DNA of 64,000 nucleotides, taken from NCBI GenBank assembly GCA_040221175.1, contig JAVJVK010000004.1, positions 480,268 through 544,267 on the forward strand. The letters run 5' to 3'. This DNA comes from Phycisphaerales bacterium. GTDB taxonomy: Bacteria > Planctomycetota > Phycisphaerae > Phycisphaerales > UBA1924. The notes under the pieces were generated by a model that was given only the letters and a program-made list of their open reading frames with translations, made no database searches and was not told the DNA's origin. A program made the translations under genes and the position numbers. Positions 1 to 64,000 of this stretch are shown piece after piece (position 1 is the first letter of the stretch; each line of letters starts with the position of its first letter).

Positions 1-630
1 CTCGGCCACGCCCTCCATCCAGGCGTAGAAGGCCTCGTTGATCATGGGCATAAGGATTCGGTTCGAAACAAAGCCCGCGCGGTCGTTGGCGGGCACGGCG
101 GTCTTGCCCATCTTTTCGGAGAGTTTCAGTACCGTGTCGGTCACGCCCTGGTCGGTCGCCAGACCGTTGATGACCTCCACCAGCCCCATGACCGGGACCG
201 GATAGAAGAAGTGCATGCCGATGACCTTCTCGGGGCGCTTGGTGGCCGCGGCGATGGCGGTGATGGAGATGCTGCTGGTGTTGGTGGCCAGGATGGCGTC
301 CTTGGCGGTCACCTCGTCGAGCTTGGCGAAGATGTCACGCTTGACTTGCTCGTTCTCGACGACGGCCTCGATGACGATCTGGCGGTCGGCCAGGTCGCCC
401 ATGTCGGTCGCGTAGGCGATGCGGCCCAGGGCGGCGTCGGCGTCCTTCTGCTCCATGCGGCCCTTCTCGACGGCCCGCGACAGCAGCTTGGCGTGGGTGG
501 CCTTGCACCGTTCGACCTGGTCGGCCGAGGCGTCGAAGACCTTGACGTCCAGCCCCGCCACGGCGGCGACCTGCGCGATGCCCCCGCCCATCTGACCCGC
601 TCCGACCACGCCAACCTTGTCCACCGCCAT
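1..630 (-). CDS. 3-hydroxybutyryl-CoA / 3-hydroxyacyl-CoA dehydrogenase, C-terminus outside window
   Basis: NAD-dependent oxidation of (S)-3-hydroxyacyl-CoA in fatty-acid or butanoate metabolism, cytosolic. The first 210 codons are visible and open to the window edge. The N-terminus carries the Rossmann motif GAGQMGGGIAQ. Further in are the conserved stretches EAVVENEQVK and NTSSISITAIA, then the catalytic His region GMHFFYPVPVM and NDRAGFVSNRI. The start ATG at 628-630 is preceded by AAGGAG at good spacing. The rest of the NAD domain and the all-helical C-terminal domain lie beyond base 1. FadB-type fusion partners cannot be excluded because the C-terminus is not seen, but the N-terminal start fits the short, single-function family (PaaH/Hbd). 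Confidence 0.9.
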   Translation of the reverse strand, partial: MAVDKVGVVGAGQMGGGIAQVAAVAGLDVKVFDASADQVERCKATHAKLLSRAVEKGRMEQKDADAALGRIAYATDMGDLADRQIVIEAVVENEQVKRDIFAKLDEVTAKDAILATNTSSISITAIAAATKRPEKVIGMHFFYPVPVMGLVEVINGLATDQGVTDTVLKLSEKMGKTAVPANDRAGFVSNRILMPMINEAFYAWMEGVAE

Positions 631-740
631 GCGTACACTCCTTGGAGAACCCGAACAACGCCGGCCGCGACCGCACCCGGCAAGGACGGCAACACTAGCG
701 GCCGCCCCGCCGGCTGGCACCTGATCGGAGGCTGCCCCGC

Positions 741-1049
741 ATGGACCGAATCGCCCAGCTCAGCTCGATGCTCCAGGTCGACCCCGGCGACACCTTCGTG
801 CTCTATTCGCTGGGCCAGGAGCACGCCAAGGCCGGCCGCCACGAAGAGGCCATCGGCTACTACGAGAAGTGCATCGAGGCCGACGCGAGCGAGCACTACG
901 CGTACTTCCACATGGCCCGCTCGCTGGAGGCCCAGGGCGAGGAGGAACGGGCGATCGAGGTGCTGACCCAGGGCTTGGCCCGGGCCACCGCCGACGGCAA
1001 CCAGAAGGCCGCCGGTGAACTCCAGACGTACCTGGCCCAGCTTGCCTGA
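741..1049 (+). CDS. Small TPR-repeat protein
   Basis: A 102-residue soluble protein with about two tetratricopeptide repeats. The clearest is residues 22-55 (LYSLGQEHAKAGRHEEAIGYYEKC), followed by HMARSLEAQGEEERAIEVL. TPRs form helical protein-binding scaffolds; no partner can be named. A GGAGG sequence lies about 10 bases before the ATG. It sits divergently from the acyl-CoA dehydrogenase and 21 bases before recX in the same direction, so it may be co-transcribed with recX. The small size and lack of a signal peptide suggest a cytosolic adaptor. Confidence 0.75.
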   Translation: MDRIAQLSSMLQVDPGDTFVLYSLGQEHAKAGRHEEAIGYYEKCIEADASEHYAYFHMARSLEAQGEEERAIEVLTQGLARATADGNQKAAGELQTYLAQLA

Positions 1050-1070
1050 GCGCGACCCGGGGGGCATGCC

Positions 1071-1718
1071 GTGCCCGAGATCAAGACCATCTCGCTGACG
1101 CCCACGGGCCCCAACCGCTGGAAGCTGGTCACGCCCGAGCACAAGAACGCCACGCTCGACGACGCGGCCGTGGTCGACGGGCAACTGGTCAGCGGCGACC
1201 CGTGGACGCCGGCGGTCCAGGAACGCGTGCGGCGCGTGCTGGCCGAGGCGGGCGCCCGCATCGCCGCCGCCCGCCTGCTGCGGGTGCGGGCTCGATCCAG
1301 CAGCGAGCTGCGCGAGCGCCTGCGGAAGCGATTCCCGCGTGAGGCCGCCGACCAGGCCGTCGAGGCGCTGGTGCGCAGCGGCGCCGTCGATGATCAGCGG
1401 CTGGCCCGCGATATGGCCGAGCACATGGGCGAACTCCGCCCCCACGCCCGCGAGGCCATCCGCCATCGCCTGGAGCGCGCCCGACTGGACGCCGACCTGC
1501 TCGAGACGGCGCTGGATGCCCATGCGCCCAGTTCGGGGGAAGCCGCCCGCGCCGACGAGGCGGCCCGGGCGCAACTGCGCCGGCTCCGGTCGCTGTCGCT
1601 GACGCCCGATGCCACGCGGCGGCGCCTGTTCGCAGCGCTGGCCCGGCGCGGCTTCGACGCCGAGACCACCGCCGACGCCGTCGACCGCGTGCTCGGGCCG
1701 GCCGAGACCGAGTTCTAA
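1071..1718 (+). CDS. recX: Regulatory protein RecX
   Basis: RecX family modulator of RecA filaments, 215 residues, starting with GTG. The core (about residues 65-150) shows the three-helix repeat pattern of the family, for example LRVRARSSSELRERLRKR and VRSGAVDDQRLARDMAEH, followed by GELRPHAREAIRHRLERA. Residues 1-60 are an N-terminal extension that is not part of the core. recA is not adjacent here, unlike in many bacteria. The alternative ATG at 1066 is in another frame. Family assignment is firm; whether it inhibits or aids RecA in this organism is not known. Confidence 0.85.
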   Translation: MPEIKTISLTPTGPNRWKLVTPEHKNATLDDAAVVDGQLVSGDPWTPAVQERVRRVLAEAGARIAAARLLRVRARSSSELRERLRKRFPREAADQAVEALVRSGAVDDQRLARDMAEHMGELRPHAREAIRHRLERARLDADLLETALDAHAPSSGEAARADEAARAQLRRLRSLSLTPDATRRRLFAALARRGFDAETTADAVDRVLGPAETEF

Positions 1719-1755
1719 GGCCTGCCCCTGCCGCCCGGGCTGAATAGCATGGGTC

Positions 1756-2349
1756 ATGCCCAGACTTCCCCGAATCGTCGCCGCGTCCGTGACGACCCTC
1801 GCGATCGCCGCCGCTTGCGGCTGCGTCGCCCATCGTCCGACGGCAGAGACCTACGGCAAGATCGCCGGCGTCGCGCCGCTGCCGGCGCTCACGCAGGAAT
1901 CGACCGTGGCGCAATCGCCCGACTCGGCCATCGCCGGCCCCAGGGGCAACGTGCTGGACCGCAGCCAGTGGGCCCCCATCGCGCTTCTGGCGCCCAACGA
2001 CCTGACCCTGCATCCGCCCCACTACGCCCCCGCCCGGCTGCCGACCACCGGCGATTGGCGTTACGACGGCACGCTTCCCACGCTGCTCAGCGTTCGCCAG
2101 TACGGCAGCAGCAATGCCCACCAGCTCAAGAGCCTGGCTTACGAGCCGTTCCTGCAGGCCTGTGACCTGGTCATGATCCCGGTGCGGATGTTCACCCAGA
2201 CCCCGCCGAACCGCCTGGACGCCTCGCCCGACACCAGCTACATCCGTGCGCCCGAGGCGTGGGACGACCAACTGCCCGCCACGGGCCGGCCCATTGGTCA
2301 GACCGGCGGCATGGTCATCTCGCGACCGGCCGAGGCGCGGCAGTTGTGA
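1756..2349 (+). CDS. Putative lipoprotein of unknown function
   Basis: A 197-residue exported protein with no family I recognise. The N-terminus has a positively charged start, a hydrophobic core (TTLAIAAAC) and a Cys pair at about residues 22-24 (ACGC) that fits a lipobox, so it is probably membrane-anchored after processing. The mature part is rich in Pro, with a middle segment RYDGTLPTLLSVRQYGSSNA. Its stop overlaps the GTG start of the following rhodanese gene (GTGA), which suggests translational coupling. Confidence 0.65.
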   Translation: MPRLPRIVAASVTTLAIAAACGCVAHRPTAETYGKIAGVAPLPALTQESTVAQSPDSAIAGPRGNVLDRSQWAPIALLAPNDLTLHPPHYAPARLPTTGDWRYDGTLPTLLSVRQYGSSNAHQLKSLAYEPFLQACDLVMIPVRMFTQTPPNRLDASPDTSYIRAPEAWDDQLPATGRPIGQTGGMVISRPAEARQL

Positions 2350-2765
2350 GCGGCTCGTTCGACGATCAGGGCCTGCCAGCGGGCTATCCGTTCAAGCCCA
2401 GTTACGAAATCGCGCCCCGACGCGCCGCCGAGATGATCGCCAACGGCGAAGCGCTGCTGGTCGATGTTCGCCTGAACGAAGAACTGGACGTTGCTTCGCT
2501 TCCCGGTGTCGATACACGAGTTCATGCGCCGCTCCACGAATTGAACGAGCACCTGGACGATATCGAAGATGCGGCCGATGGCCGGCCCATCCTCACGCTC
2601 TGCCACCACGGCGTGCGGTCGATCAAGGCTGCGCTGGCGCTGCGCAGCTGCGGCTTCGAAAATGCGCTTTCGATTGCCGGCGGCATCGAGAACTGGTCCC
2701 TGGCAATCGATCCGTCGGTGCCTCGATACACTCGCGACGGAGCCCACTGCACGCGGGTTGATTGA
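2346..2765 (+). CDS. Rhodanese-like domain protein
   Basis: Single rhodanese domain of 139 residues. The active loop reads CHHGVRS with Cys86 as the persulfide carrier. The domain starts with the CH2A-like segment ALLVDVRLNEELDVASLPG and ends with ALSIAGGIENWSLAID. Such single-domain proteins transfer sulfane sulfur or act in thiol chemistry; the true acceptor is unknown. I chose GTG at 2346 because it overlaps the upstream stop as GTGA. An ATG further upstream (2259) would only add residues read inside the preceding gene. No signal peptide is present, so a cytosolic location is likely. Confidence 0.85.
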   Translation: MSGSFDDQGLPAGYPFKPSYEIAPRRAAEMIANGEALLVDVRLNEELDVASLPGVDTRVHAPLHELNEHLDDIEDAADGRPILTLCHHGVRSIKAALALRSCGFENALSIAGGIENWSLAIDPSVPRYTRDGAHCTRVD

Positions 2766-2773
2766 TTGTCTTC

Positions 2774-5700
2774 CTACGCCGCTTCGCGCGCCGCGCGAGA
2801 CTGGTTGATGGTCGCGACAAGGCGCTCACGATCGACCGGCTTCTCAAGGTAGGCGTCGCACCCCGCGTCAATGCATCGCTCGCGGTCGCCACGCATGGCG
2901 TGAGCCGTCAACGCAACGATGGGCAGATCGCATCCCAGCCTGCGAAGCAACCGCGCCACTGCATATCCATCCATCCTCGGCATCTGCATGTCGGTCACGA
3001 TGACGTCTACCGGCAGCGGCGTGCGAAGCGACTGTTGGCCGCCCTTGCTCGAGGTAAGCAGTTCGACCCCCTCCACGCCGTCTCGGGCCGTATAGACAGA
3101 CGCGCCGGCACGGGCAAGGTGGGTCTGGATGAGCCGGAGGTTGTCCGGCCCGTCCTCGATCAGCAGCACACGCACGCCAGCCAGCGGTCCCTGACGTTTG
3201 GTTGGATCCGCATCGGCTCGCTTGTGCAGTTCGATTGGCCCCGCCGGGATCGCATGCACGTCGTCCGGCGCCTCGACCCGGATCGAGAGCGTGAACGTGC
3301 TGCCCCGGCCCGTTTCACTCTCGACCGAGATGTCGCCATGCAGCATCTCGGCGAGCCGCTTGCTGATGAGCAGGCCCAGGCCCGTGCCACCGAAGCGGCG
3401 CGTCATCGAGGCGTCGGCTTGCGTAAAGGCCGAGAAGACACGATCCAACTGTTCCGGCGTCATACCGATGCCGGTATCCTCGACGGCGATGTGCAACACC
3501 CCGCCATCGGAAGCTTGCTCGAAACTCATCGAGACACGCACGCGACCTTCCGAGGTGAACTTGAGTGCGTTTCCGACCAGGTTCACGAGGATCTGCCGCA
3601 ACCGGGTCGGGTCAGTCCGAACGGTTTCGGGAATCGGCGTCATGCAACGCATGCTGAAGTCGATGGCCTTCGATCGGGCATTGACGCTCATGAGTTGTCC
3701 CACGCTCCGCAGAATCTGCACCGGACTTGCATCGATGCATTCGACACCCATCCGACCTGACTCGATCTTGGACACGTCGAGGATGTCGTTGAGGATGGTC
3801 AGCAGGTGCTCGCCGTTGCGCTTGATCGTATCGAGGTAGGCTGCTCGATCCTGGGCGGGGAGTGACGGATCATCGAGCAATTCGGCGTAGCCAAGGATGG
3901 CCGTCATCGGCGTACGGATTTCGTGGCTCATGTTGGCCAGGAACTCCGTCTTGCTGCGATTTGCATCCTCGGCTCGGAGCTTCGCTTCATGTAGCTCGGC
4001 TTCGCGCTCAACCTCTGCCGTGACGTCCCGAGCGGTACCGAACAAGCCCGTCACACGGCCTTCTGCATCGCACCTGGCCCGACCTTCGACGGCGACGTAT
4101 CGAACGCCGTTCGTGGGGTTGTTTCGCTCCAGCGTGAGCGCGTAAGGGGTCCCCTGCTCCTTGGCCCGCTCGATAGCGATTCGCAGTCGCTCGGCGTCTT
4201 CGGACCGGTAGCAGCCGATTGCGACCTCGCTCGTCGGCACGACCAATTCAGGATCCAGCTCGAAGAGTTCGAAGAGCTGACGCGACCACGTGACGCCCTC
4301 GCTTCGCGCGTCGTAGCTCCAGCTTCCCATTCGGGCGATCGATTGGGCAACTTCGAGCGCTCGATTCGATGACTCCAGCGCGTCCCGCTGGGCACGTTCT
4401 TCGGTGACGTCCTGGAAGGCGCCGACGAGCCGTACGACACGCCCATCCTGGTAAACCGGCTCCCCCACGGCTCGAACCCAACGACGAAGTCCCTTTGCCG
4501 TCACGAATCGGCACTCCAGGTCCCAGGACTCGCCATGCTCCATGCCTCGCTGGACGGCATCGATGATCTCCGAACGGGAGGGCTCTTCGTAGAAGTCAAC
4601 GGCGCGCTCCAGCGTGGGCACATACGTGCCAGGCACCTCGTGGATGGCGCAGACCTGATCCGACCAGTACAGACGCTCGGTCGCGACGTCGTACTCCCAG
4701 CCTCCGATCGCAGTGATCCGGACCGTGTTGGCCAGCACCATCTCCCGGCGTGCCAGTTCGTTCTGCGCCTCGACCTGATCGTGCACGTCCATCTGGATAC
4801 CAACGAGCCGGTGCACCTGCTGGCGTCCCATCGCGTGCGTTGCCTTGCCGAACATCCGCACCCAACGCCAGGCGCCGTCGCGATGGCGGACGCGGAATTG
4901 GGTATCCACGTGCGGCGACGCACCGTTCGAGTGACGCTCGATGGCGGTTTCCAGGGACACGATGTCGATCGGATGCACCCGGGTGAGCAGGGTCGTCGCG
5001 TCATCGAGGAGGTCACCGGCCCGCTCACCCATCATCGCACACCAACGCTCGTCGAAACTGAAACGCCCCGTATCCAGGTCCCACATCCACAGGCCCATGC
5101 GGCCGGCTTGGAGGGCAAGGTCCATCTTCTCGTTCGCCTCACGAAGCCGCAACTGAGCCGATTCCTGATCGGTCACGTCCGCATGCGTGCCCACCATGCG
5201 CAGCGGTTTGCCCCGGGCATCGAACTCCACGACACGCCCGCTGGCGCGGATCCACCGCCATCCCCCGCCGTACTGACGCATCCGGAACACCACGTCTTCG
5301 AACGGCCCGTGTCCCCGCAGGTGCATCGACAGCCTACGAAGCGTTGGGACGACGTCTTCGCGATGCACCCGGCTGGACCAGCGAGTAACGTGTTCAGCGT
5401 CACCCGCCGGTTCGATGAAATCGCGGGTCCACTGATCGTCTAGCGAGAGCGCCCCACTCTGGACGTCCCATTCCCAGGTGCCCAGTCGACCAACACTCAG
5501 GGCCAGTTCTGTTCGCTCGGCCTGCTCGAGCAGCAACCGCTCCATGCGATGATGCTCGGTCAGATCGCGGGCAGCGGCGTAGACGCGATCGCCCCGCCGA
5601 CTCGCACGCCATTCGAGCGTCCGCCACGGCTCTTCTCCGACTCGGCAGCGATTCGCGAACACCGTAGCACTGCCATCGTCCTCCAGAGATTCCAGGCATC

Positions 5701-6511
5701 GCCGCGTCCGGTCGACATCGGCGGGATGAACCAGGTCGAGCAGTGATCGGTTGAGCATCGATTCGATGTTGACTCCCAGGATCCGGGCCCACGCATCATT
5801 CATCTTGGTGATCGTGCCATTCGCGTCGGTGATGCACAGGAGTTCGGCCGAACTCTCGAAGAAGCCGGCCAGTTCGGCCAGCACGCACTCGTGCTCCAGT
5901 TGCGAGAGCTTCCGCTCGGAAATATCTGTTTCGACGGCGACGAACCCGACTAGGTTGCCCCGATCATCGTGCCGCGGCTGCATGTCGACGAACACCCAGT
6001 AGTCGCGACCGTCCTTGGTTCGATTGAGCAACTCGCCCTGGAACGCCCGACCACTCGACAGCCGCTCGAACATCGCCTGGATCGTCCGCGGGTCGGTCTT
6101 CTCGCTGAAGAGCACATGGCCCGGCACGCGACCGGCCATGTCCTCGAGCGTGTACCCGGTGATTCGCGTGAATCCGCTGTTGACCCAGAGCGTCCGCCGC
6201 TGCGCGTCGGTGATGATGATGGCGTTGGGCGTTCGCTGGGCCAGGCCGTACAGCAGCTCGGGCATGTCCGCCGGCGCGTTGATCGCCGCGGGTCGCCGCC
6301 GGCGCAGCGCCCAAGGCCCAGCGCACGCTGCGCCGGCCGCCGCCGAAGCGAGGCCACTCCAGAGCGATCCCGCTGCCCAGCCCGCGGCCGCCGTGCCGCA
6401 AAGGGCAACCAGCAGCCATGCGGCGCCCCACGGTGCGCGAACACCAGACCGGCGGGCTTCAGATGGAAACGGCTGCAAACGCACGAGCACGACTCCACGG
6501 CGGCCAAACAA
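2774..6511 (-). CDS. Hybrid sensor histidine kinase with six PAS domains and a receiver
   Basis: A 1245-residue sensor. Residues about 28-66 are hydrophobic (possible double membrane pass). Six PAS/PAC units follow at roughly 84-205, 212-322, 332-452, 462-582, 592-708 and 718-835, most ending in a PAC-like D(V/I)T/S-type boundary. The HisKA domain has phospho-acceptor His863 in NMSHEIRTPM. The ATPase domain has LVNLVGNALKF, EDTGIGM and GGTGLGL. A C-terminal receiver (about 1114-1237) has phospho-acceptor Asp1174 (VTDMQMPRMDGY) and Lys1224. There is no output domain and no neighbouring regulator, so it is an orphan that must pass phosphate to a phosphotransfer protein elsewhere. Signals cannot be predicted; no haem or flavin Cys motif stands out. 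Confidence 0.92.
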   Translation of the reverse strand: MFGRRGVVLVRLQPFPSEARRSGVRAPWGAAWLLVALCGTAAAGWAAGSLWSGLASAAAGAACAGPWALRRRRPAAINAPADMPELLYGLAQRTPNAIIITDAQRRTLWVNSGFTRITGYTLEDMAGRVPGHVLFSEKTDPRTIQAMFERLSSGRAFQGELLNRTKDGRDYWVFVDMQPRHDDRGNLVGFVAVETDISERKLSQLEHECVLAELAGFFESSAELLCITDANGTITKMNDAWARILGVNIESMLNRSLLDLVHPADVDRTRRCLESLEDDGSATVFANRCRVGEEPWRTLEWRASRRGDRVYAAARDLTEHHRMERLLLEQAERTELALSVGRLGTWEWDVQSGALSLDDQWTRDFIEPAGDAEHVTRWSSRVHREDVVPTLRRLSMHLRGHGPFEDVVFRMRQYGGGWRWIRASGRVVEFDARGKPLRMVGTHADVTDQESAQLRLREANEKMDLALQAGRMGLWMWDLDTGRFSFDERWCAMMGERAGDLLDDATTLLTRVHPIDIVSLETAIERHSNGASPHVDTQFRVRHRDGAWRWVRMFGKATHAMGRQQVHRLVGIQMDVHDQVEAQNELARREMVLANTVRITAIGGWEYDVATERLYWSDQVCAIHEVPGTYVPTLERAVDFYEEPSRSEIIDAVQRGMEHGESWDLECRFVTAKGLRRWVRAVGEPVYQDGRVVRLVGAFQDVTEERAQRDALESSNRALEVAQSIARMGSWSYDARSEGVTWSRQLFELFELDPELVVPTSEVAIGCYRSEDAERLRIAIERAKEQGTPYALTLERNNPTNGVRYVAVEGRARCDAEGRVTGLFGTARDVTAEVEREAELHEAKLRAEDANRSKTEFLANMSHEIRTPMTAILGYAELLDDPSLPAQDRAAYLDTIKRNGEHLLTILNDILDVSKIESGRMGVECIDASPVQILRSVGQLMSVNARSKAIDFSMRCMTPIPETVRTDPTRLRQILVNLVGNALKFTSEGRVRVSMSFEQASDGGVLHIAVEDTGIGMTPEQLDRVFSAFTQADASMTRRFGGTGLGLLISKRLAEMLHGDISVESETGRGSTFTLSIRVEAPDDVHAIPAGPIELHKRADADPTKRQGPLAGVRVLLIEDGPDNLRLIQTHLARAGASVYTARDGVEGVELLTSSKGGQQSLRTPLPVDVIVTDMQMPRMDGYAVARLLRRLGCDLPIVALTAHAMRGDRERCIDAGCDAYLEKPVDRERLVATINQSRAAREAA

Positions 6512-6669
6512 TTCCTGGGCCCGATAACACGAGCCGTCATCACCCTGCCTACTCGCAGAATCGGACGAATCGTCTCCGGCCTGAAGCGGACCTTTCCCCC
6601 GCCCAAGCGATGCTGCCGGGCGGCCTGGCAGCCGCGGGACGGGCCCATGGCGGCCCCTATCATGCCCGG

Positions 6670-7260
6670 ATGCCTCGTCAGCTCATGCGCTTCTACCAGC
6701 GCAGCCGGCTCCTGAACATCAACCTCAATCTCGTGCTGGCGGGGCTGATCGCCATTGCGCTGGCCAAGTTTCCCATCATGCTCATCTCCGACTGGCTGGG
6801 AAAGGACCAGAAGCTCCTCATTACCCTCATCGCCTACGGCCTGGACACCGTCCTGGACGTGGCGGCCTACTTCGGCCTGCACTGGGTCGCCAACCACTGG
6901 AAGCCCTCCGCCGTCCACGGCAAGGGCCCCAAGCCCGAGCGGCCCGCCCACCGCAAGAACTTCCTGATGGACGCCGGCCGAGTGCAGGCCGAACGCATGA
7001 TCCTGGTGCCGGTCTTTGCCGCCGTCTCCATGGGCATGATGTACGGCCTTCAGCGGTTTGGCGGCGTCTCGGCCTCGTGGGCATTCGTCTACAGCTTCGT
7101 GACGGCCATCCTGGTCACCCGTACGCTGCACACCATCAGCGGCATCTGGACGGGCACGTTCAAGGGCGACCACCACTTCGCCGAGGCAACCGCTCCGCCC
7201 GACCCCGCCGCGCCAAAACCCATGAAGAAGTCGGCCGAACGAGAGCGTGAGGCCGTCTAG
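6670..7260 (+). CDS. Four-helix integral membrane protein, unknown function
   Basis: A 196-residue inner-membrane protein. Hydrophobic segments are seen at about 20-40, 49-72, 112-130 and 138-155. The loop between the second and third is basic (KGPKPERPAHRKN), and the C-terminal tail is charged (KKSAEREREAV). The ATG at 6670 was chosen because hydrophobic, protein-like sequence starts there; an upstream in-frame extension overlaps the divergent histidine kinase gene and reads like noise. I do not recognise the family. It lies just 26 bases before the asparagine synthetase start. Confidence 0.7.
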   Translation: MPRQLMRFYQRSRLLNINLNLVLAGLIAIALAKFPIMLISDWLGKDQKLLITLIAYGLDTVLDVAAYFGLHWVANHWKPSAVHGKGPKPERPAHRKNFLMDAGRVQAERMILVPVFAAVSMGMMYGLQRFGGVSASWAFVYSFVTAILVTRTLHTISGIWTGTFKGDHHFAEATAPPDPAAPKPMKKSAEREREAV

Positions 7261-7286
7261 GGCAGCCAAGGCCTACAACCCCCACC

Positions 7287-9344
7287 ATGTGCGGCATCGC
7301 CGGCGTATTGCGAATCCATGAACCGGGGCACGAGCCACCCCACCCCCTCGAGGCCATCCCCGAGGCGTGGCTCGACGTGCTCGACGAGGGCATTAAGCAC
7401 CGCGGCCCCGACGGCCAGGGCCGCTTCCGCGATCGCGCCATCCGCCCCGATGGCAGCGTCGTCGACGTCGCGTTCGTCCACCGCCGCCTGAGCATCCTCG
7501 ACCACGAGGGCGGCCACCAGCCCATGGTCCACGACGGCGAGCGCCTCCGCCCCGACCTGACCTACCAGCCCGGTGAAGAACCCAAGCTGGCCCACGAGCT
7601 ATGCCCCGACAAGCCGCTGGTCGCCGTCGTCTTCAATGGCTGCATCTACAACCAGCACGAGCTGCGGACGGAGCTGACGCAGCAGGGGGCGTGGTTCGAG
7701 ACGGACCACTCGGATACGGAGGTGCTGGTGCATGGGTGGCGGAGGTGGGGCTTGCTCACACAAGATCGCGTCGATGGCATGTACGCACTTCTAGCGTGGG
7801 ACCGCACTACCGGCCAGCTGGCCGCCGCCCGAGACCTGGCGGGTGAAAAGCCACTTTTTTCTGCACGCGCCCCCCGCGATCGCATTGTGCTATACGCGTC
7901 ATCGGCCCCGCCAATCGAACGCTGGACGGCTCAAGACGACTCGGAAAACACCCAACCCATCCGCTTCCTCCTTGCTTGGGTGCCATTCGGCTTTCACTAT
8001 CTCAACCCCACCTCGACACGTAAGACATTCGAAGGGGTGTGGCGGCTTCACGGTGACGGCCCATCAAAAGGCGCCGAATCACGGGGGTCGCGCAGCCCGG
8101 ACGACCAACGTGACCGCCGCTGGAGCCGCCCCGTTCGCGGCGGGCTCGGGTACGCATTCTCACATCATGTCGCGGTACAGGAGATGCTCGAACGATCGGT
8201 TTCCGAACGCCTGGAAGCGGACGTCCCGCTCGGTGTGTTCCTCTCAGGGGGGATCGACTCTGGGTTGCTAGCCGCGATCGCTAAAAAGCACATCGACGAA
8301 CTGCACACGTTTACGCTCCGGATGCCGGACCCGGGGATCGATGAATCCGAAGCGGCAGCCGAAACCGCACGAACACTCGGTACGAACCACACGGCGTTGG
8401 ATTGTGAAGCAAACCCGGCCGACGATCTCGTCGGCCTGGTCCAACGGCTGGGCTTGCCGCTGGGCGATAGCTCACTCTTGCCGACCTACTGGCTATGCCG
8501 AGCTGCACGCGAACATGTGCGTGTCGCGTTAAGCGGCGATGGCGGCGATGAACTCTTTGGTGGATACCGACGCCACCAGATCGCACCAATGCTCAAACGA
8601 CACCGGAAAATATTGCGATGCATCCCTGCGCATTTGATTGGTCAACGTGCGTCGAAAGGGAAGAACGCGTATCTAGCAAGGCTCTTGAACGCCGCTCGTC
8701 ATTGCGGCTACGACGAGTTGTTGGCTATTTTCCAGACTCCTGACCTCCGCCGACTGCTCGGCCGCGACGCGGTGCTCAACCTCCACTATCCAGGCTCCAT
8801 CGGCGGCAGCGACCCTCTCACACGCGATTTTGCCTACTACCTCCCCGATGACCTCCTCCGCAAGACCGACACCGCCTCCATGTCCGTCGCGCTCGAAGTC
8901 CGCGCGCCGTTCCTCGCACGCGAGCTCGTCGAGGCCGCGTTACGTACGCCGCTGGAAGTCCTCATGCCCAACAACGAGCGCAAAGGCCTCCTCAAGCGAG
9001 TCGCCCGCAAGTACCTCCCCGACCACATCGTCGACCGTCCCAAGCAGGGCTTCGCCATCCCCATCGGCCAGTGGTTCCGCGACGACTACGGCGGGCTGCG
9101 GCAACTGCTCTACGACCACCTCGAGTCGGCCGACCCGTTTCCCGGGCTTGCCGGAGCGGGCGTCGACATCAACATGGGCTTCGTGCGTCAGATGCTGCGC
9201 GAGCACGACGCCGCGGGAGAGAAGTCGATCAACCCCTGGCACGGGCGCGACCACTCGCAGCGGCTGTACATGCTGCTGGTGCTCAGCATCTGGGCAAGAT
9301 GGCTCGACGGGTTGCGACCCGTCGAGCCATCGGATGAATCCTGA
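7287..9344 (+). CDS. asnB: Asparagine synthetase (glutamine-hydrolysing)
   Basis: Makes asparagine from aspartate, ATP and glutamine. The class II amidotransferase domain begins MCGIAG with Cys2 as nucleophile and continues with HRGPDGQG and HRRLSILD. The synthetase domain has the PP-loop at residues 320-325 (SGGIDS) and the conserved ALSGDGGDELFGGYRRH at about 414-430. At 685 residues it is longer than E. coli AsnB. Extra sequence sits near residues 85-110 in the amidotransferase domain and near 255-285 between domains. Roughly bases 7,850-8,870 are clearly lower in GC than both ends of the same gene (see findings). It ends convergently with the MscS-type channel gene. Confidence 0.9.
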   Translation: MCGIAGVLRIHEPGHEPPHPLEAIPEAWLDVLDEGIKHRGPDGQGRFRDRAIRPDGSVVDVAFVHRRLSILDHEGGHQPMVHDGERLRPDLTYQPGEEPKLAHELCPDKPLVAVVFNGCIYNQHELRTELTQQGAWFETDHSDTEVLVHGWRRWGLLTQDRVDGMYALLAWDRTTGQLAAARDLAGEKPLFSARAPRDRIVLYASSAPPIERWTAQDDSENTQPIRFLLAWVPFGFHYLNPTSTRKTFEGVWRLHGDGPSKGAESRGSRSPDDQRDRRWSRPVRGGLGYAFSHHVAVQEMLERSVSERLEADVPLGVFLSGGIDSGLLAAIAKKHIDELHTFTLRMPDPGIDESEAAAETARTLGTNHTALDCEANPADDLVGLVQRLGLPLGDSSLLPTYWLCRAAREHVRVALSGDGGDELFGGYRRHQIAPMLKRHRKILRCIPAHLIGQRASKGKNAYLARLLNAARHCGYDELLAIFQTPDLRRLLGRDAVLNLHYPGSIGGSDPLTRDFAYYLPDDLLRKTDTASMSVALEVRAPFLARELVEAALRTPLEVLMPNNERKGLLKRVARKYLPDHIVDRPKQGFAIPIGQWFRDDYGGLRQLLYDHLESADPFPGLAGAGVDINMGFVRQMLREHDAAGEKSINPWHGRDHSQRLYMLLVLSIWARWLDGLRPVEPSDES
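9298..9331. terminator. Perfect 15-bp hairpin in the last codons of asnB
   Basis: Two perfectly complementary 15-base arms (9298-9312 and 9317-9331) enclose a TGCG loop. The whole hairpin lies inside the coding end of asnB, 10 bases before its stop, and just beyond the end of the convergent channel gene. There is no T-tract on either strand, so it may slow or protect transcripts of both genes rather than act as a classical intrinsic terminator. Confidence 0.45.
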
Positions 9345-9358
9345 GTTGTCGTGCCGGC

Positions 9359-10294
9359 TCAGCCCTTGTCGAGGGTGACCTTGATGGCGCCGGGCACGTG
9401 GAGGTCGCGCTGCGGGAAGGGAATCCCAATGTTCGCCTTATCGAGCGCATACTTCACGTCGCGCGTCAGGCGCTCCTTCACGGCCCAGAAGTCGGCCGCG
9501 TTCACCCACACGCGCACCGACCAGTCGATCGATGAATCGCCCAGCCCGCCAAGGTAGACCACAGGCTCTTCGTCGGGCAGGCGCCCCTCGACGTTGCGAG
9601 CCGCCTCCATCAGCGTGGCGCGGGCCTGGTCGATGTCGGCGTCATACGCCGTACCAACGGCCACGTCCACGCGGCGTGTCGCGTGGTGCGAGATGTTCTC
9701 GATCGTGCTGCCGAAGATCGAGCTGTTGGGCATGATGATGCGCCGCTTGTCGGGCGTGTCGAACGTGGTCGTGAACAGCTCGATCTCGTCGACCTTCGCC
9801 GTCACGCCGTTGACGTTGATGACGTCCCCCACTCGATAGGGCCGGAACACCAGCAGCATGACGCCGGCGGCGACGTTGCCCAGCGTACCGGACATCGCCA
9901 GACCGATCGCAAAGCCGAGAGCCGCAAGCACGGCCGCGAAGCTGGTCGCCTCCACCCCGAAGGTCTGGAGGATGGTGACGGCGCCCATCACCATGATGGC
10001 CCACTTCACCAGGTTCCCGAAGAACTTGGCCAGCGTAATCTCGACGCGGGCCTTGGTGATCGCCTTGACCGTCAGGCTCTTGGCCCACTTGGCCACGAGC
10101 AGAACGATAATGATCAGAACGATCGCAACCACGATGGGCTGCAGCACCGTCCACACTTCGGCCATCGTCACCTGATCGACCTGACCGCTGCTGAGCTTCT
10201 CCCACAGGCCCGATGCGGCCTGCTGGAGTTCGGTCGGCGGAGGCGTTGCATCGCCCTGAGCGGCCACGTCGGCCCCTTCATCTTGCCATCGCAT
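9359..10294 (-). CDS. Small-conductance mechanosensitive channel (MscS family)
   Basis: A 311-residue inner-membrane channel that opens under membrane tension and releases osmolytes. Three transmembrane helices lie at about 48-70, 88-110 and 116-150. The last is the pore-lining Gly/Ala-rich helix ALGFAIGLAMSGTLGNVAAG, followed by the family motif FRPYRVGDVI. The beta domain contains IIMPNSSIFGSTIENIS and the C-terminal mixed domain runs to the end. It is close to E. coli MscS in size (286). It follows the DUF481 gene in the same direction with 30 bases between. Confidence 0.92.
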   Translation of the reverse strand: MRWQDEGADVAAQGDATPPPTELQQAASGLWEKLSSGQVDQVTMAEVWTVLQPIVVAIVLIIIVLLVAKWAKSLTVKAITKARVEITLAKFFGNLVKWAIMVMGAVTILQTFGVEATSFAAVLAALGFAIGLAMSGTLGNVAAGVMLLVFRPYRVGDVINVNGVTAKVDEIELFTTTFDTPDKRRIIMPNSSIFGSTIENISHHATRRVDVAVGTAYDADIDQARATLMEAARNVEGRLPDEEPVVYLGGLGDSSIDWSVRVWVNAADFWAVKERLTRDVKYALDKANIGIPFPQRDLHVPGAIKVTLDKG

Positions 10295-10324
10295 GATCGT
10301 GTTCTCCCACGGTAAATGAAGCGA

Positions 10325-11173
10325 CTAGAACGTCGCCAGAATGGTCACGAAGTAGTTGACGTCGTTTTCCTTCGAATCGCCAGAGTCAGAGTCGTACTCG
10401 TGCTCCACGCCCATGCGCAAACGCAAGTCGGCGTCTTCAGAAAGCAGGACGTCATAGGACGCGTAGCTCACCGCACGCAGCTCGCCAAAGTCGTCAAGGG
10501 CCGGGAAGACCTCCGTACCCGCGGCGAACGTGTTCCGCTCGTTGATCTCCCAGAGGAAGTCCAGACCCAGCAGGGCTTCGGGATGCCACTTGTCGTCCGT
10601 TCCGCCAAACTCACGCGTCGCACCAGCACCGATCCGGCCCGTGAGGGTCGCCCGGTCCTGCCCGCCGTCCAGAAGGGCTCGCTCCTTCAGGAACTCGTAC
10701 CCCAGACCGCCGAAGAGTTGCAGACGCGTGTCCCAGTCCTCGAACTGGTCGTACTCGTAGATGCCCAGCACGAACGTGAAGTAACGCTCGCCGGGGTACT
10801 TCCAGTCGTTCTCGAAGCGGGCGCGGCCCTCGTTCTCCGAGGCGGTCCCATCGTCCTCGCCGTACAAGTATCGCGCCCGAAACATGGTGCGCAGCTCGTC
10901 GGTCTCGCGCTGGGTCTCAAAGACCGCCCGCAAGTCGAACGACTCGGAGTTTCCGCTTGAGCCGGTCAGGCCCAGTTCCACAGACCGGGTCCACCCGGTC
11001 CAAAAGCTCGTGGGTTCGGAGGAATCTTCGACGCCCTCGACGGCAGCGTCCTCGCCTTCGTCCTGATACGGGAGCTCCACAACGGGCAGGCCAAACTCGC
11101 TGCCAAACGCCGCGGTCGCGGTCATGGCGACCAGCAGGCAGCCAGCAATACGGACTTTGTTTGAATCACGCAT
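10325..11173 (-). CDS. DUF481 family outer-membrane beta-barrel protein
   Basis: A 282-residue exported protein with a signal peptide ending near residue 24 (TATAAFGS). From about residue 60 it shows alternating aromatic/charged strands, such as VELGLTGSSGNSESFDLR, ARYLYGEDDGTASENEGR and FGGLGYEFLKER, and ends in Phe as outer-membrane barrels do. This is the pattern of DUF481 (YdiY-like, salt-induced outer-membrane proteins). Function in the family is poorly known. AGGAGG precedes the ATG. It is followed by the MscS-type channel gene, so the pair may share a role in osmotic stress; that is inference from position only. Confidence 0.8.
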   Translation of the reverse strand: MRDSNKVRIAGCLLVAMTATAAFGSEFGLPVVELPYQDEGEDAAVEGVEDSSEPTSFWTGWTRSVELGLTGSSGNSESFDLRAVFETQRETDELRTMFRARYLYGEDDGTASENEGRARFENDWKYPGERYFTFVLGIYEYDQFEDWDTRLQLFGGLGYEFLKERALLDGGQDRATLTGRIGAGATREFGGTDDKWHPEALLGLDFLWEINERNTFAAGTEVFPALDDFGELRAVSYASYDVLLSEDADLRLRMGVEHEYDSDSGDSKENDVNYFVTILATF

Positions 11174-11335
11174 GGGGTTCCTCCTGAGCCAGCGTTGACC
11201 GTTTCCACCAGGAAGAACCGGTTGTCCCCCGCCGACTGAGTAGATTTTTAGACGCCGACTTTATCACCGGTTGGGCGACCCGTCGAGAATGAATCTCTCG
11301 ATGCGAACGGGGCTCTATTCCGATACACTTGTCCT

Positions 11336-12055
11336 ATGGCCGACCACGCTCCCACACGGCGCCAAGTCATTTCGGGCGGTCTGGCGCTGGGCGCCCTCGC
11401 CCTGGCGGGCTGTGCGCCCTCGCGGACCCGCGTATCGGGCCCGCCCTCGCCCGTCTGGCCCACAAGCCGTCGCCTCACCAGCGGCGTGTACCCTCCGCCC
11501 GAGGGCGCGACGCGTCCCATCGAGATGCCAGCGCCTACCGGCGCGCCCCGCGTTATGCCCCGCAGCGCATGGACCGGTACCCAGCCCACGCTGGCGCTGG
11601 CCAATCGCATGGGACGGGTCGAACGAATCACCATCCACCACGATGCAATGGACGCCGCGGGTTTCCGGTCGGCGGGCGAGGCTCGCCAGCGGTTGGCTGA
11701 CATCCAGCGCGCCCACGTGGGCAATGGCTGGGCAGACATCGGGTACCATTACGTCATCGATCCGACCGGGACCATCTGGGCCGCCAGGCCCGTGCAGTTG
11801 CAGGGCGCCCACGTGCGCGACTGGAACGAGCACAACCTGGGCATCATGATGATGGGCAACTTCATGCACGAGCGCCCCACGAGCGCAGCGCTCGCGTCGC
11901 TGCAATCGCTCGTGCGCAGCGAGAGTGCCCGCTACCGAGTGCCCGCCGCACGAATCAGTACGCACCGCGAGTTGGCCACCACCGCGTGCCCGGGCGACAG
12001 CCTGCAGCAGCAGATCGATATCGCACGTAATCGCCGCATCGCCGGCTTCGCCTAA
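11336..12055 (+). CDS. Tat-exported lipoprotein, N-acetylmuramoyl-L-alanine amidase (PGRP/Amidase_2 fold)
   Basis: Predicted zinc amidase that cleaves the muramoyl-alanine bond in peptidoglycan. The N-terminus has a twin-arginine pair (Arg8-Arg9) and a lipobox LAGC at 23-26, so it is probably exported folded and lipid-anchored. Zinc ligands fit His101 (ITIHHDA), His210 and Cys218 (STHRELATTACPGD); the fold also shows GYHYVIDPTGTIW and GAHVRDWNEHNLGI. Total length is 239. No ribosome-binding site is visible before the ATG, while a TACACT sequence at 11324-11329 could be a -10 box only 6 bases upstream, hinting at a leaderless mRNA. Confidence 0.85.
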   Translation: MADHAPTRRQVISGGLALGALALAGCAPSRTRVSGPPSPVWPTSRRLTSGVYPPPEGATRPIEMPAPTGAPRVMPRSAWTGTQPTLALANRMGRVERITIHHDAMDAAGFRSAGEARQRLADIQRAHVGNGWADIGYHYVIDPTGTIWAARPVQLQGAHVRDWNEHNLGIMMMGNFMHERPTSAALASLQSLVRSESARYRVPAARISTHRELATTACPGDSLQQQIDIARNRRIAGFA

Positions 12056-12079
12056 TTCGCCTCGAGTATTGTTTGATCC

Positions 12080-12886
12080 TTACTCAGCCGATTCGGACGC
12101 ATCCGCTTCCGATGGCTCGCTGAAGATGGCGCTCCCGACCCGTACGAGGTTAGCGCCTTCTTCGATTGCGACCTCGTAGTCGCCGGACATCCCCATAGAC
12201 AGGATGTTGAAGTCCTTGCCGACCAATCCCTCGCTGACAACATCCTCAAACAATTCACGACACCGCGCGAAGGTCGGTCGGCTGTCTTCGGGCTTGTCTC
12301 CATCGGGTGCCATGGTCATCAGGCCGCGCAGGTGGAGGTGGATCATCGAGTGGATCTGCTCGACGACGTGGAGCACGGCCGGCGAAGGGCAGCCGGCCTT
12401 CCCGGCTTCGCCCGAGCAGTTGACCTGCAGCAGGATCTCGACGGGGCGGTCACGCTTCAGCCCCACCTCCTGCAACTCCTCTGCGACGCGCAAGCTGTCG
12501 ACGCTGTGGATCAGTCGGCAGACATCGGCAACCTGCCGTGCCTTGTTGCGCTGCATCTGCCCGATCATGTGCCAGCGGATAGGCTCGTGCTTCGATGCCG
12601 GGTCTCCCCCAAGGGCCGCGCCCATCGAACGCATCCGCGAGGCCTGCTCTTCGAGCATCGGGGCACGCTGGAGCAGCTGCTGGACGCGGTTCTCGCCAAA
12701 ATCCCGGTGACCGGCCTGCACCAATTGGAGGATCTGATCCGGCTCGGCGTACTTGGTCACGGCGACCAGCAGCACCTGCTGGCCGCGACGACCGGACTTG
12801 GCCGCGGCACGTTCGACGCGTTCTCGCACCGAGGCGTATCGGTGGAGGAGGTCACCCTCTTCCGTTGCGGGTCCTGCGGTCGGCAT
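12080..12886 (-). CDS. YggS-family PLP homeostasis protein (PLPBP)
   Basis: Pyridoxal-phosphate-binding protein involved in B6 and amino-acid homeostasis, with no known catalytic activity of its own. The PLP lysine is Lys45 in LVAVTKYAEPDQI. The conserved DFGENRVQQL, WHMIGQMQRNKAR, SVDSLRVAEEL, LLQVNCSGE and LSMGMSGDYEVAIEEGAN follow in family order, including the phosphate-binding MGMSGD loop. At 268 residues it is slightly longer than E. coli YggS (234); a short insert near residues 83-95 (LGGDPASKHEP) helps explain this. It converges with the amidase gene. Confidence 0.92.
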   Translation of the reverse strand: MPTAGPATEEGDLLHRYASVRERVERAAAKSGRRGQQVLLVAVTKYAEPDQILQLVQAGHRDFGENRVQQLLQRAPMLEEQASRMRSMGAALGGDPASKHEPIRWHMIGQMQRNKARQVADVCRLIHSVDSLRVAEELQEVGLKRDRPVEILLQVNCSGEAGKAGCPSPAVLHVVEQIHSMIHLHLRGLMTMAPDGDKPEDSRPTFARCRELFEDVVSEGLVGKDFNILSMGMSGDYEVAIEEGANLVRVGSAIFSEPSEADASESAE

Positions 12887-12968
12887 GTCCTAGCATATGC
12901 GCCGCCCCGCCAAGGCGCGTCCACTCGATCGACCCGATTTCCTGGATTCCCTCTCGGAGCCTTGAAGC

Positions 12969-13460
12969 ATGCCCGCAACGACCACCCTGCCCGCCCGACA
13001 CGAGCCGATCGCCGCTGGCGACGTCGCGCCAGACTTCACCCTGCTCGACCAGGACCGCAACGAGTGGACGCTCTCGGAAGCCTTGAAGCAGGGCGACGTG
13101 GCCTTGTGTTTCTACCCAATGGACTTCAGCCCGGTCTGCTCGACCGAGATGCAGTGCGTCAACGACGAGTTCGATCGCTGGAAGGACAAGGGCGTCCAGG
13201 TCGTGGGCGTCTCGTGCGACAGCTTCTTCACCCACAAGGCGTGGGCCGACGCCATGGGCCTGAAGCAGACCCTCGTCGCCGACATGCACCGGGCGGTCTC
13301 GAAGGCCTACGGCTTCTACTGGCCCGACCTCAACGTCTCCAGCCGTGGCACCGTCCTCGTAGGCCGAAACGACGATGGCGCCCCGGTCGTGCGGTGGGTC
13401 CAGCAGCGCGAGATCAAGGACGCGATGAATCTCGACGACTTGCTCGCGCAGCTCGCTTGA
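12969..13460 (+). CDS. Peroxiredoxin (AhpC/TSA family)
   Basis: Thiol peroxidase of 163 residues that reduces peroxides in the cytosol. The peroxidatic Cys57 lies in the PxxxSxxC motif (P50, S54) of FSPVCSTEM, preceded by PDFTLLDQDRNEWTLSE. Cys63 and Cys83 (GVSCDS) are further candidates for resolving cysteine. The size and GVSCDS segment fit the BCP/AhpE branch better than typical 2-Cys AhpC; no C-terminal resolving CP motif is present. It is divergent from the YggS gene and ends 28 bases before the tRNA. Confidence 0.9.
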   Translation: MPATTTLPARHEPIAAGDVAPDFTLLDQDRNEWTLSEALKQGDVALCFYPMDFSPVCSTEMQCVNDEFDRWKDKGVQVVGVSCDSFFTHKAWADAMGLKQTLVADMHRAVSKAYGFYWPDLNVSSRGTVLVGRNDDGAPVVRWVQQREIKDAMNLDDLLAQLA

Positions 13461-13488
13461 ACCGACGAATCTCGCAAGCCCTCGCCAC

Positions 13489-13561
13489 AGCCCCGTAGCT
13501 CAGCGGTTAGAGCAGGCGACTCATAATCGCTCGGTCCCCGGTTCGAATCCGGGCGGGGCTA
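13489..13561 (+). tRNA. tRNA-Ile2 (anticodon CAU, lysidine-modified)
   Basis: A 73-base cloverleaf: acceptor AGCCCCG/CGGGGCT, D-stem GCTC/GAGC, anticodon stem GGCGA/TCGCT with loop CTCATAA (anticodon CAT at 13522-13524), T-stem CCCGG/CCGGG with TTCGAAT, discriminator A. CCA is not encoded. The A1-U72 pair rules out the initiator. As recalled, the D arm and anticodon arm nearly match E. coli ileX, including GGCGACTCATAATCGCT. It is therefore best read as the isoleucine tRNA whose C34 is converted to lysidine by TilS to read AUA, not as elongator Met. Confidence 0.88.
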
Positions 13562-13583
13562 TTTACTTCAGAAGACAATGGCT

Positions 13584-15272
13584 TCAGACCACGCGCTGCA
13601 CCCGCGTGGCGCGTTCCAGCCGCTCGCGCTCGGGCTTGGTCACCCTGTCCAACAGCCCCAACGCTTCATACACGCCAAGACGTGAACCGGCATCCACTGC
13701 CGCATATGCCGCATCGGTATCGATCAACCGCTTGCCCATGATCTCCTCGAGTTGCTCGCGTGAGTACTCGGGCCGGTTCGCCGCGGTCGATGCCGTGCCG
13801 TACTGGCTCAGGTTGCTCGCAAAGATGCCCGCCGCGCTGACCGGCAGAAAGTCCTCGTACCGCAGCCCCTCGCGCGTTGCATATCCACGCCGCACCAGCT
13901 CGGCCATGTCCGTGGTGTCGATCGACCCCGCCGCCGCGCGCCCCGCGTCCGTCGGTGCATACTCGGCGTACACAAGCCCTTTCTCGAGCAACTCCTCCAG
14001 TGAATCTGGGAAGCTCGCAAACGCGTCCCGTTGCATGCGCAGAAACGCCTCTTCATCGCGCTCGGCAAGTCCGGGCTCGTTCGCACGTGCTTCCTCGAAC
14101 GCCGCCAGGCACTGGTCGTACATCGCCCGCCCCGCCAGCGTCGTCGCATAGAAGCGCTGCTCGATCTCGCCGAACCGGGCGGTGTGCGACGACTCGACCT
14201 CTGAGCCATCCGCCTCCACGAACACCACCGGCTCTGTCAACGCCTTGTATGCGTCCTGACGCAGCAGCACGGGCGTGTCGGCCGATGGCCCCTCGGTGAA
14301 GTCCTTGAACCCCGAGTGCGGCAACTTCGTCAGGTCCAGGTCGTCCTGCTCCAGGCGATCCGCCAGCGCCCGCACGAACGTCGCCAGCTTCGCCGAATCG
14401 ACGTCGGCTTCGCCCGCACCTGCGATGCGCTCGGCACCCAGGTGCTTGAAGTGCAGCGTCAGCCAGTCCGGCCCGCTCATCAGCATCATCCGCTCGAGCG
14501 CCCGCGTCGCACGCTTCTCGTATGTCGCCCGATCGCTCTGGCCCATGCAGAACTTCATCGCCGCCGTGTACACGTCCATGCAGAGCGTGTTGGGCGTCAG
14601 GTGGTTCAGGTGATGCCGCTCGAAGCACGCGATGTCCGCGGCGATCTTGAACCCACCCTCGCAAAGGTCTTTGTAGAGTTGGTGGTCGCGGGCGCGCCCC
14701 GTCCACTTGAAGATCCGTCCCGTCGCTTCGGCGATTAGCTCGTTCGCATCATCCCAGCTCAGCCCGCCCTCGCCCTCGCACTTGTCGATGAGCGCAATCG
14801 CACGATCCGAGAACACCTGTCGATCCGCGAGCGCTTCCTCGATTCGTTTCTTCGTGGCCTCGTCGAAGTAGTCGGTCATCAGCAGCGACGTAAACACGCG
14901 ATGCTCGGGCTTGTGCGGCGAGCGGAACGCCGTCGCGATCACAGGCTGGCTCTTGGCCCCGATCGCCGTCATGTCATAGAAGTTGTGCGGTTCCATGCCG
15001 AAGCACCCGAAGAACCGCGCAATCAATCGGTACTCGTCGGGCCGACCGATCCGGATCGCCCCGTGTCGCTCACCACTGGTCCGCTCGATCTCCTCATCGC
15101 TGACCGCAAACCCCGGGTGCCGCGCAGCCAGCACATCGCACACCGCCCGATTGCACACTGCGTTGACCGCCAGCGCCTTGTCATACAACGGCACCTCGGC
15201 CCCGAACATCGCCGAGAGCTCGGCGAAGAGGTGGTTCTGCATCTCGATCCGGTCGGCGAAGGTGGACGACAT
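13584..15272 (-). CDS. 2-oxoadipate dioxygenase/decarboxylase-like protein (DUF1338, HglS/YdcJ family)
   Basis: Fe(II) enzyme of the vicinal-oxygen-chelate-like DUF1338 family; characterised HglS converts 2-oxoadipate to D-2-hydroxyglutarate in lysine breakdown. Here 562 residues. Conserved metal-site stretches are HRVFTSLLM (His about 124) and HHLNHLTPNTLCMD (His about 224); a later Glu within ARFGEIEQRFY is a candidate third ligand. I start at ATG 15272, which has GGAG seven bases upstream; the longer upstream extension looks non-coding. No other lysine-catabolic gene is nearby, so the substrate is not confirmed by context. Confidence 0.85.
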   Translation of the reverse strand: MSSTFADRIEMQNHLFAELSAMFGAEVPLYDKALAVNAVCNRAVCDVLAARHPGFAVSDEEIERTSGERHGAIRIGRPDEYRLIARFFGCFGMEPHNFYDMTAIGAKSQPVIATAFRSPHKPEHRVFTSLLMTDYFDEATKKRIEEALADRQVFSDRAIALIDKCEGEGGLSWDDANELIAEATGRIFKWTGRARDHQLYKDLCEGGFKIAADIACFERHHLNHLTPNTLCMDVYTAAMKFCMGQSDRATYEKRATRALERMMLMSGPDWLTLHFKHLGAERIAGAGEADVDSAKLATFVRALADRLEQDDLDLTKLPHSGFKDFTEGPSADTPVLLRQDAYKALTEPVVFVEADGSEVESSHTARFGEIEQRFYATTLAGRAMYDQCLAAFEEARANEPGLAERDEEAFLRMQRDAFASFPDSLEELLEKGLVYAEYAPTDAGRAAAGSIDTTDMAELVRRGYATREGLRYEDFLPVSAAGIFASNLSQYGTASTAANRPEYSREQLEEIMGKRLIDTDAAYAAVDAGSRLGVYEALGLLDRVTKPERERLERATRVQRVV

Positions 15273-15355
15273 CTCACGCTCCGTTGAAAGGCGGTCGGGA
15301 CCAAACACAATCCTACGCACGGCCACCTATCGTCCCGACTCAAAGGGAGAACCCA

Positions 15356-16663
15356 ATGCGTCCGAACCGAAACACGCATCCGCGCCGTACCGGCTCCGCA
15401 GCCATCGCAGTCGTGATTATCGTCGCGGCCATTCTGGCCGCAGCCGCCGCTGGCGCGTTCCTCTTCCTGCGCCCTAGCGTTCCTCCCCTCCCCCAAGCCG
15501 ACTACGCCCAGCAGGTCAGGGAGAAAGCATTACGTGAAGCCGGCGTCACCGAGCAGAATGCGGCCCGTGCCGAGGCCGCCCTCGCCGAGTTTTATCGGGT
15601 CTACGAGTCCGATCTGGCCGCGTTGTACTCGCCCGGCAGTGTTCAAGAGTTCTGGCCGGTCTATTCGGACTTCGCCAAGTTGGATGCCGATCCGCAGGCT
15701 CGCCAGGAGTTCGATGAGGCCGTGGCCGCCACCAAGGCGTCACGGGTGACCGACAGCATGGACCGGCTCGCATCCGCAGCCGGTCTCGAGCCACGACTCG
15801 ATCCCAGTGGCGTCAGCGGACTGAAACTTCGCCGCCTCTCGTTCGTCGACCGGCTCCAACTCCGCGACGCCATCCTCAACGACGATCCCCAGGCCGCGGC
15901 CGAAGCCTTTTCACGAGCCCAGAAACTCGCCAACGTCATCGGCAAGCCTGGGTACTCGAAAATGGACCTGCTCGCCGCTGGCGGAACGAGGTCAAGCGTC
16001 GAGAGCGTCATCCTGGACGCCCTGACGAGCGGCAGGATCGACGCCGAGATGGCCAGGGCGCTCCTCGACGCCACGATCCCCCACGATTTCGCCACCCTCG
16101 ACCAATTGCTCGAAGGCGAACGCGCGATGCTCCGCATGGAGATCCTCGACCGATCCAAGAACTCCGGCCGCGACGACCAGTCGCTCGCCGAAGCGGAAGC
16201 CAAGACGCTCGAGTCATGGAATACTCCGTTGGACGAGCGACTGAAGGCATCCAAGACTCTCAGGGATTGGCAATCAGATGACTGGAAGCGATCGGAGCTC
16301 ATCAAAGAGCGAGCGCCCAGCTATTACGGCTTCCTGGAGACGGCCACATACGCGGATCACATCCACCCCGGCTTCCATCTCGCGCTCGCGATCGAGACCT
16401 TCCGCCCGGAGCAAGGCAGCCTGCCAGACTCGCTCGACGCACTCGTGCCCGACTACCTCAAAGCGATCCCAGACGACCCCATGACCGGTGAGCCCTGGGT
16501 GTATCGCGTCGACGAAGAGAGCCCGCAGGGCTACACGCTCTACGCCGTCGGCTTGGACGCCGAAGACAACGGCGGCCACCAGCCCATGAATCCCGAGGCC
16601 GCGCTCAATGCGGTGAACGGCCCCGGCACCGACTTCGTGGTCTTCTTGCGTCGTCCACGCTAA
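15356..16663 (+). CDS. Membrane-anchored protein with pseudopilin-like C-terminal motif
   Basis: A 435-residue protein with one N-terminal membrane helix (about residues 15-43, AIAVVIIVAAILAAAAAGAF), so most of it is exported. The body is helical and shows no family I recognise. The C-terminal 90 residues read LPDSLDALVPDYLKAIPDDP, then GEPWVYRVDEESPQGYTLYAVGLDAEDNGG. This strongly resembles the calcium-loop tail of GspG-type pseudopilins and a tail common in planctomycete secreted proteins. ATG 15356 follows AAGGGAGA at proper spacing. It overlaps the convergent M24 peptidase gene by four bases. Confidence 0.7.
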   Translation: MRPNRNTHPRRTGSAAIAVVIIVAAILAAAAAGAFLFLRPSVPPLPQADYAQQVREKALREAGVTEQNAARAEAALAEFYRVYESDLAALYSPGSVQEFWPVYSDFAKLDADPQARQEFDEAVAATKASRVTDSMDRLASAAGLEPRLDPSGVSGLKLRRLSFVDRLQLRDAILNDDPQAAAEAFSRAQKLANVIGKPGYSKMDLLAAGGTRSSVESVILDALTSGRIDAEMARALLDATIPHDFATLDQLLEGERAMLRMEILDRSKNSGRDDQSLAEAEAKTLESWNTPLDERLKASKTLRDWQSDDWKRSELIKERAPSYYGFLETATYADHIHPGFHLALAIETFRPEQGSLPDSLDALVPDYLKAIPDDPMTGEPWVYRVDEESPQGYTLYAVGLDAEDNGGHQPMNPEAALNAVNGPGTDFVVFLRRPR

Positions 16664-18000
16664 TCGAGCCGCTTCGCGATCGCGTCAGTGAGAACCTCAC
16701 ACTCACCCTCGCGAACGATCACATCATCCTCGATCCGCACCCCCTGGATCTCTTTCCGCAGCGAATCGACCACGCCCCACTGCACCGCGTCGCCAAACTT
16801 CTCCCGCGTCTCGGCCACGTCGATCAGGCCGGGGATGAAGTACAGCCCGGGCTCAACGGTGAACCCGTGCCCGGCCTCCAGCGGGATGTCGACGCGAACC
16901 CCCACGCCGCCCGGCCCCTTCCGCGGCGCCCGCCCGGGCAGCCGTCCGCCGGCGCCGCGCACGCCCAGGCCGATCATGTGGCCCACGCCATGCGGGAAGA
17001 ACAACCCCGCCACGCCGCGATCGACCAACTCAGCCGCGTCACCCTTGATCGCCCCCAGCCCGATGAGCCCCTCCAGCACCACCTCGCTGCACCGCCGGTG
17101 CACCTCGTGCCATTCGGTGCCCGGCACGCACATCGCCAGCCCCACCTCCTCGGCCTCGGTCACGATGTTGATCACGTCCTTCTGTGTCTGCGTCGGCTCG
17201 CCCACCGGCCACGCACGGGTCACGTCGCCCGCGTAGCGCTTGTGGGCCGCGCCCGCATCGACCAGCACACACTCGCCCTTGCTGATCACGCGCTCTCCGG
17301 GCGCAAAGTGCAGCACGGCCGCGTTGGGCCCGCTGCCGACGATCGTGTCATACGGTGTGCCGTCGCCCCCGTTGCGGAAGAACTCCGCCTCGATCTCGAC
17401 CTGCAACTGCCGTTCAGTCATGCCCGCCGCCTCGCCGCTGGTCAAGACGCGGTGGGCGTACGCGTGCCCCGCCGCCGTCGCCGCGCAGGCCTTGCGCATC
17501 AGTCCGATCTCGACATCATCCAGCACCCGTCGCGAGTGAAGGAATGCCTCAGCCAGCTCCGCGCTCAGCTCTTGATCCACGCCGCCGCCATACCCACCAA
17601 CCGGGCAGCCCAGCATCGCCACCGCACGCCCGCGCCGTTGCGCAAGCCACGGCCCCAACTCGGCCAGCGGCACCCCCTCCCACGTCACGTCGCCCTCCCA
17701 CGTCCGGTGTGCCTGCGTCACCTCGGGCGCGAACGCCCACCAGCAGTCGCCGTCTTCCTCGAGGTCCACCGCCAACACCCCGCCCGGACACTGCTGCTCG
17801 GTCAGGTAGTAGTAGTCACTGTGGGCCATGAACGGATACACCCGGTCATGCTGCCCCGGCACCGGGATCATCTCACCAGCCCCCAGCAAGACAACGGGCA
17901 AGGCCCCAACACTGACCTCCTGCGCCCGCTCACGAAGGGCGGCATGCGTACGGCGGCGACGGGCGAGCAAATGATCGGCAACGGCTGAGTCGTTCTTCAT
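16660..18000 (-). CDS. Xaa-Pro aminopeptidase (M24B metallopeptidase)
   Basis: Removes N-terminal residues that precede proline. It has the aminopeptidase-P N-terminal domain (about 5-140, with SDYYYLTEQQCPGG) and the pita-bread catalytic domain. The five dinuclear metal ligands are visible: Asp248 and Asp259 (LVDAGAAHKRYAGDVTR), His337 (FFPHGVGHMIGLGVRG), Glu383 (TVEPGLYF) and Glu424 (RIEDDV). At 446 residues it matches E. coli PepP (441). No signal peptide, so cytosolic. It is divergent from mscL. Confidence 0.92.
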   Translation of the reverse strand: MKNDSAVADHLLARRRRTHAALRERAQEVSVGALPVVLLGAGEMIPVPGQHDRVYPFMAHSDYYYLTEQQCPGGVLAVDLEEDGDCWWAFAPEVTQAHRTWEGDVTWEGVPLAELGPWLAQRRGRAVAMLGCPVGGYGGGVDQELSAELAEAFLHSRRVLDDVEIGLMRKACAATAAGHAYAHRVLTSGEAAGMTERQLQVEIEAEFFRNGGDGTPYDTIVGSGPNAAVLHFAPGERVISKGECVLVDAGAAHKRYAGDVTRAWPVGEPTQTQKDVINIVTEAEEVGLAMCVPGTEWHEVHRRCSEVVLEGLIGLGAIKGDAAELVDRGVAGLFFPHGVGHMIGLGVRGAGGRLPGRAPRKGPGGVGVRVDIPLEAGHGFTVEPGLYFIPGLIDVAETREKFGDAVQWGVVDSLRKEIQGVRIEDDVIVREGECEVLTDAIAKRLD

Positions 18001-18079
18001 ATACGCCAGTGTATCGCGACCGGCATCCGGGTTTCGCTATGCTCTCAAGCACGCACTCGACGCCCAAAAGGAGGTCGCC

Positions 18080-18544
18080 ATGGGCCTGATCAAGGAATTC
18101 CGAGAGTTCGCCGTCAAGGGCAACATGATGGACATGGCCGTGGGCATCATCATCGGCGGCGCCTTCGGCATCCTCGTCCGCTCGATCGTGGACGACCTCA
18201 TCATGCCCATCGTCTCCATCCCAGGCAAGGCCGACTTCTCGAACTACTACATCGGGCTCACCGAGAAGGTCCGCCAGGCCAACGCCGACGCCGCTGTGCC
18301 GCTGCCGCTCGTCGAGGCTCGCCAACTCGGCCCGGTCTTCGCCTACGGCAACTTCATCACCGTCTTGCTCAACTTCATCATTATGGCTTTCGCCGTCTTT
18401 CTCATCGTCAAGGCCATGAATACCGCCCGCCGCCACTTCGAGCAGGAAAAGAAGGCCGAGGCGGCCGCCCCGCCGGTGCCCCCGGCCGAAGTCCAGCTCC
18501 TGACCGAAATCCGCGACGAACTTCGTGGCAGGCGGGTCGAGTGA
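18080..18544 (+). CDS. mscL: Large-conductance mechanosensitive channel MscL
   Basis: Homopentameric emergency release valve in the inner membrane. The N-terminus MGLIKEFREFAVKGNMMDMA and first helix (VGIIIGGAFGILVRSIVDD) are classic, with the pore-constriction Gly/Ala helix intact. The second helix is at about 92-115 (FITVLLNFIIMAFAVFLIV), followed by a charged cytoplasmic helix. At 154 residues it is slightly longer than E. coli MscL (136) because of the periplasmic loop. A strong AGGAGG lies 6 bases before the ATG. TATGCT at 18038-18043 could be a -10 box, but I see no good -35. Confidence 0.96.
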   Translation: MGLIKEFREFAVKGNMMDMAVGIIIGGAFGILVRSIVDDLIMPIVSIPGKADFSNYYIGLTEKVRQANADAAVPLPLVEARQLGPVFAYGNFITVLLNFIIMAFAVFLIVKAMNTARRHFEQEKKAEAAAPPVPPAEVQLLTEIRDELRGRRVE

Positions 18545-18572
18545 TCGCCCCGCCCCCCGCCAACAATCCCCC

Positions 18573-19676
18573 GTGACCACTGCCGCCGACTCCCTCGCAC
18601 CCGCCGTCCGCGCCAAGCTCGAAGCACTGAGCGAGCAGTATCGCGCAGCCGGACGCCAACTCGAAGACCCCGACGTGCTCGCAGACCACGAGAAGGTCCG
18701 CGATCTCTCCATCCGTCGCTCGGCCCTGGCCCCAGTGGTCGAAGGCTACCACCGATACACGCACCTGCTGGCCGAGGCGGCCGAACTCCGCCATGCCATC
18801 GACTCGGGCGAAGACGCCGAACTGGTCGAGATGGCCAGGGCCGAACTGCCCACGCTCGAAGCCAGGGCCGCCGAAGAGATCGAGGCCGTCAAGGCCGCCC
18901 TGGTCTCAAGCGACGACAACCTCGTCGGCTCGGTCATCCTCGAACTCCGCGCCGGCACCGGCGGCGACGAGGCCCAGATCTGGGCCAAGGACCTCCTGGA
19001 AATGTACCAGAAGTACGCAGGCCAGAAGGGCTGGTCCTTCGAAACCCTCGACTTCTCCGGCGGCGAGAGCCACGGCGGGGTTCGCTCGGCTACCGCAAGC
19101 GTCAAGGGCGAGGGCGTTTGGGCCGAGCTCAGTTTCGAGGCCGGCGTCCACTCGGTCAAACGCGTGCCCGCCACCGAGTCCCAGGGCCGCGTGCACACCT
19201 CTACCGCCACCGTCGCCGTGCTGCCCGAGCCCAAGGCCGTCGAGGTCAAGATCGACTGGGCAAACGACGTTACCGAGCACGTCACCACCTCCCAAGGCCC
19301 CGGCGGGCAGAACGTCAACAAGGTCGCCACTGCCGTCCACCTCGTGCACAACCCCACCGGCATCGAGGTCCGCATGCAGGAGAGCAAGAGCCAGCACCAG
19401 AACCGCGAGAAGGCCCGCCGCCTGCTCATGGCCCGCCTCTACGAACGACAGCTCCGCGAGGCCGAGGCCGAACGCTCCGCCGCCCGCAAGGGCCAGATCG
19501 GCACCGGCGAAAGGTCCGAAAAGGTCCGCGTCTACCGCTACCAGGACGGCATCGTGGCCGACCAGCGCCTGGACACCAAGTTCCAGCTCCGCCAGACGCT
19601 GTTCGAAGGCGATCTCGGACCCCTCATGACCGCCCTGATCGAGCAACGAACCGCCCAGCGGCTGGCCGACCTCTAA
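18573..19676 (+). CDS. prfA: Peptide chain release factor 1
   Basis: Terminates translation at UAA and UAG. The catalytic GGQ motif is at residues 244-246 (SQGPGGQNVNKVATAV), and the codon-recognition loop reads VPATESQGRVHTS, where PAT is the RF1-type PxT tripeptide. Starting at GTG 18573 gives 367 residues, near the usual 360. A longer in-frame start at 18525 would overlap mscL by 20 bases and adds poorly conserved sequence. No prmC methyltransferase gene is adjacent. Confidence 0.94.
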   Translation: MTTAADSLAPAVRAKLEALSEQYRAAGRQLEDPDVLADHEKVRDLSIRRSALAPVVEGYHRYTHLLAEAAELRHAIDSGEDAELVEMARAELPTLEARAAEEIEAVKAALVSSDDNLVGSVILELRAGTGGDEAQIWAKDLLEMYQKYAGQKGWSFETLDFSGGESHGGVRSATASVKGEGVWAELSFEAGVHSVKRVPATESQGRVHTSTATVAVLPEPKAVEVKIDWANDVTEHVTTSQGPGGQNVNKVATAVHLVHNPTGIEVRMQESKSQHQNREKARRLLMARLYERQLREAEAERSAARKGQIGTGERSEKVRVYRYQDGIVADQRLDTKFQLRQTLFEGDLGPLMTALIEQRTAQRLADL

Positions 19677-19712
19677 GTTTCCCTCAAGCCCGCCGCCCGC
19701 TCCGCCGATGCC

Positions 19713-20069
19713 ATGGGTATGGGACGCAAGCACGCACTACCGATCCTGATGGCCGCCGCCGGCGCCCTGGTGCTGTTCGTCTCGATCGAACCTCGCCGGG
19801 GCCAGGCAACCAGTACGACCGAGCCTCACCGCCCGGCGATCGACCTGGGCACCCTCGAGGGTCGCGACTACGGCGTGCGCATCGAGGTCACCGAAGATGG
19901 CCCGCGATACACCGTGGTCGACCACCAGGGCGTCGTCGTCGCCGAACGACTGCCCCTCGAGACACTGGCCGAGCGATTCCCGCTACTGGCGCCCTACGAG
20001 TTGTGGGCCAACGAGCGCGGCGAGTCCCTCGGCCCGCTCATGGTCGTCCCCGACGACGGCCTCAACTGA
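19713..20069 (+). CDS. Small exported protein, unknown function
   Basis: A 118-residue protein with a basic start and hydrophobic stretch (residues 8-25, ALPILMAAAGALVLFVSIE) that is either a signal peptide or an anchor. The mature part is acidic and strand-rich (DYGVRIEVTEDGPRYTVVD), then HQGVVVAERLPLETLAERFP. No family recognised. It sits between prfA and nadD in the same direction with gaps of about 35 bases, consistent with a shared transcript. Confidence 0.65.
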   Translation: MGMGRKHALPILMAAAGALVLFVSIEPRRGQATSTTEPHRPAIDLGTLEGRDYGVRIEVTEDGPRYTVVDHQGVVVAERLPLETLAERFPLLAPYELWANERGESLGPLMVVPDDGLN

Positions 20070-20102
20070 ACGGCCTGGGCGTCGCCGGCGCTATCGTCAT
20101 TC

Positions 20103-20792
20103 GTGACGCATGTGGCGCCAACACCGCTCCAGATTCCCGATGACTGCCCGCACGTCGCGCTCTTCGGCGGGACGTTCGACCCTCCCCACGTCGCCCACGT
20201 CACGCTGGCCGATCTCGGCCGCCAGGAACTCGAACGACGCGAAGGCGCCGCCGCATGCCTGGTCTTCGTACCCGCGGCACGCTCGCCACACAAAGAACAC
20301 GCTCCCACCGCCAGCGACGCCCAGCGGCTGGACATGCTGCGCCTTGCAATCGCCGAACTCGACCGCTGCACGATCTGGACCGACGAACTCGACCGAGCCA
20401 CCCGCGGCGAGCCGAGCTACTGGTCTCGAACGCTGCAGCGCGCCACCGCCGTCCTGCCCGATCGAACCCTCTGGTTCATCATCGGCGCCGACCAGGCCGC
20501 CAGCTTCCACCGCTGGCGCCAGCCACGCGAGATGATCGCGCTGGCCCGCCCGCTCGTGCTGCCCCGGCATCCCATCGCAACCGCCGACGATCTTCGCACC
20601 ACGCTCGATGCCACCGGCTTCTGGAACGAGCAGGAACTGGACCGCTGGGTCAGTTCGTTCGTCGATGCAGACCTGCTCCGCGCCGCATCGACCGACGTTC
20701 GCGCTGCCCAAGGCGCGCCCTTCGATACGCCGCTGCACCCCGACGTCCTCCGCTACGCACAAGAACACAATCTCTACAACCTCCACGCATGA
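20103..20792 (+). CDS. nadD: Nicotinate-nucleotide adenylyltransferase
   Basis: Converts nicotinate mononucleotide and ATP to deamido-NAD in NAD synthesis. The nucleotidyltransferase signature is FGGTFDPPHVAH, where both histidines of the HxGH motif are kept but Gly is Ala. The GADQAASFHRW segment and the C-terminal ASTDVR (equivalent of the ISSTxIR motif) support NadD over other family members. Length 229 with a GTG start; NadD is usually about 190-215, and the extra residues are N-terminal and in the middle loop. Confidence 0.9.
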   Translation: MTHVAPTPLQIPDDCPHVALFGGTFDPPHVAHVTLADLGRQELERREGAAACLVFVPAARSPHKEHAPTASDAQRLDMLRLAIAELDRCTIWTDELDRATRGEPSYWSRTLQRATAVLPDRTLWFIIGADQAASFHRWRQPREMIALARPLVLPRHPIATADDLRTTLDATGFWNEQELDRWVSSFVDADLLRAASTDVRAAQGAPFDTPLHPDVLRYAQEHNLYNLHA

Positions 20793-20843
20793 ACAGGGAC
20801 CCGGCGCAGGTCCGGGCTCTGTCCCGAACCTCCATCCGCGCAT

Positions 20844-20870
20844 GAAAAGACCCGGGCGCGTGCCCGGGCC
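20844..20870 (-). terminator. Rho-independent terminator of metK
   Basis: A perfect 7-bp stem (CCCGGGC / GCCCGGG, 20851-20868) with a GCGT loop is followed on the minus strand by TCTTTT. It lies about 25 bases after the metK stop codon and also close behind nadD, which reads toward it from the other side. Confidence 0.8.
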
Positions 20871-20892
20871 TCGTTGCTCACAGCGTTTGAGA

Positions 20893-22083
20893 TCAGGCTC
20901 CCGCCGCCACCGCGCCGCCAACGGCCGCCTTCAACTCCTCCACCTTGTCGGTCTTCTCCCAGGTGAAGTACGTCCGGCCCTCACGCTCGAACGGCTTGCG
21001 CCCGAAGTGTCCATGCCTGGCCGTCAGCCGGTAGATCGGCTTGCGGAGTTGCAGCGTGTCGATGATGCCCCGCGGCGTCAGCGGGAACACCTTGCGGATG
21101 GCCTTCTCGATCTGATCCAGGTCGGCCTTCTCGGTGCCGAAGCAATCCACATGCACGCTCGTGGGCTCCACCACGCCGATGGCGTAGCTCAACTGCACCT
21201 CGCACACGTCGGCCAGTTCGGCCGCCACCACGTTCTTGGCGATGTATCGCGCCATGTACGCCGCCGAGCGATCGACCTTGGTCGGGTCCTTCCCGCTGAA
21301 CGCCCCGCCGCCGTGCCGACCGCGACCGCCGTACGTGTCCACGATGATCTTCCGGCCCGTCAGCCCGGCGTCGCCATGCGGACCGCCGATCTCGAACTGG
21401 CCCGTCGGGTTCACGTGGATGGTGATGCCCGAGTTCCACCACTCGCCCAGCACGGGCTTGAAGATGTGCTCGATCACCTGCTTGCGCAGCTCCTGCTGCT
21501 TGCCGTTCCAGCTCTTGTCATGCTGCGTGCTCATCAGCACCGTGTCCACGCGCACGGGCTTGAGCCCCTCGTACTCGATGGTCACCTGGCTCTTGGCGTC
21601 CGGACGCAGGCCCGGGATGATGCCCTCGCGCCGCACGTGCGCCTGCTGCTCCACCAAGCGGTGGGCAAGCTGGATGGGCAGGGGCATCAGCGCCTCGGTC
21701 TCGTTGCAGGCAAAGCCGAACATCAACCCCTGGTCGCCCGCGCCCTCGCGGTCCACGCCCTGGGCAATATCGGGGCTCTGCTTGTTCAGCGCCACCAGCA
21801 CCGCGCACGAGTCGCAGTCAAACCGCATCTCCGCGTCGTCGTACCCGATATCACGGATCGTGTCGCGCACGATGTCCTGGATGTCGACGTACGTGCTCGT
21901 GGTCACTTCGCCGGACACCACCACGAGCCCGGTGGCAACCATCGTTTCCACCGCCACACGCGAGTGCGGATCGTCCTTCAGCATCACGTCAAGGATGGCA
22001 TCCGAAATCTGATCAGCGATCTTGTCCGGGTGGCCCATCGAAACGGATTCGGACGTGAAGAGCGACGTGCGATTCTGGGACAT
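20893..22083 (-). CDS. metK: S-adenosylmethionine synthetase
   Basis: Makes SAM from methionine and ATP. The N-terminus has [20 protein letters not shown] (ATP/metal site), then [17 protein letters not shown] and the P-loop-like [19 protein letters not shown]. Starting at ATG 22083 gives 396 residues, close to E. coli MetK (384); a longer frame upstream is not protein-like. I looked for a SAM or SAH riboswitch in the 150 bases upstream and recognised none. The gene ends at a clear terminator. Confidence 0.96.
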
Positions 22084-22278
22084 GGAGGTTCGGTCTCCCG
22101 GCGGTAAGCCTGTTGAGCCGTCAGTGGCGAGCCTGCGAATTCGGGCGACCGCCGCCAACACGCCCCGAAGACGCACCGACAGCGGACGATCAGCGACAGA
22201 ATCAGTCTAGCGGCCAAAAACCGGATGTCCTGCCACCGAACCCAGCCAGAACCCCTGCACGCCGTCCTACGCTTGCCC

Positions 22279-23460
22279 ATGGCCACCCCCGCCGGCAAGA
22301 CGAAGCCCCCCAGCAAACGCTCCAGGACCAGCACCAAGCCCAAAACATCCCCGAACGGCGCCGCCGGCAAGCAGAGCGGCAAGCCCACTGGAAAGCAGAG
22401 CCTCACCTACGCCCAGTCGGGCGTCGATATCGACGCCGGCGACCGCTTCGTCGAAGCCATCCTGGGCCTCATGCGCCGGACCCACGGCCCGCGCGTGCTG
22501 AGCAACGACGGCGGATTCGCCGGCCTCTTCCGCCTGGACTTCAACGAGAAGCTCTTCAAGCGGAACTACAAGGAGCCCGTCCTCGTCGCCGCCACGGACG
22601 GCGTGGGCACCAAGCTCAAGCTCGCGCGAGACACCAACACCTTCGACACCGTCGGCCAGGACCTCGTGGCCATGTGCGTCAACGACCTCATCGTCGAGGC
22701 CGCCGAGCCGCTCTTCTTCCTCGACTACCTGGCCATCCCCAGGGTCGAGCACCTCATGCTCGTCGACCTGGTCAAGGGCGTCGCCGAGGGCTGCAAGATC
22801 GCCGGCTGCAGCCTCTTGGGCGGCGAGACCGCCGAGCTGCCGGGCATCTACCCCGAGGGCGAGTTCGACATGGCCGGCTTCGCCGTGGGCGTCGTCGAGC
22901 TCCGCAAGGCCACAAGCTCCATGAAGGTCGAGCCCGGCGACGTCGTCCTGGGCCTGGCCTCCAGCGGCGTCCACTCGAATGGTTTCAGTTTGGTCCGCCG
23001 CGTCGTCGAGCACGCCAGGCTCGACCTGGACAAGACCTACCCAGAGCTCGACCCCGACAAGACCCTGGGCCAGGTCCTGCTCACCCCCACACGCATCTAC
23101 GCCCCAAGCATCACCAAGCTTCTGCGCGGCTACAAGGTCAAGCGTGTCGTCAGCGGGATGGCCCACATCACCGGCGGCGGCCTTGCTGGCAACCTCGAAC
23201 GCAGCCTCAACCCCAACGTCGACGCCGTGCTCGATCGCAAGGCATGGACCGTGCCGCCCGTCTTCACCTTCCTCAAGAAGCACGGCAACATCCGCGGCCC
23301 CGAGATGGACAAGGTCTTCAACATGGGCATCGGCTACTGCGTCGTGGTCCGCCCCGCCTTCGCCGACGCCGTGGCCGACAAGCTTGCCAGATCCGGCGAG
23401 TCGGTCAGCCGCATCGGCGTGATCCGCAAGGGCCAGGGCCGCGTCGTCTTCCGCTCATAA
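22279..23460 (+). CDS. purM: Phosphoribosylformylglycinamidine cyclo-ligase
   Basis: Fifth step of purine synthesis: closes FGAM to aminoimidazole ribotide using ATP. Hallmarks are LTYAQSGVDIDAGDRFVEA, DGVGTKLKLA, CVNDLIVEAAEPLFFLDY and LASSGVHSNGFSLVR, then HITGGGLAGNLER. The start at ATG 22279 gives 393 residues. The first 40 are a Lys/Ser/Pro-rich tail absent from E. coli PurM (345) with no predicted structure. It is divergent from metK with a 195-base gap. Confidence 0.93.
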   Translation: MATPAGKTKPPSKRSRTSTKPKTSPNGAAGKQSGKPTGKQSLTYAQSGVDIDAGDRFVEAILGLMRRTHGPRVLSNDGGFAGLFRLDFNEKLFKRNYKEPVLVAATDGVGTKLKLARDTNTFDTVGQDLVAMCVNDLIVEAAEPLFFLDYLAIPRVEHLMLVDLVKGVAEGCKIAGCSLLGGETAELPGIYPEGEFDMAGFAVGVVELRKATSSMKVEPGDVVLGLASSGVHSNGFSLVRRVVEHARLDLDKTYPELDPDKTLGQVLLTPTRIYAPSITKLLRGYKVKRVVSGMAHITGGGLAGNLERSLNPNVDAVLDRKAWTVPPVFTFLKKHGNIRGPEMDKVFNMGIGYCVVVRPAFADAVADKLARSGESVSRIGVIRKGQGRVVFRS

Positions 23461-23518
23461 GCACGCGCCCCAACACAACCCTGGCGCACGCCTGGGCTGT
23501 TCCCCCCACCCCGCATTT

Positions 23519-23573
23519 ATCAGGGACACCCCGATTTCTCACCCAATCTTCAAGGGAAATCAGGGACAATCCC
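23519..23573. repeat. REP/MITE-like inverted repeat remnant
   Basis: TCAGGGACA occurs twice as a direct repeat (23520-23528 and 23560-23568). Between them CCCGATTTC (23530-23538) pairs imperfectly with GAAATCAGGG (23556-23565), giving a hairpin. GGGACA next to a GATTTC/GAAATC hairpin resembles the palindromic units that accompany REP-associated tyrosine transposases in other bacteria. No transposase gene is nearby. Confidence 0.45.
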
Positions 23574-23608
23574 AAGTGCACCCAATCCCAATCCACCCGC
23601 GAATCGTG

Positions 23609-23636
23609 TTGTGATTCCGTGTGGTTCTGGTATACT
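23609..23636 (+). promoter_or_regulatory. Sigma-70-like promoter of the pseudopilin gene
   Basis: TTGTGA (23609-23614) and TATACT (23631-23636) are separated by 16 bases, a close match to the housekeeping consensus in otherwise GC-rich DNA. Transcription from about 23643 would give a leader of roughly 218 bases before the ATG at 23861. Confidence 0.55.
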
Positions 23637-23860
23637 GGACCACATAGGGGAGGTCGCGGCGCGTGCCGCCCTCTGTCAGCGAGGCGTCGCTCAAGCCCAC
23701 GAGGTACATGCGACAGACGGCGTGTTCGGGTTCCGCACAGGTTGATATGACCGCCGGCGTTCCCTCGGCTGCTCTCCCGTTCTGGATCGGGGCAGCCGGC
23801 CGGCGGCTCCAAAGACCGTTCAAGGCGACCCGCCCACACCACAGCGACGGGGACAGTTCC

Positions 23861-24775
23861 ATGCGAGTGCAACGACTCGGACGTGATCAGGGCGCGAGGG
23901 CCTTCACCCTCATCGAGCTCCTGGTCGTCATCGCCATCATCGCCCTGCTCATCGGCATCCTGCTGCCGGCACTGGGCCAGGCGCGGCTGCTGGGCTACCA
24001 GGCCGTCTCGCTGAGCAACGTGCGACAGCTGCAGGTTGCCTTCTTTAATTACAAGGCCGACTTCAACGACGACATCCCGATGAAGATGTCCTGGCGCAAC
24101 GGCGGCATTGGCGGCTGGTGCACCTGGAGCTACGGAGGCAAGGATGCGTCGCAGTACTGGCGCACCCGTAGCGGTGGCGTCTTCGATGAGCCCGCGTACA
24201 CCAAGCCCCTGAACCCGTACGTCTATCCCGACCTCACCCTGCCCGAACCCAACGGCTACAACCCCGACCCCAGCCGATTCGAAGAAGGCCGTCCCGACGA
24301 CGCCCAGCGCGAAGTCCTGGAGATGCCCGCCTTCCGCTCGCCGGGCGACAAGAAGACCCACCAGCGCACCTGGCCCGAGCCCAACAACGAGCTGGGCAGC
24401 TATGACGACGTCGGCACCAGCTACCACGTCAACATGCGGTGGTGGGACGCCGGCGACATGCGGCAGTACTCCGCCTGGACGCCCTCCAGCTTCCCCAAGG
24501 GCAGCGCCCGCTGGCAGGAAGGCATGAAGCGATTCCGCCAGGCCGAGTTCTTCGATGCCTCCAAGATGGTCTGGATCCACGACCAGACCGCGGACGTCGT
24601 CGCCAACGATGACCAGGGCCGCGATTGGCTGGGCGAGTTCAACGAGATCAACAAGAGCGTGATGGCCTTTTACGACGGCCACGCCGAGTACATCTACATC
24701 GAGCCCAAGGACCCGACCGATCCCGACGCCAACCTGCGGACCAACGACTACACGTTCATCTTCGAGCCTCGGTGA
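23861..24775 (+). CDS. Prepilin-type N-terminal domain protein (planctomycete pseudopilin-like)
   Basis: A 304-residue type IV pilin/type II secretion pseudopilin-like protein. The short leader ends before AFTLIEL with Glu at mature position 5, and the hydrophobic helix LLVVIAIIALLIGILLPALG follows, the standard substrate of prepilin peptidase PilD. The residue before the cleavage site is Ala rather than the common Gly. The large C-terminal domain is rich in aromatic residues (MRWWDAGDMRQYSAWTPS) and ends near FYDGHAEYIYIEPKD, as in the planctomycete family with H-x-G-type tails. Role as minor fibre subunit or surface protein is unknown. It has its own promoter and terminator. Confidence 0.85.
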   Translation: MRVQRLGRDQGARAFTLIELLVVIAIIALLIGILLPALGQARLLGYQAVSLSNVRQLQVAFFNYKADFNDDIPMKMSWRNGGIGGWCTWSYGGKDASQYWRTRSGGVFDEPAYTKPLNPYVYPDLTLPEPNGYNPDPSRFEEGRPDDAQREVLEMPAFRSPGDKKTHQRTWPEPNNELGSYDDVGTSYHVNMRWWDAGDMRQYSAWTPSSFPKGSARWQEGMKRFRQAEFFDASKMVWIHDQTADVVANDDQGRDWLGEFNEINKSVMAFYDGHAEYIYIEPKDPTDPDANLRTNDYTFIFEPR

Positions 24776-24800
24776 TTCCTGACCGGGCCACCTGACGATG

Positions 24801-24832
24801 AAAGAGCCGCGCCCCGCGTGGCTCTTTCTTTA
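24801..24832 (+). terminator. Rho-independent terminator after the pseudopilin gene
   Basis: AAAGAGCC (24801-24808) pairs with GGCTCTTT (24820-24827), closing over an 11-base GC-rich loop and followed by CTTTAT. It lies 26 bases past the stop codon. Confidence 0.85.
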
Positions 24833-24869
24833 TCCGCGATGTTCCAATCCACAAGAGGTATCGAGATCC

Positions 24870-25148
24870 ATGTCTGACTTCCTCGAGGAACTCAAGTACA
24901 AGCTCCAGCCACTGACCGAGAAACTCGGCGGCGGAGACAAGGCGATCGGCAAGCTGGCGCTCTACGCCGTGATCGTGGTCGTTGGGTTCGGCGTGCTGAT
25001 CTGGCAACTGTGGCCCAGCAGCCGTCCAATCTCTTCGAACCCGAGAATCCCGCAGGCCGCTGCAACGACGGATGACACGGGCGACGTTGATCGGCCGCCG
25101 CCCCCGCCGTCAGGGAGCTCTCGCATGGCGCCGGGCGCCGACGGCTGA
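24870..25148 (+). CDS. Small single-pass membrane protein, unknown function
   Basis: A 92-residue protein. Residues 1-27 are amphipathic (SDFLEELKYKLQPLTEKLGG), residues 28-48 form one membrane helix (IGKLALYAVIVVVGFGVLIW), and the tail is disordered and Pro-rich (DRPPPPPSG). No family recognised. It sits between two terminators, so it is probably transcribed alone; an AAGAGGT sequence about 13 bases upstream of the ATG is a weak ribosome-binding site. Confidence 0.6.
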   Translation: MSDFLEELKYKLQPLTEKLGGGDKAIGKLALYAVIVVVGFGVLIWQLWPSSRPISSNPRIPQAAATTDDTGDVDRPPPPPSGSSRMAPGADG

Positions 25149-25170
25149 CGCGACTTGCCAACACGCATCT

Positions 25171-25195
25171 CAAAGGGGCCCACGCGGCCCCTTTT
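25171..25195 (+). terminator. Rho-independent terminator
   Basis: A perfect 9-bp stem AAAGGGGCC / GGCCCCTTT (25172-25180 and 25186-25194) with a five-base loop ends in TTTT. It follows the small membrane protein gene by 23 bases. The symmetric stem could also serve the convergent minus-strand gene ending at 25254. Confidence 0.8.
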
Positions 25196-25253
25196 GCAAT
25201 GCGCCTTTCGAATCAGGTCGATGCAGCGATCTACTCAGAATGCGTGAGCTCGG

Positions 25254-26438
25254 TCACCGATCCGACCGCATCGCCGCCCCCACCGCCTCCGCCAGACGTT
25301 CGGCCAGCGTCCTGGGCGCGGTGCTGCTCTCCAACGGCGCGGCGACATCCGTTTCGTCCGCATCCGTCGACGCGATGCGATGCCGTTCCAGCAGCATCCA
25401 CGCGTCACCATCGACCGACAACGCCACGCCCTCGCCCACCTCGCCCAGCCAGGCCGGGGCGCGCTCCACCGCGATGGCGCCCACGCGGTCGGCATCGGCA
25501 CGGGTCGTCCGCATCACCCGCTCGAACAGGCGAGCCGTCGACGCTTCCCCCACGGCCAGCACCACCACGCGGGCATCGAGCATCAACGCCAGCGACGCAA
25601 GCTGTGCCTCGGCCAGTTCGCCCGCCAGCCGGGAACGCTCTTCGGGCAAGCGGGCCACGACCGCCAGCATCACCACGCGGCCGCCCTCGCCCGCCACACC
25701 CCGCAGCGTCGTCACACGCCCGCGCGCATCGAAGCCGATGACGTCGCCCATCCGCTCGCCCGCGCGCACCGGGCCGGGCGTTTCGCCCAGCTCGGACAGC
25801 GTCGCCACGATCTCGCCCTCCAGCGATGGCGGCTCGAACCACGCCGGATCGACCTCGACCGCGTCGATGGCCGCCCGCGCCACGACGCGGCCGTCCCGCC
25901 GGGCCTCCATCGCCACCAGCCGGCCATCGCCGCCAGCCGTCAGCTCGAGCGACGCATCCATCGATACGCCGGCATAGCGATCCCGCTCGCCCGAGGCCAC
26001 CAGCGACCACGAAAGCGGCGGCAGGAACGCGAGCAACGAGCCGGGCTCATCGGCAAACGCCAGATCGATCTGTGGCGCCAGCAGCGGCGGCAGCACGGCC
26101 TCGATCGCTCCGCGTCCAAACGGCTCGGGCAGCGGCGCCACGAACACCCGCTCGCGATCACCCGCACGCCACGCGATCAACCGCCCCGGCTCGGCCACCA
26201 CGCGCAGTGGATAGCCCCGGCCCAGCGCAAGCGACACCACCGGGGATGCGCCCGTGCGCAACGCGACGGTCATGGCACTCCGCGCTGGCGGCGCACCCTC
26301 GCGAGGAATCTCGATCTCGAGCCGATCAGCCACTGACCCCTGGCGATACGCCGCGGTCACGGCATCCAGCGGTTCTTCTTCCTGCGCACACGCAATCGAC
26401 ACGCAGAGCAGGCACGCAACGCACGCCGAACGAATCAC
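25254..26438 (-). CDS. Secreted protein: LolA/DUF2092-like domain plus cysteine-less thioredoxin-like domain
   Basis: A 394-residue exported protein beginning at GTG 26438, with signal peptide VIRSACVACLLCVSIACA. Residues about 20-200 look like an outer-membrane-lipoprotein-sorting type fold (LDAVTAAYRQGSVADRLEIE, then VSMDASLELTAGGDGRLVAM, ending AIDAVEVDPAWFEPP). Residues about 225-370 have the layout of a redoxin (GDVIGFDARGRVTTLRG, then VVMLAVVARLPEERSRL), but no Cys is present where CxxC should be. Both assignments are weak fold-level inference. The GTG overlaps the folK stop as GTGA, so translation is coupled to folK, an odd partner for a secreted protein. Confidence 0.6.
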   Translation of the reverse strand: MIRSACVACLLCVSIACAQEEEPLDAVTAAYRQGSVADRLEIEIPREGAPPARSAMTVALRTGASPVVSLALGRGYPLRVVAEPGRLIAWRAGDRERVFVAPLPEPFGRGAIEAVLPPLLAPQIDLAFADEPGSLLAFLPPLSWSLVASGERDRYAGVSMDASLELTAGGDGRLVAMEARRDGRVVARAAIDAVEVDPAWFEPPSLEGEIVATLSELGETPGPVRAGERMGDVIGFDARGRVTTLRGVAGEGGRVVMLAVVARLPEERSRLAGELAEAQLASLALMLDARVVVLAVGEASTARLFERVMRTTRADADRVGAIAVERAPAWLGEVGEGVALSVDGDAWMLLERHRIASTDADETDVAAPLESSTAPRTLAERLAEAVGAAMRSDR

Positions 26439-26983
26439 GTCCGGGCCTCTTCGTTCGCCGCCGCGCGCAGCGTGGCCGCCAGCCGCCCGACGCTCATGGT
26501 CCATCCCGGCGGAATCACCGCCGGCGCCAGGTCGGCCAGCGGCTCGAGCACGAACAGACGCTCGGCCATCCGGGGATGCGGCACCGTCAGCCCCGGCTCG
26601 TCGATCGACTGCTCGCAGAACAACAGCAGGTCCAAGTCGAGCGTCCGCGGCCCCCACCGCTGCTCGCTGGCACGATCTCGTCCGTACCGCTTCTCGATGG
26701 TCAGCAGTGCGTCCAGCAGTTCCCGCGCGGTGCACTCGACCTCCAGCATCGCCACGGCATTGACAAAGTCGGGCTGGTCCTCCACCCCTACTGGCGCGGT
26801 GGTGTAGAGGCGGCTGGTCGCGATGACCCGCACGCCGGCGATCGACCCCAGCTCGCTGGCCGCCCGGATGACGTTGCCCGCCGGGTCGTTCAGATTGCTC
26901 CCCAGCGCTACGTAGGCCTTGCGGCTTTCGGGCAGCGGCGGTCGTGCTTCGAGGTACCAGGCGTCGTCGGCAGGGTTGTCCAC
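26435..26983 (-). CDS. folK: 2-amino-4-hydroxy-6-hydroxymethyldihydropteridine pyrophosphokinase
   Basis: Transfers pyrophosphate from ATP to hydroxymethyl-dihydropterin in folate synthesis. Conserved stretches are YVALGSNLNDPAGNV, TTAPVGVEDQPDFVNAV and the signature RWGPRTLDLDLLLF, ending with VPHPRMAERLFVLEPL. At 182 residues it is a little longer than E. coli FolK (159), with about 20 extra residues before the core. folB and folP are not adjacent. Its stop overlaps the next gene's GTG. Confidence 0.94.
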   Translation of the reverse strand: MDNPADDAWYLEARPPLPESRKAYVALGSNLNDPAGNVIRAASELGSIAGVRVIATSRLYTTAPVGVEDQPDFVNAVAMLEVECTARELLDALLTIEKRYGRDRASEQRWGPRTLDLDLLLFCEQSIDEPGLTVPHPRMAERLFVLEPLADLAPAVIPPGWTMSVGRLAATLRAAANEEART

Positions 26984-27060
26984 GCCAAATGAAAGCGACC
27001 GCTGGCACGAGGGGCAAGCGGTCGCATCGGTCTATTTCCTGGGCGATCGAGCCGGCCCGG

Positions 27061-27924
27061 CTACTCCATGGGCTCCAGCTCGCGGGTGCGATGCTGCATC
27101 TGGGCCTTCAGCCGCTCGAGGATCGCGCTGTGCATCTGGCTCACGCGGCTCTCGGAGAGCGCCAGGGTCGCGCCGATCTCCTTCATCGTCATGCTCTCGT
27201 AGTAGTAGAGGATGACGATGAGGCGTTCGGCCCGGCTGAGCCCCTTGGTCAGCATGTCGCGCAGGTCCTTGCGCTGCATGGTGCGGACCGGGTTGTCGGC
27301 GCCGTCGCGCATGACCTCCAGGTCGCGCGTCTCCCCGCCGCTGCTGTCGCTGGCCTTGCGAGTCATCGACATGGTCGAGACCGCCCGGCTGTCGCGGCGG
27401 ATCTTGTCGAACTCTTCCTTGCCCACGCCAAGGCGCTGGGCCACCTGATCGTCCGACGCCGGCTGGCCGGTCTCCATTTCGATGGAGCGCCGCACGCCGT
27501 CGACCTTGGCTGACCGACTGCGAACGAGCCTGGGCACCCAGTCCATCGCACGCAGTTCGTCGAGGATGGCGCCCTGCACCCGTCGGGCGCAGTACGTCTC
27601 GAACTTCACGTTCTTCTCGAGCTGGAACGCCGAGATGGCGCCCATCAGCCCGAACATGCCGGCCTGAACCAGGTCATCCACGTCCACCTCGTCGGGAAGA
27701 CGCGCGTGGATGCGCTCGGCGTTGTACCGCACGATGGGGAGATACTTCTCCCACAGGAAATTGCGGATCTCGTCGCTCGGCTCGGAAGCGTACAGCTTCC
27801 ACACCTCGCGGATGTCCATCTCCGCATAGACCGAATCAACCGGAACCTCGGCGGTATCGATCGACGGGCGGACGCGTGCCGAGCGGAACGATGACGATTT
27901 GGACGACTTGAGAGCTGTGGGCAT
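27061..27924 (-). CDS. fliA: FliA/WhiG-type RNA polymerase sigma factor (sigma-28)
   Basis: Alternative sigma factor for late flagellar genes. Region 2 is at about 45-120 (YLPIVRYNAERIHARLPDEV, DDLVQAGMFGLMGAISAF, FETYCARRVQGAILDELR). Region 3 is at about 130-190, and region 4 at 225-285 has LSRAERLIVILYYYESMTM, then KEIGATLALSESRVSQMHS. Length 287 is near FliA/SigD (240-255) plus an N-terminal tail of about 35 residues. It is the last gene of the flagellar cluster. No flgM anti-sigma gene is in the window. Confidence 0.94.
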   Translation of the reverse strand: MPTALKSSKSSSFRSARVRPSIDTAEVPVDSVYAEMDIREVWKLYASEPSDEIRNFLWEKYLPIVRYNAERIHARLPDEVDVDDLVQAGMFGLMGAISAFQLEKNVKFETYCARRVQGAILDELRAMDWVPRLVRSRSAKVDGVRRSIEMETGQPASDDQVAQRLGVGKEEFDKIRRDSRAVSTMSMTRKASDSSGGETRDLEVMRDGADNPVRTMQRKDLRDMLTKGLSRAERLIVILYYYESMTMKEIGATLALSESRVSQMHSAILERLKAQMQHRTRELEPME

Positions 27925-28064
27925 GGTCGGCTCCCTGACCCCTGTTCCATCGAGCCCGATACCCCGGGAAGACCGGTCTTCAGGCTGTGGTCGCGCGTGC
28001 CATCCGTGGTCACGCGCCTTTGAGTATACAGAATACCACGGTCGAACGCCAGCGTTTCAACAAT

Positions 28065-28349
28065 CTACGAAGATGTTTTCTGTTTTGCGCTATCGGGGCC
28101 AGGCTCCGCGACACCCCGAAGCACCCGCTCGCGTTCCACCACACGAAGTGCAACCAACTCGAATACGTAGCCAACCGCCAGGCCAAGCCCATAACAGCCA
28201 AGGCACGACACGATCGCCCGAAGCAGCACGCTCGACGCGTCGCCCGACGACCAGAGGCCCGAAAGCATCGCCACCGAGAACCCGCACAGACCGCAAAGCG
28301 GGCCGCACACGCGCGATGGCAAGGGATGGATCGATCCTGACGGCGGCAT
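28065..28349 (-). CDS. Small Cys-rich two-helix membrane protein in the flagellar cluster
   Basis: A 94-residue protein between flhG and fliA. Two hydrophobic segments (about 14-33, VCGPLCGLCGFSVAMLSGLW, and 41-64, RAIVSCLGCYGLGLAVGYVF) hold five cysteines, followed by a charged tail. GGAGG sits seven bases before the ATG and codon third positions are GC-rich like the neighbours, so I regard it as real. No known flagellar protein matches. A role in flagellar assembly or placement is suggested only by position. Confidence 0.7.
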   Translation of the reverse strand: MPPSGSIHPLPSRVCGPLCGLCGFSVAMLSGLWSSGDASSVLLRAIVSCLGCYGLGLAVGYVFELVALRVVERERVLRGVAEPGPDSAKQKTSS

Positions 28350-28452
28350 GTGCCACCTCCATCGGCCAAGAGCCATGGCGACTCAAGCCGATTTGCGCAC
28401 CAAGAAAGTTTTCAGCGCAAGAAGTGCGCAACGCCGCACCGAGCGAGCGTTG

Positions 28453-29373
28453 CTATCGGCCCCGCACGAGCCGTGCCAGCAGCCCGCGTACGGGGCCGCC
28501 CTTCCGATCAGAATCCGATCGATGCACGTCCATCTCGTCGGCCAGTCGTTCGACCACCTTGTTTAAGTGGCGCGTAGCGCTCGACTTGGGCGCCGCGATC
28601 GCAAGCGGACGGCGCACGCGAGAGCAGCGCTGCACGATCGGATCTTCCGGCACGAACCCAACCATCGGCAGCCCGCAACCAAGGAACTTGGCCGCCACTT
28701 CAGCCACACGCGCATGCGCCGCCTCCGCGTCGCCGGCGTCCTTGGCCCGATTGATCAACAGATACGGAATCCGTTCGCACGATACGCACCGCAGGCACTT
28801 CACCAGGGCGTACGCGTCGGCCAGCGAGGCCGGGTCGGGCGTGGCCACGACAATGGGCATGGAAGCCCGAGACAGTCCGTCGCGCACCGAAGCACCCAGC
28901 CCCGCCCCGTGATCGACCACCACCACGTCCATGGCCCTGGACAGCAGATCAACCGTTTGCGCGACCGCGGTTCGGGCATCGGTGCTCGAGGCATGCTGCA
29001 GCGGCCCAACCATGCCGGGCACCACGATCATGCCCGCCGGGCCACGCATCGACATCCGCCGAACGAGATCGACCGTCACCCGATCACCCTGCGCCACGCG
29101 GGCGACGGCCTCGGTCAGCCGCGCCGTCGGCCGGAGCCCGCACGCCAGGTCTACGTTGGCAAGCCCGAGGTCGGCATCGACGAGAGCCACGCGCAAGCCA
29201 CGCTTGGCAAAGGTGATAGCTGAAGAGACGGCAAGTGTCGTTTTTCCGACGCCGCCCTTGCCCGATGCGATGGCAACCACCGGCGCCCGGCGGACAGGCG
29301 CCTCCGACTGCACCCGGCGCTGTGCCATGCGCCGCAGGGCAGAAGCCTGATCGCAGGCGGCCGCGGGCGTCAC
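28453..29373 (-). CDS. flhG: FlhG/FleN-type MinD-like ATPase
   Basis: Partner of FlhF that limits flagellar number and placement. It has the deviant Walker A at residues 37-45 (SGKGGVGKTT), VALVDADLGLANVDLACGL, and the switch segment VVVDHGAGLGASV, where FlhG proteins usually have DTGAG. At 306 residues it fits the family. The first 30 residues include an FlhF-activation-type segment (DQASALRRMAQRR), equivalent to the DQAxxLR motif that stimulates FlhF GTPase. The ATG overlaps the flhF stop by four bases. Confidence 0.93.
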   Translation of the reverse strand: MTPAAACDQASALRRMAQRRVQSEAPVRRAPVVAIASGKGGVGKTTLAVSSAITFAKRGLRVALVDADLGLANVDLACGLRPTARLTEAVARVAQGDRVTVDLVRRMSMRGPAGMIVVPGMVGPLQHASSTDARTAVAQTVDLLSRAMDVVVVDHGAGLGASVRDGLSRASMPIVVATPDPASLADAYALVKCLRCVSCERIPYLLINRAKDAGDAEAAHARVAEVAAKFLGCGLPMVGFVPEDPIVQRCSRVRRPLAIAAPKSSATRHLNKVVERLADEMDVHRSDSDRKGGPVRGLLARLVRGR

Positions 29374-30851
29374 AGCCCGGCCCCGGTCAGTGCCACGTCG
29401 TTGCGCGGCTCCGCCTTCCGCGTGCCGCCCGCGCCCGCCAGCACGAGGCGCGCGAGCCGATCGGCCCGGCCTGGCTCGATGTGGTCGGGCACCTCCTGGC
29501 CAGTGGTCACGAAACTCAGCGGCAACCCCAGGGCATGCACCATGGAGATGACCATGCCCACGCCCTCGGCCTCGTCCAGCTTCGTGAAAAGCACCCGGTC
29601 CGGATTGGCCCGTGCGAAGCCGGCTGCCGCACTGCGAAGCGCCCCCGCGCCCGCCGTCGCCGACAGCACCAGGTGCGTTTCGTGGGGACGGGCGGCCTCC
29701 AGATACTCGGACAGCTCATCCACCCGCTGCCCATCGCGGGGCGAACGGCCCGCGGTATCGATCAGCACGACGTCGCAATCGCTCATCGCCCGGCAGGCCG
29801 AGGCCATCTCCGCTGGGCTCATCACCACCCGCAGGGGCACGCTGATGATGCTCGCGTAGGTCCGCAACTGCTCGACCGCCGCGATCCGGAAAGTGTCGGT
29901 GGTGATGAGCCCCACGCGTTGCCCACGCCGGAGCTTGTACGCAGCCGCGAGCTTTGCGATGGTGGTGGTCTTTCCCACGCCGGTGGGCCCCACCAGCGCA
30001 ATGGTCAGCGGCCCCTCTTCGGTTCGACCCCGGCCGGGCGTCGCGACTCGCACCATCTCCGCCAAGGCGCCCTGCACCGCCGGGCCGACCAGCGACGAAT
30101 CGCAGAGCTCCTCACGCGTCAGTTCCGAACGGACGCGAGACACCACCTCATCGGCCAGGTCGCGGTCCACCTCGGCTTCGACCATGCGCACGTACGCCTC
30201 GCTCAAGGCCTCGCCCAGGGCCGAGGCCGATACCGGCCCCGCCTGCTGGGTATGCAAGAGCCGCCCCAACATGTTGCGTAGCGACCGCAGCTCGTCCTCA
30301 ACCCCCAGTGAACCACGCGCCCCCGTGTTACCCGAGCTGCGCACCCGCATCCGTTCGGCCGACCGAGAGGGCGGAGCCTCGTCGGCCATGGTGGTCACCG
30401 AAGCAGGCGCGCTCGGCGTCGCCACCGGCTCGGGTTGCCGCTCGAGTTTCACCGACGCAGCAGGCTCGGGGGACGAAGCCGGTGCCGCCGACGTTGCGAG
30501 TTGCGTGTAGCGCTCGAGAATCTCCCGGCGCCGCTCTGCAGAGGTCGGATCGAGACGCTCGTTCGAGCCGCCGGCGTCCGGCTGAGGCTGTTGCGGGGCC
30601 CGTGCGGCCGAGGAAGGCCGGGGCTGGCTGGGCCGTTGGGCGGGCGTTCGAGCGTTCTGGCCGCGCTGGCGATCGCGAACCACCGACGCAGGCGACGCGG
30701 TCACCTCGACGACGGGCCGGCCACCAATGCCGAACAGCCCGCCGACCTTGTAGTTGCGCGTATGCAGAATGATCGCATCGCGACCCAGCTCTCGCTGGAC
30801 CGCGTCGATGGCGTCGGCCATCGACCGTGCGCGATAGGTGCGGATGCCCAT
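29370..30851 (-). CDS. flhF: Flagellar biosynthesis SRP-type GTPase FlhF
   Basis: Third SRP-family GTPase; sets the site of flagellum assembly. It has the B domain start MGIRTYRARSMADAIDAVQR, a long disordered Pro/Ala/Ser linker (about 55-165), an N domain, and a G domain with G1 at 288-296 (GPTGVGKTTT), TTDTFRIAAVEQL, DTAGRSPRDGQ and TKLDEAEGVG. Length 493. FlhF and FlhG together usually go with polar flagella. It lies downstream of flhA with a 125-base gap, the largest in this part of the cluster. Confidence 0.95.
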   Translation of the reverse strand: MGIRTYRARSMADAIDAVQRELGRDAIILHTRNYKVGGLFGIGGRPVVEVTASPASVVRDRQRGQNARTPAQRPSQPRPSSAARAPQQPQPDAGGSNERLDPTSAERRREILERYTQLATSAAPASSPEPAASVKLERQPEPVATPSAPASVTTMADEAPPSRSAERMRVRSSGNTGARGSLGVEDELRSLRNMLGRLLHTQQAGPVSASALGEALSEAYVRMVEAEVDRDLADEVVSRVRSELTREELCDSSLVGPAVQGALAEMVRVATPGRGRTEEGPLTIALVGPTGVGKTTTIAKLAAAYKLRRGQRVGLITTDTFRIAAVEQLRTYASIISVPLRVVMSPAEMASACRAMSDCDVVLIDTAGRSPRDGQRVDELSEYLEAARPHETHLVLSATAGAGALRSAAAGFARANPDRVLFTKLDEAEGVGMVISMVHALGLPLSFVTTGQEVPDHIEPGRADRLARLVLAGAGGTRKAEPRNDVALTGAGL

Positions 30852-30976
30852 GCCCTCCGTGGCTCCTTCTCAAACTAGTCGGGCCTCCGGCCCGGCTGGG
30901 TATCGCCCGGACTATCGACACCCGCGTCCGTTCGTAACGACATTTTCATGCCAACCAGACGACGAATCGAGGCGGC

Positions 30977-33094
30977 CTAGCCCGCGTGCGCCATCGCCGC
31001 TTCGCCCGGCGGTCGCACCAGGCCCATGGCATTGAGCTCGATCTTCTGGTCCACCTCGTTGTACCCCAACACGGCAATGCCCGGCAGCCTCGGTTCCATG
31101 ATCTGGAACAGCACCGCCCGAACCGTGGGCGAGGCCAGCAGCACCGGCGGGTGCCCCGCATTCACCACCGCTTCAAGCGCCTTGGTGATCTCCTGGGCCA
31201 CGGCATTGCTCACGCCCGCGGGCATCGTCAGCGTCGTCGTCTCGGCCCCTCGATCAATATAGCTGCTGACCAGGTCTTCCATCGCCGGATCCACCGTTGC
31301 GCACGTCAGCACGAGCCGGCCGTCGCCCTCGTCCATGGCATACTGGTGGCAGATGGACCGCCGCAGACCATTCCGCACGTACTCGGTCAGCACGTCCACG
31401 TCCTTGGTCTTTCCGCCCCAATCGGCCAGGACCTCCAGGATCGTCTCCATGTCCCGGATCGGCACGCGTTCACGCAGCAGGTTCTGCAGCACGTGCTGAA
31501 GGTCGGCCAGCTTCACCGAGCCCGAGAGCGCTTCTTCCACCAGCTTGGGCGCACGCTCCTTCACGCCCTCGATCAGGTTGCCCACCTCCTCCCTGGTCAG
31601 CAACTCGCTGGCGTGGGCCTTGACCACCTCTGTCAGGTGCGTCGTCAAGACGCTGGCCGCGTCCACCACCGTGTAGTTCATCGACTCGGCCCGCATCCGC
31701 ATGTCGGTGGTGATCCACCACGCATCCAGCCCGAACGCCGGCTCCTTCGTGGGCTCGCCCTGCAGCTTCCCCGTGGCAATGCCCGGATCCATGGCCAGCA
31801 ACTGATCGGGCCGGGCCTCCCCGCGCGCCACGTCCGCCCCGCGGATCCGAACCCGGTAGTGCGTGGGCTGAAGCTGCAGGTTGTCCCGGATCCGCACCGG
31901 CGGCATGACGAACCCGCTGTCGAGCGCAAGTTGCCGCCGCACCGCCGAGATCCGTTCGAGCAAATCGCTCCCGTCGCCCGTGCCCACCAGCGAGACCAGC
32001 GACTGGCCGACCTCGAGTTCCAGCAGATCGACCTTGAGCAGGCTTTCGACCGCTGGCGGGGGCGGAGGCGGCGCGGGTGGCGGCGGAGGCGGCGGCCGCG
32101 TCGCACGCTTCATGGCGAAGGCGATGCCCCCCAGGCCCAGCGACGTCGCCAGAAGTGGTACGGCCGGCAGGCCCGTGAACGCAAGCACGCCCAGGAACAC
32201 CGATGTGATCGCCAAGCCCTTTGGCTGGCTGAACACCTGGCCGGTCAGTTCCTGGCCCAGTTCGCCCTTGTCCCCCGAGCGGGTCACGATGAGCGCCGCC
32301 GCGATCGCGATGATGAACGAAGGAATCTGGCTGGTCAGCCCATCGCCGATCGTCAGCCGGCTGAACGTCTCGGCCGTCTGCGAAGCGGGCCAGCCACGCT
32401 CGATGGTGCCCACAGCGAACCCGCCGGCGATGTTCACGCCCGTGATGACGATGCCCGCAATGGCGTCGCCGCGCACGAACTTGCTGGCGCCGTCCATGGC
32501 GCCGAAGAAGTCCGCCTCGCGCCGGATCTCCTCGCGGCGGTCTCGGGCTTCCTGCTCGCTGATGATCCCCGCGTTCAGGTCCGCGTCGATGGCCATCTGC
32601 TTGCCCGGCATCGCATCCAGCGTGAATCGCGCCGCAACCTCGCTGATGCGTGTGGCGCCCTTGGTGATGACCAGGAACTGGACCGCAACCAGGATCAGGA
32701 AGATCACGATGCCCACGAATAGCGAATCGCCCGCCACGAAGTTGCCGAACGCCTCGATCACCTGCCCCGCCACGTCCATCGCGTCCTCAGGCGACGTCGC
32801 ATCGGCGGTCAGGATGAGCCTGGTGGATGCGATGTTCAGGACAAGCCGGAACATCGTCACGCCAAGCAGCAAGGAAGGGAACACGCTGAACTTCAGCGGC
32901 CGATCCATGTACAGCACCGTCAGCAGGATGACCACCGACAGCGACACGTTCGTCGAGATCATCAGGTCGAGCAAGAAGCTCGGCAGCGGCACGATGAGCA
33001 CCGCCAGCAACGCCACGAACCCGATGGGCACGATGATGCCTCGCCACTTCGAGAGCGACTCAAGCCGAGCCAGGATGCCCTCGCCCACCGCCAT
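30977..33094 (-). CDS. flhA: Flagellar export gate protein FlhA
   Basis: Core of the flagellar type III export gate. The membrane part spans about residues 20-325 and includes the FHIPEP-type loop (SEVAARFTLDAMPGKQMAID, DADLNAG). A cytosolic domain from about 350 binds chaperones and substrates. Between them is a run of 13 prolines in 14 residues (334-347), much longer than in E. coli FlhA, which should make translation depend on EF-P. Length 705 is usual for the family. Its ATG overlaps the flhB stop by one base (TGATG). Confidence 0.96.
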   Translation of the reverse strand: MAVGEGILARLESLSKWRGIIVPIGFVALLAVLIVPLPSFLLDLMISTNVSLSVVILLTVLYMDRPLKFSVFPSLLLGVTMFRLVLNIASTRLILTADATSPEDAMDVAGQVIEAFGNFVAGDSLFVGIVIFLILVAVQFLVITKGATRISEVAARFTLDAMPGKQMAIDADLNAGIISEQEARDRREEIRREADFFGAMDGASKFVRGDAIAGIVITGVNIAGGFAVGTIERGWPASQTAETFSRLTIGDGLTSQIPSFIIAIAAALIVTRSGDKGELGQELTGQVFSQPKGLAITSVFLGVLAFTGLPAVPLLATSLGLGGIAFAMKRATRPPPPPPPAPPPPPPAVESLLKVDLLELEVGQSLVSLVGTGDGSDLLERISAVRRQLALDSGFVMPPVRIRDNLQLQPTHYRVRIRGADVARGEARPDQLLAMDPGIATGKLQGEPTKEPAFGLDAWWITTDMRMRAESMNYTVVDAASVLTTHLTEVVKAHASELLTREEVGNLIEGVKERAPKLVEEALSGSVKLADLQHVLQNLLRERVPIRDMETILEVLADWGGKTKDVDVLTEYVRNGLRRSICHQYAMDEGDGRLVLTCATVDPAMEDLVSSYIDRGAETTTLTMPAGVSNAVAQEITKALEAVVNAGHPPVLLASPTVRAVLFQIMEPRLPGIAVLGYNEVDQKIELNAMGLVRPPGEAAMAHAG

Positions 33095-34188
33095 CAGTCA
33101 CGCGCTCCCGCCGGGGCCGGCGCCCGATGGCTGCCATCAAGCCGGTACACGTAAGCGAGCACCTCGGCCACGGCCTCGTAGTGCTCGGGGCTGATCGTCT
33201 GCCCGACCTCCACCCCCCGGTACAGCGCACGCGCCAGGGGCGGCCGTTCCACCACGGGCACGCCGTTGGTCCGCGCAACCTCGCGAATCCGCAGCGCCAC
33301 ATAGTCGGCCCCTTTGGCCACGACCTTCGGCGCCGCCATCTCGTTCGCGTCGTACTTGATCGCCACAGAGAAGTGCGTCGGGTTGGTCACCACCACGTCG
33401 GCCCCGGGCACGTCACTCTGAACGCGCTGGAGGGCAATCTCCCGAGCGATGCGGCCGCGCCGCTGCTTCATCTCCGGATCGCCGTCCATCGACTTCTGCT
33501 CTTCCTTCACCTCCTGCTTGGTCATCTTGTTGTCGTGGCGGTGCTGCCACTTCTGATACTTCAAGTCAATCAGCCCGATGATCAGCAGCACCGCCAGCAT
33601 CCAGATCGCAAGCTCGATGATCGCCCGCAGGCTCATCACCACCGCCGCGTTGATGTCCAGCAGCGGCATGGCGCCCAACGCCGGCACCCAGCGAGCCACG
33701 ACGAATACCACGACCGCCACGACCAACACCAGCTTGGTGAGGTCCATCAACAGTTTGACGACGCCCTTTGGGCCGAAGATCCGCTTGGCGCCGCTTACCG
33801 GGTTCATCCGGTCGAGCTTCGGCTTGACCGCCTCGGGCGAGATTGCCCATCCCACCTGCACGAGCTGCGAGAACAACGCCACCACGAACATCACTGCCAT
33901 CGTTGGAACCAGGATCAGCCCGATACGTACGCCGATCCATCGCAGCGTGCGGTAGATGTCCTCGACCACCACCGCGTGGCCGGGCGCGCTGCCGGCCATC
34001 ACGTCACGCATCATCGCCGACATCAGGCCCGTCGCCATCAGGCCGAGCGCCGCGAGCAGCACCGCCGCCCCGGCCATCATGACGACGGCGCCGAAGTCCT
34101 GACTCTTGCCGACCTGGCCCTGCTCGCGGGTCTTGCGCAGCTTGTGCGCGGTTGGTTCTTCGGTCTTCTCGCCGGGATCGTCAGCCAT
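33094..34188 (-). CDS. flhB: Flagellar export switch protein FlhB
   Basis: Controls the change in export specificity from hook to filament. Four membrane helices lie in residues 30-210. The cytoplasmic domain carries the autocleavage motif NPTH at 269-272 (VVTNPTHFSVAIKYD), with cleavage expected between Asn and Pro. Further conserved segments are AKGADYVALRIREVA and NGVPVVERPPLARALY. Length 364. It overlaps fliR by eight bases. Its action partner FliK is encoded upstream in the same cluster. Confidence 0.96.
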   Translation of the reverse strand: MADDPGEKTEEPTAHKLRKTREQGQVGKSQDFGAVVMMAGAAVLLAALGLMATGLMSAMMRDVMAGSAPGHAVVVEDIYRTLRWIGVRIGLILVPTMAVMFVVALFSQLVQVGWAISPEAVKPKLDRMNPVSGAKRIFGPKGVVKLLMDLTKLVLVVAVVVFVVARWVPALGAMPLLDINAAVVMSLRAIIELAIWMLAVLLIIGLIDLKYQKWQHRHDNKMTKQEVKEEQKSMDGDPEMKQRRGRIAREIALQRVQSDVPGADVVVTNPTHFSVAIKYDANEMAAPKVVAKGADYVALRIREVARTNGVPVVERPPLARALYRGVEVGQTISPEHYEAVAEVLAYVYRLDGSHRAPAPAGARD

Positions 34189-34978
34189 CGCTCACCCCCA
34201 GCGATCGGGCCCACTCGTGGATCTCGGCAAAGCCATCGGCGATCGCGTCGCCCGCCACGTCCCCGATCGCATAGATCGAAACGGCAAGCACGCTCATGCC
34301 AAGGACGATCTGGATCGCAAATCCGATGGTCATGATGTTGATCTGCGGAATCGTCCGCATCAGCACGCCCATGGCCAGGCTCGCCAGGGTCGCCATCAAC
34401 AGCACGGGCATCGCAATCCGCAGCCCCACTACGAATGCCGCGTCCAGCAGCGTCACCAGTAACTGCGCCGGCGCCGCATCAATCCACGCCGTGCCGGGCG
34501 GCAGCGACGCGAACGTGTCCATGACCGCGACGACCATGTGCTCCAGCCCGCCGATCTGAATGAACAGCCCCAGGGCCATCAGATACAGCAACTGCCCCAC
34601 GACTTCCGACTGGGCGTCGAATTCGGGGTTGTACACCTGCGCGAGCGCGAGCCCGAGCTTGTAGCTGATCACGCTGCCAGCGATCTGCACCGCCACCAGG
34701 GGCATCGTCGCGAGCATGCCAATGGCAAGGCCGATCAGCACCTCACCAAACAGCACGACCGCGATCGTGCCCAGCTCCAGCGGTGGCGTCTCGATGCCCC
34801 CCTGCGCGACGGCCGGGTACAACGCGACCGTCAGCATCAGCAGCATCAGGATTCGAACCCGCCGCATCACCAACTGGCTGGCCAGAACCGGCGCGAATAG
34901 GAACAGCCCGCTCATGCGGGCCGCCACCATCCAGAACGGCAGCAAATGCTCCAGGATGCTCGCCACCGCCGGGTCCAA
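34181..34978 (-). CDS. fliR: Flagellar export gate protein FliR
   Basis: Membrane subunit of the FliPQR export core. Six hydrophobic segments are spread over 265 residues, with the family stretches LPFWMVAARMSGLFLFAP, FGEVLIGLAIGM, VYNPEFDAQSEVVGQLLYLM and VMRTIPQINIMTIGFAIQI. The only start near the conserved N-terminus is TTG at 34978, with a G-rich stretch just upstream; a GTG four codons on is the alternative. Overlap with flhB supports coupled translation. Confidence 0.93.
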   Translation of the reverse strand: MDPAVASILEHLLPFWMVAARMSGLFLFAPVLASQLVMRRVRILMLLMLTVALYPAVAQGGIETPPLELGTIAVVLFGEVLIGLAIGMLATMPLVAVQIAGSVISYKLGLALAQVYNPEFDAQSEVVGQLLYLMALGLFIQIGGLEHMVVAVMDTFASLPPGTAWIDAAPAQLLVTLLDAAFVVGLRIAMPVLLMATLASLAMGVLMRTIPQINIMTIGFAIQIVLGMSVLAVSIYAIGDVAGDAIADGFAEIHEWARSLGVSDG

Positions 34979-34993
34979 CGGCCACCATCCCCC

Positions 34994-35248
34994 TCAAAAC
35001 AGCTGGAACATCTCGACCGTGAATTCAACCAGCTGCATGACCATCCACGGCAACAGCAACAACGCCACGACGAGCATGCCCAGGATCTTCGGCACAAACG
35101 AGAGCGTCTGGTCTTGGATCGACGTCAGCGACTGGAACAGGCTGACCACCAGGCCAATCAGCACGCCAACCACCAGCACCGGCCCGCCCACGCGCAGCAC
35201 GAGCAGCAACACGTCCCGAACCAGTTCCACAAGCCAGTCGCCACCCAT
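34994..35248 (-). CDS. fliQ: Flagellar export gate protein FliQ
   Basis: An 84-residue subunit of the FliPQR core with two membrane helices (about 12-38 and 50-74) and the family signature GVLIGLVVSLFQSLTSIQDQTLSFVPK between them. Size matches FliQ (89 in E. coli). It lies between fliP and fliR with short gaps, the conserved order. Confidence 0.95.
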   Translation of the reverse strand: MGGDWLVELVRDVLLLVLRVGGPVLVVGVLIGLVVSLFQSLTSIQDQTLSFVPKILGMLVVALLLLPWMVMQLVEFTVEMFQLF

Positions 35249-35258
35249 GCCAACACCC

Positions 35259-36260
35259 CTAGACGCCCGGCAGCCAGTTGAGAGCGCCCACCAGTGGCGC
35301 CGCCAGCACCACGCCCTCGCCCGCCACGCGAGACACCTGCTCGCTCAGCCGCTCGATCTGCCCCTCCAGTACGAAGCTCTCCAATAGCGAACCGGCAAGC
35401 AACTGCCAGCCGTCGGCCATCACGAACAGCAGAAGCTTGAACGGCAGGCTGATGAGTACCGGCGGCAGCATCATCATGCTCATCGAGATCAGCACGCTGG
35501 CGATCACCATGTCGATCACAAGGAACGGCAGGTAGATGCGAAAACCCATCAGGAAGGCGACCTTCAGTTCGCTCAGCATGTACGCCGGCACCAGCTCGGC
35601 CATGCCCACGTCCGCCCGCGTCAGCTTGCTCGGGTCGCTGACGTCATAGCCGCGATACTCCATGATCGTCAGCAGGCTCGACCAATTGCCCGTCGCCTCG
35701 ATCTGGTCGAACATGAAGTCGCGAAGCGGCCGCGCCCCCGCCTCCCACATCTGCTCATAGTCCGTGATCTCCCCCTGCTCGTAGGGCACGATCGCCTCGT
35801 CATAGATCCGCCCGATCGTCGGCGTCATGATGAACAGCGTCAGGAACAGGCTCAGCGCCAGGATCACCTGCCCTGGCGGCACTGTCTGCGTGCCCATCGC
35901 CTGCTTGAGCAACCCAAGCACGATGATGATCCGCACGAACGACGTGGTCATCAGCATGATCGAAGGCACCAGCGTGATCACCGTGAGCACCAGCATGATG
36001 CTCACCGCCGTGCTGATGCCCGGCTTGCCGCTTTCGCCTTCGGCGGGCAACGCCTCGGCCGCCGCGCCCAGCACCGACAGCGGATTGATGCCCCCGTCAC
36101 GCCCTTCGAGCGAAGCGGCCAGTTCCTGAGCGACGTCCGGCGCGGCGGGCTGCGACGCCGAGAAATCCAGCGGCGGCCCAACCACGCCCTGGGCCAGCGC
36201 GCCACAGGCAGCCAGCGCCACCGCCGCGAGCATGATCCACACCGACGACCTCACGCCCAC
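35259..36260 (-). CDS. fliP: Flagellar export gate protein FliP
   Basis: Forms the central export pore with FliQ and FliR. The membrane core starts near residue 85 (SIMLMLTVITLVPSIMLMTT) and contains FVRIIIVLGLLKQAMGTQTV, PPGQVILALSLFLTLF and FLMGFRIYLPFLVIDMVIAS, ending in MMLPPVLISLPFKLLLFVMA. At 333 residues it is longer than E. coli FliP (245). The extra part is a signal-peptide-like start plus a 60-residue linker. It begins with GTG, overlapping fliO by 10 bases. Confidence 0.95.
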   Translation of the reverse strand: MGVRSSVWIMLAAVALAACGALAQGVVGPPLDFSASQPAAPDVAQELAASLEGRDGGINPLSVLGAAAEALPAEGESGKPGISTAVSIMLVLTVITLVPSIMLMTTSFVRIIIVLGLLKQAMGTQTVPPGQVILALSLFLTLFIMTPTIGRIYDEAIVPYEQGEITDYEQMWEAGARPLRDFMFDQIEATGNWSSLLTIMEYRGYDVSDPSKLTRADVGMAELVPAYMLSELKVAFLMGFRIYLPFLVIDMVIASVLISMSMMMLPPVLISLPFKLLLFVMADGWQLLAGSLLESFVLEGQIERLSEQVSRVAGEGVVLAAPLVGALNWLPGV

Positions 36261-36955
36261 ACCCCCCGGCCCTTGGGAAGGGGCTCACCCCGCGGGCCGA
36301 CCTCGATGATCTCGCCGCGCTCCACGCCGTCGCCCATGGCGTCCTGGCCCTGGAAACGCTCGAGCGCCTGCCTGAATCGAGCCGAAACGCTCTCGCTCGT
36401 CTCGTCGCGCGTCTGTCGCAAGATCGCCGCGACCTCGCTGGGATCGTCGAACTGAGCCAGCGTGGTGAAGGCGCCACCCTTGGCCGCCAGGCTCTGGCTG
36501 AGCAGGAGTACCCGACGGTCGATCCGAAGCAGCACGAGCACTTGCCCCCGGCCGACCGGATACCGCGCCAACACCTCGAGAACACCACTGGGCGCCCGTC
36601 CCCCCGGCCCAAGCATCGCCGCGACCGAGCCCGTCCGCCGAGACACGAATCGCGCCACCGCGGCCAGCACGAGGATAAGTCCAATGACCATCGCCACCGA
36701 TGCCAGCGAACGCGTCCAGCTGCCCGCGGACTTGGCAGAGCCATCGCCCTGCCGCGGGATCCCATCGGGACGAGCCATCAAGGGAATCTCGGCCTCGCTC
36801 GGCCGCCCCATCGCCTCAGTGGCCGCGGGGGCCTCGGGCTGAGCGACCTCGGCCGCTGGCGCAGTCCCCAGCGGGGGGCCAACCTGGCCATGGGCCACCG
36901 GCGTCGCCACCGCGAACGCCGCCCAGACCATCCATACCGCCCGCGGATTTGCCAT
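36251..36955 (-). CDS. fliO: Flagellar protein FliO
   Basis: Assembly factor that helps FliP form its ring. The 234-residue protein has an apparent signal peptide (AVWMVWAAFAVATPVAHG), an Ala/Pro-rich external linker, one membrane helix at about 85-104 (SLASVAMVIGLILVLAAVAR) and a cytosolic FliO domain (VLEVLARYPVGRGQVLVLLR, then DRRVLLLSQS). FliO is poorly conserved; the call rests on this layout and on its place before fliP. Confidence 0.87.
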   Translation of the reverse strand: MANPRAVWMVWAAFAVATPVAHGQVGPPLGTAPAAEVAQPEAPAATEAMGRPSEAEIPLMARPDGIPRQGDGSAKSAGSWTRSLASVAMVIGLILVLAAVARFVSRRTGSVAAMLGPGGRAPSGVLEVLARYPVGRGQVLVLLRIDRRVLLLSQSLAAKGGAFTTLAQFDDPSEVAAILRQTRDETSESVSARFRQALERFQGQDAMGDGVERGEIIEVGPRGEPLPKGRGVWA

Positions 36956-37045
36956 GTCGCCTTCCTGGCTTGGCTGGCGCGGACTCCGCCGCGCACGTAC
37001 GTTCAGATTCGCAGGACCCCGATGCTCAGAAGAGCGACCGCCGCT

Positions 37046-37663
37046 CTAGACGGTCGTCTCGTCTGCCACCTCTTCCCCAGAGTCGATGATCTCGTTTACG
37101 CGGATGCAGAAGTTGTCGTTCAGCACCAGCACCTCGCCACGCGCCACCAGGCGATCGTTGACGTACACGTCCAGCGGGTCGCCGGCCAGCTTGTCCAACT
37201 CGACGACCGCCCCGGAGTTCAACCGCAGCACGTCCTCGACGAGCATGCGTGTCCGCCCCAACTCGATGCGCACGTCGAGTTGCACGTCGGCCAGCATGTC
37301 CAGCCCGTGCTTGGCGCCGCTGACCGCAGACAGGTCAAAGTCAGGCAACTCGAGCTTGGATCCCTTGCCCGAGCCCTGCTGGGCGGCCTTCAACGCCGCC
37401 TGGACCACCGAGTCGGCCACGGTCTCGCCACCATCGCCAGGCTGTTCACCGGCCTTATTCCCGATAGCCGCATCCGCCTCGGCCTGGATGCTCGAAAGGG
37501 CTTCCTTGGCCGCCTTCAGCGCTTCGGAGGCATCATCGTCGTCGGACGCAGGCCCACCAGCCTCGCCCGCCGGCCGGTCGACATCCTCGCCGTCACCAGC
37601 CTCGCCCGGCCGCGCATCTTGTGGGGTCTGATCGTCTTGTTCTTCGGGGCGCTCTTCGGGCAT
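37046..37663 (-). CDS. fliN: Flagellar motor switch protein FliN
   Basis: C-ring component. The C-terminal SpoA domain (about 120-195) has LADVQLDVRIELGRTRMLVE, DVLRLNSGAVVELDKLAGDP and NDRLVARGEVLVLNDNFCIR, followed by the usual VNEII. The first 115 residues are acidic and probably disordered; E. coli FliN is only 137 long. I start at ATG 37663 with AAGGTGA upstream; a longer frame begins inside a region with no coding signal. No FliM precedes it (see findings). Confidence 0.94.
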   Translation of the reverse strand: MPEERPEEQDDQTPQDARPGEAGDGEDVDRPAGEAGGPASDDDDASEALKAAKEALSSIQAEADAAIGNKAGEQPGDGGETVADSVVQAALKAAQQGSGKGSKLELPDFDLSAVSGAKHGLDMLADVQLDVRIELGRTRMLVEDVLRLNSGAVVELDKLAGDPLDVYVNDRLVARGEVLVLNDNFCIRVNEIIDSGEEVADETTV

Positions 37664-37821
37664 CCTGCTCACCTTCGTGCGCGTGTCACGACCACGCCGG
37701 CGCATGCCGGCACGAAAAGCCGGGCTCCGCCGGCTCCCGAGCAACATCGGAGCCCGGGCCCGCTCGTCCGCAGCTTTTGCGTTCTGGCCAGACCCAACGC
37801 GCAGATACTGCGCACCCGGCT

Positions 37822-38352
37822 TCAGTTCCGCGGGAAGCCCCGCAGCTTGGCGATCACCAGGCGCTCGACACGAGGTAAGCCATCCACGTCGTTGCCGAAC
37901 ACGTCATTGATGAGTGCCGTCAACTGGCGGGATCCGGTGCGGAAGTCCGGCTCGCGCAGCTCCGTCAGCTTGGCCCGGCGGAAGATCTGGGTAATCCCTT
38001 CCTGGATCTCCGCGGCACGCTGCTCGAGTTGCTTCTGCACGTACTCCTGATTCTTCCGCCGGACCTTCAGGTAGATCTCCGCCTCCCAGATCCACACCTG
38101 GTTGCTGGTCATGTTCTGGTACTGCTCGTCTGTCAGCAACACCTCGACCAGTGCTTCGGGGTCGTCTTCCTCGCTCACGATCTCCGCTGCCGCGTCCTTG
38201 GGCCCCCCGGACATCATCGTGATGAACATGAACACGCCCACACCCTCGACCGCCATGATCGCCAGGATCACGGCCAGAAGCTTGGGCGAGAGCCCACGCT
38301 TGCCCTCGGGCTTCTCGGCGTTGTCGGTGTCCTTGGGTGACTCGTCGGCCAT
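37822..38352 (-). CDS. fliL: Flagellar stator-associated protein FliL
   Basis: Inner-membrane protein that surrounds and supports the stator. It has a short cytosolic tail, one helix at about 22-45 (SPKLLAVILAIMAVEGVGVF) and a periplasmic stomatin-like domain (EAEIYLKVRRKNQEYVQKQL), ending in a helix that precedes ERLVIAKLRGF. Length 176 is usual (E. coli 154). It follows motB with 27 bases between, and a 158-base gap separates it from fliN where fliM would be expected. Confidence 0.9.
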   Translation of the reverse strand: MADESPKDTDNAEKPEGKRGLSPKLLAVILAIMAVEGVGVFMFITMMSGGPKDAAAEIVSEEDDPEALVEVLLTDEQYQNMTSNQVWIWEAEIYLKVRRKNQEYVQKQLEQRAAEIQEGITQIFRRAKLTELREPDFRTGSRQLTALINDVFGNDVDGLPRVERLVIAKLRGFPRN

Positions 38353-38379
38353 ACCTATCCTCCGCGATCGTGTTATCGG

Positions 38380-39126
38380 CTACGGCCTTCCCGTCCAATT
38401 GGGATCCGGATGCGTCTCGTCGGGGTTGATCTCCGTACGGATCACCTGCACGCGCCGATTCGATGCCGCCGCGGCTCCCGGTCCACGGGCAGCCGCCACC
38501 GGTTCGGCATCGGCCTTTGCCTCCAGTTCCATGAGCCGCGGATCGAGCCCCACCTCGCTCACCAGGTAGTCCATCACCGCCTTGGCCCTGCGATAGGAAA
38601 GATCGTAAAAATCCAACCCCGAAATGCGATCCTCGGCCCCCCACGCGTGGCCTCGAATCTCGATCTTCACGCGATGCCCACGCAGCGCCGGCCCCACTTC
38701 CTCGCGCAGCTGCCGCTGCACGCGGGGGCTCAGCTCGAACGACCCCTCATCAAATGTCAGGCTCGCGCCCACCGTGAACTGCAAGCCCTCGTTGATGACG
38801 TTCGTGCTCTCGTTGCGGCCCGCGATCGAATCGGTCGTGGTTTCGGCCGAAATGAACGGCTTCTCGGACGATTCGGAGTTGTCGGTGTCCAGGCTGTCGA
38901 CGGTCGAGAACGGAATGTCTTCGACCCGGATCTTGCCGATGCCGCCCTGGTAGCCGAAGGCCTCCTGGATGCTGCGAACGACGTCCTGGTAGTCGCGCTC
39001 CTGCTTCAACTCGCTGAAGGCCGCCAGCAGGATGAAGAAGCACAGCAGAAGCGACATCAGGTCGCCGTACGTCACGACCCACTCGGGCACGCCCTGGGGC
39101 GGCGGCTTCTTCCGCTTCTTGGCCAT
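38380..39126 (-). CDS. motB: Flagellar stator protein MotB
   Basis: Anchors the stator to peptidoglycan. A basic N-terminus is followed by the helix VTYGDLMSLLLCFFILLAAF with the proton-accepting Asp of the YGD motif. The plug/linker region follows, then an OmpA-like peptidoglycan-binding domain (VKIEIRGHAWGAEDRISGLD, YRRAKAVMDYLVSEVGLDP, SNRRVQV). Length 248 versus 308 in E. coli. It is three bases downstream of motA. Proton versus sodium coupling cannot be told from this alone. Confidence 0.94.
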   Translation of the reverse strand: MAKKRKKPPPQGVPEWVVTYGDLMSLLLCFFILLAAFSELKQERDYQDVVRSIQEAFGYQGGIGKIRVEDIPFSTVDSLDTDNSESSEKPFISAETTTDSIAGRNESTNVINEGLQFTVGASLTFDEGSFELSPRVQRQLREEVGPALRGHRVKIEIRGHAWGAEDRISGLDFYDLSYRRAKAVMDYLVSEVGLDPRLMELEAKADAEPVAAARGPGAAAASNRRVQVIRTEINPDETHPDPNWTGRP

Positions 39127-39129
39127 CGA

Positions 39130-39915
39130 TCAGGCCGCCTCACGGGCCGCCGTGAACGCATCGCGTTGCGCCGGCGGCAGGAACGTCAGCAGCTTGCTCT
39201 CCACCACGCGCGGGTTGTCGCCGCTCTGGATCGACATCACGCCCGTCACGATGATCGTCTTGACCAGCATTTCCTCGGCGTCCTTGGCAGCGAGCTTGTC
39301 CGCAATCGGCGAGGCAAACAGGTTGGCGATCAAGGCGCCATACAACGTCGTGATCAGCGCCACCGCCATGCCCGGCCCGATCTTGCTCGGGTCGTCCATG
39401 CTCTTGAGCATGAAGATCAGGCCCAGCAGCGTCCCGATCATTCCGAACGCAGGCGCATACTTCGCGAGCGCGTCCAGCACCGCCTTGCCGCTCTGGTGAC
39501 GCTCGGTCAGCGCATCAAGCTCGGTATCGAGAATGGTCTGGATCAGTTCCGGATCCGTGCCGTCCACGGCCATCTTCACGCCGCGCACGATGAACGGGTC
39601 CTTCATCTCGCTCATCAGGTTCTCGAGGCTCAGGATGCCTTCCCGGCGAGCCACCTCGGCATACTTGACCAGTTCGGCGATCGTCTCGGCAGGGTCCCCC
39701 GCCTCGTTGAAGAACGACTTCTTCACCACGCCCACCAGGCCCGTGATGCGCGCCAAAGGAAACGAGATCACCACCGCGCCGGCCGCACCGATGATCACCA
39801 CGAACACCGACGTCGGGTCCACCAGCGCCATGACGTTGCCGCCACCGCCGATCACCACCGCAATACCGATTGCGGCGACGGCCAAGACGAGCCCAACGAC
39901 GGTTCCGATATCCAT
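39130..39915 (-). CDS. motA: Flagellar stator protein MotA
   Basis: Torque-generating stator subunit with four membrane helices. Starting at ATG 39915 the protein is 261 residues, beginning DIGTVVGLVLAVAAIGIAVV. Family segments include PTSVFVVIIGAAGAVVISFP, the cytoplasmic loop with RREGILSLENLMSEMKDPFI, and the last two helices KYAPAFGMIGTLLGLIFMLK and GPGMAVALITTLYGALIANL. This is the shorter, PomA-like type. The longer upstream frame reads through an unlikely Arg/Pro stretch. Confidence 0.94.
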   Translation of the reverse strand: MDIGTVVGLVLAVAAIGIAVVIGGGGNVMALVDPTSVFVVIIGAAGAVVISFPLARITGLVGVVKKSFFNEAGDPAETIAELVKYAEVARREGILSLENLMSEMKDPFIVRGVKMAVDGTDPELIQTILDTELDALTERHQSGKAVLDALAKYAPAFGMIGTLLGLIFMLKSMDDPSKIGPGMAVALITTLYGALIANLFASPIADKLAAKDAEEMLVKTIIVTGVMSIQSGDNPRVVESKLLTFLPPAQRDAFTAAREAA

Positions 39916-40032
39916 GTGACGCTCGCTCCAACGGGGCACATCGATCGGCGGCACGAGCCGCACGCATACCCCATCTTCATCGACGCGCCTTATCGACCGC
40001 TTGAGCCCAAAAACGGACCAACGGCCAATTCC

Positions 40033-40230
40033 TCAACTCGGCGGCATCAACCGTCGCAGCAGGCGTCCATAGTCCACCGAACGGGTGACGACCTCCGCCA
40101 TCGGCTCCTTCACCACGATGTGGTCGCCGTTCACCAGCGTGATCGTGGTATCGGGGTTTTCTTCGATGGTCCGGATAAGCTCCGCATTCAGCACGAACGC
40201 CTTCCCGTTCAGCCTCGTGAGCGCGATCAT
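40033..40230 (-). CDS. flbD: Flagellar protein FlbD (SwrD-type)
   Basis: A 65-residue protein of the FlbD family found between flgE and motA in many bacteria. In Bacillus the homologue SwrD raises motor torque. The family core is clear: MIALTRLNGKAFVLNAELIR, then IEENPDTTITLVNGDHIVVK. It sits 24 bases after flgE and 117 bases before motA. This name must not be confused with the Caulobacter transcription factor FlbD. Confidence 0.93.
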   Translation of the reverse strand: MIALTRLNGKAFVLNAELIRTIEENPDTTITLVNGDHIVVKEPMAEVVTRSVDYGRLLRRLMPPS

Positions 40231-40254
40231 GACGCCGACCTCCCCGCTATCACG

Positions 40255-42015
40255 TCATCGCCCGAGCACGACCAGCTGCTGGAGCAGTTCGTCCGTCGTT
40301 CGGATCACGCGGGCGTTGGCCGAGTAGCCCGTCTGTGCCAGAATCAGTCCAATGAACTCGCGGCTCAGGTCGATGTTGGATTCCTCGAGTTGGCCACCAA
40401 GCGTCGCCCCGGTGCCGAATCCACCGGGCTCGGTGATGACAGCATCGCCGCTGTTGGGCCCGCTGCGGAAGAGGTTGTCTCCCGCGTCGGCCAGGCCCTG
40501 CGCGTTGGCAAACGTCGCCAGGGCGATCTGCCCGATCGGACGGCTCAGGCCATTGGTGAACGAACCCGAAATGATCCCATCGGTGCCGATGCCGAACGCG
40601 TTAAGCGTGCCCGCCGGCAGGCCGTCCTGATCATCCACCGCGATGCCCGACTCGCCCTCGCCAACGTCGAGCGCCTGCAGCCGCGAACCATCGCCCTGGA
40701 ACAACAGGTCGAACGCAAGCGGCTGGGCCGCGCCGTTGGCCACGCGATTCAACACCACGCCCACGGGCTCGGCCTGCCGCAGATTCCCATTGGTATCAAA
40801 CTCGATCGTCCCCGTGCCCAGCGCGGTGCCACCGGCCGCCTCATCGCTCTCGACGTAGTAACGCCAGGTCGTCCCCTCGTCGCTCTTGTTCTCCAGCACC
40901 ATCGTCAGATCGGCAAGCACCAGGCTTCCCAGGGAGTCGTACACGAAGAACGGCGTCCGCTGCGATTCGCCATCGGCCTGCCGGGTCGTTTGCGCCGCGA
41001 ACGGGTTACGCCCGGTGGCCAGGCCATCCTCGTCCAGCACGACGAAGTCCCCGGTCTCGATGTCCAGGTCGTTGGCCTCGCCACTGTTTCCCACGATCTG
41101 GATCTGGCCCGTCGCCTCGTCCAGCGTCGCGCCCACGGCGCCGCCTTCTTGTGGTTGAATGCCCAGCGCTGAGTTCAGGAAGTTCAGAAACTCGCCAATC
41201 GTCGTCGCCGCGCCGATCGCCAACTGCGAGATCGGCAGCGTGCGACCTCCCTTCTCGGCCCCGCGAATCTGCACGCCGTCGCCAACCGTCGACGCCTCGC
41301 CCAGTTGCAGCGTCTGCCCCTCGGCAAACATCGCCATCCCGGCGCCTCGCTGGCCAGGGTTCTCCAGTCCAACCAGCGGCGTGTCGACCGTCAGCGGAGC
41401 GCCATCGAGCGACGCGAGCCCCAGGCCGTCGCCGCCGGTCAGAACCGTCCGTGAGCCCTGCTGCGCCACCTCGCCACCCGCATCGAGCACGCCGTCGAAC
41501 CGCACGGTCGACGTCGCTTCGGCCACCGTCATCGAGCCCAGTTCGATCGTGACGTCCTGCAACTGACCGCGCTGCACCTCGAAGCTGTCGTTGATGCCCC
41601 AGCCCTGCACGCGCTCGCCGTTGAGCGTCACCAGCTCGTTGTTCTCGTTCAGCGTGAATGCGCCCGCCCGGCCGTAAAATCGCTCCTCGCCACCCCGCAG
41701 CACGAAGAAGCCGGCGCCATCAATAGCGACATCAGTCGGTACGCCCGTGGGTGAAATCGTCCCGCTGCCCATGTCGCGCTGGATGCCCGCGACCTTCGTG
41801 CCCACGCCCACTTGGTACGGATTGGTCCCGCCCAGATCGGCCGAAGGCTCGCTCCCGATGCTGAACGTTCTGGGGTTCTGATTGGCCTGGTGCATCCGCG
41901 CACTCTTGAAGGCCGTCGTATTAACGTTGGCAATGTTGTTGCCAATGACGTCGAGCCGACGCGTCTCGACGTTCAGCCCGCTCAGGCTGGAAAACAGGGC
42001 CGTGGTCGAAGCCAT
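40255..42015 (-). CDS. flgE: Flagellar hook protein FlgE
   Basis: Structural subunit of the hook. The N-terminal rod-like segment is FSSLSGLNVETRRLDVIGNN, then IANVNTTAFKSARM. Outer domains fill the middle, and the C-terminal helix is DLSREFIGLILAQTGYSANA, then RVIRTTDELLQQLVVL. At 586 residues it is longer than E. coli FlgE (402) because of extra surface domains between about 150 and 420. Exported without a signal peptide by the flagellar apparatus, with FlgD as cap and FliK as length ruler, both encoded just upstream. Confidence 0.96.
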   Translation of the reverse strand: MASTTALFSSLSGLNVETRRLDVIGNNIANVNTTAFKSARMHQANQNPRTFSIGSEPSADLGGTNPYQVGVGTKVAGIQRDMGSGTISPTGVPTDVAIDGAGFFVLRGGEERFYGRAGAFTLNENNELVTLNGERVQGWGINDSFEVQRGQLQDVTIELGSMTVAEATSTVRFDGVLDAGGEVAQQGSRTVLTGGDGLGLASLDGAPLTVDTPLVGLENPGQRGAGMAMFAEGQTLQLGEASTVGDGVQIRGAEKGGRTLPISQLAIGAATTIGEFLNFLNSALGIQPQEGGAVGATLDEATGQIQIVGNSGEANDLDIETGDFVVLDEDGLATGRNPFAAQTTRQADGESQRTPFFVYDSLGSLVLADLTMVLENKSDEGTTWRYYVESDEAAGGTALGTGTIEFDTNGNLRQAEPVGVVLNRVANGAAQPLAFDLLFQGDGSRLQALDVGEGESGIAVDDQDGLPAGTLNAFGIGTDGIISGSFTNGLSRPIGQIALATFANAQGLADAGDNLFRSGPNSGDAVITEPGGFGTGATLGGQLEESNIDLSREFIGLILAQTGYSANARVIRTTDELLQQLVVLGR

Positions 42016-42054
42016 GGGTCACGTTCCTTCAAGTCCACGCACGAAGCGCAGAGT

Positions 42055-42501
42055 TCAAACCTGTTGCAAAGGTGCGCCCGAAGGCGCCAATTGGCGGAGC
42101 AGAACACTGCCATCCGGGCCGGCCTCGCCCGTCGGGCCAGCCGACAAGACCACGTCGACATCGGTCATCAAGGCGCTCTCTGCCGGCGTGCTCTCCAGAG
42201 CCGTCCGGCTCTCGACATCGAGCTTGATCACCATGCCGTCGATCAACACGGCCGCAGTCGACGCGCCCTGCGCCTCGGCCACGTCCGCCGCATGTGACAG
42301 ACGCCGTAACTGGTCGGCACTGAGATCGACGCCCAACTCCGGACCCGACACGACGGCGCGCCCGCCTTCGAGATCGCCCTCCCGGGCCGCCTCCAATGCC
42401 GCATGGAATCCTTCGTCGGGCGCCTTGTCAGCGCCACCAAGCCCGAGCAGCCTCGAGCCCAGCCCCACCAGGCTCAGCAGGTCGAGCGGCGTGCCGGTCA
42501 C
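42055..42501 (-). CDS. Flagellar operon protein between flgD and flgE (TIGR02530-like)
   Basis: A 148-residue protein whose start overlaps the flgD stop as ATGA. The central part DLSADQLRRLSHAADVAEAQ, followed by GASTAAVLIDGMVIKLDVES and RTALES, resembles the pattern of the uncharacterised flagellar operon family known in Firmicutes as TIGR02530, which also sits between flgD and flgE. In that family an LS-x-x-DL helix is followed by a strand ending in a T-x-I-T turn. Similarity is from memory of the family pattern, so the call is tentative. No signal peptide; possibly exported or a hook-assembly helper. Confidence 0.6.
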   Translation of the reverse strand: MTGTPLDLLSLVGLGSRLLGLGGADKAPDEGFHAALEAAREGDLEGGRAVVSGPELGVDLSADQLRRLSHAADVAEAQGASTAAVLIDGMVIKLDVESRTALESTPAESALMTDVDVVLSAGPTGEAGPDGSVLLRQLAPSGAPLQQV

Positions 42502-42920
42502 GGGAGCAGCTCCGCATACTCACCTACGCCGGTCAGCCGATCGAGCGACAGTGTGGAGCCATCCTGGAGCAACAGCGTCGGCGCTCCATCGCGCGTGCGC
42601 ACCGCCCCCACGGTTCCCACGATCGACTCGCCGGCTTCGGTAACACCCTCGACGCGTCGGCCCACCAGCGACGTCGCGCTGGCCAGCCGGTTGTCGGCCA
42701 CCAGCGATTCCAGCTTCTCGGTCAGCTTCAGGTCGCTCTCGATCGAACGCACGCTCGAAAGCTGCTGCACGAGCGCATTGGTGTCATTGGGAGCCAGCGG
42801 GTCCTGCGACTGCAACTCGGCCAGGATGATTCCGAGGAATTCCTGGGAGTCCAGTTCACCCATTCGATTCGTCTGGCTGGCGCCCGAGGCAAGCCCCGGG
42901 TTGGCGGAAATCGCGCTCAT
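42498..42920 (-). CDS. flgD: Flagellar hook cap protein FlgD
   Basis: Scaffold for hook polymerisation. The conserved N-terminal part is LDSQEFLGIILAELQSQDPL, then APNDTNALVQQLSSVRSIES. The C-terminal part is only about 45 residues (ATSLVGRRVEGVTEAGESIV), so at 140 residues this is a short FlgD lacking the Tudor/Fn3 domains of E. coli FlgD (231). I start at ATG 42920 with GGAG eight bases upstream; an in-frame TTG at 42944 is less likely. Confidence 0.92.
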   Translation of the reverse strand: MSAISANPGLASGASQTNRMGELDSQEFLGIILAELQSQDPLAPNDTNALVQQLSSVRSIESDLKLTEKLESLVADNRLASATSLVGRRVEGVTEAGESIVGTVGAVRTRDGAPTLLLQDGSTLSLDRLTGVGEYAELLP

Positions 42921-42957
42921 CGGACGTACTCCGGACTCGCGCAAGGAAGCGCCATGC

Positions 42958-44121
42958 TCATGCGATGGCGTTCAACCTCACCGTTCCCAACGATCGCCAG
43001 GGCTCCGCCCCGACGGCCGCGAGTTCGTCATCCTCTCGCGCCGCTCCGCGTCGCGATCCGCCATCCGCCCCATCGCCATCGGACGCGCCTCGCCCGTCGC
43101 GATCGCCAGCAAACGCGTGGCCATCCTGGCCCCCGTCGGCTCCGCCATCCTCGTGCATCGCAAGCCGCGTACCAGCCTGCGCCGGCTCCTCAACCAGCCG
43201 TACCTCGATGCGCTCAACCGTGAGCCCGCGAGACTCAAGTTGCTGCCGCAGCGCGTCTCGCGAGCCTTCCAGCATCCGCTTCGCCTCAACGTGACGCGCT
43301 TCGAACGTCGCCGTCACCTGGTTCTGCTCAACCCGCACGCGCACGCTCAACTGCCCCAGGCTCTCCGGGCGCAGCCGCAGCGTCACCTCGCCCTGGCCCG
43401 AGCGCAATGCCTGCGCCAGACCCCGGCCGACCTGTGCCTGGAACGCCTTCTCAAAGCGCAGCGATTGATCCGCCCGCTGGGCCACCGGCGCCTGGGCTCG
43501 CCCGCGGGCCGCACCACCCTGCGGCCCGCGGGCAGCATCCACGGCGGGCGCCTGGGCCCCGGTTACGTTCACACGACCCGCCGTCGTGGCGCCAACCGAC
43601 TGCACCGACGCCACGGCAACGGCTGCCGACGACGGCGGCCGCGCCTGCGTCGCCGAGGACTCGTTACCCGCTCGACCCTCACCCATGCCCCGGGGCTCGG
43701 CATTGGTGCCCTGCCCGGACACGGCCGCACGTTCCTGACCGGCAGCATGGCTTACCGGCTCACCCCGTGTCGCTGGTGCAGCAACTTCTTCCGGGGCCGG
43801 TGCGGGCCGTGCCGATTGCTGCCGGGCGTCCGCGGCCAGTCGTTCGAGCCCGACGCGCGATTCCTGCGCTCCCGGCCTCGCGCCCTGCGCATGCTCGCGC
43901 CGATCCTGCCGACCTTCACGCGCGTCCTGCGCAATCCACTCGGCCGCCGAGTCGTTGCGGACCTCCCCGCGCACGATCCCCGCTTCACCCCCCTGGAACG
44001 CCCCCAGCAGCATGCCAAATGCCGCCGCATCGGCCTGCACGCGTACCTCACGCTCGCGAGGAGCCTGATTCCGTGCGTCGCCCTCAGGAGGCTTCGGGCT
44101 GAGTTGGACCTGCTGCTGCAT
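42958..44121 (-). CDS. fliK: Flagellar hook-length control protein FliK
   Basis: Measures hook length and triggers the FlhB switch. Residues 1-255 are low-complexity, rich in Ala/Gln/Gly/Arg, as expected of the ruler. The conserved C-terminal domain is at about 258-345 with VTLRLRPESLGQLSVRVRVE, then VTATFEARHVEAKRMLEGSR and LRQQLESRGLTVERIEVRL. Length 387 (E. coli 405). Its start lies 38 bases inside the end of the upstream MotE-like gene, the largest overlap in the cluster. Confidence 0.9.
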   Translation of the reverse strand: MQQQVQLSPKPPEGDARNQAPREREVRVQADAAAFGMLLGAFQGGEAGIVRGEVRNDSAAEWIAQDAREGRQDRREHAQGARPGAQESRVGLERLAADARQQSARPAPAPEEVAAPATRGEPVSHAAGQERAAVSGQGTNAEPRGMGEGRAGNESSATQARPPSSAAVAVASVQSVGATTAGRVNVTGAQAPAVDAARGPQGGAARGRAQAPVAQRADQSLRFEKAFQAQVGRGLAQALRSGQGEVTLRLRPESLGQLSVRVRVEQNQVTATFEARHVEAKRMLEGSRDALRQQLESRGLTVERIEVRLVEEPAQAGTRLAMHEDGGADGGQDGHAFAGDRDGRGASDGDGADGGSRRGAAREDDELAAVGAEPWRSLGTVRLNAIA

Positions 44122-44839
44122 CGGCGACCTCCGGCGTCACGCCGTCCGTTCGCAGACGCTCCAGCAAAATCGCGGCCAACGACGCGTCGTTCTTCTCGAA
44201 CTCGGCCAGAACCTTGTTCCGCTGCCGATCATCCATCGCCCGCAGGTACTCCACCACGATCGCCCGCCCGTCCAGTTCTCCTTCCACCGGCTCGGCCTGT
44301 CCGTCCCACATGGCCATAAGCACGTTGTGCGCCGACGGAGCCCGCAGGCCCTGCAGCGTGTCCACCGCGGTCCGGAACTGCTCCTGGCCGAGCAGATTAT
44401 CCCGCTCGGCGATGCGGGCCTCGAAAGCCGCACGCTGCATCTCGATGGCCTCGGCCAGCCGATCGGTTTCCTGGCGCTCGCGAGCAAGCAGGTTTCGCAG
44501 GTCCTCCAGTTCGCGCATCGCGCGGGTCATGCGCTGGTCGGCAGCCATCGTCGCCTCCTGTTGGAGCCGCACGAGTTCCTCCGCAGTCATGGGCGAGGTC
44601 ATCAGCGTTTCCACCCGATCGCGCAGTTGCTGTACCTCTTGCTGTCTGGCCTGCTCCTCCGCGGCTTCCGCAGCAAGGCGTGCTTCCCGCCCCTCGGGAG
44701 TCTCCGCGAGCATCTCCTTGAGCGCATCCACCCGCTCACGGTCCAGCCGCCCCGTCGCTGAGAGCCAGCCCACGACGCCGCCCAATGCCACGAGATTCGC
44801 CAGCGCCATGACCGACACGATCGTCCAGAGATTCCGCAT
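44084..44839 (-). CDS. MotE-like membrane-anchored coiled-coil protein
   Basis: A 251-residue protein with one N-terminal helix (about 5-29, WTIVSVMALANLVALGGVVG), a long coiled coil (about 33-165, rich in Glu/Arg/Gln) and a C-terminal helical pair, VEYLRAMDDRQRNKVLAEFE then KNDASLAAILLERLR. The last segment fits the MgtE-N/FliG-like tail of MotE/FlbB proteins, which help assemble or scaffold the motor in other bacteria. The gene lies between fliJ and fliK, a frequent place for MotE. Identity is inferred from layout and position. Confidence 0.65.
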   Translation of the reverse strand: MRNLWTIVSVMALANLVALGGVVGWLSATGRLDRERVDALKEMLAETPEGREARLAAEAAEEQARQQEVQQLRDRVETLMTSPMTAEELVRLQQEATMAADQRMTRAMRELEDLRNLLARERQETDRLAEAIEMQRAAFEARIAERDNLLGQEQFRTAVDTLQGLRAPSAHNVLMAMWDGQAEPVEGELDGRAIVVEYLRAMDDRQRNKVLAEFEKNDASLAAILLERLRTDGVTPEVADAAAGPTQPEAS

Positions 44840-44842
44840 CTG

Positions 44843-45301
44843 CTATCCCTCCGCCGTATCCGCGTGCCCGCGTCGCATCACCGACAGGTCGTCCTGTTCC
44901 AGCCGCTCGGCCTTCTCCAGTTCTGCCAACCACGCCTTGTACCGTCGCTCCCGCAGCCGCTCGATTGCTTCACGATGCACCGCTGCCTCGCGTAGCAATG
45001 CTTGCGCCCGATCGACCCGCTTCTGAACCCCGGCCAGCTTCAACGCCAGGGCGCGTGCCTTGCGATCCGAACCCAACTCGCCCGCCACGTGCTCACGCAA
45101 CGATCGAACCGACACGCGACCAACCATCAGCCCACGCGTTACTTCGCGTTCGGCCTCCACGGCCTCACGAAGCGAGTCCATCTGAGCTTCGATCTCGCTC
45201 CGCTCACGCTGCACCTGCGCCAGCAGAGCCTGCGCGTTGCGCTCGGCACGCCGCCGCTGCTCCAGCACCGCTTGCAACTCGAACACGAACCGTCGAGCCA
45301 C
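44843..45301 (-). CDS. fliJ: Flagellar export chaperone FliJ
   Basis: A 152-residue antiparallel coiled-coil protein that links the FliI ATPase ring to FlhA. It starts with GTG and reads ARRFVFELQAVLEQRRRAER at the N-terminus, the usual FliJ opening, then a continuous helical Glu/Arg/Leu-rich chain. FliJ is weakly conserved, but size, composition and its place directly after fliI (three-base gap) make the call secure. Confidence 0.88.
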   Translation of the reverse strand: MARRFVFELQAVLEQRRRAERNAQALLAQVQRERSEIEAQMDSLREAVEAEREVTRGLMVGRVSVRSLREHVAGELGSDRKARALALKLAGVQKRVDRAQALLREAAVHREAIERLRERRYKAWLAELEKAERLEQDDLSVMRRGHADTAEG

Positions 45302-45304
45302 CGA

Positions 45305-46660
45305 TCACCCTCCCTCGCCCAGCCGCTCGGAGATCTCACGCCCCAGCGCAAGCAAACGCGCGCACGCGTCCTCGAACCCGATCGCATCACCGGTCGACTG
45401 GCGCAGCAAGCCATCGATCGCGGGCATGAACTCGATCGCCGCGTCGGTCTCCTTGCTCGACCCCTTGGCGTACGCGCCGATCCGGATCAGATCCTCGGAC
45501 TTTGAATAGGCCGCCAGCAGCCGGACCACCGACTCACGTGCCCTCGCATGCGCATCGTCCATGAGCCTGCTCGCCAGCCGACTGACCGACCCAAGCACAT
45601 CGACGGCCGGATAGTGCCCACGCGTGGCCAACTCGCGGGACAGCAATACGTGGCCATCGAGCACGCCGCGCACCGCATCCGACACCGGCTCGTTAAAGTC
45701 GTCGCCCTCGACCAGCACCGTATACAGGCCCGTGATCGAGCCCACGCGTCCGCCGCCCAGCTCGACCGCGCCCGCGCGCTCCAGCATCGCGGCCATGTTC
45801 GCAAATACGCCTGGCGTGTAGCCCCGGCTGGTCGGCGGCTCGCCCGCGGCCAGACCGATCTGCCGCAGGGCGTGCGCGTACCGGGTCAGCGAATCCATCA
45901 CCAGCAGCACGCTGTGCCCCAGATCCCGAAAGTGCTCGGCAATGGCGCAGGCCGACCGCGCCGCCCGCGCGCGCACCAGCGGCGATTCGTCGGCCGTCGC
46001 GCACACCACGATGCTCCGCGCGAGCCCGCGCTCTCCCAACGCGTCTTCCACGAACTCGCGCACCTCGCGGCCACGCTCGCCGATCATGGCAACCACGACG
46101 ATTTCCGCGTCGGTCTGCCTGGTAATCTGCCCGAGCAGCGTGCTCTTGCCAACCCCCGGGCCCGCGAAGATCCCCATGCGTTGCCCGCGACCGATCGGCG
46201 TCATCAGATCGATCGAACGCACCCCCGTACGCAGCGGCAGCTTGATCGGCTCGCGCGCCATCGGACCCACACGCATCGGATCCAGCGGCGCCCACCCGTG
46301 CTCACGCGGTGCCGGCAAGCCGTCCAGCGGCCGACCCATCGCGTCCACCACGCGCCCCAGAAGGCCCGGACCGACTGCCATGCTGGCCCACGCCTGCAAC
46401 CCCTCGACGACGTCGCCAGAGCGGATGCCCTCGCCACGCCCCATCAGCATCACGATCGCGCGCTCATCGGCCAGGCCCACGATCTCGCCGAGCTGCTCCC
46501 CACCGCCGGCCAGCGAGGACCGCACCCGCACGACCGATCCCACCGGCATTGCCAGACCGCTCACGAGCAGCGTCGAGCCGCGCAGCGCCGAAACACGCCC
46601 CGCGACGCCCATCGGGATCGTCGCATCGAGCGCCACGCCAGCCCGCTCCAGCACGCTCAT
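45305..46660 (-). CDS. fliI: Flagellum-specific ATPase FliI
   Basis: Hexameric ATPase that prepares substrates for export, related to F1 beta. Walker A is at residues 167-174 (AGPGVGKSTLLGQI). Other marks are GERGREVREFVEDALGE, VLLVMDSLTRYAHALRQIGL (Walker B) and AAGEPPTSRGYTPGVFANMA. Length 451 agrees with E. coli FliI (457). The ATG overlaps the fliH stop as ATGA. Confidence 0.96.
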   Translation of the reverse strand: MSVLERAGVALDATIPMGVAGRVSALRGSTLLVSGLAMPVGSVVRVRSSLAGGGEQLGEIVGLADERAIVMLMGRGEGIRSGDVVEGLQAWASMAVGPGLLGRVVDAMGRPLDGLPAPREHGWAPLDPMRVGPMAREPIKLPLRTGVRSIDLMTPIGRGQRMGIFAGPGVGKSTLLGQITRQTDAEIVVVAMIGERGREVREFVEDALGERGLARSIVVCATADESPLVRARAARSACAIAEHFRDLGHSVLLVMDSLTRYAHALRQIGLAAGEPPTSRGYTPGVFANMAAMLERAGAVELGGGRVGSITGLYTVLVEGDDFNEPVSDAVRGVLDGHVLLSRELATRGHYPAVDVLGSVSRLASRLMDDAHARARESVVRLLAAYSKSEDLIRIGAYAKGSSKETDAAIEFMPAIDGLLRQSTGDAIGFEDACARLLALGREISERLGEGG

Positions 46661-47361
46661 GCCTCTTCGCCCGGCAGCAGCGCTTCCACGATCCGCTCGA
46701 GCTGGGTCTCAATCGTCCCATCGATGCGCGACGCATCGGCCTCGACGATCACCGAACCGTGCGACAGCGACTCATCCTCCACCACCGAGGAACTCGCATT
46801 CTCGGCCAGCAGGCTCGCCAGCTCGGGCATCGCCTCCCGCACGGCCTGCGCGTCGACCGGCGAGACGCGTACCCGCACCCGGCTCGGCCGCATCGCCAGT
46901 TCGAGCGCCTCGCGAAGCTGGAGGACCGCAGCGTCCTCATCCACGTCGATCGTTCGTTTGGCAACCCGCTCGCCCAGCCGGACGGCAAGCGCTACGACGC
47001 CCCGCTCGCCCTCGGTATGCAACGCATCGCGCCGCGCCTGAAAGTCCGTCAATGCGCTCCGCCAGGCGGCTTGGAGCGCCTTGATCGCGTCAGCTTCCGC
47101 CGCCAGGGCCTCGGCACGCCCTTGCTCCATGCCGGCCTGCCGACCTTCGGCAATGCCCTTTTCCAGGCCCTCGGCATGCCCGCGTTGCTCGGCCCCTTCA
47201 AGAAGCCGATCGCGCTCGGCCCGGGCTTCGGCCACGATCCGATCGGCCTCCTGCCGTGCACGCTCCATCATCGCCTCGCCCTGGCGGGCCAGGTCGCCCA
47301 GGTCGAGCACCACCGCGTCGCGCGCCAGCGATGCCGCGTCGGCTCGCCGGATCATCGGCAT
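46657..47361 (-). CDS. fliH: Flagellar assembly protein FliH
   Basis: Stator-like regulator of FliI. The 234-residue chain has the Gly/Ala-rich helical stretch typical of FliH (HAEGLEKGIAEGRQAGMEQG, with repeated GxxxG spacing) at about 61-85 and a C-terminal V-ATPase-E-like domain (VALAVRLGERVAKRTIDVDE, then GSVIVEADASRIDGTIETQL). It overlaps fliI by four bases and follows fliG by 22 bases. Confidence 0.92.
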   Translation of the reverse strand: MPMIRRADAASLARDAVVLDLGDLARQGEAMMERARQEADRIVAEARAERDRLLEGAEQRGHAEGLEKGIAEGRQAGMEQGRAEALAAEADAIKALQAAWRSALTDFQARRDALHTEGERGVVALAVRLGERVAKRTIDVDEDAAVLQLREALELAMRPSRVRVRVSPVDAQAVREAMPELASLLAENASSSVVEDESLSHGSVIVEADASRIDGTIETQLERIVEALLPGEEA

Positions 47362-47383
47362 GACATCGCTCCACCATCCACGG

Positions 47384-48421
47384 TCACACCACCAGCTCGG
47401 TGTCGCCGCGACCCTGGATCATCACGTCGCCCGACTCTTCCAGCCTGCGCACGATATCGACGATGCGCTGCTGCGCAGTTTCCACGTCGCTGATGCGCAC
47501 CGGGCCCATGAACTCCATGTCTTCCTTGATCAGCTCTGCTGCCCGGGCCGACATGTTGCTGAAGATCTTCTGCTGCAACTCCTCCGAGGCGGTCTTGAGC
47601 GCCAGGCCAAGCTCGTCGTTGTCGACCTCCTTCAGCACGGCCTGGATGCCCTTGTCGTTCACCAGCAGGATGTCCTCGAATACGAACATCAGGCGCCGGA
47701 TCTGCTCGACCAGGTCCGGGTCCTCCGACTCGAGGCCCTCCATGATCGCCTTCTCCGTCGAGCGATCCGCCAGGTTGAGCATCTCGGCCACCGTGGGGAC
47801 ACCGCCGCTTTTCTCCATGTTTTGCATCAACATGTTGCTCAGGCGACTCTCCAGCCCCCGCTCGACCTCGCGGATCACCTCCGGGTTGGTCTGCTCCATG
47901 TTCGCGATGCGCTTGATCACCTCGATTTGCTTCTGCATCGGCAGCCCGACCAGGATCTCCGCCGCCTTGTGATGGCTCAGGTGGCACAGGATCAACGCGA
48001 TCGTCTGCGGGTGCTCATCCTGGATAAACGTCAGCAGGTTCTCGCTCTCGGCGCGTTGCAGGAAGCTGAACGGCGTCTTCTGCACTTGCGTCTGGATCTG
48101 CGACAGAACCTTGTTGGCCTGCTCCGGATCCAGTGAGTTCAGCAGCACCTCCTTCGCAAAGTCGAGGTTGCCTTCGCCGGCAAACTCGTTCGCCACGGTC
48201 AGGTCGTAGAACTCCTTGACCACGGCTTCCTGCAACTTGCTGGGCACCCGCCCCAGGCTGGCCAGTTCCCTGGTCACTTCCTCAACCGTCTCGGGCGACA
48301 TCGCCTTCAGCACCACCGCCGCCCGCTCGGTGCCAACTGCCAGCAACAGGATGGCCGACTTGGTCGCGCCATCCAGATCAATGGGGTTCGTCGGCAGCTT
48401 CTCGTGCGGCTTGCGAGGCAC
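47384..48421 (-). CDS. fliG: Flagellar motor switch protein FliG
   Basis: Rotor protein that contacts the stator. It begins with GTG. Segments in order: ATKSAILLLAVGTERAAVVL, FLQRAESENLLTFIQDEHPQ (with TIALILCHL), the EHPQT motif, GVPTVAEMLNLADRSTEKAI (middle domain and hinge) and the torque helix region RRLMFVFEDILLVNDKGIQA, then LKTASEELQQKIFSNMS. Length 345 compares with 331 in E. coli. It lies 24 bases after fliF. Confidence 0.96.
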   Translation of the reverse strand: MPRKPHEKLPTNPIDLDGATKSAILLLAVGTERAAVVLKAMSPETVEEVTRELASLGRVPSKLQEAVVKEFYDLTVANEFAGEGNLDFAKEVLLNSLDPEQANKVLSQIQTQVQKTPFSFLQRAESENLLTFIQDEHPQTIALILCHLSHHKAAEILVGLPMQKQIEVIKRIANMEQTNPEVIREVERGLESRLSNMLMQNMEKSGGVPTVAEMLNLADRSTEKAIMEGLESEDPDLVEQIRRLMFVFEDILLVNDKGIQAVLKEVDNDELGLALKTASEELQQKIFSNMSARAAELIKEDMEFMGPVRISDVETAQQRIVDIVRRLEESGDVMIQGRGDTELVV

Positions 48422-48445
48422 GGCATACTCCAGGCCCGACCGGGC

Positions 48446-50155
48446 TCACTCGTGGCTCGCGGCCACCCAACTCTGTAGCAATGACGCCGCCGTCTCGGGC
48501 GAAGACGCGACAAGCTCACCAACCTGATCGAGCATCTTCCCAGCCCGGACCTGTTCCTCATCCAACTCGATGCCCGACATCGGAATGTCGCCCTCGTCGG
48601 CCTCGCCATACAGGTCGCCATCGGCCTGCAGCGCCGGGGGTACACCCACCAACTCTTCGGCCGTCGGCAGTTCGGTCTTCTTGGTTGCCTTGCGCACCAG
48701 CATTGCCATCATCGCCACGCTCACGAGCGCCAGTACGCCCAGCACGGCCTTGTCGATCAATCCACCGCCAGCCAGGCCCATGAACCCGCCGCCAGCGCCT
48801 CCAGTGACGCCGCCGCCAAGCCCAAATCCTCCGCCGACCTCGCCGCGCACGAGCGTGACATCGTTGAGCATGGACACCGTCACCGCTACGTCCGCCGGAT
48901 CGCCCTCAACCACGTTCCCCAGCACCAATTGGATGCGCGATTCGAGATCGCTCCGAACCAGGCTGAATCGATCGGCGATCTCCTCGGCCGTCGGCGGCGT
49001 GGGCTCTTCGCCCTCCGCGGGCGGCAGTTGGTCCTGCTCGAGCAACCGCAGCACGTAGCTCCGCGGCACGCCCAGCATGACCGATACGCCCTGAAGGTCT
49101 CCGCCGGGGTCTTCCAGGTTCTCCGTCGTGCTGGGGAATCGATTCTCGAACGCTGAATCCTCGGTCGTCTCGGTAAAGGTCGACCCCGTCGACGAGCCCT
49201 GGCTCACCGACAAGGGCTCGTTCGAGCGCGTTCCCGCCACGCCGCCCTGGGTTGCGTTCTGCTGCACGCGTTCGGTGCGGCTCTCGCTGAGCAGGCCCGA
49301 CAGCGGCTTCTGATACGTCTGGCTCTGCCGGGTCCGGCGTGCGTTATCCACCCGTGCCAGCACCGCCACCGACATGCCGGGGATGTCGCGCAGGAAGCCG
49401 GTGATCTTGTCCTCCAGCATCCGCTCGATCTGAAACGTCTGCTCGAGGGCCTGCCGGGCGGTCAGGCGGCGGTCGTCGTAGGACTGATACGCCAGCCCAC
49501 TGACGCCATCGACCACCTTTACCGCCGTCGGCTCCAGCCCGGCGACCGAGCCCGCAATGCCTTCGGCGATGGCGTCCACCGTGTCCTGCGGAAGTTCACC
49601 CCCCACAGGCCACACGAACACCGAAGCCGAAGGGGAACGCGACGCCCGGCCGAGACCTGCCTGCTCGGGCATGTCGATGGCGACCTGGGCGTGCCGCAAC
49701 GATTGCCAGTACGACAGGATCTCCGAGAGATACTGCGAGTAGATCGCCCAGTACTGCTGGTGGTTGTCCTGGCGGGAGTTCATCCAGCTGCGCGACTCGA
49801 TCAATCGCTCGATGAACGAAGCCGTCTGCGGCGGAACGATCCGCTGCTCCATGAGCAGGCCCTGCACCCGCGCCACGTAGTCCGAACGAACCAGGATCTC
49901 GCCCTGAGCGTTCGTTTCCGCCTGAATGCCCTGCCGCTCCAGAGCAGCGATCGCCCGAGTCCGCTCGGCCGCGTCGCTCACGATCGCCGCCGGCACCGCC
50001 GCCGTCCTCGATGCATACTGGGAAACCAGGAAGAATGCCATCGCCACGATGATGGCCACCGAGCCCACCAACAGCTTCTCGATCGTGCCGAGGCGGCCCA
50101 GATAGCCCGCAAGATGGCGCAGCCGCTCCTTGGGTTGTTTGCTGGCCGTCTCCAC
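48446..50155 (-). CDS. fliF: Flagellar MS-ring protein FliF
   Basis: Forms the membrane ring on which the flagellum is built. Starting at GTG 50155 (GGGAG seven bases upstream) it has 569 residues. First membrane helix at about 22-45 (KLLVGSVAIIVAMAFFLVSQ), ring-building motifs (ALERQGIQAETNAQGEILVR, QASFIERLI-like region), a flexible periplasmic loop with Ser/Thr/Gln, a second helix at about 478-500 (LIDKAVLGVLALVSVAMMAM) and the acidic FliG-binding tail. The longer upstream frame has no start signal. Confidence 0.94.
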   Translation of the reverse strand: METASKQPKERLRHLAGYLGRLGTIEKLLVGSVAIIVAMAFFLVSQYASRTAAVPAAIVSDAAERTRAIAALERQGIQAETNAQGEILVRSDYVARVQGLLMEQRIVPPQTASFIERLIESRSWMNSRQDNHQQYWAIYSQYLSEILSYWQSLRHAQVAIDMPEQAGLGRASRSPSASVFVWPVGGELPQDTVDAIAEGIAGSVAGLEPTAVKVVDGVSGLAYQSYDDRRLTARQALEQTFQIERMLEDKITGFLRDIPGMSVAVLARVDNARRTRQSQTYQKPLSGLLSESRTERVQQNATQGGVAGTRSNEPLSVSQGSSTGSTFTETTEDSAFENRFPSTTENLEDPGGDLQGVSVMLGVPRSYVLRLLEQDQLPPAEGEEPTPPTAEEIADRFSLVRSDLESRIQLVLGNVVEGDPADVAVTVSMLNDVTLVRGEVGGGFGLGGGVTGGAGGGFMGLAGGGLIDKAVLGVLALVSVAMMAMLVRKATKKTELPTAEELVGVPPALQADGDLYGEADEGDIPMSGIELDEEQVRAGKMLDQVGELVASSPETAASLLQSWVAASHE

Positions 50156-50307
50156 GCCGTCACTCCCTGGCGCGTTCCACGCGCACATCGCGCGCCGGCC
50201 TGGCGCCGGAGCGTCCACTCGTGGTCGGCTTGTCGGGGGCCCGGGCTTGAATACCCGGCATCAGCGGCGCACAACCCGCGCCAACACGCGCAGTTCCTGC
50301 GCGTCGG

Positions 50308-50616
50308 TCACACGCGCATCTGCTGCACTTCCTGATACGCCTCCATCACCTTGTTGCGCATCTGCTGCAACAACTGGAAAGCGGTATCGGCCTTCTGCGT
50401 CGCAAGAAGAACACCCTCCAGGTCCGTCCGCTGGCCGGTCATCAGGTCCTCGACCGCCTTGTCGGCGTCCTGACGCATCTCCGATGCCTCGCGGAGCTGA
50501 CCAAACAGGGCCTTGCGGAATGCCTCGCCGTCCGTTGGCTCGGTCTGGGCCTTGCCGGGCTGCCCATCGCGCAACGGTCCGGTCGATCCGCCGATCAGGC
50601 CAACAGGGTCGCTCAT
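50308..50616 (-). CDS. fliE: Flagellar hook-basal body protein FliE
   Basis: A 102-residue adaptor between the MS ring and the rod. The conserved C-terminal half reads MTGQRTDLEGVLLATQKADT, then AFQLLQQMRNKVMEAYQEVQ and QMRV, the classic FliE ending. It follows flgC by 50 bases, and a 152-base gap separates it from fliF. I saw no gene in that gap. Confidence 0.94.
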   Translation of the reverse strand: MSDPVGLIGGSTGPLRDGQPGKAQTEPTDGEAFRKALFGQLREASEMRQDADKAVEDLMTGQRTDLEGVLLATQKADTAFQLLQQMRNKVMEAYQEVQQMRV

Positions 50617-50666
50617 GACGCTCCGCCTCCGAATGCTACCGATCGTTCACCGACCGACGTGATGTC

Positions 50667-51083
50667 CTACGCGATCATCCGCAAAGCCTGGGCCAGCATC
50701 GCCTTGGTCACCTCGGCAGCCGCCACGTTCGCTTCATACGCCCGGGACGCCTCCATCGCGTCCACCTGCTCGGCAAACGTGCTGATGTCGGGGCCCATGA
50801 CGTACCCATCCGCATCGGCATGCTTGCTCGTCGGATCGTACCGCTCTCGTAGCGCCCGCTCGTTCTGGGCCACTTCCCGCACGTGCACGCCCAGGCCCCG
50901 GCCCTCCGCGGTCGTCGCCGAGGGATCACCGGCCGCGAGCACGACCTCGCGCCGAAGATACGGCGCGTAGTTGCCATACTGGTCCTCGACGACGTTCGCG
51001 CCGGCGATGTTGGCCGAGGCCGCCGTCAGCCGAACGCGCTGCGCGATCATGCCGCTCGTGGAGATGTCCAGGCTACCGAACAC
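50667..51083 (-). CDS. flgC: Flagellar rod protein FlgC
   Basis: Proximal rod subunit, 138 residues, starting with GTG. N-terminal FGSLDISTSGMIAQRVRLTA and SANIAGANVVEDQYG, middle YLRREVVLA, and the C-terminal helix AEQVDAMEASRAYEANVAAA then EVTKAMLAQALRMIA are standard FlgC features, including the DPTSKHADADGYV motif. It is 16 bases after flgB. Secreted by the flagellar apparatus without signal peptide. Confidence 0.95.
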   Translation of the reverse strand: MFGSLDISTSGMIAQRVRLTAASANIAGANVVEDQYGNYAPYLRREVVLAAGDPSATTAEGRGLGVHVREVAQNERALRERYDPTSKHADADGYVMGPDISTFAEQVDAMEASRAYEANVAAAEVTKAMLAQALRMIA

Positions 51084-51099
51084 GCCCTACCCCGCTTCC

Positions 51100-51549
51100 T
51101 CAGGCCACACGCTGGCTGATTGCCGTCCGCAGCACGCCCACCCGGCTGCGCATCAGGTCTGATGCCACCCGGTACACCCCGTAGTTCTCGGTCATCGACT
51201 GCATCAGTCGCTCGACGTCTCGATCGTTGCGGTCGTGCAGGAGCACACCGCCCACGCCCCGGGTGCCTCGTAGCGGCATGAGATCAAGCCCGCCGTCCTC
51301 ACGCACACGAACCTCACGCGTGCTGCGCATGTCCAGCGAGCCGTGGATACCGCCGTTGCGCGCCCGCCGATCGGCCACCGCCTCGCCCAACACCTTCTGG
51401 AAGGCCTTGGGCGACACGTCTACGGCCTGGAAGTTAGGCGTGGTCAGATTCGCCACGTTGTGGGCCAGCAACCGCTGCCGCTGCCCCGTGAAGCGCATCA
51501 TCGCCTCGAGCGTGGGGAGCGAGCCGGCTTGGAGGGTCTTCTGCAACAT
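51100..51549 (-). CDS. flgB: Flagellar rod protein FlgB
   Basis: Proximal rod subunit. The core is MRFTGQRQRLLAHNVANLTT then PNFQAVDVSPKAFQKVL, and the C-terminal helix is VERLMQSMTENYGVYRVASD, then LMRSRVGVLRTAI. I start at ATG 51549, giving 149 residues and the family-typical opening LQKTLQAGSLPTLEAMM. GTG at 51597, three bases after the regulator gene stop, is an alternative that adds 16 residues. Neither has a good ribosome-binding site. Confidence 0.9.
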   Translation of the reverse strand: MLQKTLQAGSLPTLEAMMRFTGQRQRLLAHNVANLTTPNFQAVDVSPKAFQKVLGEAVADRRARNGGIHGSLDMRSTREVRVREDGGLDLMPLRGTRGVGGVLLHDRNDRDVERLMQSMTENYGVYRVASDLMRSRVGVLRTAISQRVA

Positions 51550-51600
51550 CGCGTGGGAACCAACCGCAAACGCCGGGCCAATCTGGCCCCGCGCCACCGT

Positions 51601-53123
<1,523 letters not shown>

Positions 53124-53127
<4 letters not shown>

Positions 53128-54044
53128 GCCACGCCCTCCGTTCGCACCACCGTCGATCGCACCGGCAGCGTCAGCACGAACCGTGCTCCACCGCCGGGCG
53201 CCTCGCCCGCATCCACGCGACCGCCGTGCGCATCGACGATGCGCTGCACCATTGAAAGGCCAAGCCCGCAACCGGTCTGGCGCGTCGTATAGAACGGGTT
53301 GAACATCCGCTCCACGATGCCCTCGGGCAGGCCGGGCCCCGTGTCGGTCACCTTGTACGCCACCTGCTGCACGCCCCCACGCTCGAACACATCGACCGCC
53401 ACGCACACCCGCCTGGCGCTCATCGCTTCGGCCTCGGCGATCGCCTCGATGGCGTTGCGAATCAGGTTCGCCAGCGCCTGAGACACCAGCCCGCCATCGA
53501 TCTCGACCTCGGCGCATTCATCGCCGCCAACCAGTTCCAGCTCCACCCTGGCAACCTCGGCCAGCATCTGGCACGTCGACAAGGCCCGGCGCGCCGGCTC
53601 TCGCGGCGAAACCCACGCCGGCGTGGGCTCCAGCTCTCGGGCAAAACGCAGCACATCGCCCACCACGCCGTCAAGCTCGCGCGCCGCGCGCAGGATCTTC
53701 CCCGCCGTCTGCCCGCACTCGCCCTCACCCAGGTCATCGCGAAGCATCTCGGCATGCAGCGCAATGGCCGCCAGCGGGTTGCGGACCTCGTGGGCGATGC
53801 CCGCGGCCATCTCACCCAGCGCTGCGAGCCGGCGGCTCCGCTCCAGCCGGCGGTTCGCCTCGTGCAGTTCACCCTTCAGCCGCGCCACCTCGGAACGCAA
53901 GGCCTCGTGCGTCTGGCCGAGTTCGCCAGCCGCGGCGTTGAACGCCCGCATCAACTCGGCCAGATCCTCGGGCGTCACCGGCCCACCACCGGTCCCCCGA
54001 CCAGCCGCGAGCATCCCCGGATCGATCGATGCCGGCACGCCCAT
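53124..54044 (-). CDS. Soluble sensor histidine kinase (FlgS/NtrB type)
   Basis: A 306-residue cytosolic kinase with no membrane segment and no clear PAS domain. After an N-terminal coiled coil (about 25-75) comes HisKA with His85 in AGIAHEVRNPLAAIALHAEM, then N-box ALANLIRNAIEAI, G1 VTDTGPGLPEGIVERMF and G2 TGCGLGLSMVQRIVDAHGG. A GGGAGG lies seven bases before ATG. Translational overlap with the sigma-54 regulator marks them as a pair. A soluble kinase in front of rod genes fits FlgS, which is thought to sense completion of the export apparatus. Confidence 0.92.
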
Positions 54045-54046
54045 GT

Positions 54047-54529
54047 TCAGGCCTCCCGATCCTGATGGATCGGCATCCGCGTGGCCGTTCCGCCGTAGGC
54101 ACGCACCGCGCCCTTGCCCCGTCCGACGCCCTGCATGCTGCTTCGAATCTGATCTCGCGCACCGTCGAGCTGCCGGCGCGTCTGGGAGTCCTGCTCGTGC
54201 ACCCGGGCGGCCAACGCCTTCACGCGATCGAGCCGCTCGCCCAGCAAAGCACGCTCGTCCTCGGCCAAGCCGGCCACGAAGCCGTCCCAGTCCTGGCGGA
54301 CACCCTCCAGGCTCTGGTGTACCTCCACCAGTTCATCCACCACGGCCTGCCGCTCGCCCATCAGGCGCAGCAACTGGTCGCCCTCGCCCTGCGAGATCAG
54401 TGCATCCTGCCTGGGCCCGAAGGCCGCAAGTTGGTCATACAAGGCCGCCTGGCGTTCCAGCGCCGGCATTACCCGATCGCGCAGCAATGCCCGGGCAGAC
54501 TCCGAGCCGCACGATTCGCCGTGGGTCAT
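54047..54529 (-). CDS. FlgN-like export chaperone
   Basis: A 160-residue helical protein beginning at ATG 54529 (GGAGG upstream). The pattern LERQAALYDQLAAFGPRQDA, then LISQGEGDQLLRLMGERQAV and VDELVEVHQSLE matches the FlgN family, which chaperones hook-filament junction proteins FlgK and FlgL. The clients are not encoded in the window. It is the first gene of the flagellar cluster and ends two bases before the kinase start. FlgN is weakly conserved, so the call also rests on context. Confidence 0.75.
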   Translation of the reverse strand: MTHGESCGSESARALLRDRVMPALERQAALYDQLAAFGPRQDALISQGEGDQLLRLMGERQAVVDELVEVHQSLEGVRQDWDGFVAGLAEDERALLGERLDRVKALAARVHEQDSQTRRQLDGARDQIRSSMQGVGRGKGAVRAYGGTATRMPIHQDREA

Positions 54530-54598
54530 CCTGACCTCCAGACGGGGCGCACTCCACGCCCTCGCGGGTGCCATCGACCGCATGAGGCAAAAATCTTC

Positions 54599-54628
54599 AA
54601 TCTACGCGCAAGAACTGCCGCGACGCAA
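54599..54628 (-). promoter_or_regulatory. Possible promoter of the flagellar cluster
   Basis: On the minus strand TTGCGT (54623-54628) and TAGATT (54599-54604) are 18 bases apart in an AT-richer patch, about 70 bases before the FlgN-like start. No sigma-54 (TGGCAC-N5-TTGC) or sigma-28 box is seen here. Weak evidence. Confidence 0.3.
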
Positions 54629-54651
54629 CACGCCCACCAGGCGCCGGACCC

Positions 54652-55572
54652 TCACTCGTACACGGGCTCGGCCAGCCGCCTGGCCCGCGACGGCGCCTCC
54701 TCGGGCTCGGGGGGCTCGGTCAGGTCCATGGGCAGGTACACCCCGTTGGCGTGGTCGCTGTTGAGCACGACCGCGCAGGGCGGCACGAACCGCGCCCCCT
54801 CGGGCACCTTCTCGTGCCCGAGCACGAACATCGTCACGCCCCAACGCTCCACCAGGTCTTCCAGGCTCTCGGCGTCGTAGTGCCGGCCCCACACCATCAT
54901 GTGAGCCGAGCCGGTCAGCGGCTGGTAATCCTCCTCGGTCAGATCGCGGTCAAGCACCCCCACGTCGAATCGCCCCATCATCGCCGGACTGGGCACGCTG
55001 TGGCTGCACTGGATCACCCCGCGCGGCGTCTCGCAGCGCAGGGCCAAGGGCATCGCACGCACGAACGCGGCGATCGCCTCGTGCACCCGGTCCGCGTCGT
55101 CGCCAAAGACCCGGGCCACGCCGTCGTTGAATGCCTCCACCACGCGTACGCCGTCCTTCACGATGCCCGAGCCCACGATCTGGGCAAGCTCGTGGTTGGC
55201 AAGCAGCACGTGCACGTGCTCAGGAAACGCCGCTTTCAGCGCCGCCACCCGCGTCAACGCCCGGAAGCTGAAGTCGACCCCACCCATCAGGTGCTCGCCG
55301 TGGATCAGCTCGTGAAGCGTCAGGTGGCTTCGTTCGCTCTCGGCCGTCTCGGCCGGGTCGCCGTGCAGCCCCGCGGCCTCGATGACCCGGCTCAGGTGCA
55401 GCGGATTGTCATGGATGTCACCCGTGGCGATCAGGCTGCCCGGCGCCTCGATCCAGTCGATTGACCCACGACGGCAGGATGCATCGCGGCTGGCCTCGGC
55501 CGCCGATTCCAGCGTCTGGCATACCACGTCCACCGAAGAGAGATCGAGATCCTCGAACGCATATACGTGCAT
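54652..55572 (-). CDS. Calcineurin-like metallophosphoesterase
   Basis: A 306-residue predicted phosphoesterase. Metal-site motifs in order: ATGDIHDNPLHL (GD-H), LLANHELAQIVG (the usual GNHE has Ala for Gly), IQCSHSVPSP, and VWGRHYD / FVLGHEKVP near the C-terminus. The first 40 residues precede the fold, and the tail is acidic then basic. Substrate is unknown; some relatives are Ser/Thr protein phosphatases of PP1/PP2A type, which is of note because a Ser/Thr kinase gene lies directly upstream on the same strand with a 36-base gap. Confidence 0.85.
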   Translation of the reverse strand: MHVYAFEDLDLSSVDVVCQTLESAAEASRDASCRRGSIDWIEAPGSLIATGDIHDNPLHLSRVIEAAGLHGDPAETAESERSHLTLHELIHGEHLMGGVDFSFRALTRVAALKAAFPEHVHVLLANHELAQIVGSGIVKDGVRVVEAFNDGVARVFGDDADRVHEAIAAFVRAMPLALRCETPRGVIQCSHSVPSPAMMGRFDVGVLDRDLTEEDYQPLTGSAHMMVWGRHYDAESLEDLVERWGVTMFVLGHEKVPEGARFVPPCAVVLNSDHANGVYLPMDLTEPPEPEEAPSRARRLAEPVYE

Positions 55573-55608
55573 GCGGGCCGTCCTTTGCCGGCGATGGCAT
55601 CGCCGCCG

Positions 55609-56763
55609 TCAGCTCGCCGCCGAGCCTCGCACGGTCAGGCCACGCTCGGCTTCGGCCCGGATGATCCCGTGCACCAGGTTCAACCGGTCGGCCACGTACG
55701 TCATCGACTCGGGCCGCTTGGCCGGGTCGACCTCCACGCACCGCATGATCAACTCGTTGAGCTTGGGGTGGATCCGCTCGTTCAATTCGATTGCCGGCTT
55801 GGGCTTCTCGATCATGCTGTCGTCCAGCGACCCAAGCAGCGAATTCTCGTCGGCCAGCGCCGTAGGCACCCGCTTGTCGGTCAGCACGGCGTACATCGTC
55901 GCGCCCAGGTTGTAGATATCCGTCTTGGGCGTAATCGCCCGGCGGTGCACCTGCTCGGGCGCAATGAAGTCCGGCGTGCCCTGGATGCGAGGCTTCACAG
56001 TCCCGGTAGGGCACGACTGGCCCAGATCGATGATCTTCACCACCCCATCGGGCGACACCACCACGTTGTTGGGCTTCATGTCCGCGTGCACGAATCCACG
56101 CTCGTGCATGTGCGCCAGCGCCAGGGCCACCTGATGGAATACGTCCAGCGCATCGTCGAAGGTCTTCGGGGGCTTCTGATCCATCGCCACGCCGTCAACT
56201 AGTTCCATCACCAGGAACAGGTCCTTCACCTTCAGCAGGTGCTTGCGCTTCATCATCCGTCGGATCTTGCGGATGTTCGGGTGGTCCAGCTTGCTGGCCA
56301 CCTTGTACTCATACTCCGCCTGCTCCAGGAACCGCTGGTCCTTGGGCGTCTCGCGCTTGACGTGCTTGAGGGCGTAGATCTGCTTGGTCTTCTCGTCCTG
56401 GGCCAAATAGATAATCGACGCGGCCCCGCGACCGAGTTCGTCGAGAATCCGATGGCCCTCAATGACCTCACCCTTGGGAAGCGGCTCCACCGGTGACTGC
56501 TCCTCCCGACCCCTGATGGGTCCCGCCAAATCACGGGAACCGATTTCCGAAAACCCCGAACGCCCCGATGACCAATCCCTGACAAAGGCGTCCAAACGGG
56601 CGACTACGGTAGCCGGTCTATCGGCCCGTCGCGGCCCAGGATTCGCTCCATCCGGGCCCAACGCCTCCAAGCCGCCAGACCCACCGACTCTCGGACGCGC
56701 CGACGCCGTACGGCTGGCCCCAACGCCCACCCCCGCAGGGGCTTGCATGCTCGATTGTTCCAT
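55609..56763 (-). CDS. Ser/Thr protein kinase with altered HRD and DFG motifs
   Basis: A 384-residue protein. Residues 1-95 are Gly/Pro/Arg-rich and probably disordered. The kinase fold spans about 102-370: glycine loop LGRGAASIIYLA (111-113), ATP Lys133 (YALKHVK), catalytic loop HADMKPNN (226-233; HRD becomes HAD), metal motif DLG (246-248; DFG becomes DLG) and APE at 268-270. Asp228, Lys230, Asn233 and Asp246 are kept, so it may still be active. Lack of the HRD arginine suggests no activation-loop control. No membrane helix is present, so it is soluble. Confidence 0.9.
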   Translation of the reverse strand: MEQSSMQAPAGVGVGASRTASARPRVGGSGGLEALGPDGANPGPRRADRPATVVARLDAFVRDWSSGRSGFSEIGSRDLAGPIRGREEQSPVEPLPKGEVIEGHRILDELGRGAASIIYLAQDEKTKQIYALKHVKRETPKDQRFLEQAEYEYKVASKLDHPNIRKIRRMMKRKHLLKVKDLFLVMELVDGVAMDQKPPKTFDDALDVFHQVALALAHMHERGFVHADMKPNNVVVSPDGVVKIIDLGQSCPTGTVKPRIQGTPDFIAPEQVHRRAITPKTDIYNLGATMYAVLTDKRVPTALADENSLLGSLDDSMIEKPKPAIELNERIHPKLNELIMRCVEVDPAKRPESMTYVADRLNLVHGIIRAEAERGLTVRGSAAS

Positions 56764-56899
56764 CTTCCCGCGAGCGTGGCTCGTCGAATCGACTCACGGA
56801 CGCCCGGCCGCGGTGGGGAACGTCGCGGCTTGAAGACTTGTTCGGATTGGATCCGGCTCGGTTGCATGCGCCGGCACCGCCCAGGCGCCACGACGGCCG

Positions 56900-57667
56900 C
56901 TACCGGACTGGCACGCCGGCCTCGGCCAGACGCCGGTAGAAGCTCTCGCGAGGGAAATACGGACCCGGATCATCCACACCGGCCACGTCCTCGTGAAGCA
57001 GGATGCGGTTGCTAGGGATATCCAGTTCCCTCGCCAGCGTCGATACGGCCGCCACCAGACGATCCATCTGCGCCCGGCCGAAGGCTTCCTGGCGACCATC
57101 GCCGATCAGGCACACGCCGATCGAATCGCGGTTGTACGCCAGGCTATCCGGACCAGCCACGTGCGCCCCGGGCTGCTGACGCAGCCAACGCTCGGCCACG
57201 TGCAGTTCGCCGTCGGCCATGCCCCGGCCGTTGCCGATTACGAAGTGATAGCCCAGCCCGGCCAACCCCATCGACTGGTGCGCCCGAGCCAACTGGGCCG
57301 CATCTCCGTGACGAGACCGGCTGTGGTGGATCACGATGCGGGTCCAACGGCTCTCATCCAGACCCACCGGAGGCTCGGTGATCGCCTCGAGCGGCACGCT
57401 CGCCGCCGACGCCGCGAGCGGTGCGATGCTCCGCCCGCCCACCCCGGGCGACCGCTGGCCCTCGACCAGCACCAGCAGTGACGCGAGCACCACCATCGAC
57501 CCCGCAAAACTCGTCAGGACCATGCCCCGACGCGAACGCAGCAAAGCCGAAACAACGGCCTGTCCCATCGAGCGACTCGAATTGCGTGGCAGCCTGCCAA
57601 CCATCGTCATTGCCGGGTCCATCCGGAGGTCGTTCGAGCGATGCGAGCGTAGCGCATCGAAGAGCAT
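56900..57667 (-). CDS. Membrane-anchored N-acetylmuramoyl-L-alanine amidase (PGRP/Amidase_2 fold)
   Basis: A 255-residue predicted peptidoglycan amidase. One membrane helix at about 48-68 (MVLTSFAGSMVVLASLLVLV) anchors it. The catalytic domain has RIVIHHSRSRHGD (zinc His), GYHFVIGNGRGMADGELHV, GAHVAGPDSLAYNRDSIGVC and LLHEDVAGVDDPGPYFPRE, giving His-His-Asp ligands as in AmpD rather than the Cys ligand of the amidase at 11.3 kb. The start is uncertain: ATG 57667 is used; several internal ATGs exist and none has a strong ribosome-binding site. Confidence 0.82.
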   Translation of the reverse strand: MLFDALRSHRSNDLRMDPAMTMVGRLPRNSSRSMGQAVVSALLRSRRGMVLTSFAGSMVVLASLLVLVEGQRSPGVGGRSIAPLAASAASVPLEAITEPPVGLDESRWTRIVIHHSRSRHGDAAQLARAHQSMGLAGLGYHFVIGNGRGMADGELHVAERWLRQQPGAHVAGPDSLAYNRDSIGVCLIGDGRQEAFGRAQMDRLVAAVSTLARELDIPSNRILLHEDVAGVDDPGPYFPRESFYRRLAEAGVPVR

Positions 57668-57714
57668 CAATGCATCGGAAAAGACCGAAGCTCCTCTTCG
57701 TTTATTTGCGTCCG

Positions 57715-57741
57715 ATTATCGCCAGAACGTTCCAAACGCAA
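57715..57741 (-). promoter_or_regulatory. Possible promoter of the amidase gene
   Basis: On the minus strand TTGCGT (57736-57741) and GATAAT (57715-57720) are 15 bases apart, about 50 bases before the amidase ATG in an unusually AT-rich stretch. Spacing is two bases short of ideal. Confidence 0.35.
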
Positions 57742-57761
57742 CGATTGCGGAGGTTATGGGC

Positions 57762-57995
57762 TCACTTGGGCGCCAGGCGGGCCGCAACGTTCGGCCGGGG
57801 CCGGCCGAACTCGTCGCGAACAAAGGTGTCCGCGTCCTGATTGCGGACCCGGTCGTAGCGGTGGAACGGGCTGCGAATCTGGTTCTCGGTAATCAGCGGC
57901 TCGCGACAGCCGGACAGCATCGCCGCACCCCCGGCCGCGACCAGCAGCAGCCAAGCCTTCCCCACCCCGGACCATCGACGAAATCGCTCAGCCAT
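57762..57995 (-). CDS. Small lipoprotein of unknown function
   Basis: A 77-residue protein with a basic start (AERFRRW), hydrophobic core and lipobox LSGC near residue 30. The mature part is charged: RSPFHRYDRVRNQDADTFVR, then DEFGRPRPNVAARL. I recall similar small RSPF-RYD / GRPRP-type lipoproteins in planctomycetes, but no function is known. ATG 57995 directly follows a long palindrome and a TTTT run, and no ribosome-binding site is visible, so expression may depend on that structure. Confidence 0.65.
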   Translation of the reverse strand: MAERFRRWSGVGKAWLLLVAAGGAAMLSGCREPLITENQIRSPFHRYDRVRNQDADTFVRDEFGRPRPNVAARLAPK

Positions 57996-58001
57996 AAAAC
58001 A

Positions 58002-58033
58002 GTGTACCACACGTCCAATGACGTGTGGTACAC
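58002..58033. repeat. Perfect 14-bp inverted repeat upstream of the small lipoprotein
   Basis: GTGTACCACACGTC (58002-58015) and its exact complement (58020-58033) enclose a CAAT loop. Read on the minus strand it is a strong hairpin followed by TGTTTT and then the ATG of the lipoprotein. It can be a terminator for the trmL transcript, an operator dyad, or a translation-control hairpin. Confidence 0.75.
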
Positions 58034-58165
58034 CGGAGGAGGAGAGAGAGATGCGTGTGGATCCGGCCCTTCCTGGGCGGCCCCCGGCGTCGCGTTCCCT
58101 GCCGGGGCGGTCCACATAAAGCTATACGTTGAGCACACTTGTTTGTTCTGAGGCCCACACCGAAT

Positions 58166-58181
58166 CGTTGCAAATTTGCAA
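58166..58181. promoter_or_regulatory. Perfect 16-bp palindrome, operator-like
   Basis: The 16 bases read identically on both strands (half-site GTTGCAAA). It is AT-rich within GC-rich surroundings and lies in the gap between trmL and the lipoprotein gene. The size and symmetry fit the binding site of a dimeric repressor; the regulator is unknown. Confidence 0.5.
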
Positions 58182-58202
58182 CATTTGCCGCTCCAGCGAC
58201 GC

Positions 58203-58718
58203 CTACCTGGGTAAATGCAAGCACCCCACAAGACCCAAACGACCATCCACCACCATCTGTCGCAGCGCCTCGCCCAAGCCCACGGCCACCGCGGTCGACA
58301 GGTTCAAGCTCCGCTCGCCCTCCCGCAGCGGGATGCCAACCCGCCACGCGTCCTGACCCTCCAGCAACTCCGCCGGCAGGCCCCGCGTCTCCTTGCCGAA
58401 CACCAAGTGGTCCCCCGCCTCGAAATGCGCCTCGAAGTGCGGCCTGCCCCGGCGGGCGGTGAAGTACCACCGCCGGGCCTCCGGGTAGGCCTCCAGGTAC
58501 GCATGCCAGTTCCGGTGCACCGTCGGGTTTAGCCGAGGCCAGTAGTCCAGGCCCGCCCGCCGCAACGCCTTCTCATCGAGATCGAAGCCCAGCGGCTCGA
58601 TGAGATGCAAGGCCGCACCCATCGCAAGACAGGTGCGGCCGATGCTGCCGGTGTTATTGGGGATCTCCGGCTCGTGGAGCACCACGTGCAGCCGCGGCCA
58701 ACTCGTGCCGTTGTCCAT
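58203..58718 (-). CDS. trmL: tRNA (cytidine/uridine-34-2'-O)-methyltransferase TrmL
   Basis: SPOUT methyltransferase that modifies the wobble base of tRNA-Leu. Starting at ATG 58718 it has 171 residues, close to E. coli TrmL (157). Motifs: VLHEPEIPNNTGSIGRTC (motif 1), HLVFGKETRGLP (motif 2) and IPLREGERSLNLSTAVAVGL (motif 3), which form the SAM-binding knot. It is five bases downstream of the redoxin-like gene, so the two are probably co-transcribed. Confidence 0.92.
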   Translation of the reverse strand: MDNGTSWPRLHVVLHEPEIPNNTGSIGRTCLAMGAALHLIEPLGFDLDEKALRRAGLDYWPRLNPTVHRNWHAYLEAYPEARRWYFTARRGRPHFEAHFEAGDHLVFGKETRGLPAELLEGQDAWRVGIPLREGERSLNLSTAVAVGLGEALRQMVVDGRLGLVGCLHLPR

Positions 58719-58723
58719 CGGGC

Positions 58724-60052
58724 CTATCGACGGTTCTGACGCGAGAGGTATGCCTCGTCGCGCTGCCGCCGGATCTGCACCGCCGGATCGACCTCCACCA
58801 TGCGGTTCAGCGCCACCTCGAAGCGGTCGTCCAGCGGGTGGCCCATCCAACGCACCGAGTTGTCGGTGCTGTAGAGCACCACGAACGGCACGTGCAGGTC
58901 TCGGATGGTCTCCAGGATGCGATCACCACCGCCGTACACCTCCTTGCCCAGGGACGACGTCAGCAGTTCCAAATCCTTGTCGAGCGCGATCGTGTGCTTG
59001 ATCTGCGTGCGATTGGTGATGTTCGCCAGCGTCCGGCCATACCGCTCGATCGCCTCGTCGATCACGCCGCGGTTGCGACGTACCTCCTCGCGATCGACCG
59101 CGACCCACGGAATCGACATGCCGATCACGACGATGTCCCGGCCGTGCCGACGCTGCAACTCGTCCATCAGCGGCTGCACGCGCTCGTAGCTCGACGGCAC
59201 CGTGTGGGCCCAGTAATACACCACGCGCACGCGACCGTCCATGTTGGGCTTGGGCGTCACCCACGTCACAAGGTCGGTGTTGAAATCCACGATGGGCAGC
59301 GCCGTCTGGCCGCGGTTGTCAAAGTCCGCGTTCTGCGCTTCCTCGGCCGCACGCCAACGCGCCGGCCAGTTCGCGTCCTGGTACAGCAGCGCGTCCTGCG
59401 GCGGAATGTCCCAGTTGGGAATGTCTGCCGCATCGTTCTGCGCCACGCGGCCGATCACGCGGGTCGTCGGTCGCTCCGGCTCAGCGCGACGGGACGCCGC
59501 CTGCGCCGCGACCTCGCGTGTCTCCTGGCTCACCAACTGCACCGCGTCGCGCACGCTGCCGCGCTCGATATCCGCAAAGCGGATCTGGCCGGCCCGATCA
59601 ACCACGTAGAAGTTGGGATCCATGTCGGCCTTGATCGCTTCGCGGAACTTCGAGCCCGCATCACGCGCAATCGGGTAGCTCAATCGCAGACGCTCGGCGG
59701 TCTGCGCCGCGGTGTCGTAGCCCTCGTCCGAGTGCACGCCGATCACGACCAGCCCCTGGTCTGCAAAACGCTTGGCCATCAATTCAGCAGCGCGGGCCGA
59801 AGCGGTCGACCCCGAGTGCCAGCTGGCCCACGTCAGGATGAGCACCGGTTTGCCGTCCAGGTCGTCGGCCGTCAGCGGCTCACCCACCCAGTCGGTCAAT
59901 CCGCCCAGCAGCGACTTGTCGAACGTGCTGAGTTCCATCGCGTTCAGCGCTTCGCGCCGCTCGCCCGAACCCTCGCGGATGATCTGCTCGCTCTGCGCCA
60001 AGCCGGCACTGGCCGCCAGCGCCACGATCGTTGCCGTCAGAATCCCTCGCAT
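58724..60052 (-). CDS. Secreted protein with two cysteine-less thioredoxin-like domains
   Basis: A 442-residue exported protein with signal peptide RGILTATIVALAASAGLAQ. Domain 1 (about 45-175) follows the redoxin layout: GEPLTADDLDGKPVLILTWA, then WASWHSGSTASARAAELMAK where WATWCPPC would be expected, and DPNFYVVDRAGQIRF with the usual Pro. Domain 2 (about 260-415) again has VRVVYYWAHTVPSSYERVQP and HVPFVVLYSTDNSVRWMGHP. Neither has CxxC, so disulfide chemistry is unlikely. Possible roles are scaffold or chaperone outside the cytoplasm. ATG 60052 was chosen for its signal peptide. Confidence 0.8.
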   Translation of the reverse strand: MRGILTATIVALAASAGLAQSEQIIREGSGERREALNAMELSTFDKSLLGGLTDWVGEPLTADDLDGKPVLILTWASWHSGSTASARAAELMAKRFADQGLVVIGVHSDEGYDTAAQTAERLRLSYPIARDAGSKFREAIKADMDPNFYVVDRAGQIRFADIERGSVRDAVQLVSQETREVAAQAASRRAEPERPTTRVIGRVAQNDAADIPNWDIPPQDALLYQDANWPARWRAAEEAQNADFDNRGQTALPIVDFNTDLVTWVTPKPNMDGRVRVVYYWAHTVPSSYERVQPLMDELQRRHGRDIVVIGMSIPWVAVDREEVRRNRGVIDEAIERYGRTLANITNRTQIKHTIALDKDLELLTSSLGKEVYGGGDRILETIRDLHVPFVVLYSTDNSVRWMGHPLDDRFEVALNRMVEVDPAVQIRRQRDEAYLSRQNRR

Positions 60053-60241
60053 ACGTGCTGCCCTCTGCGCCGTCCCGACGCCAGTCTGTTCTCGTTGCGT
60101 TCTTTGCCAGAGCCATCCACAGCCAAACACGACCCGAGATCCGGGCCCTCGCCGCAGGATACCACGCTCGGCCGGGCCTCGTTGCAACCGCATCGCGGGC
60201 CCACTCTCTCTATTGACGCTGCAGACGGCCAAATGTTCCCC

Positions 60242-61096
60242 TTATCCGGCCCCTGCCTCGCAGAGCGTCGCGAGAACGATCGCCGCCGACACCCCAACAT
60301 TCAGCGAATCGACGCCCTCGTTCATCGCGATGCGCACCCGATGCTCCGCCGTCGCCATCGCGGCCTCGCTCAGCCCGGGCCCCTCGGCCCCCAGAAGCAT
60401 TGCCAGGCGATCCGGCGGACACCGCAATTCAACCCCACCCAGTGGCCTCGCCCCCGCGTCCGGCGTGAGCGCCAGCGTCCGCAGCCCCATCGAGACCAGC
60501 CGATCGAGGTCCCCGGGCCAATCAGCGGCCCGCGCCGTCGGCACCCGCAGCACGTGCCCCATCGACACCCGCAGGCTCTTGCGGTAAAACGGGTCCGCAC
60601 ACCCCGGCCCGAGTAGCACCGCCGACCCCACCGGCGCCAATGCCGACAGGCTCCGATACAGCGATCCCACGTTGTCGTGGTTGCTCAGCCCCTCGAGCAC
60701 CAGCACGCACGGAGCCGCCCGAACAACCTCCTCCCACGATGCCGCCTCGCCCCGCTCGCCGATCGCCAGCACACCCCGATGCATGTCGAACCCCACGATC
60801 CCCTCGGCCACGCCCCGATCGGCCACGAACACCGGCGTCCCTTCTGGCAACCGATCGATTGCGACCCGCATCGAGAGCAGCCGCGTGGGCGTGATTAGAA
60901 CCGAACGAACCATGAACGAGGACGCGAACAACTCCCGTGCCACGATCTCGCCCTCGGCAATGAACAGCCCGCCCAGCCCCGTACCTCCATCCCGCTGCAC
61001 GCGCAGCCATGCGTCCTTCTGGTCGCGATAGGGCTCCAGCTCAGGGTGCGAGAGATCGTGGACTGGGATGAATTCGGGGCCAGCAGCACTCGTCAC
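60242..61096 (-). CDS. TrmH/SpoU-family RNA 2'-O-methyltransferase
   Basis: A 284-residue SPOUT enzyme. Residues 10-95 resemble the substrate-binding domain (FIAEGEIVARELFASSFMVR), and the catalytic knot has LEGLSNHDNVGSLYRSLSAL (motif 1), MLLGAEGPGLSE (motif 2) and VRIAMNEGVDSLNVGVSAAI (motif 3). Target RNA (tRNA G18 or 23S rRNA) cannot be told. It is the second SpoU-type gene within 2 kb, after trmL. Confidence 0.9.
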   Translation of the reverse strand: MTSAAGPEFIPVHDLSHPELEPYRDQKDAWLRVQRDGGTGLGGLFIAEGEIVARELFASSFMVRSVLITPTRLLSMRVAIDRLPEGTPVFVADRGVAEGIVGFDMHRGVLAIGERGEAASWEEVVRAAPCVLVLEGLSNHDNVGSLYRSLSALAPVGSAVLLGPGCADPFYRKSLRVSMGHVLRVPTARAADWPGDLDRLVSMGLRTLALTPDAGARPLGGVELRCPPDRLAMLLGAEGPGLSEAAMATAEHRVRIAMNEGVDSLNVGVSAAIVLATLCEAGAG

Positions 61097-61207
61097 GGGC
61101 TCATTCTGGGCCGCCCGTCACCCGATGGCTAATCTGCACGCCGCCGAACGAAGCAACCGGCAAGGCGTATCGGACCTGACCCGTATCCGCGAAGGAGCGT
61201 CGAGCAC

Positions 61208-62083
61208 TTGGAACTCTGGCAAGCCATCGTGCTCGGCATCGTCGAGGGCATCACCGAATACCTGCCGGTGAGCTCCACGGGCCATCTCATCCTCGCCTCG
61301 GGCCTCATGGGCCTCAGCGACACCCCCGAGGGCCACCAGGCCGTCAACGCATTCAACATCGTCATCCAGGGCGGCGCCATCCTCGCCGTCCTGGGCCTCT
61401 ACCGCCAGCGCGTCTGGCAGATGATCAAGGGCCTGCTCGGCAAAGACGCCGACGGCCTCCGCCTGGCGGTTAACATACTCGTCGCTTTCCTTCCAGCCGC
61501 GGCGCTGGGGCTGGCCTTCAACGAGTGGATCGAGGCCCACCTCTTCAGCGCCACGGTCGTGCTCGCGATGCTCGCCATCGGCGGCATCTACATGATCGCG
61601 CTCGACAAGGCCGTGGTCGCACCGCGCCGCCGCGAAGAGCGCGGCATGACGCTCGACGAACTCCGTCCGTTCCGCGCGTTCATTGTCGGCCTGCTGCAAT
61701 GCGTGGCCATGGTTCCGGGCACCAGCCGCTCGATGATGACCATAACCGGCGGCGTGCTCGTAGGCCTCAAGCCCAGGGATGCGGCCGAATTCAGCTTCCT
61801 CCTGGGCCTGCCAACCCTCGGCGGCGCCTGCGTGCTCACGCTCTTCAAGGACCTGACCCGCGACGACGGCTCGCCCACCATGATCGACGTCATCGGCTGG
61901 CCCGCCCTCATCCTGGGCATCGTCGTCTCGACGATCTCAGCCATGCTCGCCGTGAAGTGGCTCGTGGGCTTCCTGAACAAGCACGGCCTGGCGCTCTTCG
62001 GTTGGTACCGCATCGTGCTCGCGGGCGTGCTGCTGGCGGCCACCATGGCAGGCCTGGTCTCGTTCATGCCCGAGGCCGCCTAG
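61208..62083 (+). CDS. uppP: Undecaprenyl-diphosphatase
   Basis: Recycles undecaprenyl pyrophosphate, the lipid carrier for peptidoglycan and other surface polymers, in the inner membrane. The two signature stretches are EGITEYLPVSSTGHLILASG (with catalytic Glu and His) and VPGTSRSMMTITGG (Arg). Eight hydrophobic segments fit the family. Length 291 (E. coli BacA 273). It starts with TTG 61208 followed by ELWQAIVLGIVEG, the normal N-terminus, with AAGGAG about ten bases upstream. Confidence 0.94.
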   Translation: MELWQAIVLGIVEGITEYLPVSSTGHLILASGLMGLSDTPEGHQAVNAFNIVIQGGAILAVLGLYRQRVWQMIKGLLGKDADGLRLAVNILVAFLPAAALGLAFNEWIEAHLFSATVVLAMLAIGGIYMIALDKAVVAPRRREERGMTLDELRPFRAFIVGLLQCVAMVPGTSRSMMTITGGVLVGLKPRDAAEFSFLLGLPTLGGACVLTLFKDLTRDDGSPTMIDVIGWPALILGIVVSTISAMLAVKWLVGFLNKHGLALFGWYRIVLAGVLLAATMAGLVSFMPEAA

Positions 62084-62091
62084 CCGTTGGT

Positions 62092-62367
62092 CTATCCGAA
62101 CACGCTCATCAGCAGCAGCAACAGCACGCCGCCGAAGAAGATCACGTCGACCAGCACGGCCACCGCCAGGCCACTCAGCACGAACGCGAAGAAGCCAAAC
62201 CAGTCGGGCTTCTTCGCAAGCGCGATGATCGACACCAGCAAGGCAACCGGGCTCAACAAGCCAAACGTCATCAGCCCCGCACACGCGAACAACAACGCGA
62301 TGCGCCCGGGCGTCGTCGGCACGGCGTCGTACTGCTTCAGCGGTTCACGGGTCGCGGTAGCACGCAT
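62092..62367 (-). CDS. Small two-helix membrane protein (DUF4190-like)
   Basis: A 91-residue protein with two membrane helices: about 23-48 (IALLFACAGLMTFGLLSPVA, LLVSIIALAK) and 58-90 (FAFVLSGLAVAVLVDVIFFG). The spacing and the LLVSIIALAKKP turn resemble DUF4190-type proteins of unknown role. It ends nine bases from the convergent uppP gene and lies nine bases downstream of the dehydrogenase-like gene. Confidence 0.65.
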   Translation of the reverse strand: MRATATREPLKQYDAVPTTPGRIALLFACAGLMTFGLLSPVALLVSIIALAKKPDWFGFFAFVLSGLAVAVLVDVIFFGGVLLLLLMSVFG

Positions 62368-62376
62368 GCCCGAATG

Positions 62377-63342
62377 TTAGAACTCCACCGCCACGTACAG
62401 AAGCTCGGGCCGGGAAAGCAGCCGCGGAGCCTCGCTGGGCCGTGTCCGTACCTCGACCAGGCCCGTCGTCTGGACCTCGCCCGAGGCTAGCAGCGGCAGC
62501 GCATCGGCCACCGAGCCAAAGCTCGCCCCGATGACCTCCAACTCACCGGCTACCACCGGCGTCAGGTCAACCCGGGCCCCTGCCTGCGGCTGGGCCGCCA
62601 GGATGAACGTGCCCCGGGGCCGCAGCATCCCCAGCGCCAGGTCCATGGACGCCTCGCTGCCGACGCAATCCACCACCACCGTCTGATCGCGACGCCGCCC
62701 AACCTCGTCGGCGTGGCGATGCCGAACGCCCCACTTCTCGGCGCGTCCAAACGCCTCGGGACGCCAGCCCAGCAGCCGAACCGTGGCGTTCAGCTTGGCG
62801 ATGGTCTGCACGGCCAGCAACGCCGCAAGGTTGTCCCCCAGCACCGTGACGTACACCTTGCCCTCCATGCGGATCATGCGAGCAGCATGCAAGGCCCTCG
62901 AAAGCGGCCCGGCGAGCAACGCCTGATCGTCCGCCAGCCCCTCGGGCACCAGCGTGAGATTCCGCCAAGGGACGGCCACCACCGCCGCCATGCTGCCCGG
63001 CACGCCGTCGCTGCCCAGCGTGCCGCCCTCGCGGCAGTGCTGGCTCACGCCCGCTCGGCACATGTCGCACGTGCCGCAGGCAACCGTGGGCGAGCAAACC
63101 ACCCGAGACTTGAGCAATCGCTCACGCACGCCCGCGGGCGCATCCTCGCCCACCTCGCTCACCACGCCGACGAGATCTCGCCCCAGCACCGAGCCGTCCG
63201 GTGCGCCAGCGGCGGCCGATGAAACCGAGGCAGGGACGTCGCCCGCCAGACGCACACGCACGAGCGCCTCGCCCGCGTTGCACGAGGGCGGCGACCAGGA
63301 ACCGACGACGGGTTGATGCTGGCGGGCGACGATCGCGTCCAA
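62377..63342 (-). CDS. Zinc-type alcohol dehydrogenase homologue lacking catalytic zinc ligands
   Basis: A 321-residue medium-chain dehydrogenase homologue. The structural-zinc motif is intact (CGTCDMCRAGVSQHC, four Cys). Where the catalytic GHE motif should be, it reads LGRDLVGVVSEVG, and the usual early Cys is missing (AGDVPASV). The nucleotide-binding part shows VYVTVLGDNLAALLAVQTIA, where GxGxxG is changed to GDNLAA, followed by VVVDCVGSEASMDLALGMLR. It is therefore probably not an ordinary alcohol dehydrogenase. No adjacent pathway gene suggests a substrate. Confidence 0.78.
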   Translation of the reverse strand: MDAIVARQHQPVVGSWSPPSCNAGEALVRVRLAGDVPASVSSAAAGAPDGSVLGRDLVGVVSEVGEDAPAGVRERLLKSRVVCSPTVACGTCDMCRAGVSQHCREGGTLGSDGVPGSMAAVVAVPWRNLTLVPEGLADDQALLAGPLSRALHAARMIRMEGKVYVTVLGDNLAALLAVQTIAKLNATVRLLGWRPEAFGRAEKWGVRHRHADEVGRRRDQTVVVDCVGSEASMDLALGMLRPRGTFILAAQPQAGARVDLTPVVAGELEVIGASFGSVADALPLLASGEVQTTGLVEVRTRPSEAPRLLSRPELLYVAVEF

Positions 63343-63376
63343 GAAAGGCTCCCGGGGCTACGCAGGGGTCATCGGC

Positions 63377-64000
63377 CTACCGGGGCGTGCGGGTCAAACC
63401 AACCGGCGTCGAACTGGTCTCCGTCGGCGGCAAGGGCATCCAGGGCAGATATTCCCACCAGGCCCGAGACCTTGTGAAGACCGGATAGACGTACGTCTGC
63501 TGGTCCGCGAACCACGAGCCATTCTGATCGATCCAACGCTGCCACGCGATGAAATCCAGCCCGAAGTCCTGCCCGGTCAGCAATTCGAGCGATCGCACCA
63601 CCGCCGCGTGCACCGCCAGGCTCTGCTCGGTATCGGACCGCAGCGAGGTCAGCAGCCCCGTCACCACGTCGCTCTGGGGGTACTGCCCGAGTGCGATCGC
63701 CGCCTCCACGCGCACGTTCTGATCGGGCTCGTTCTCCGGATCGATGAGTTCGAGCAGCCGCCCCGTCGCCGAGGGCTCGTGGATCCGCTGCAAGCCGATG
63801 GCCGCCGCGCGACGCACCATCGGCTCGGGATCATCCAGAGCACGGGCAAGCAACGCCCCGTCCGCGGCCACGCCATGGATTCCCAACCCACGGGCCGCGG
63901 CCGCCCGCACCGCGGCGTATTCGTCCTGCAGGTTGTCCCGGAAGATCGCCAGGATCCGCTCGTCGGGCTCGAGCAACTCCATCGTCAGCCTGACCGTGCC
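63377..64000 (-). CDS. HEAT-repeat protein, N-terminus outside window
   Basis: The reading frame is open to the window edge, so the true start lies beyond 64,000. At least three HEAT repeats are visible in the first 135 codons: QDEYAAVRAAAARGLGIHGV, DPEPMVRRAAAIGLQRIHEP and NVRVEAAIALGQYPQSDVV. The C-terminal 60 residues are aromatic (FIAWQRWIDQNGSWFADQQT, RSRAWWEYLPWMP) and end in a Pro/Thr tail. HEAT proteins are scaffolds; partner and location are unknown. An ATG at 63982 could be used but would cut through the repeat region. Confidence 0.75.
   Translation of the reverse strand, partial: GTVRLTMELLEPDERILAIFRDNLQDEYAAVRAAAARGLGIHGVAADGALLARALDDPEPMVRRAAAIGLQRIHEPSATGRLLELIDPENEPDQNVRVEAAIALGQYPQSDVVTGLLTSLRSDTEQSLAVHAAVVRSLELLTGQDFGLDFIAWQRWIDQNGSWFADQQTYVYPVFTRSRAWWEYLPWMPLPPTETSSTPVGLTRTPR

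Follow-up and report, generated by a model that had tools for sequence, protein, structure and literature searches.

The genome analysed here very probably encodes a complete flagellar switch, made up of fliG, fliN, a fliM gene that was relocated anciently and is now found on contig C13, and a third SpoA-domain gene, fliN2, whose products would give a C-ring with three SpoA proteins. The evidence comes from gene presence, location and co-occurrence, from domain content and from tree grouping. The window, meaning the whole stretch of DNA analysed (64,000 nucleotides, G000:C4:480268-544267), belongs to a genome of 3.44 Mb in 20 contigs that is listed as 100% complete.

The flagellar cluster of the window and fliM on contig C13

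A long flagellar cluster occupies the minus strand of the window, on which the order motA, motB, fliL, fliN, fliO, fliP, fliQ, fliR, flhB and flhA was observed. The product of motA (39130..39963) matches MotA_ExbB (PF01618, 102.8 bits) and that of motB (38380..39126) matches MotB_plug (PF13677) and OmpA. The next gene (37822..38352), whose product gave no Pfam match at E<=0.001, was named fliL by position, and tblastn relatives lie in the same place at 9 of 20 class loci and at 64 of the 80 named loci described below. It is followed by fliN (37046..37663), encoding a 205-residue protein with an acidic tail and a C-terminal SpoA domain, by fliO (36251..36955; PF04347, 29.2 bits against a cut-off of 22), by fliP (35259..36260; PF00813, E=6.5e-70 at G000:C4:515652-516257) and by frames at 30977..35248 which, from their position, we take to be the export gate genes fliQ, fliR, flhB and flhA and which tblastn places in the same order in relatives. 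Also on the minus strand are fliH (46657..47361; PF02108, 70.2 bits), encoding the export ATPase regulator, fliG (47384..48421; FliG_N, FliG_M and FliG_C), encoding the C-ring partner of FliM, and fliF (48446..50218; PF01514, 81.1 bits), encoding the MS ring protein. Downstream of flhA, an SRP54-type GTPase, a MinD/ParA-type ATPase and a sigma-70 family factor are encoded in a row (window 27061-30851), presumably FlhF-, FlhG- and FliA-like respectively. Beside the basal-body genes (window 51601-56763) there are genes for a sigma-54 activator with a receiver domain, a histidine kinase, a FlgN-like chaperone and a protein with a protein kinase domain, a gene content that suggests sigma-54 control of the flagellar cluster.

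The order of the canonical operon is fliL-fliM-fliN-fliO-fliP, and the window cluster has the same gene order and the same kinds of protein. Many bacteria carry fliM between fliL and fliN; here the intergenic gap on the minus strand (37664..37821) comprises 158 bases holding no gene and nothing fliM-like. The observation of the first-pass annotation that fliM is absent from the motA-motB-fliL-fliN-fliO run was thus borne out, as was its statement that the usual order is otherwise kept, with motA-motB-fliL followed by fliN through flhA. In E. coli and Salmonella, fliM and fliN usually lie in one operon, according to the available text of PMC6946799. To this genome were added 80 named fliN loci, the nearest relatives in a scan with planctomycete FliN patterns and a query led by the window FliN, whose titles name planctomycetes except for two stating only "bacterium". 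No fliM match at E<=1e-3 was present around fliN at any of these loci (within 3 kb on either side, or to the contig end where that was nearer), indicating that the gap is no quirk of one assembly. Each locus has a single SpoA frame on the fliN strand, and at the 64 with a fliL match the end of that match lies 282-947 nt from the SpoA start.

When the whole genome was searched with the FliM family, one match was observed (PF02154, E=3e-65), on contig C13. The gene (G000:C13:137531-138544, minus strand) is one open frame of 337 residues without stops, and its product scores over the family cut-offs for both PF02154 (218.9 bits) and PF01052 (59.9 bits) and, across residues 2-330, for TIGR01397 (293.3 bits, cut-off 219.6). 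Its N-terminus, MDVLDQNEVDALL, is of the CheY-binding peptide type, which in FliM takes the form LSQxEIDALL, and a looser version of this pattern is present in 69/69 FliM frames with the landmark RPERV[SG]K (from 53 of 59 genomes). The FliG-binding loop of FliM carries the motif GGXG. In the C13 protein (L005) the loop is LGGTSQDL and reads GGTS in place of GGXG, which is a departure at a single motif in a FliM that reaches the family scores. With the loop taken by pattern as the first GG after the landmark in 53 genomes, GGXG was read in 0/39 class genomes, where GGSN, GGSS, GGTN and the like occur, and in 4/14 genomes outside the class, as GGDG or GGNG. The gene is flanked on one side by frames that we take to be nusA- and infB-like and on the other by a divergent, presumably dsbD-like gene, all named from their sequences. 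The first-pass annotation had proposed that fliM might have moved and had called for a whole-genome search for FliM and SpoA proteins, in which a normal fliM elsewhere would reduce the matter to relocation. The search found such a gene, complete and canonical, so the missing fliM reflects relocation and no loss; true loss of FliM is ruled out by the PF02154 and TIGR01397 scores.

The third SpoA protein and the composition of the C-ring

A SpoA family search of the genome, taken up to E=10, identified three places, namely the window FliN, the C-terminus of the C13 FliM and a third gene on C4, and a three-SpoA protein set is encoded in this one genome. The third gene, fliN2 (G000:C4:1200114-1200380), lies behind acpP-fabF and encodes 88 residues comprising a SpoA domain only, which scores 58.2 against the NCBIfam FliN model, below the cut-off of 84.05. 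Two partly overlapping samples of genomes, 120 from the class and 156 from the phylum, were drawn evenly and without regard to phylogeny. In the class sample a SpoA match was present in 89 genomes and a FliP match in 91; FliM was matched at E<=0.01 in 71, with 63 over the family cut-off and 61 above 200 bits. FliM is termed strong here when it scores above 200 bits in the class (these 61 genomes) or above 190 bits outside it (21 genomes). At E<=0.01, exactly three SpoA places were found in 61/61 strong-FliM class genomes and three or more in 21/21 outside the class.

The presence of a third SpoA place alongside strong FliM in every one of the 61 class genomes argues against a non-motor role for fliN2, in which a SpoA protein would have been co-opted for some other function near fatty-acid synthesis, a reading that we consider unlikely. 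In favour of it, fliN2 lies behind acpP-fabF in the window's genome, as the third SpoA gene does at 10 of 20 loci examined (from five families), and at those 20 loci no flagellar query that was used gave a match next to that gene. However, the acpP-fabF neighbourhood was not shown at the other 10 loci, a related protein in family f47 is encoded next to fliM, and a FliM-type peptide scored over threshold (see below) in 3/26 third-protein tails.

In a SpoA tree of 93 domains, built from 80 columns for the 93 rows and including no named FliY, FliM, FliN and the third protein each form one group, with support of 79/94, 100/99 and 76/92 respectively. Three f47 proteins of CheX-like plus SpoA architecture join the third-protein group (95/89). 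The f47 gene for this FliY-like protein adjoins fliM (L098, L099 and L100, in G205, G142 and G184), an arrangement that is possibly a relic of a fliM-fliY pair. In two f47 proteins tested, the CheX-like domain matched Pfam CheX (PF13690) weakly, at E=3e-4 and 0.058, both below cut-off; residues 74-315 of one f47 protein matched an NCBIfam FliY model (E=4.4e-17, below cut-off), and a match to the CheC/FliN fusion structure 4hyn extended over 170 residues (E=0.018). The third proteins of f41 and f69 carry an N-domain of about 150 residues with no match to any Pfam family or solved chain. A CheC/CheX fold was sought in it and not shown, hhalign against the f47 domain giving a probability of 0.15% and Pfam and structure searches being blank; the proposed FliY origin of FliN2 accordingly rests on f47. 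Because FliN2 itself has no CheC/CheX-type domain before SpoA, we do not assign it to FliY but regard it as probably related to the SpoA half of that protein. We infer from these domain sequences that the third protein corresponds to that half, and it may have arisen through loss of the CheC-like domain of a FliY.

Leptospira and the Epsilonproteobacteria encode FliN and FliY besides FliM, and the FliY of H. pylori binds FliM and FliN through its C-terminal part, as described in the available portions of PMC6946799 and PMC8809382. The planctomycete set, known from genes, resembles those of Campylobacter jejuni, Helicobacter pylori and Leptospira as portrayed there in that each genome encodes, in addition to FliG, three switch proteins with a SpoA domain; in those systems FliY and FliN can make up distinct parts of the structure. 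The third protein is a bare SpoA domain in the window's genome, whereas the FliY described for H. pylori and C. jejuni has a further N-terminal part. By analogy, FliN2 would act in the role of the SpoA half of the Helicobacter and Campylobacter FliY, and the planctomycete switch would be of the known three-SpoA kind, with its gene placement, the reduced third subunit found here and the CheY docks on FliN in many lineages as the new elements. The products of these genes are thus predicted to assemble into one ring in which the FliM middle domain would bind FliG, the FliM N-terminal peptide would bind a CheY-like regulator and the SpoA domains of FliM, FliN and FliN2 would form the lower rim. 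The alternative raised in the first-pass annotation, a C-ring built differently, falls in the sense intended, since FliM is present and its replacement by FliN is not needed; it survives in that the parts list does differ, through a third SpoA protein encoded far away after acpP-fabF. In a genome announcement for a Phycisphaerales MAG of family M1A02 from Lake Untersee, fliM and fliN are named as present, and the accessible part of that paper makes no mention of the location of fliM or of a third SpoA gene (PMC9119077). This paper apart, the titles and abstract openings among the matches listed in a literature search that covered few subscription papers contained nothing on planctomycete C-ring composition or fliM placement.

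Placement of fliM across the Planctomycetota

The comparison of the locus among relatives, also suggested by the first-pass annotation, placed fliM away from fliN in 61/61 strong-FliM class genomes, on different contigs in 52 and on the same contig at least 46 kb apart in nine. Outside the class the two genes are unlinked in 21/21 strong-FliM genomes, with fliM on another contig in 15 and far off on the same contig in six; in draft genomes, separate contigs are no proof of distance between the two genes. When 20 fliN regions of the 61 class genomes were examined, fliP was found after fliN in all 20 and a fliO match between them in 17, with no fliM match in any. Conversely, window queries for fliL, fliP or motA gave no match at E<=1e-10 around fliM in any of 59 genomes, mostly over 1.5-5 kb per side. 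Unlike in the canonical operon, fliM here sits unlinked and adjoins non-flagellar genes. In C. jejuni it is fliN that lies apart, from fliM-fliY, according to the available text of PMC6946799 and PMC8809382, whereas here fliM itself is away from the flagellar genes of the cluster.

Two neighbours of fliM recur among the 59 genomes. The proA gene lies upstream of fliM in the same direction in 13, with gaps of 17-213 nt in 12 and of 952 nt in one, and ProA identity was over NCBIfam cut-offs in 6/6 tested; this site is present in class families f6 and f13 and in f41, f46, f69 and f72 outside the class. A divergent dsbD adjoins fliM in 15 genomes, every one of them belonging to the window's order, which contributes 18 of the 59; neither gene was near fliM in the remaining 31 within the DNA examined. 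Both proA and dsbD are taken for mere landing sites. That fliM was separated before these classes split is best supported by the proA-fliM site being shared between the class and genomes outside it, and from these gene neighbourhoods the separation looks like an old, widespread planctomycete trait. On this interpretation, by the time the classes with this switch diverged fliM would already have been outside the motA-motB-fliL-fliN-fliO run, having departed from it or never been part of it; it may then have settled downstream of proA and, in the window's order, have relocated once more to a site beside dsbD.

An orphan fliM amid housekeeping genes might also be the product of recent horizontal transfer or belong to a second flagellar system. 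We regard this as very improbable, as each of the 61 class genomes has one FliM and one FliP match over cut-off, a sub-clade unites the SpoA domains of the order's FliM proteins (100/97) and the proA-fliM site occurs both in the class and outside it.

A second switch type was observed in the same phylum, with a divergent FliM adjoining FliN and usually two SpoA genes. Among the 28 SpoA-bearing class genomes without strong FliM, two SpoA places were found in 22, one in one, three in one and four in four. At 7/7 loci from genomes without strong FliM, in and outside the class (L131-L137), FliM-like and FliN frames are adjacent, indicating that unlinked fliM is tied to one switch type and not to the whole phylum. 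Several f14 genomes have two FliP matches. FliP is present in G005 and G088 with no SpoA match at E<=0.01, perhaps due to degenerate flagella or assembly gaps.

CheY-binding peptides and control of the switch

The SpoA domain of the window FliN starts at about residue 119-123 of 205, following an acidic low-complexity extension of about 118-122 residues. This is close to the 115 of the first-pass annotation, and Pfam agrees with that annotation in finding no CheC/FliM middle domain in the protein, the sole match being FliMN_C. The scores are 104.9 bits for TIGR02480 (cut-off 84.05) and 83.2 bits for PF01052 (233-aa form). A plausible ribosome site (AAGGTGAG) precedes the start at 37663, and an alternative upstream ATG at 37747 would give a FliN of 233 residues.

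A scoring matrix was derived from 24 distinct FliM N-terminal peptides and used to scan 84 FliN tails, 61 from the class and 23 from outside it, together with 26 tails of third proteins, of which some were too short to score. Each tail was read from the first potential start codon no more than 220 residues from SpoA and may include non-coding residues. Of the 23 outside-class tails, 21 are from strong-FliM genomes and two (G247 and G175) are not, and one FliN adjoining FliM (L196, G146) was omitted from the count. The threshold was the score reached by 0.1% of shuffled tails, the shuffles pooling FliN and third-protein tails. A FliM-type CheY-binding peptide was detected in 31/84 FliN tails where shuffles predict about 0.1, and two copies were present in 15 tails and three in one; the 31 are not independent, as five come from one genus (g128). 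By group, the peptide is borne by 0/19 tails in the window's order, 12/42 in the rest of the class and 19/23 outside the class. As a control, 4/224 other protein frames passed the same score (81,224 residues, against 9,469 of FliN tail). In the named set, which consists of the loci most like a query led by the window FliN, the motif was found in 6/80 FliN tails. In the class there was no sign of a link between the motif and chemotaxis, CheW being present in 8/12 motif-bearing genomes and in 41/61 overall.

No CheY-binding motif over threshold was found in the window FliN tail, its best score being -2.0. A helix in this tail, DASEALKAAKEAL, aligns under the motif of some relatives, which makes a decayed CheY-binding motif possible as judged from the alignment. 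The suggestion of the first-pass annotation that an extended FliN tail binds CheY is therefore plausible for relatives and unsupported in this genome. Full or degenerate EIDAL (CheY-binding) motifs have been noted sporadically in FliN and FliY, in the available text of PMC6946799. As in that survey, many planctomycete FliN tails bear FliM-type peptides; in contrast to its sporadic cases, there are planctomycete tails with two or three copies, and the window FliN is without any. A literature search on the letters EIDALL gave unrelated papers among the matches listed. That FliM is truly absent and replaced by a long-tailed FliN binding FliG or CheY directly would fit a cluster without fliM and a long acidic FliN tail but is scarcely credible given the canonical FliM on C13, the lack of a CheC/FliM-like Pfam domain in FliN and a tail without a motif over threshold.

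Neither the CheW domain (PF01584, also part of CheA) nor the MCP signalling domain (PF00015) was matched at E<=0.001 in the whole genome, which keeps a large flagellar gene set and the CheY-binding peptide of FliM despite undetected CheA/CheW and MCPs. Its congeners G003 and G021 are also without a CheW match. CheW was found in 63/120 class genomes and, among the 61 with strong FliM, in 41 with 20 lacking it, where absence denotes no match at E<=0.001 and some of the genomes concerned are drafts, the window's genome and its two congeners being listed as 99-100% complete. The Lake Untersee MAG is reported, in the available text of PMC9119077, to carry cheA and cheW; neither was detected in the genome of the window. 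Receiver-domain matches number 22 in this genome. One stand-alone CheY-like receiver of 127 residues (MKILLIDDSKTMREII...) is encoded at L286:1498-1878 (G000:C19 about 51270-51650) and is a candidate partner for the FliM peptide.

A fuller history can be put forward tentatively, and we hold it to be possible though doubtful. The ancestral C-ring may have been heterotypic, with FliM, FliN and a FliY-derived third SpoA protein, the tandem CheY docks of FliN serving as a multivalent CheY sensor. These docks would then have been lost in the window's order, where the third protein would also have shrunk to little or nothing more than its SpoA domain. Lineages like the window's genome would have lost CheA/CheW and MCPs and kept the FliM dock, a combination that, within this heterotypic-ring history, points to a motor that a CheY-like regulator switches or brakes independently of CheA.

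The gene on C13 removes a false absence, as the cluster by itself would suggest that these planctomycetes are without FliM. The tandem CheY docks on FliN, and an undetected chemotaxis core beside a conserved CheY-binding FliM, are leads on how the switch is controlled. A third SpoA protein goes with strong FliM in 82/82 genomes counted, which provides a defined switch parts list for this lineage and allows the need of some motors for a second subunit of FliN type to be tested beyond the Epsilonproteobacteria.
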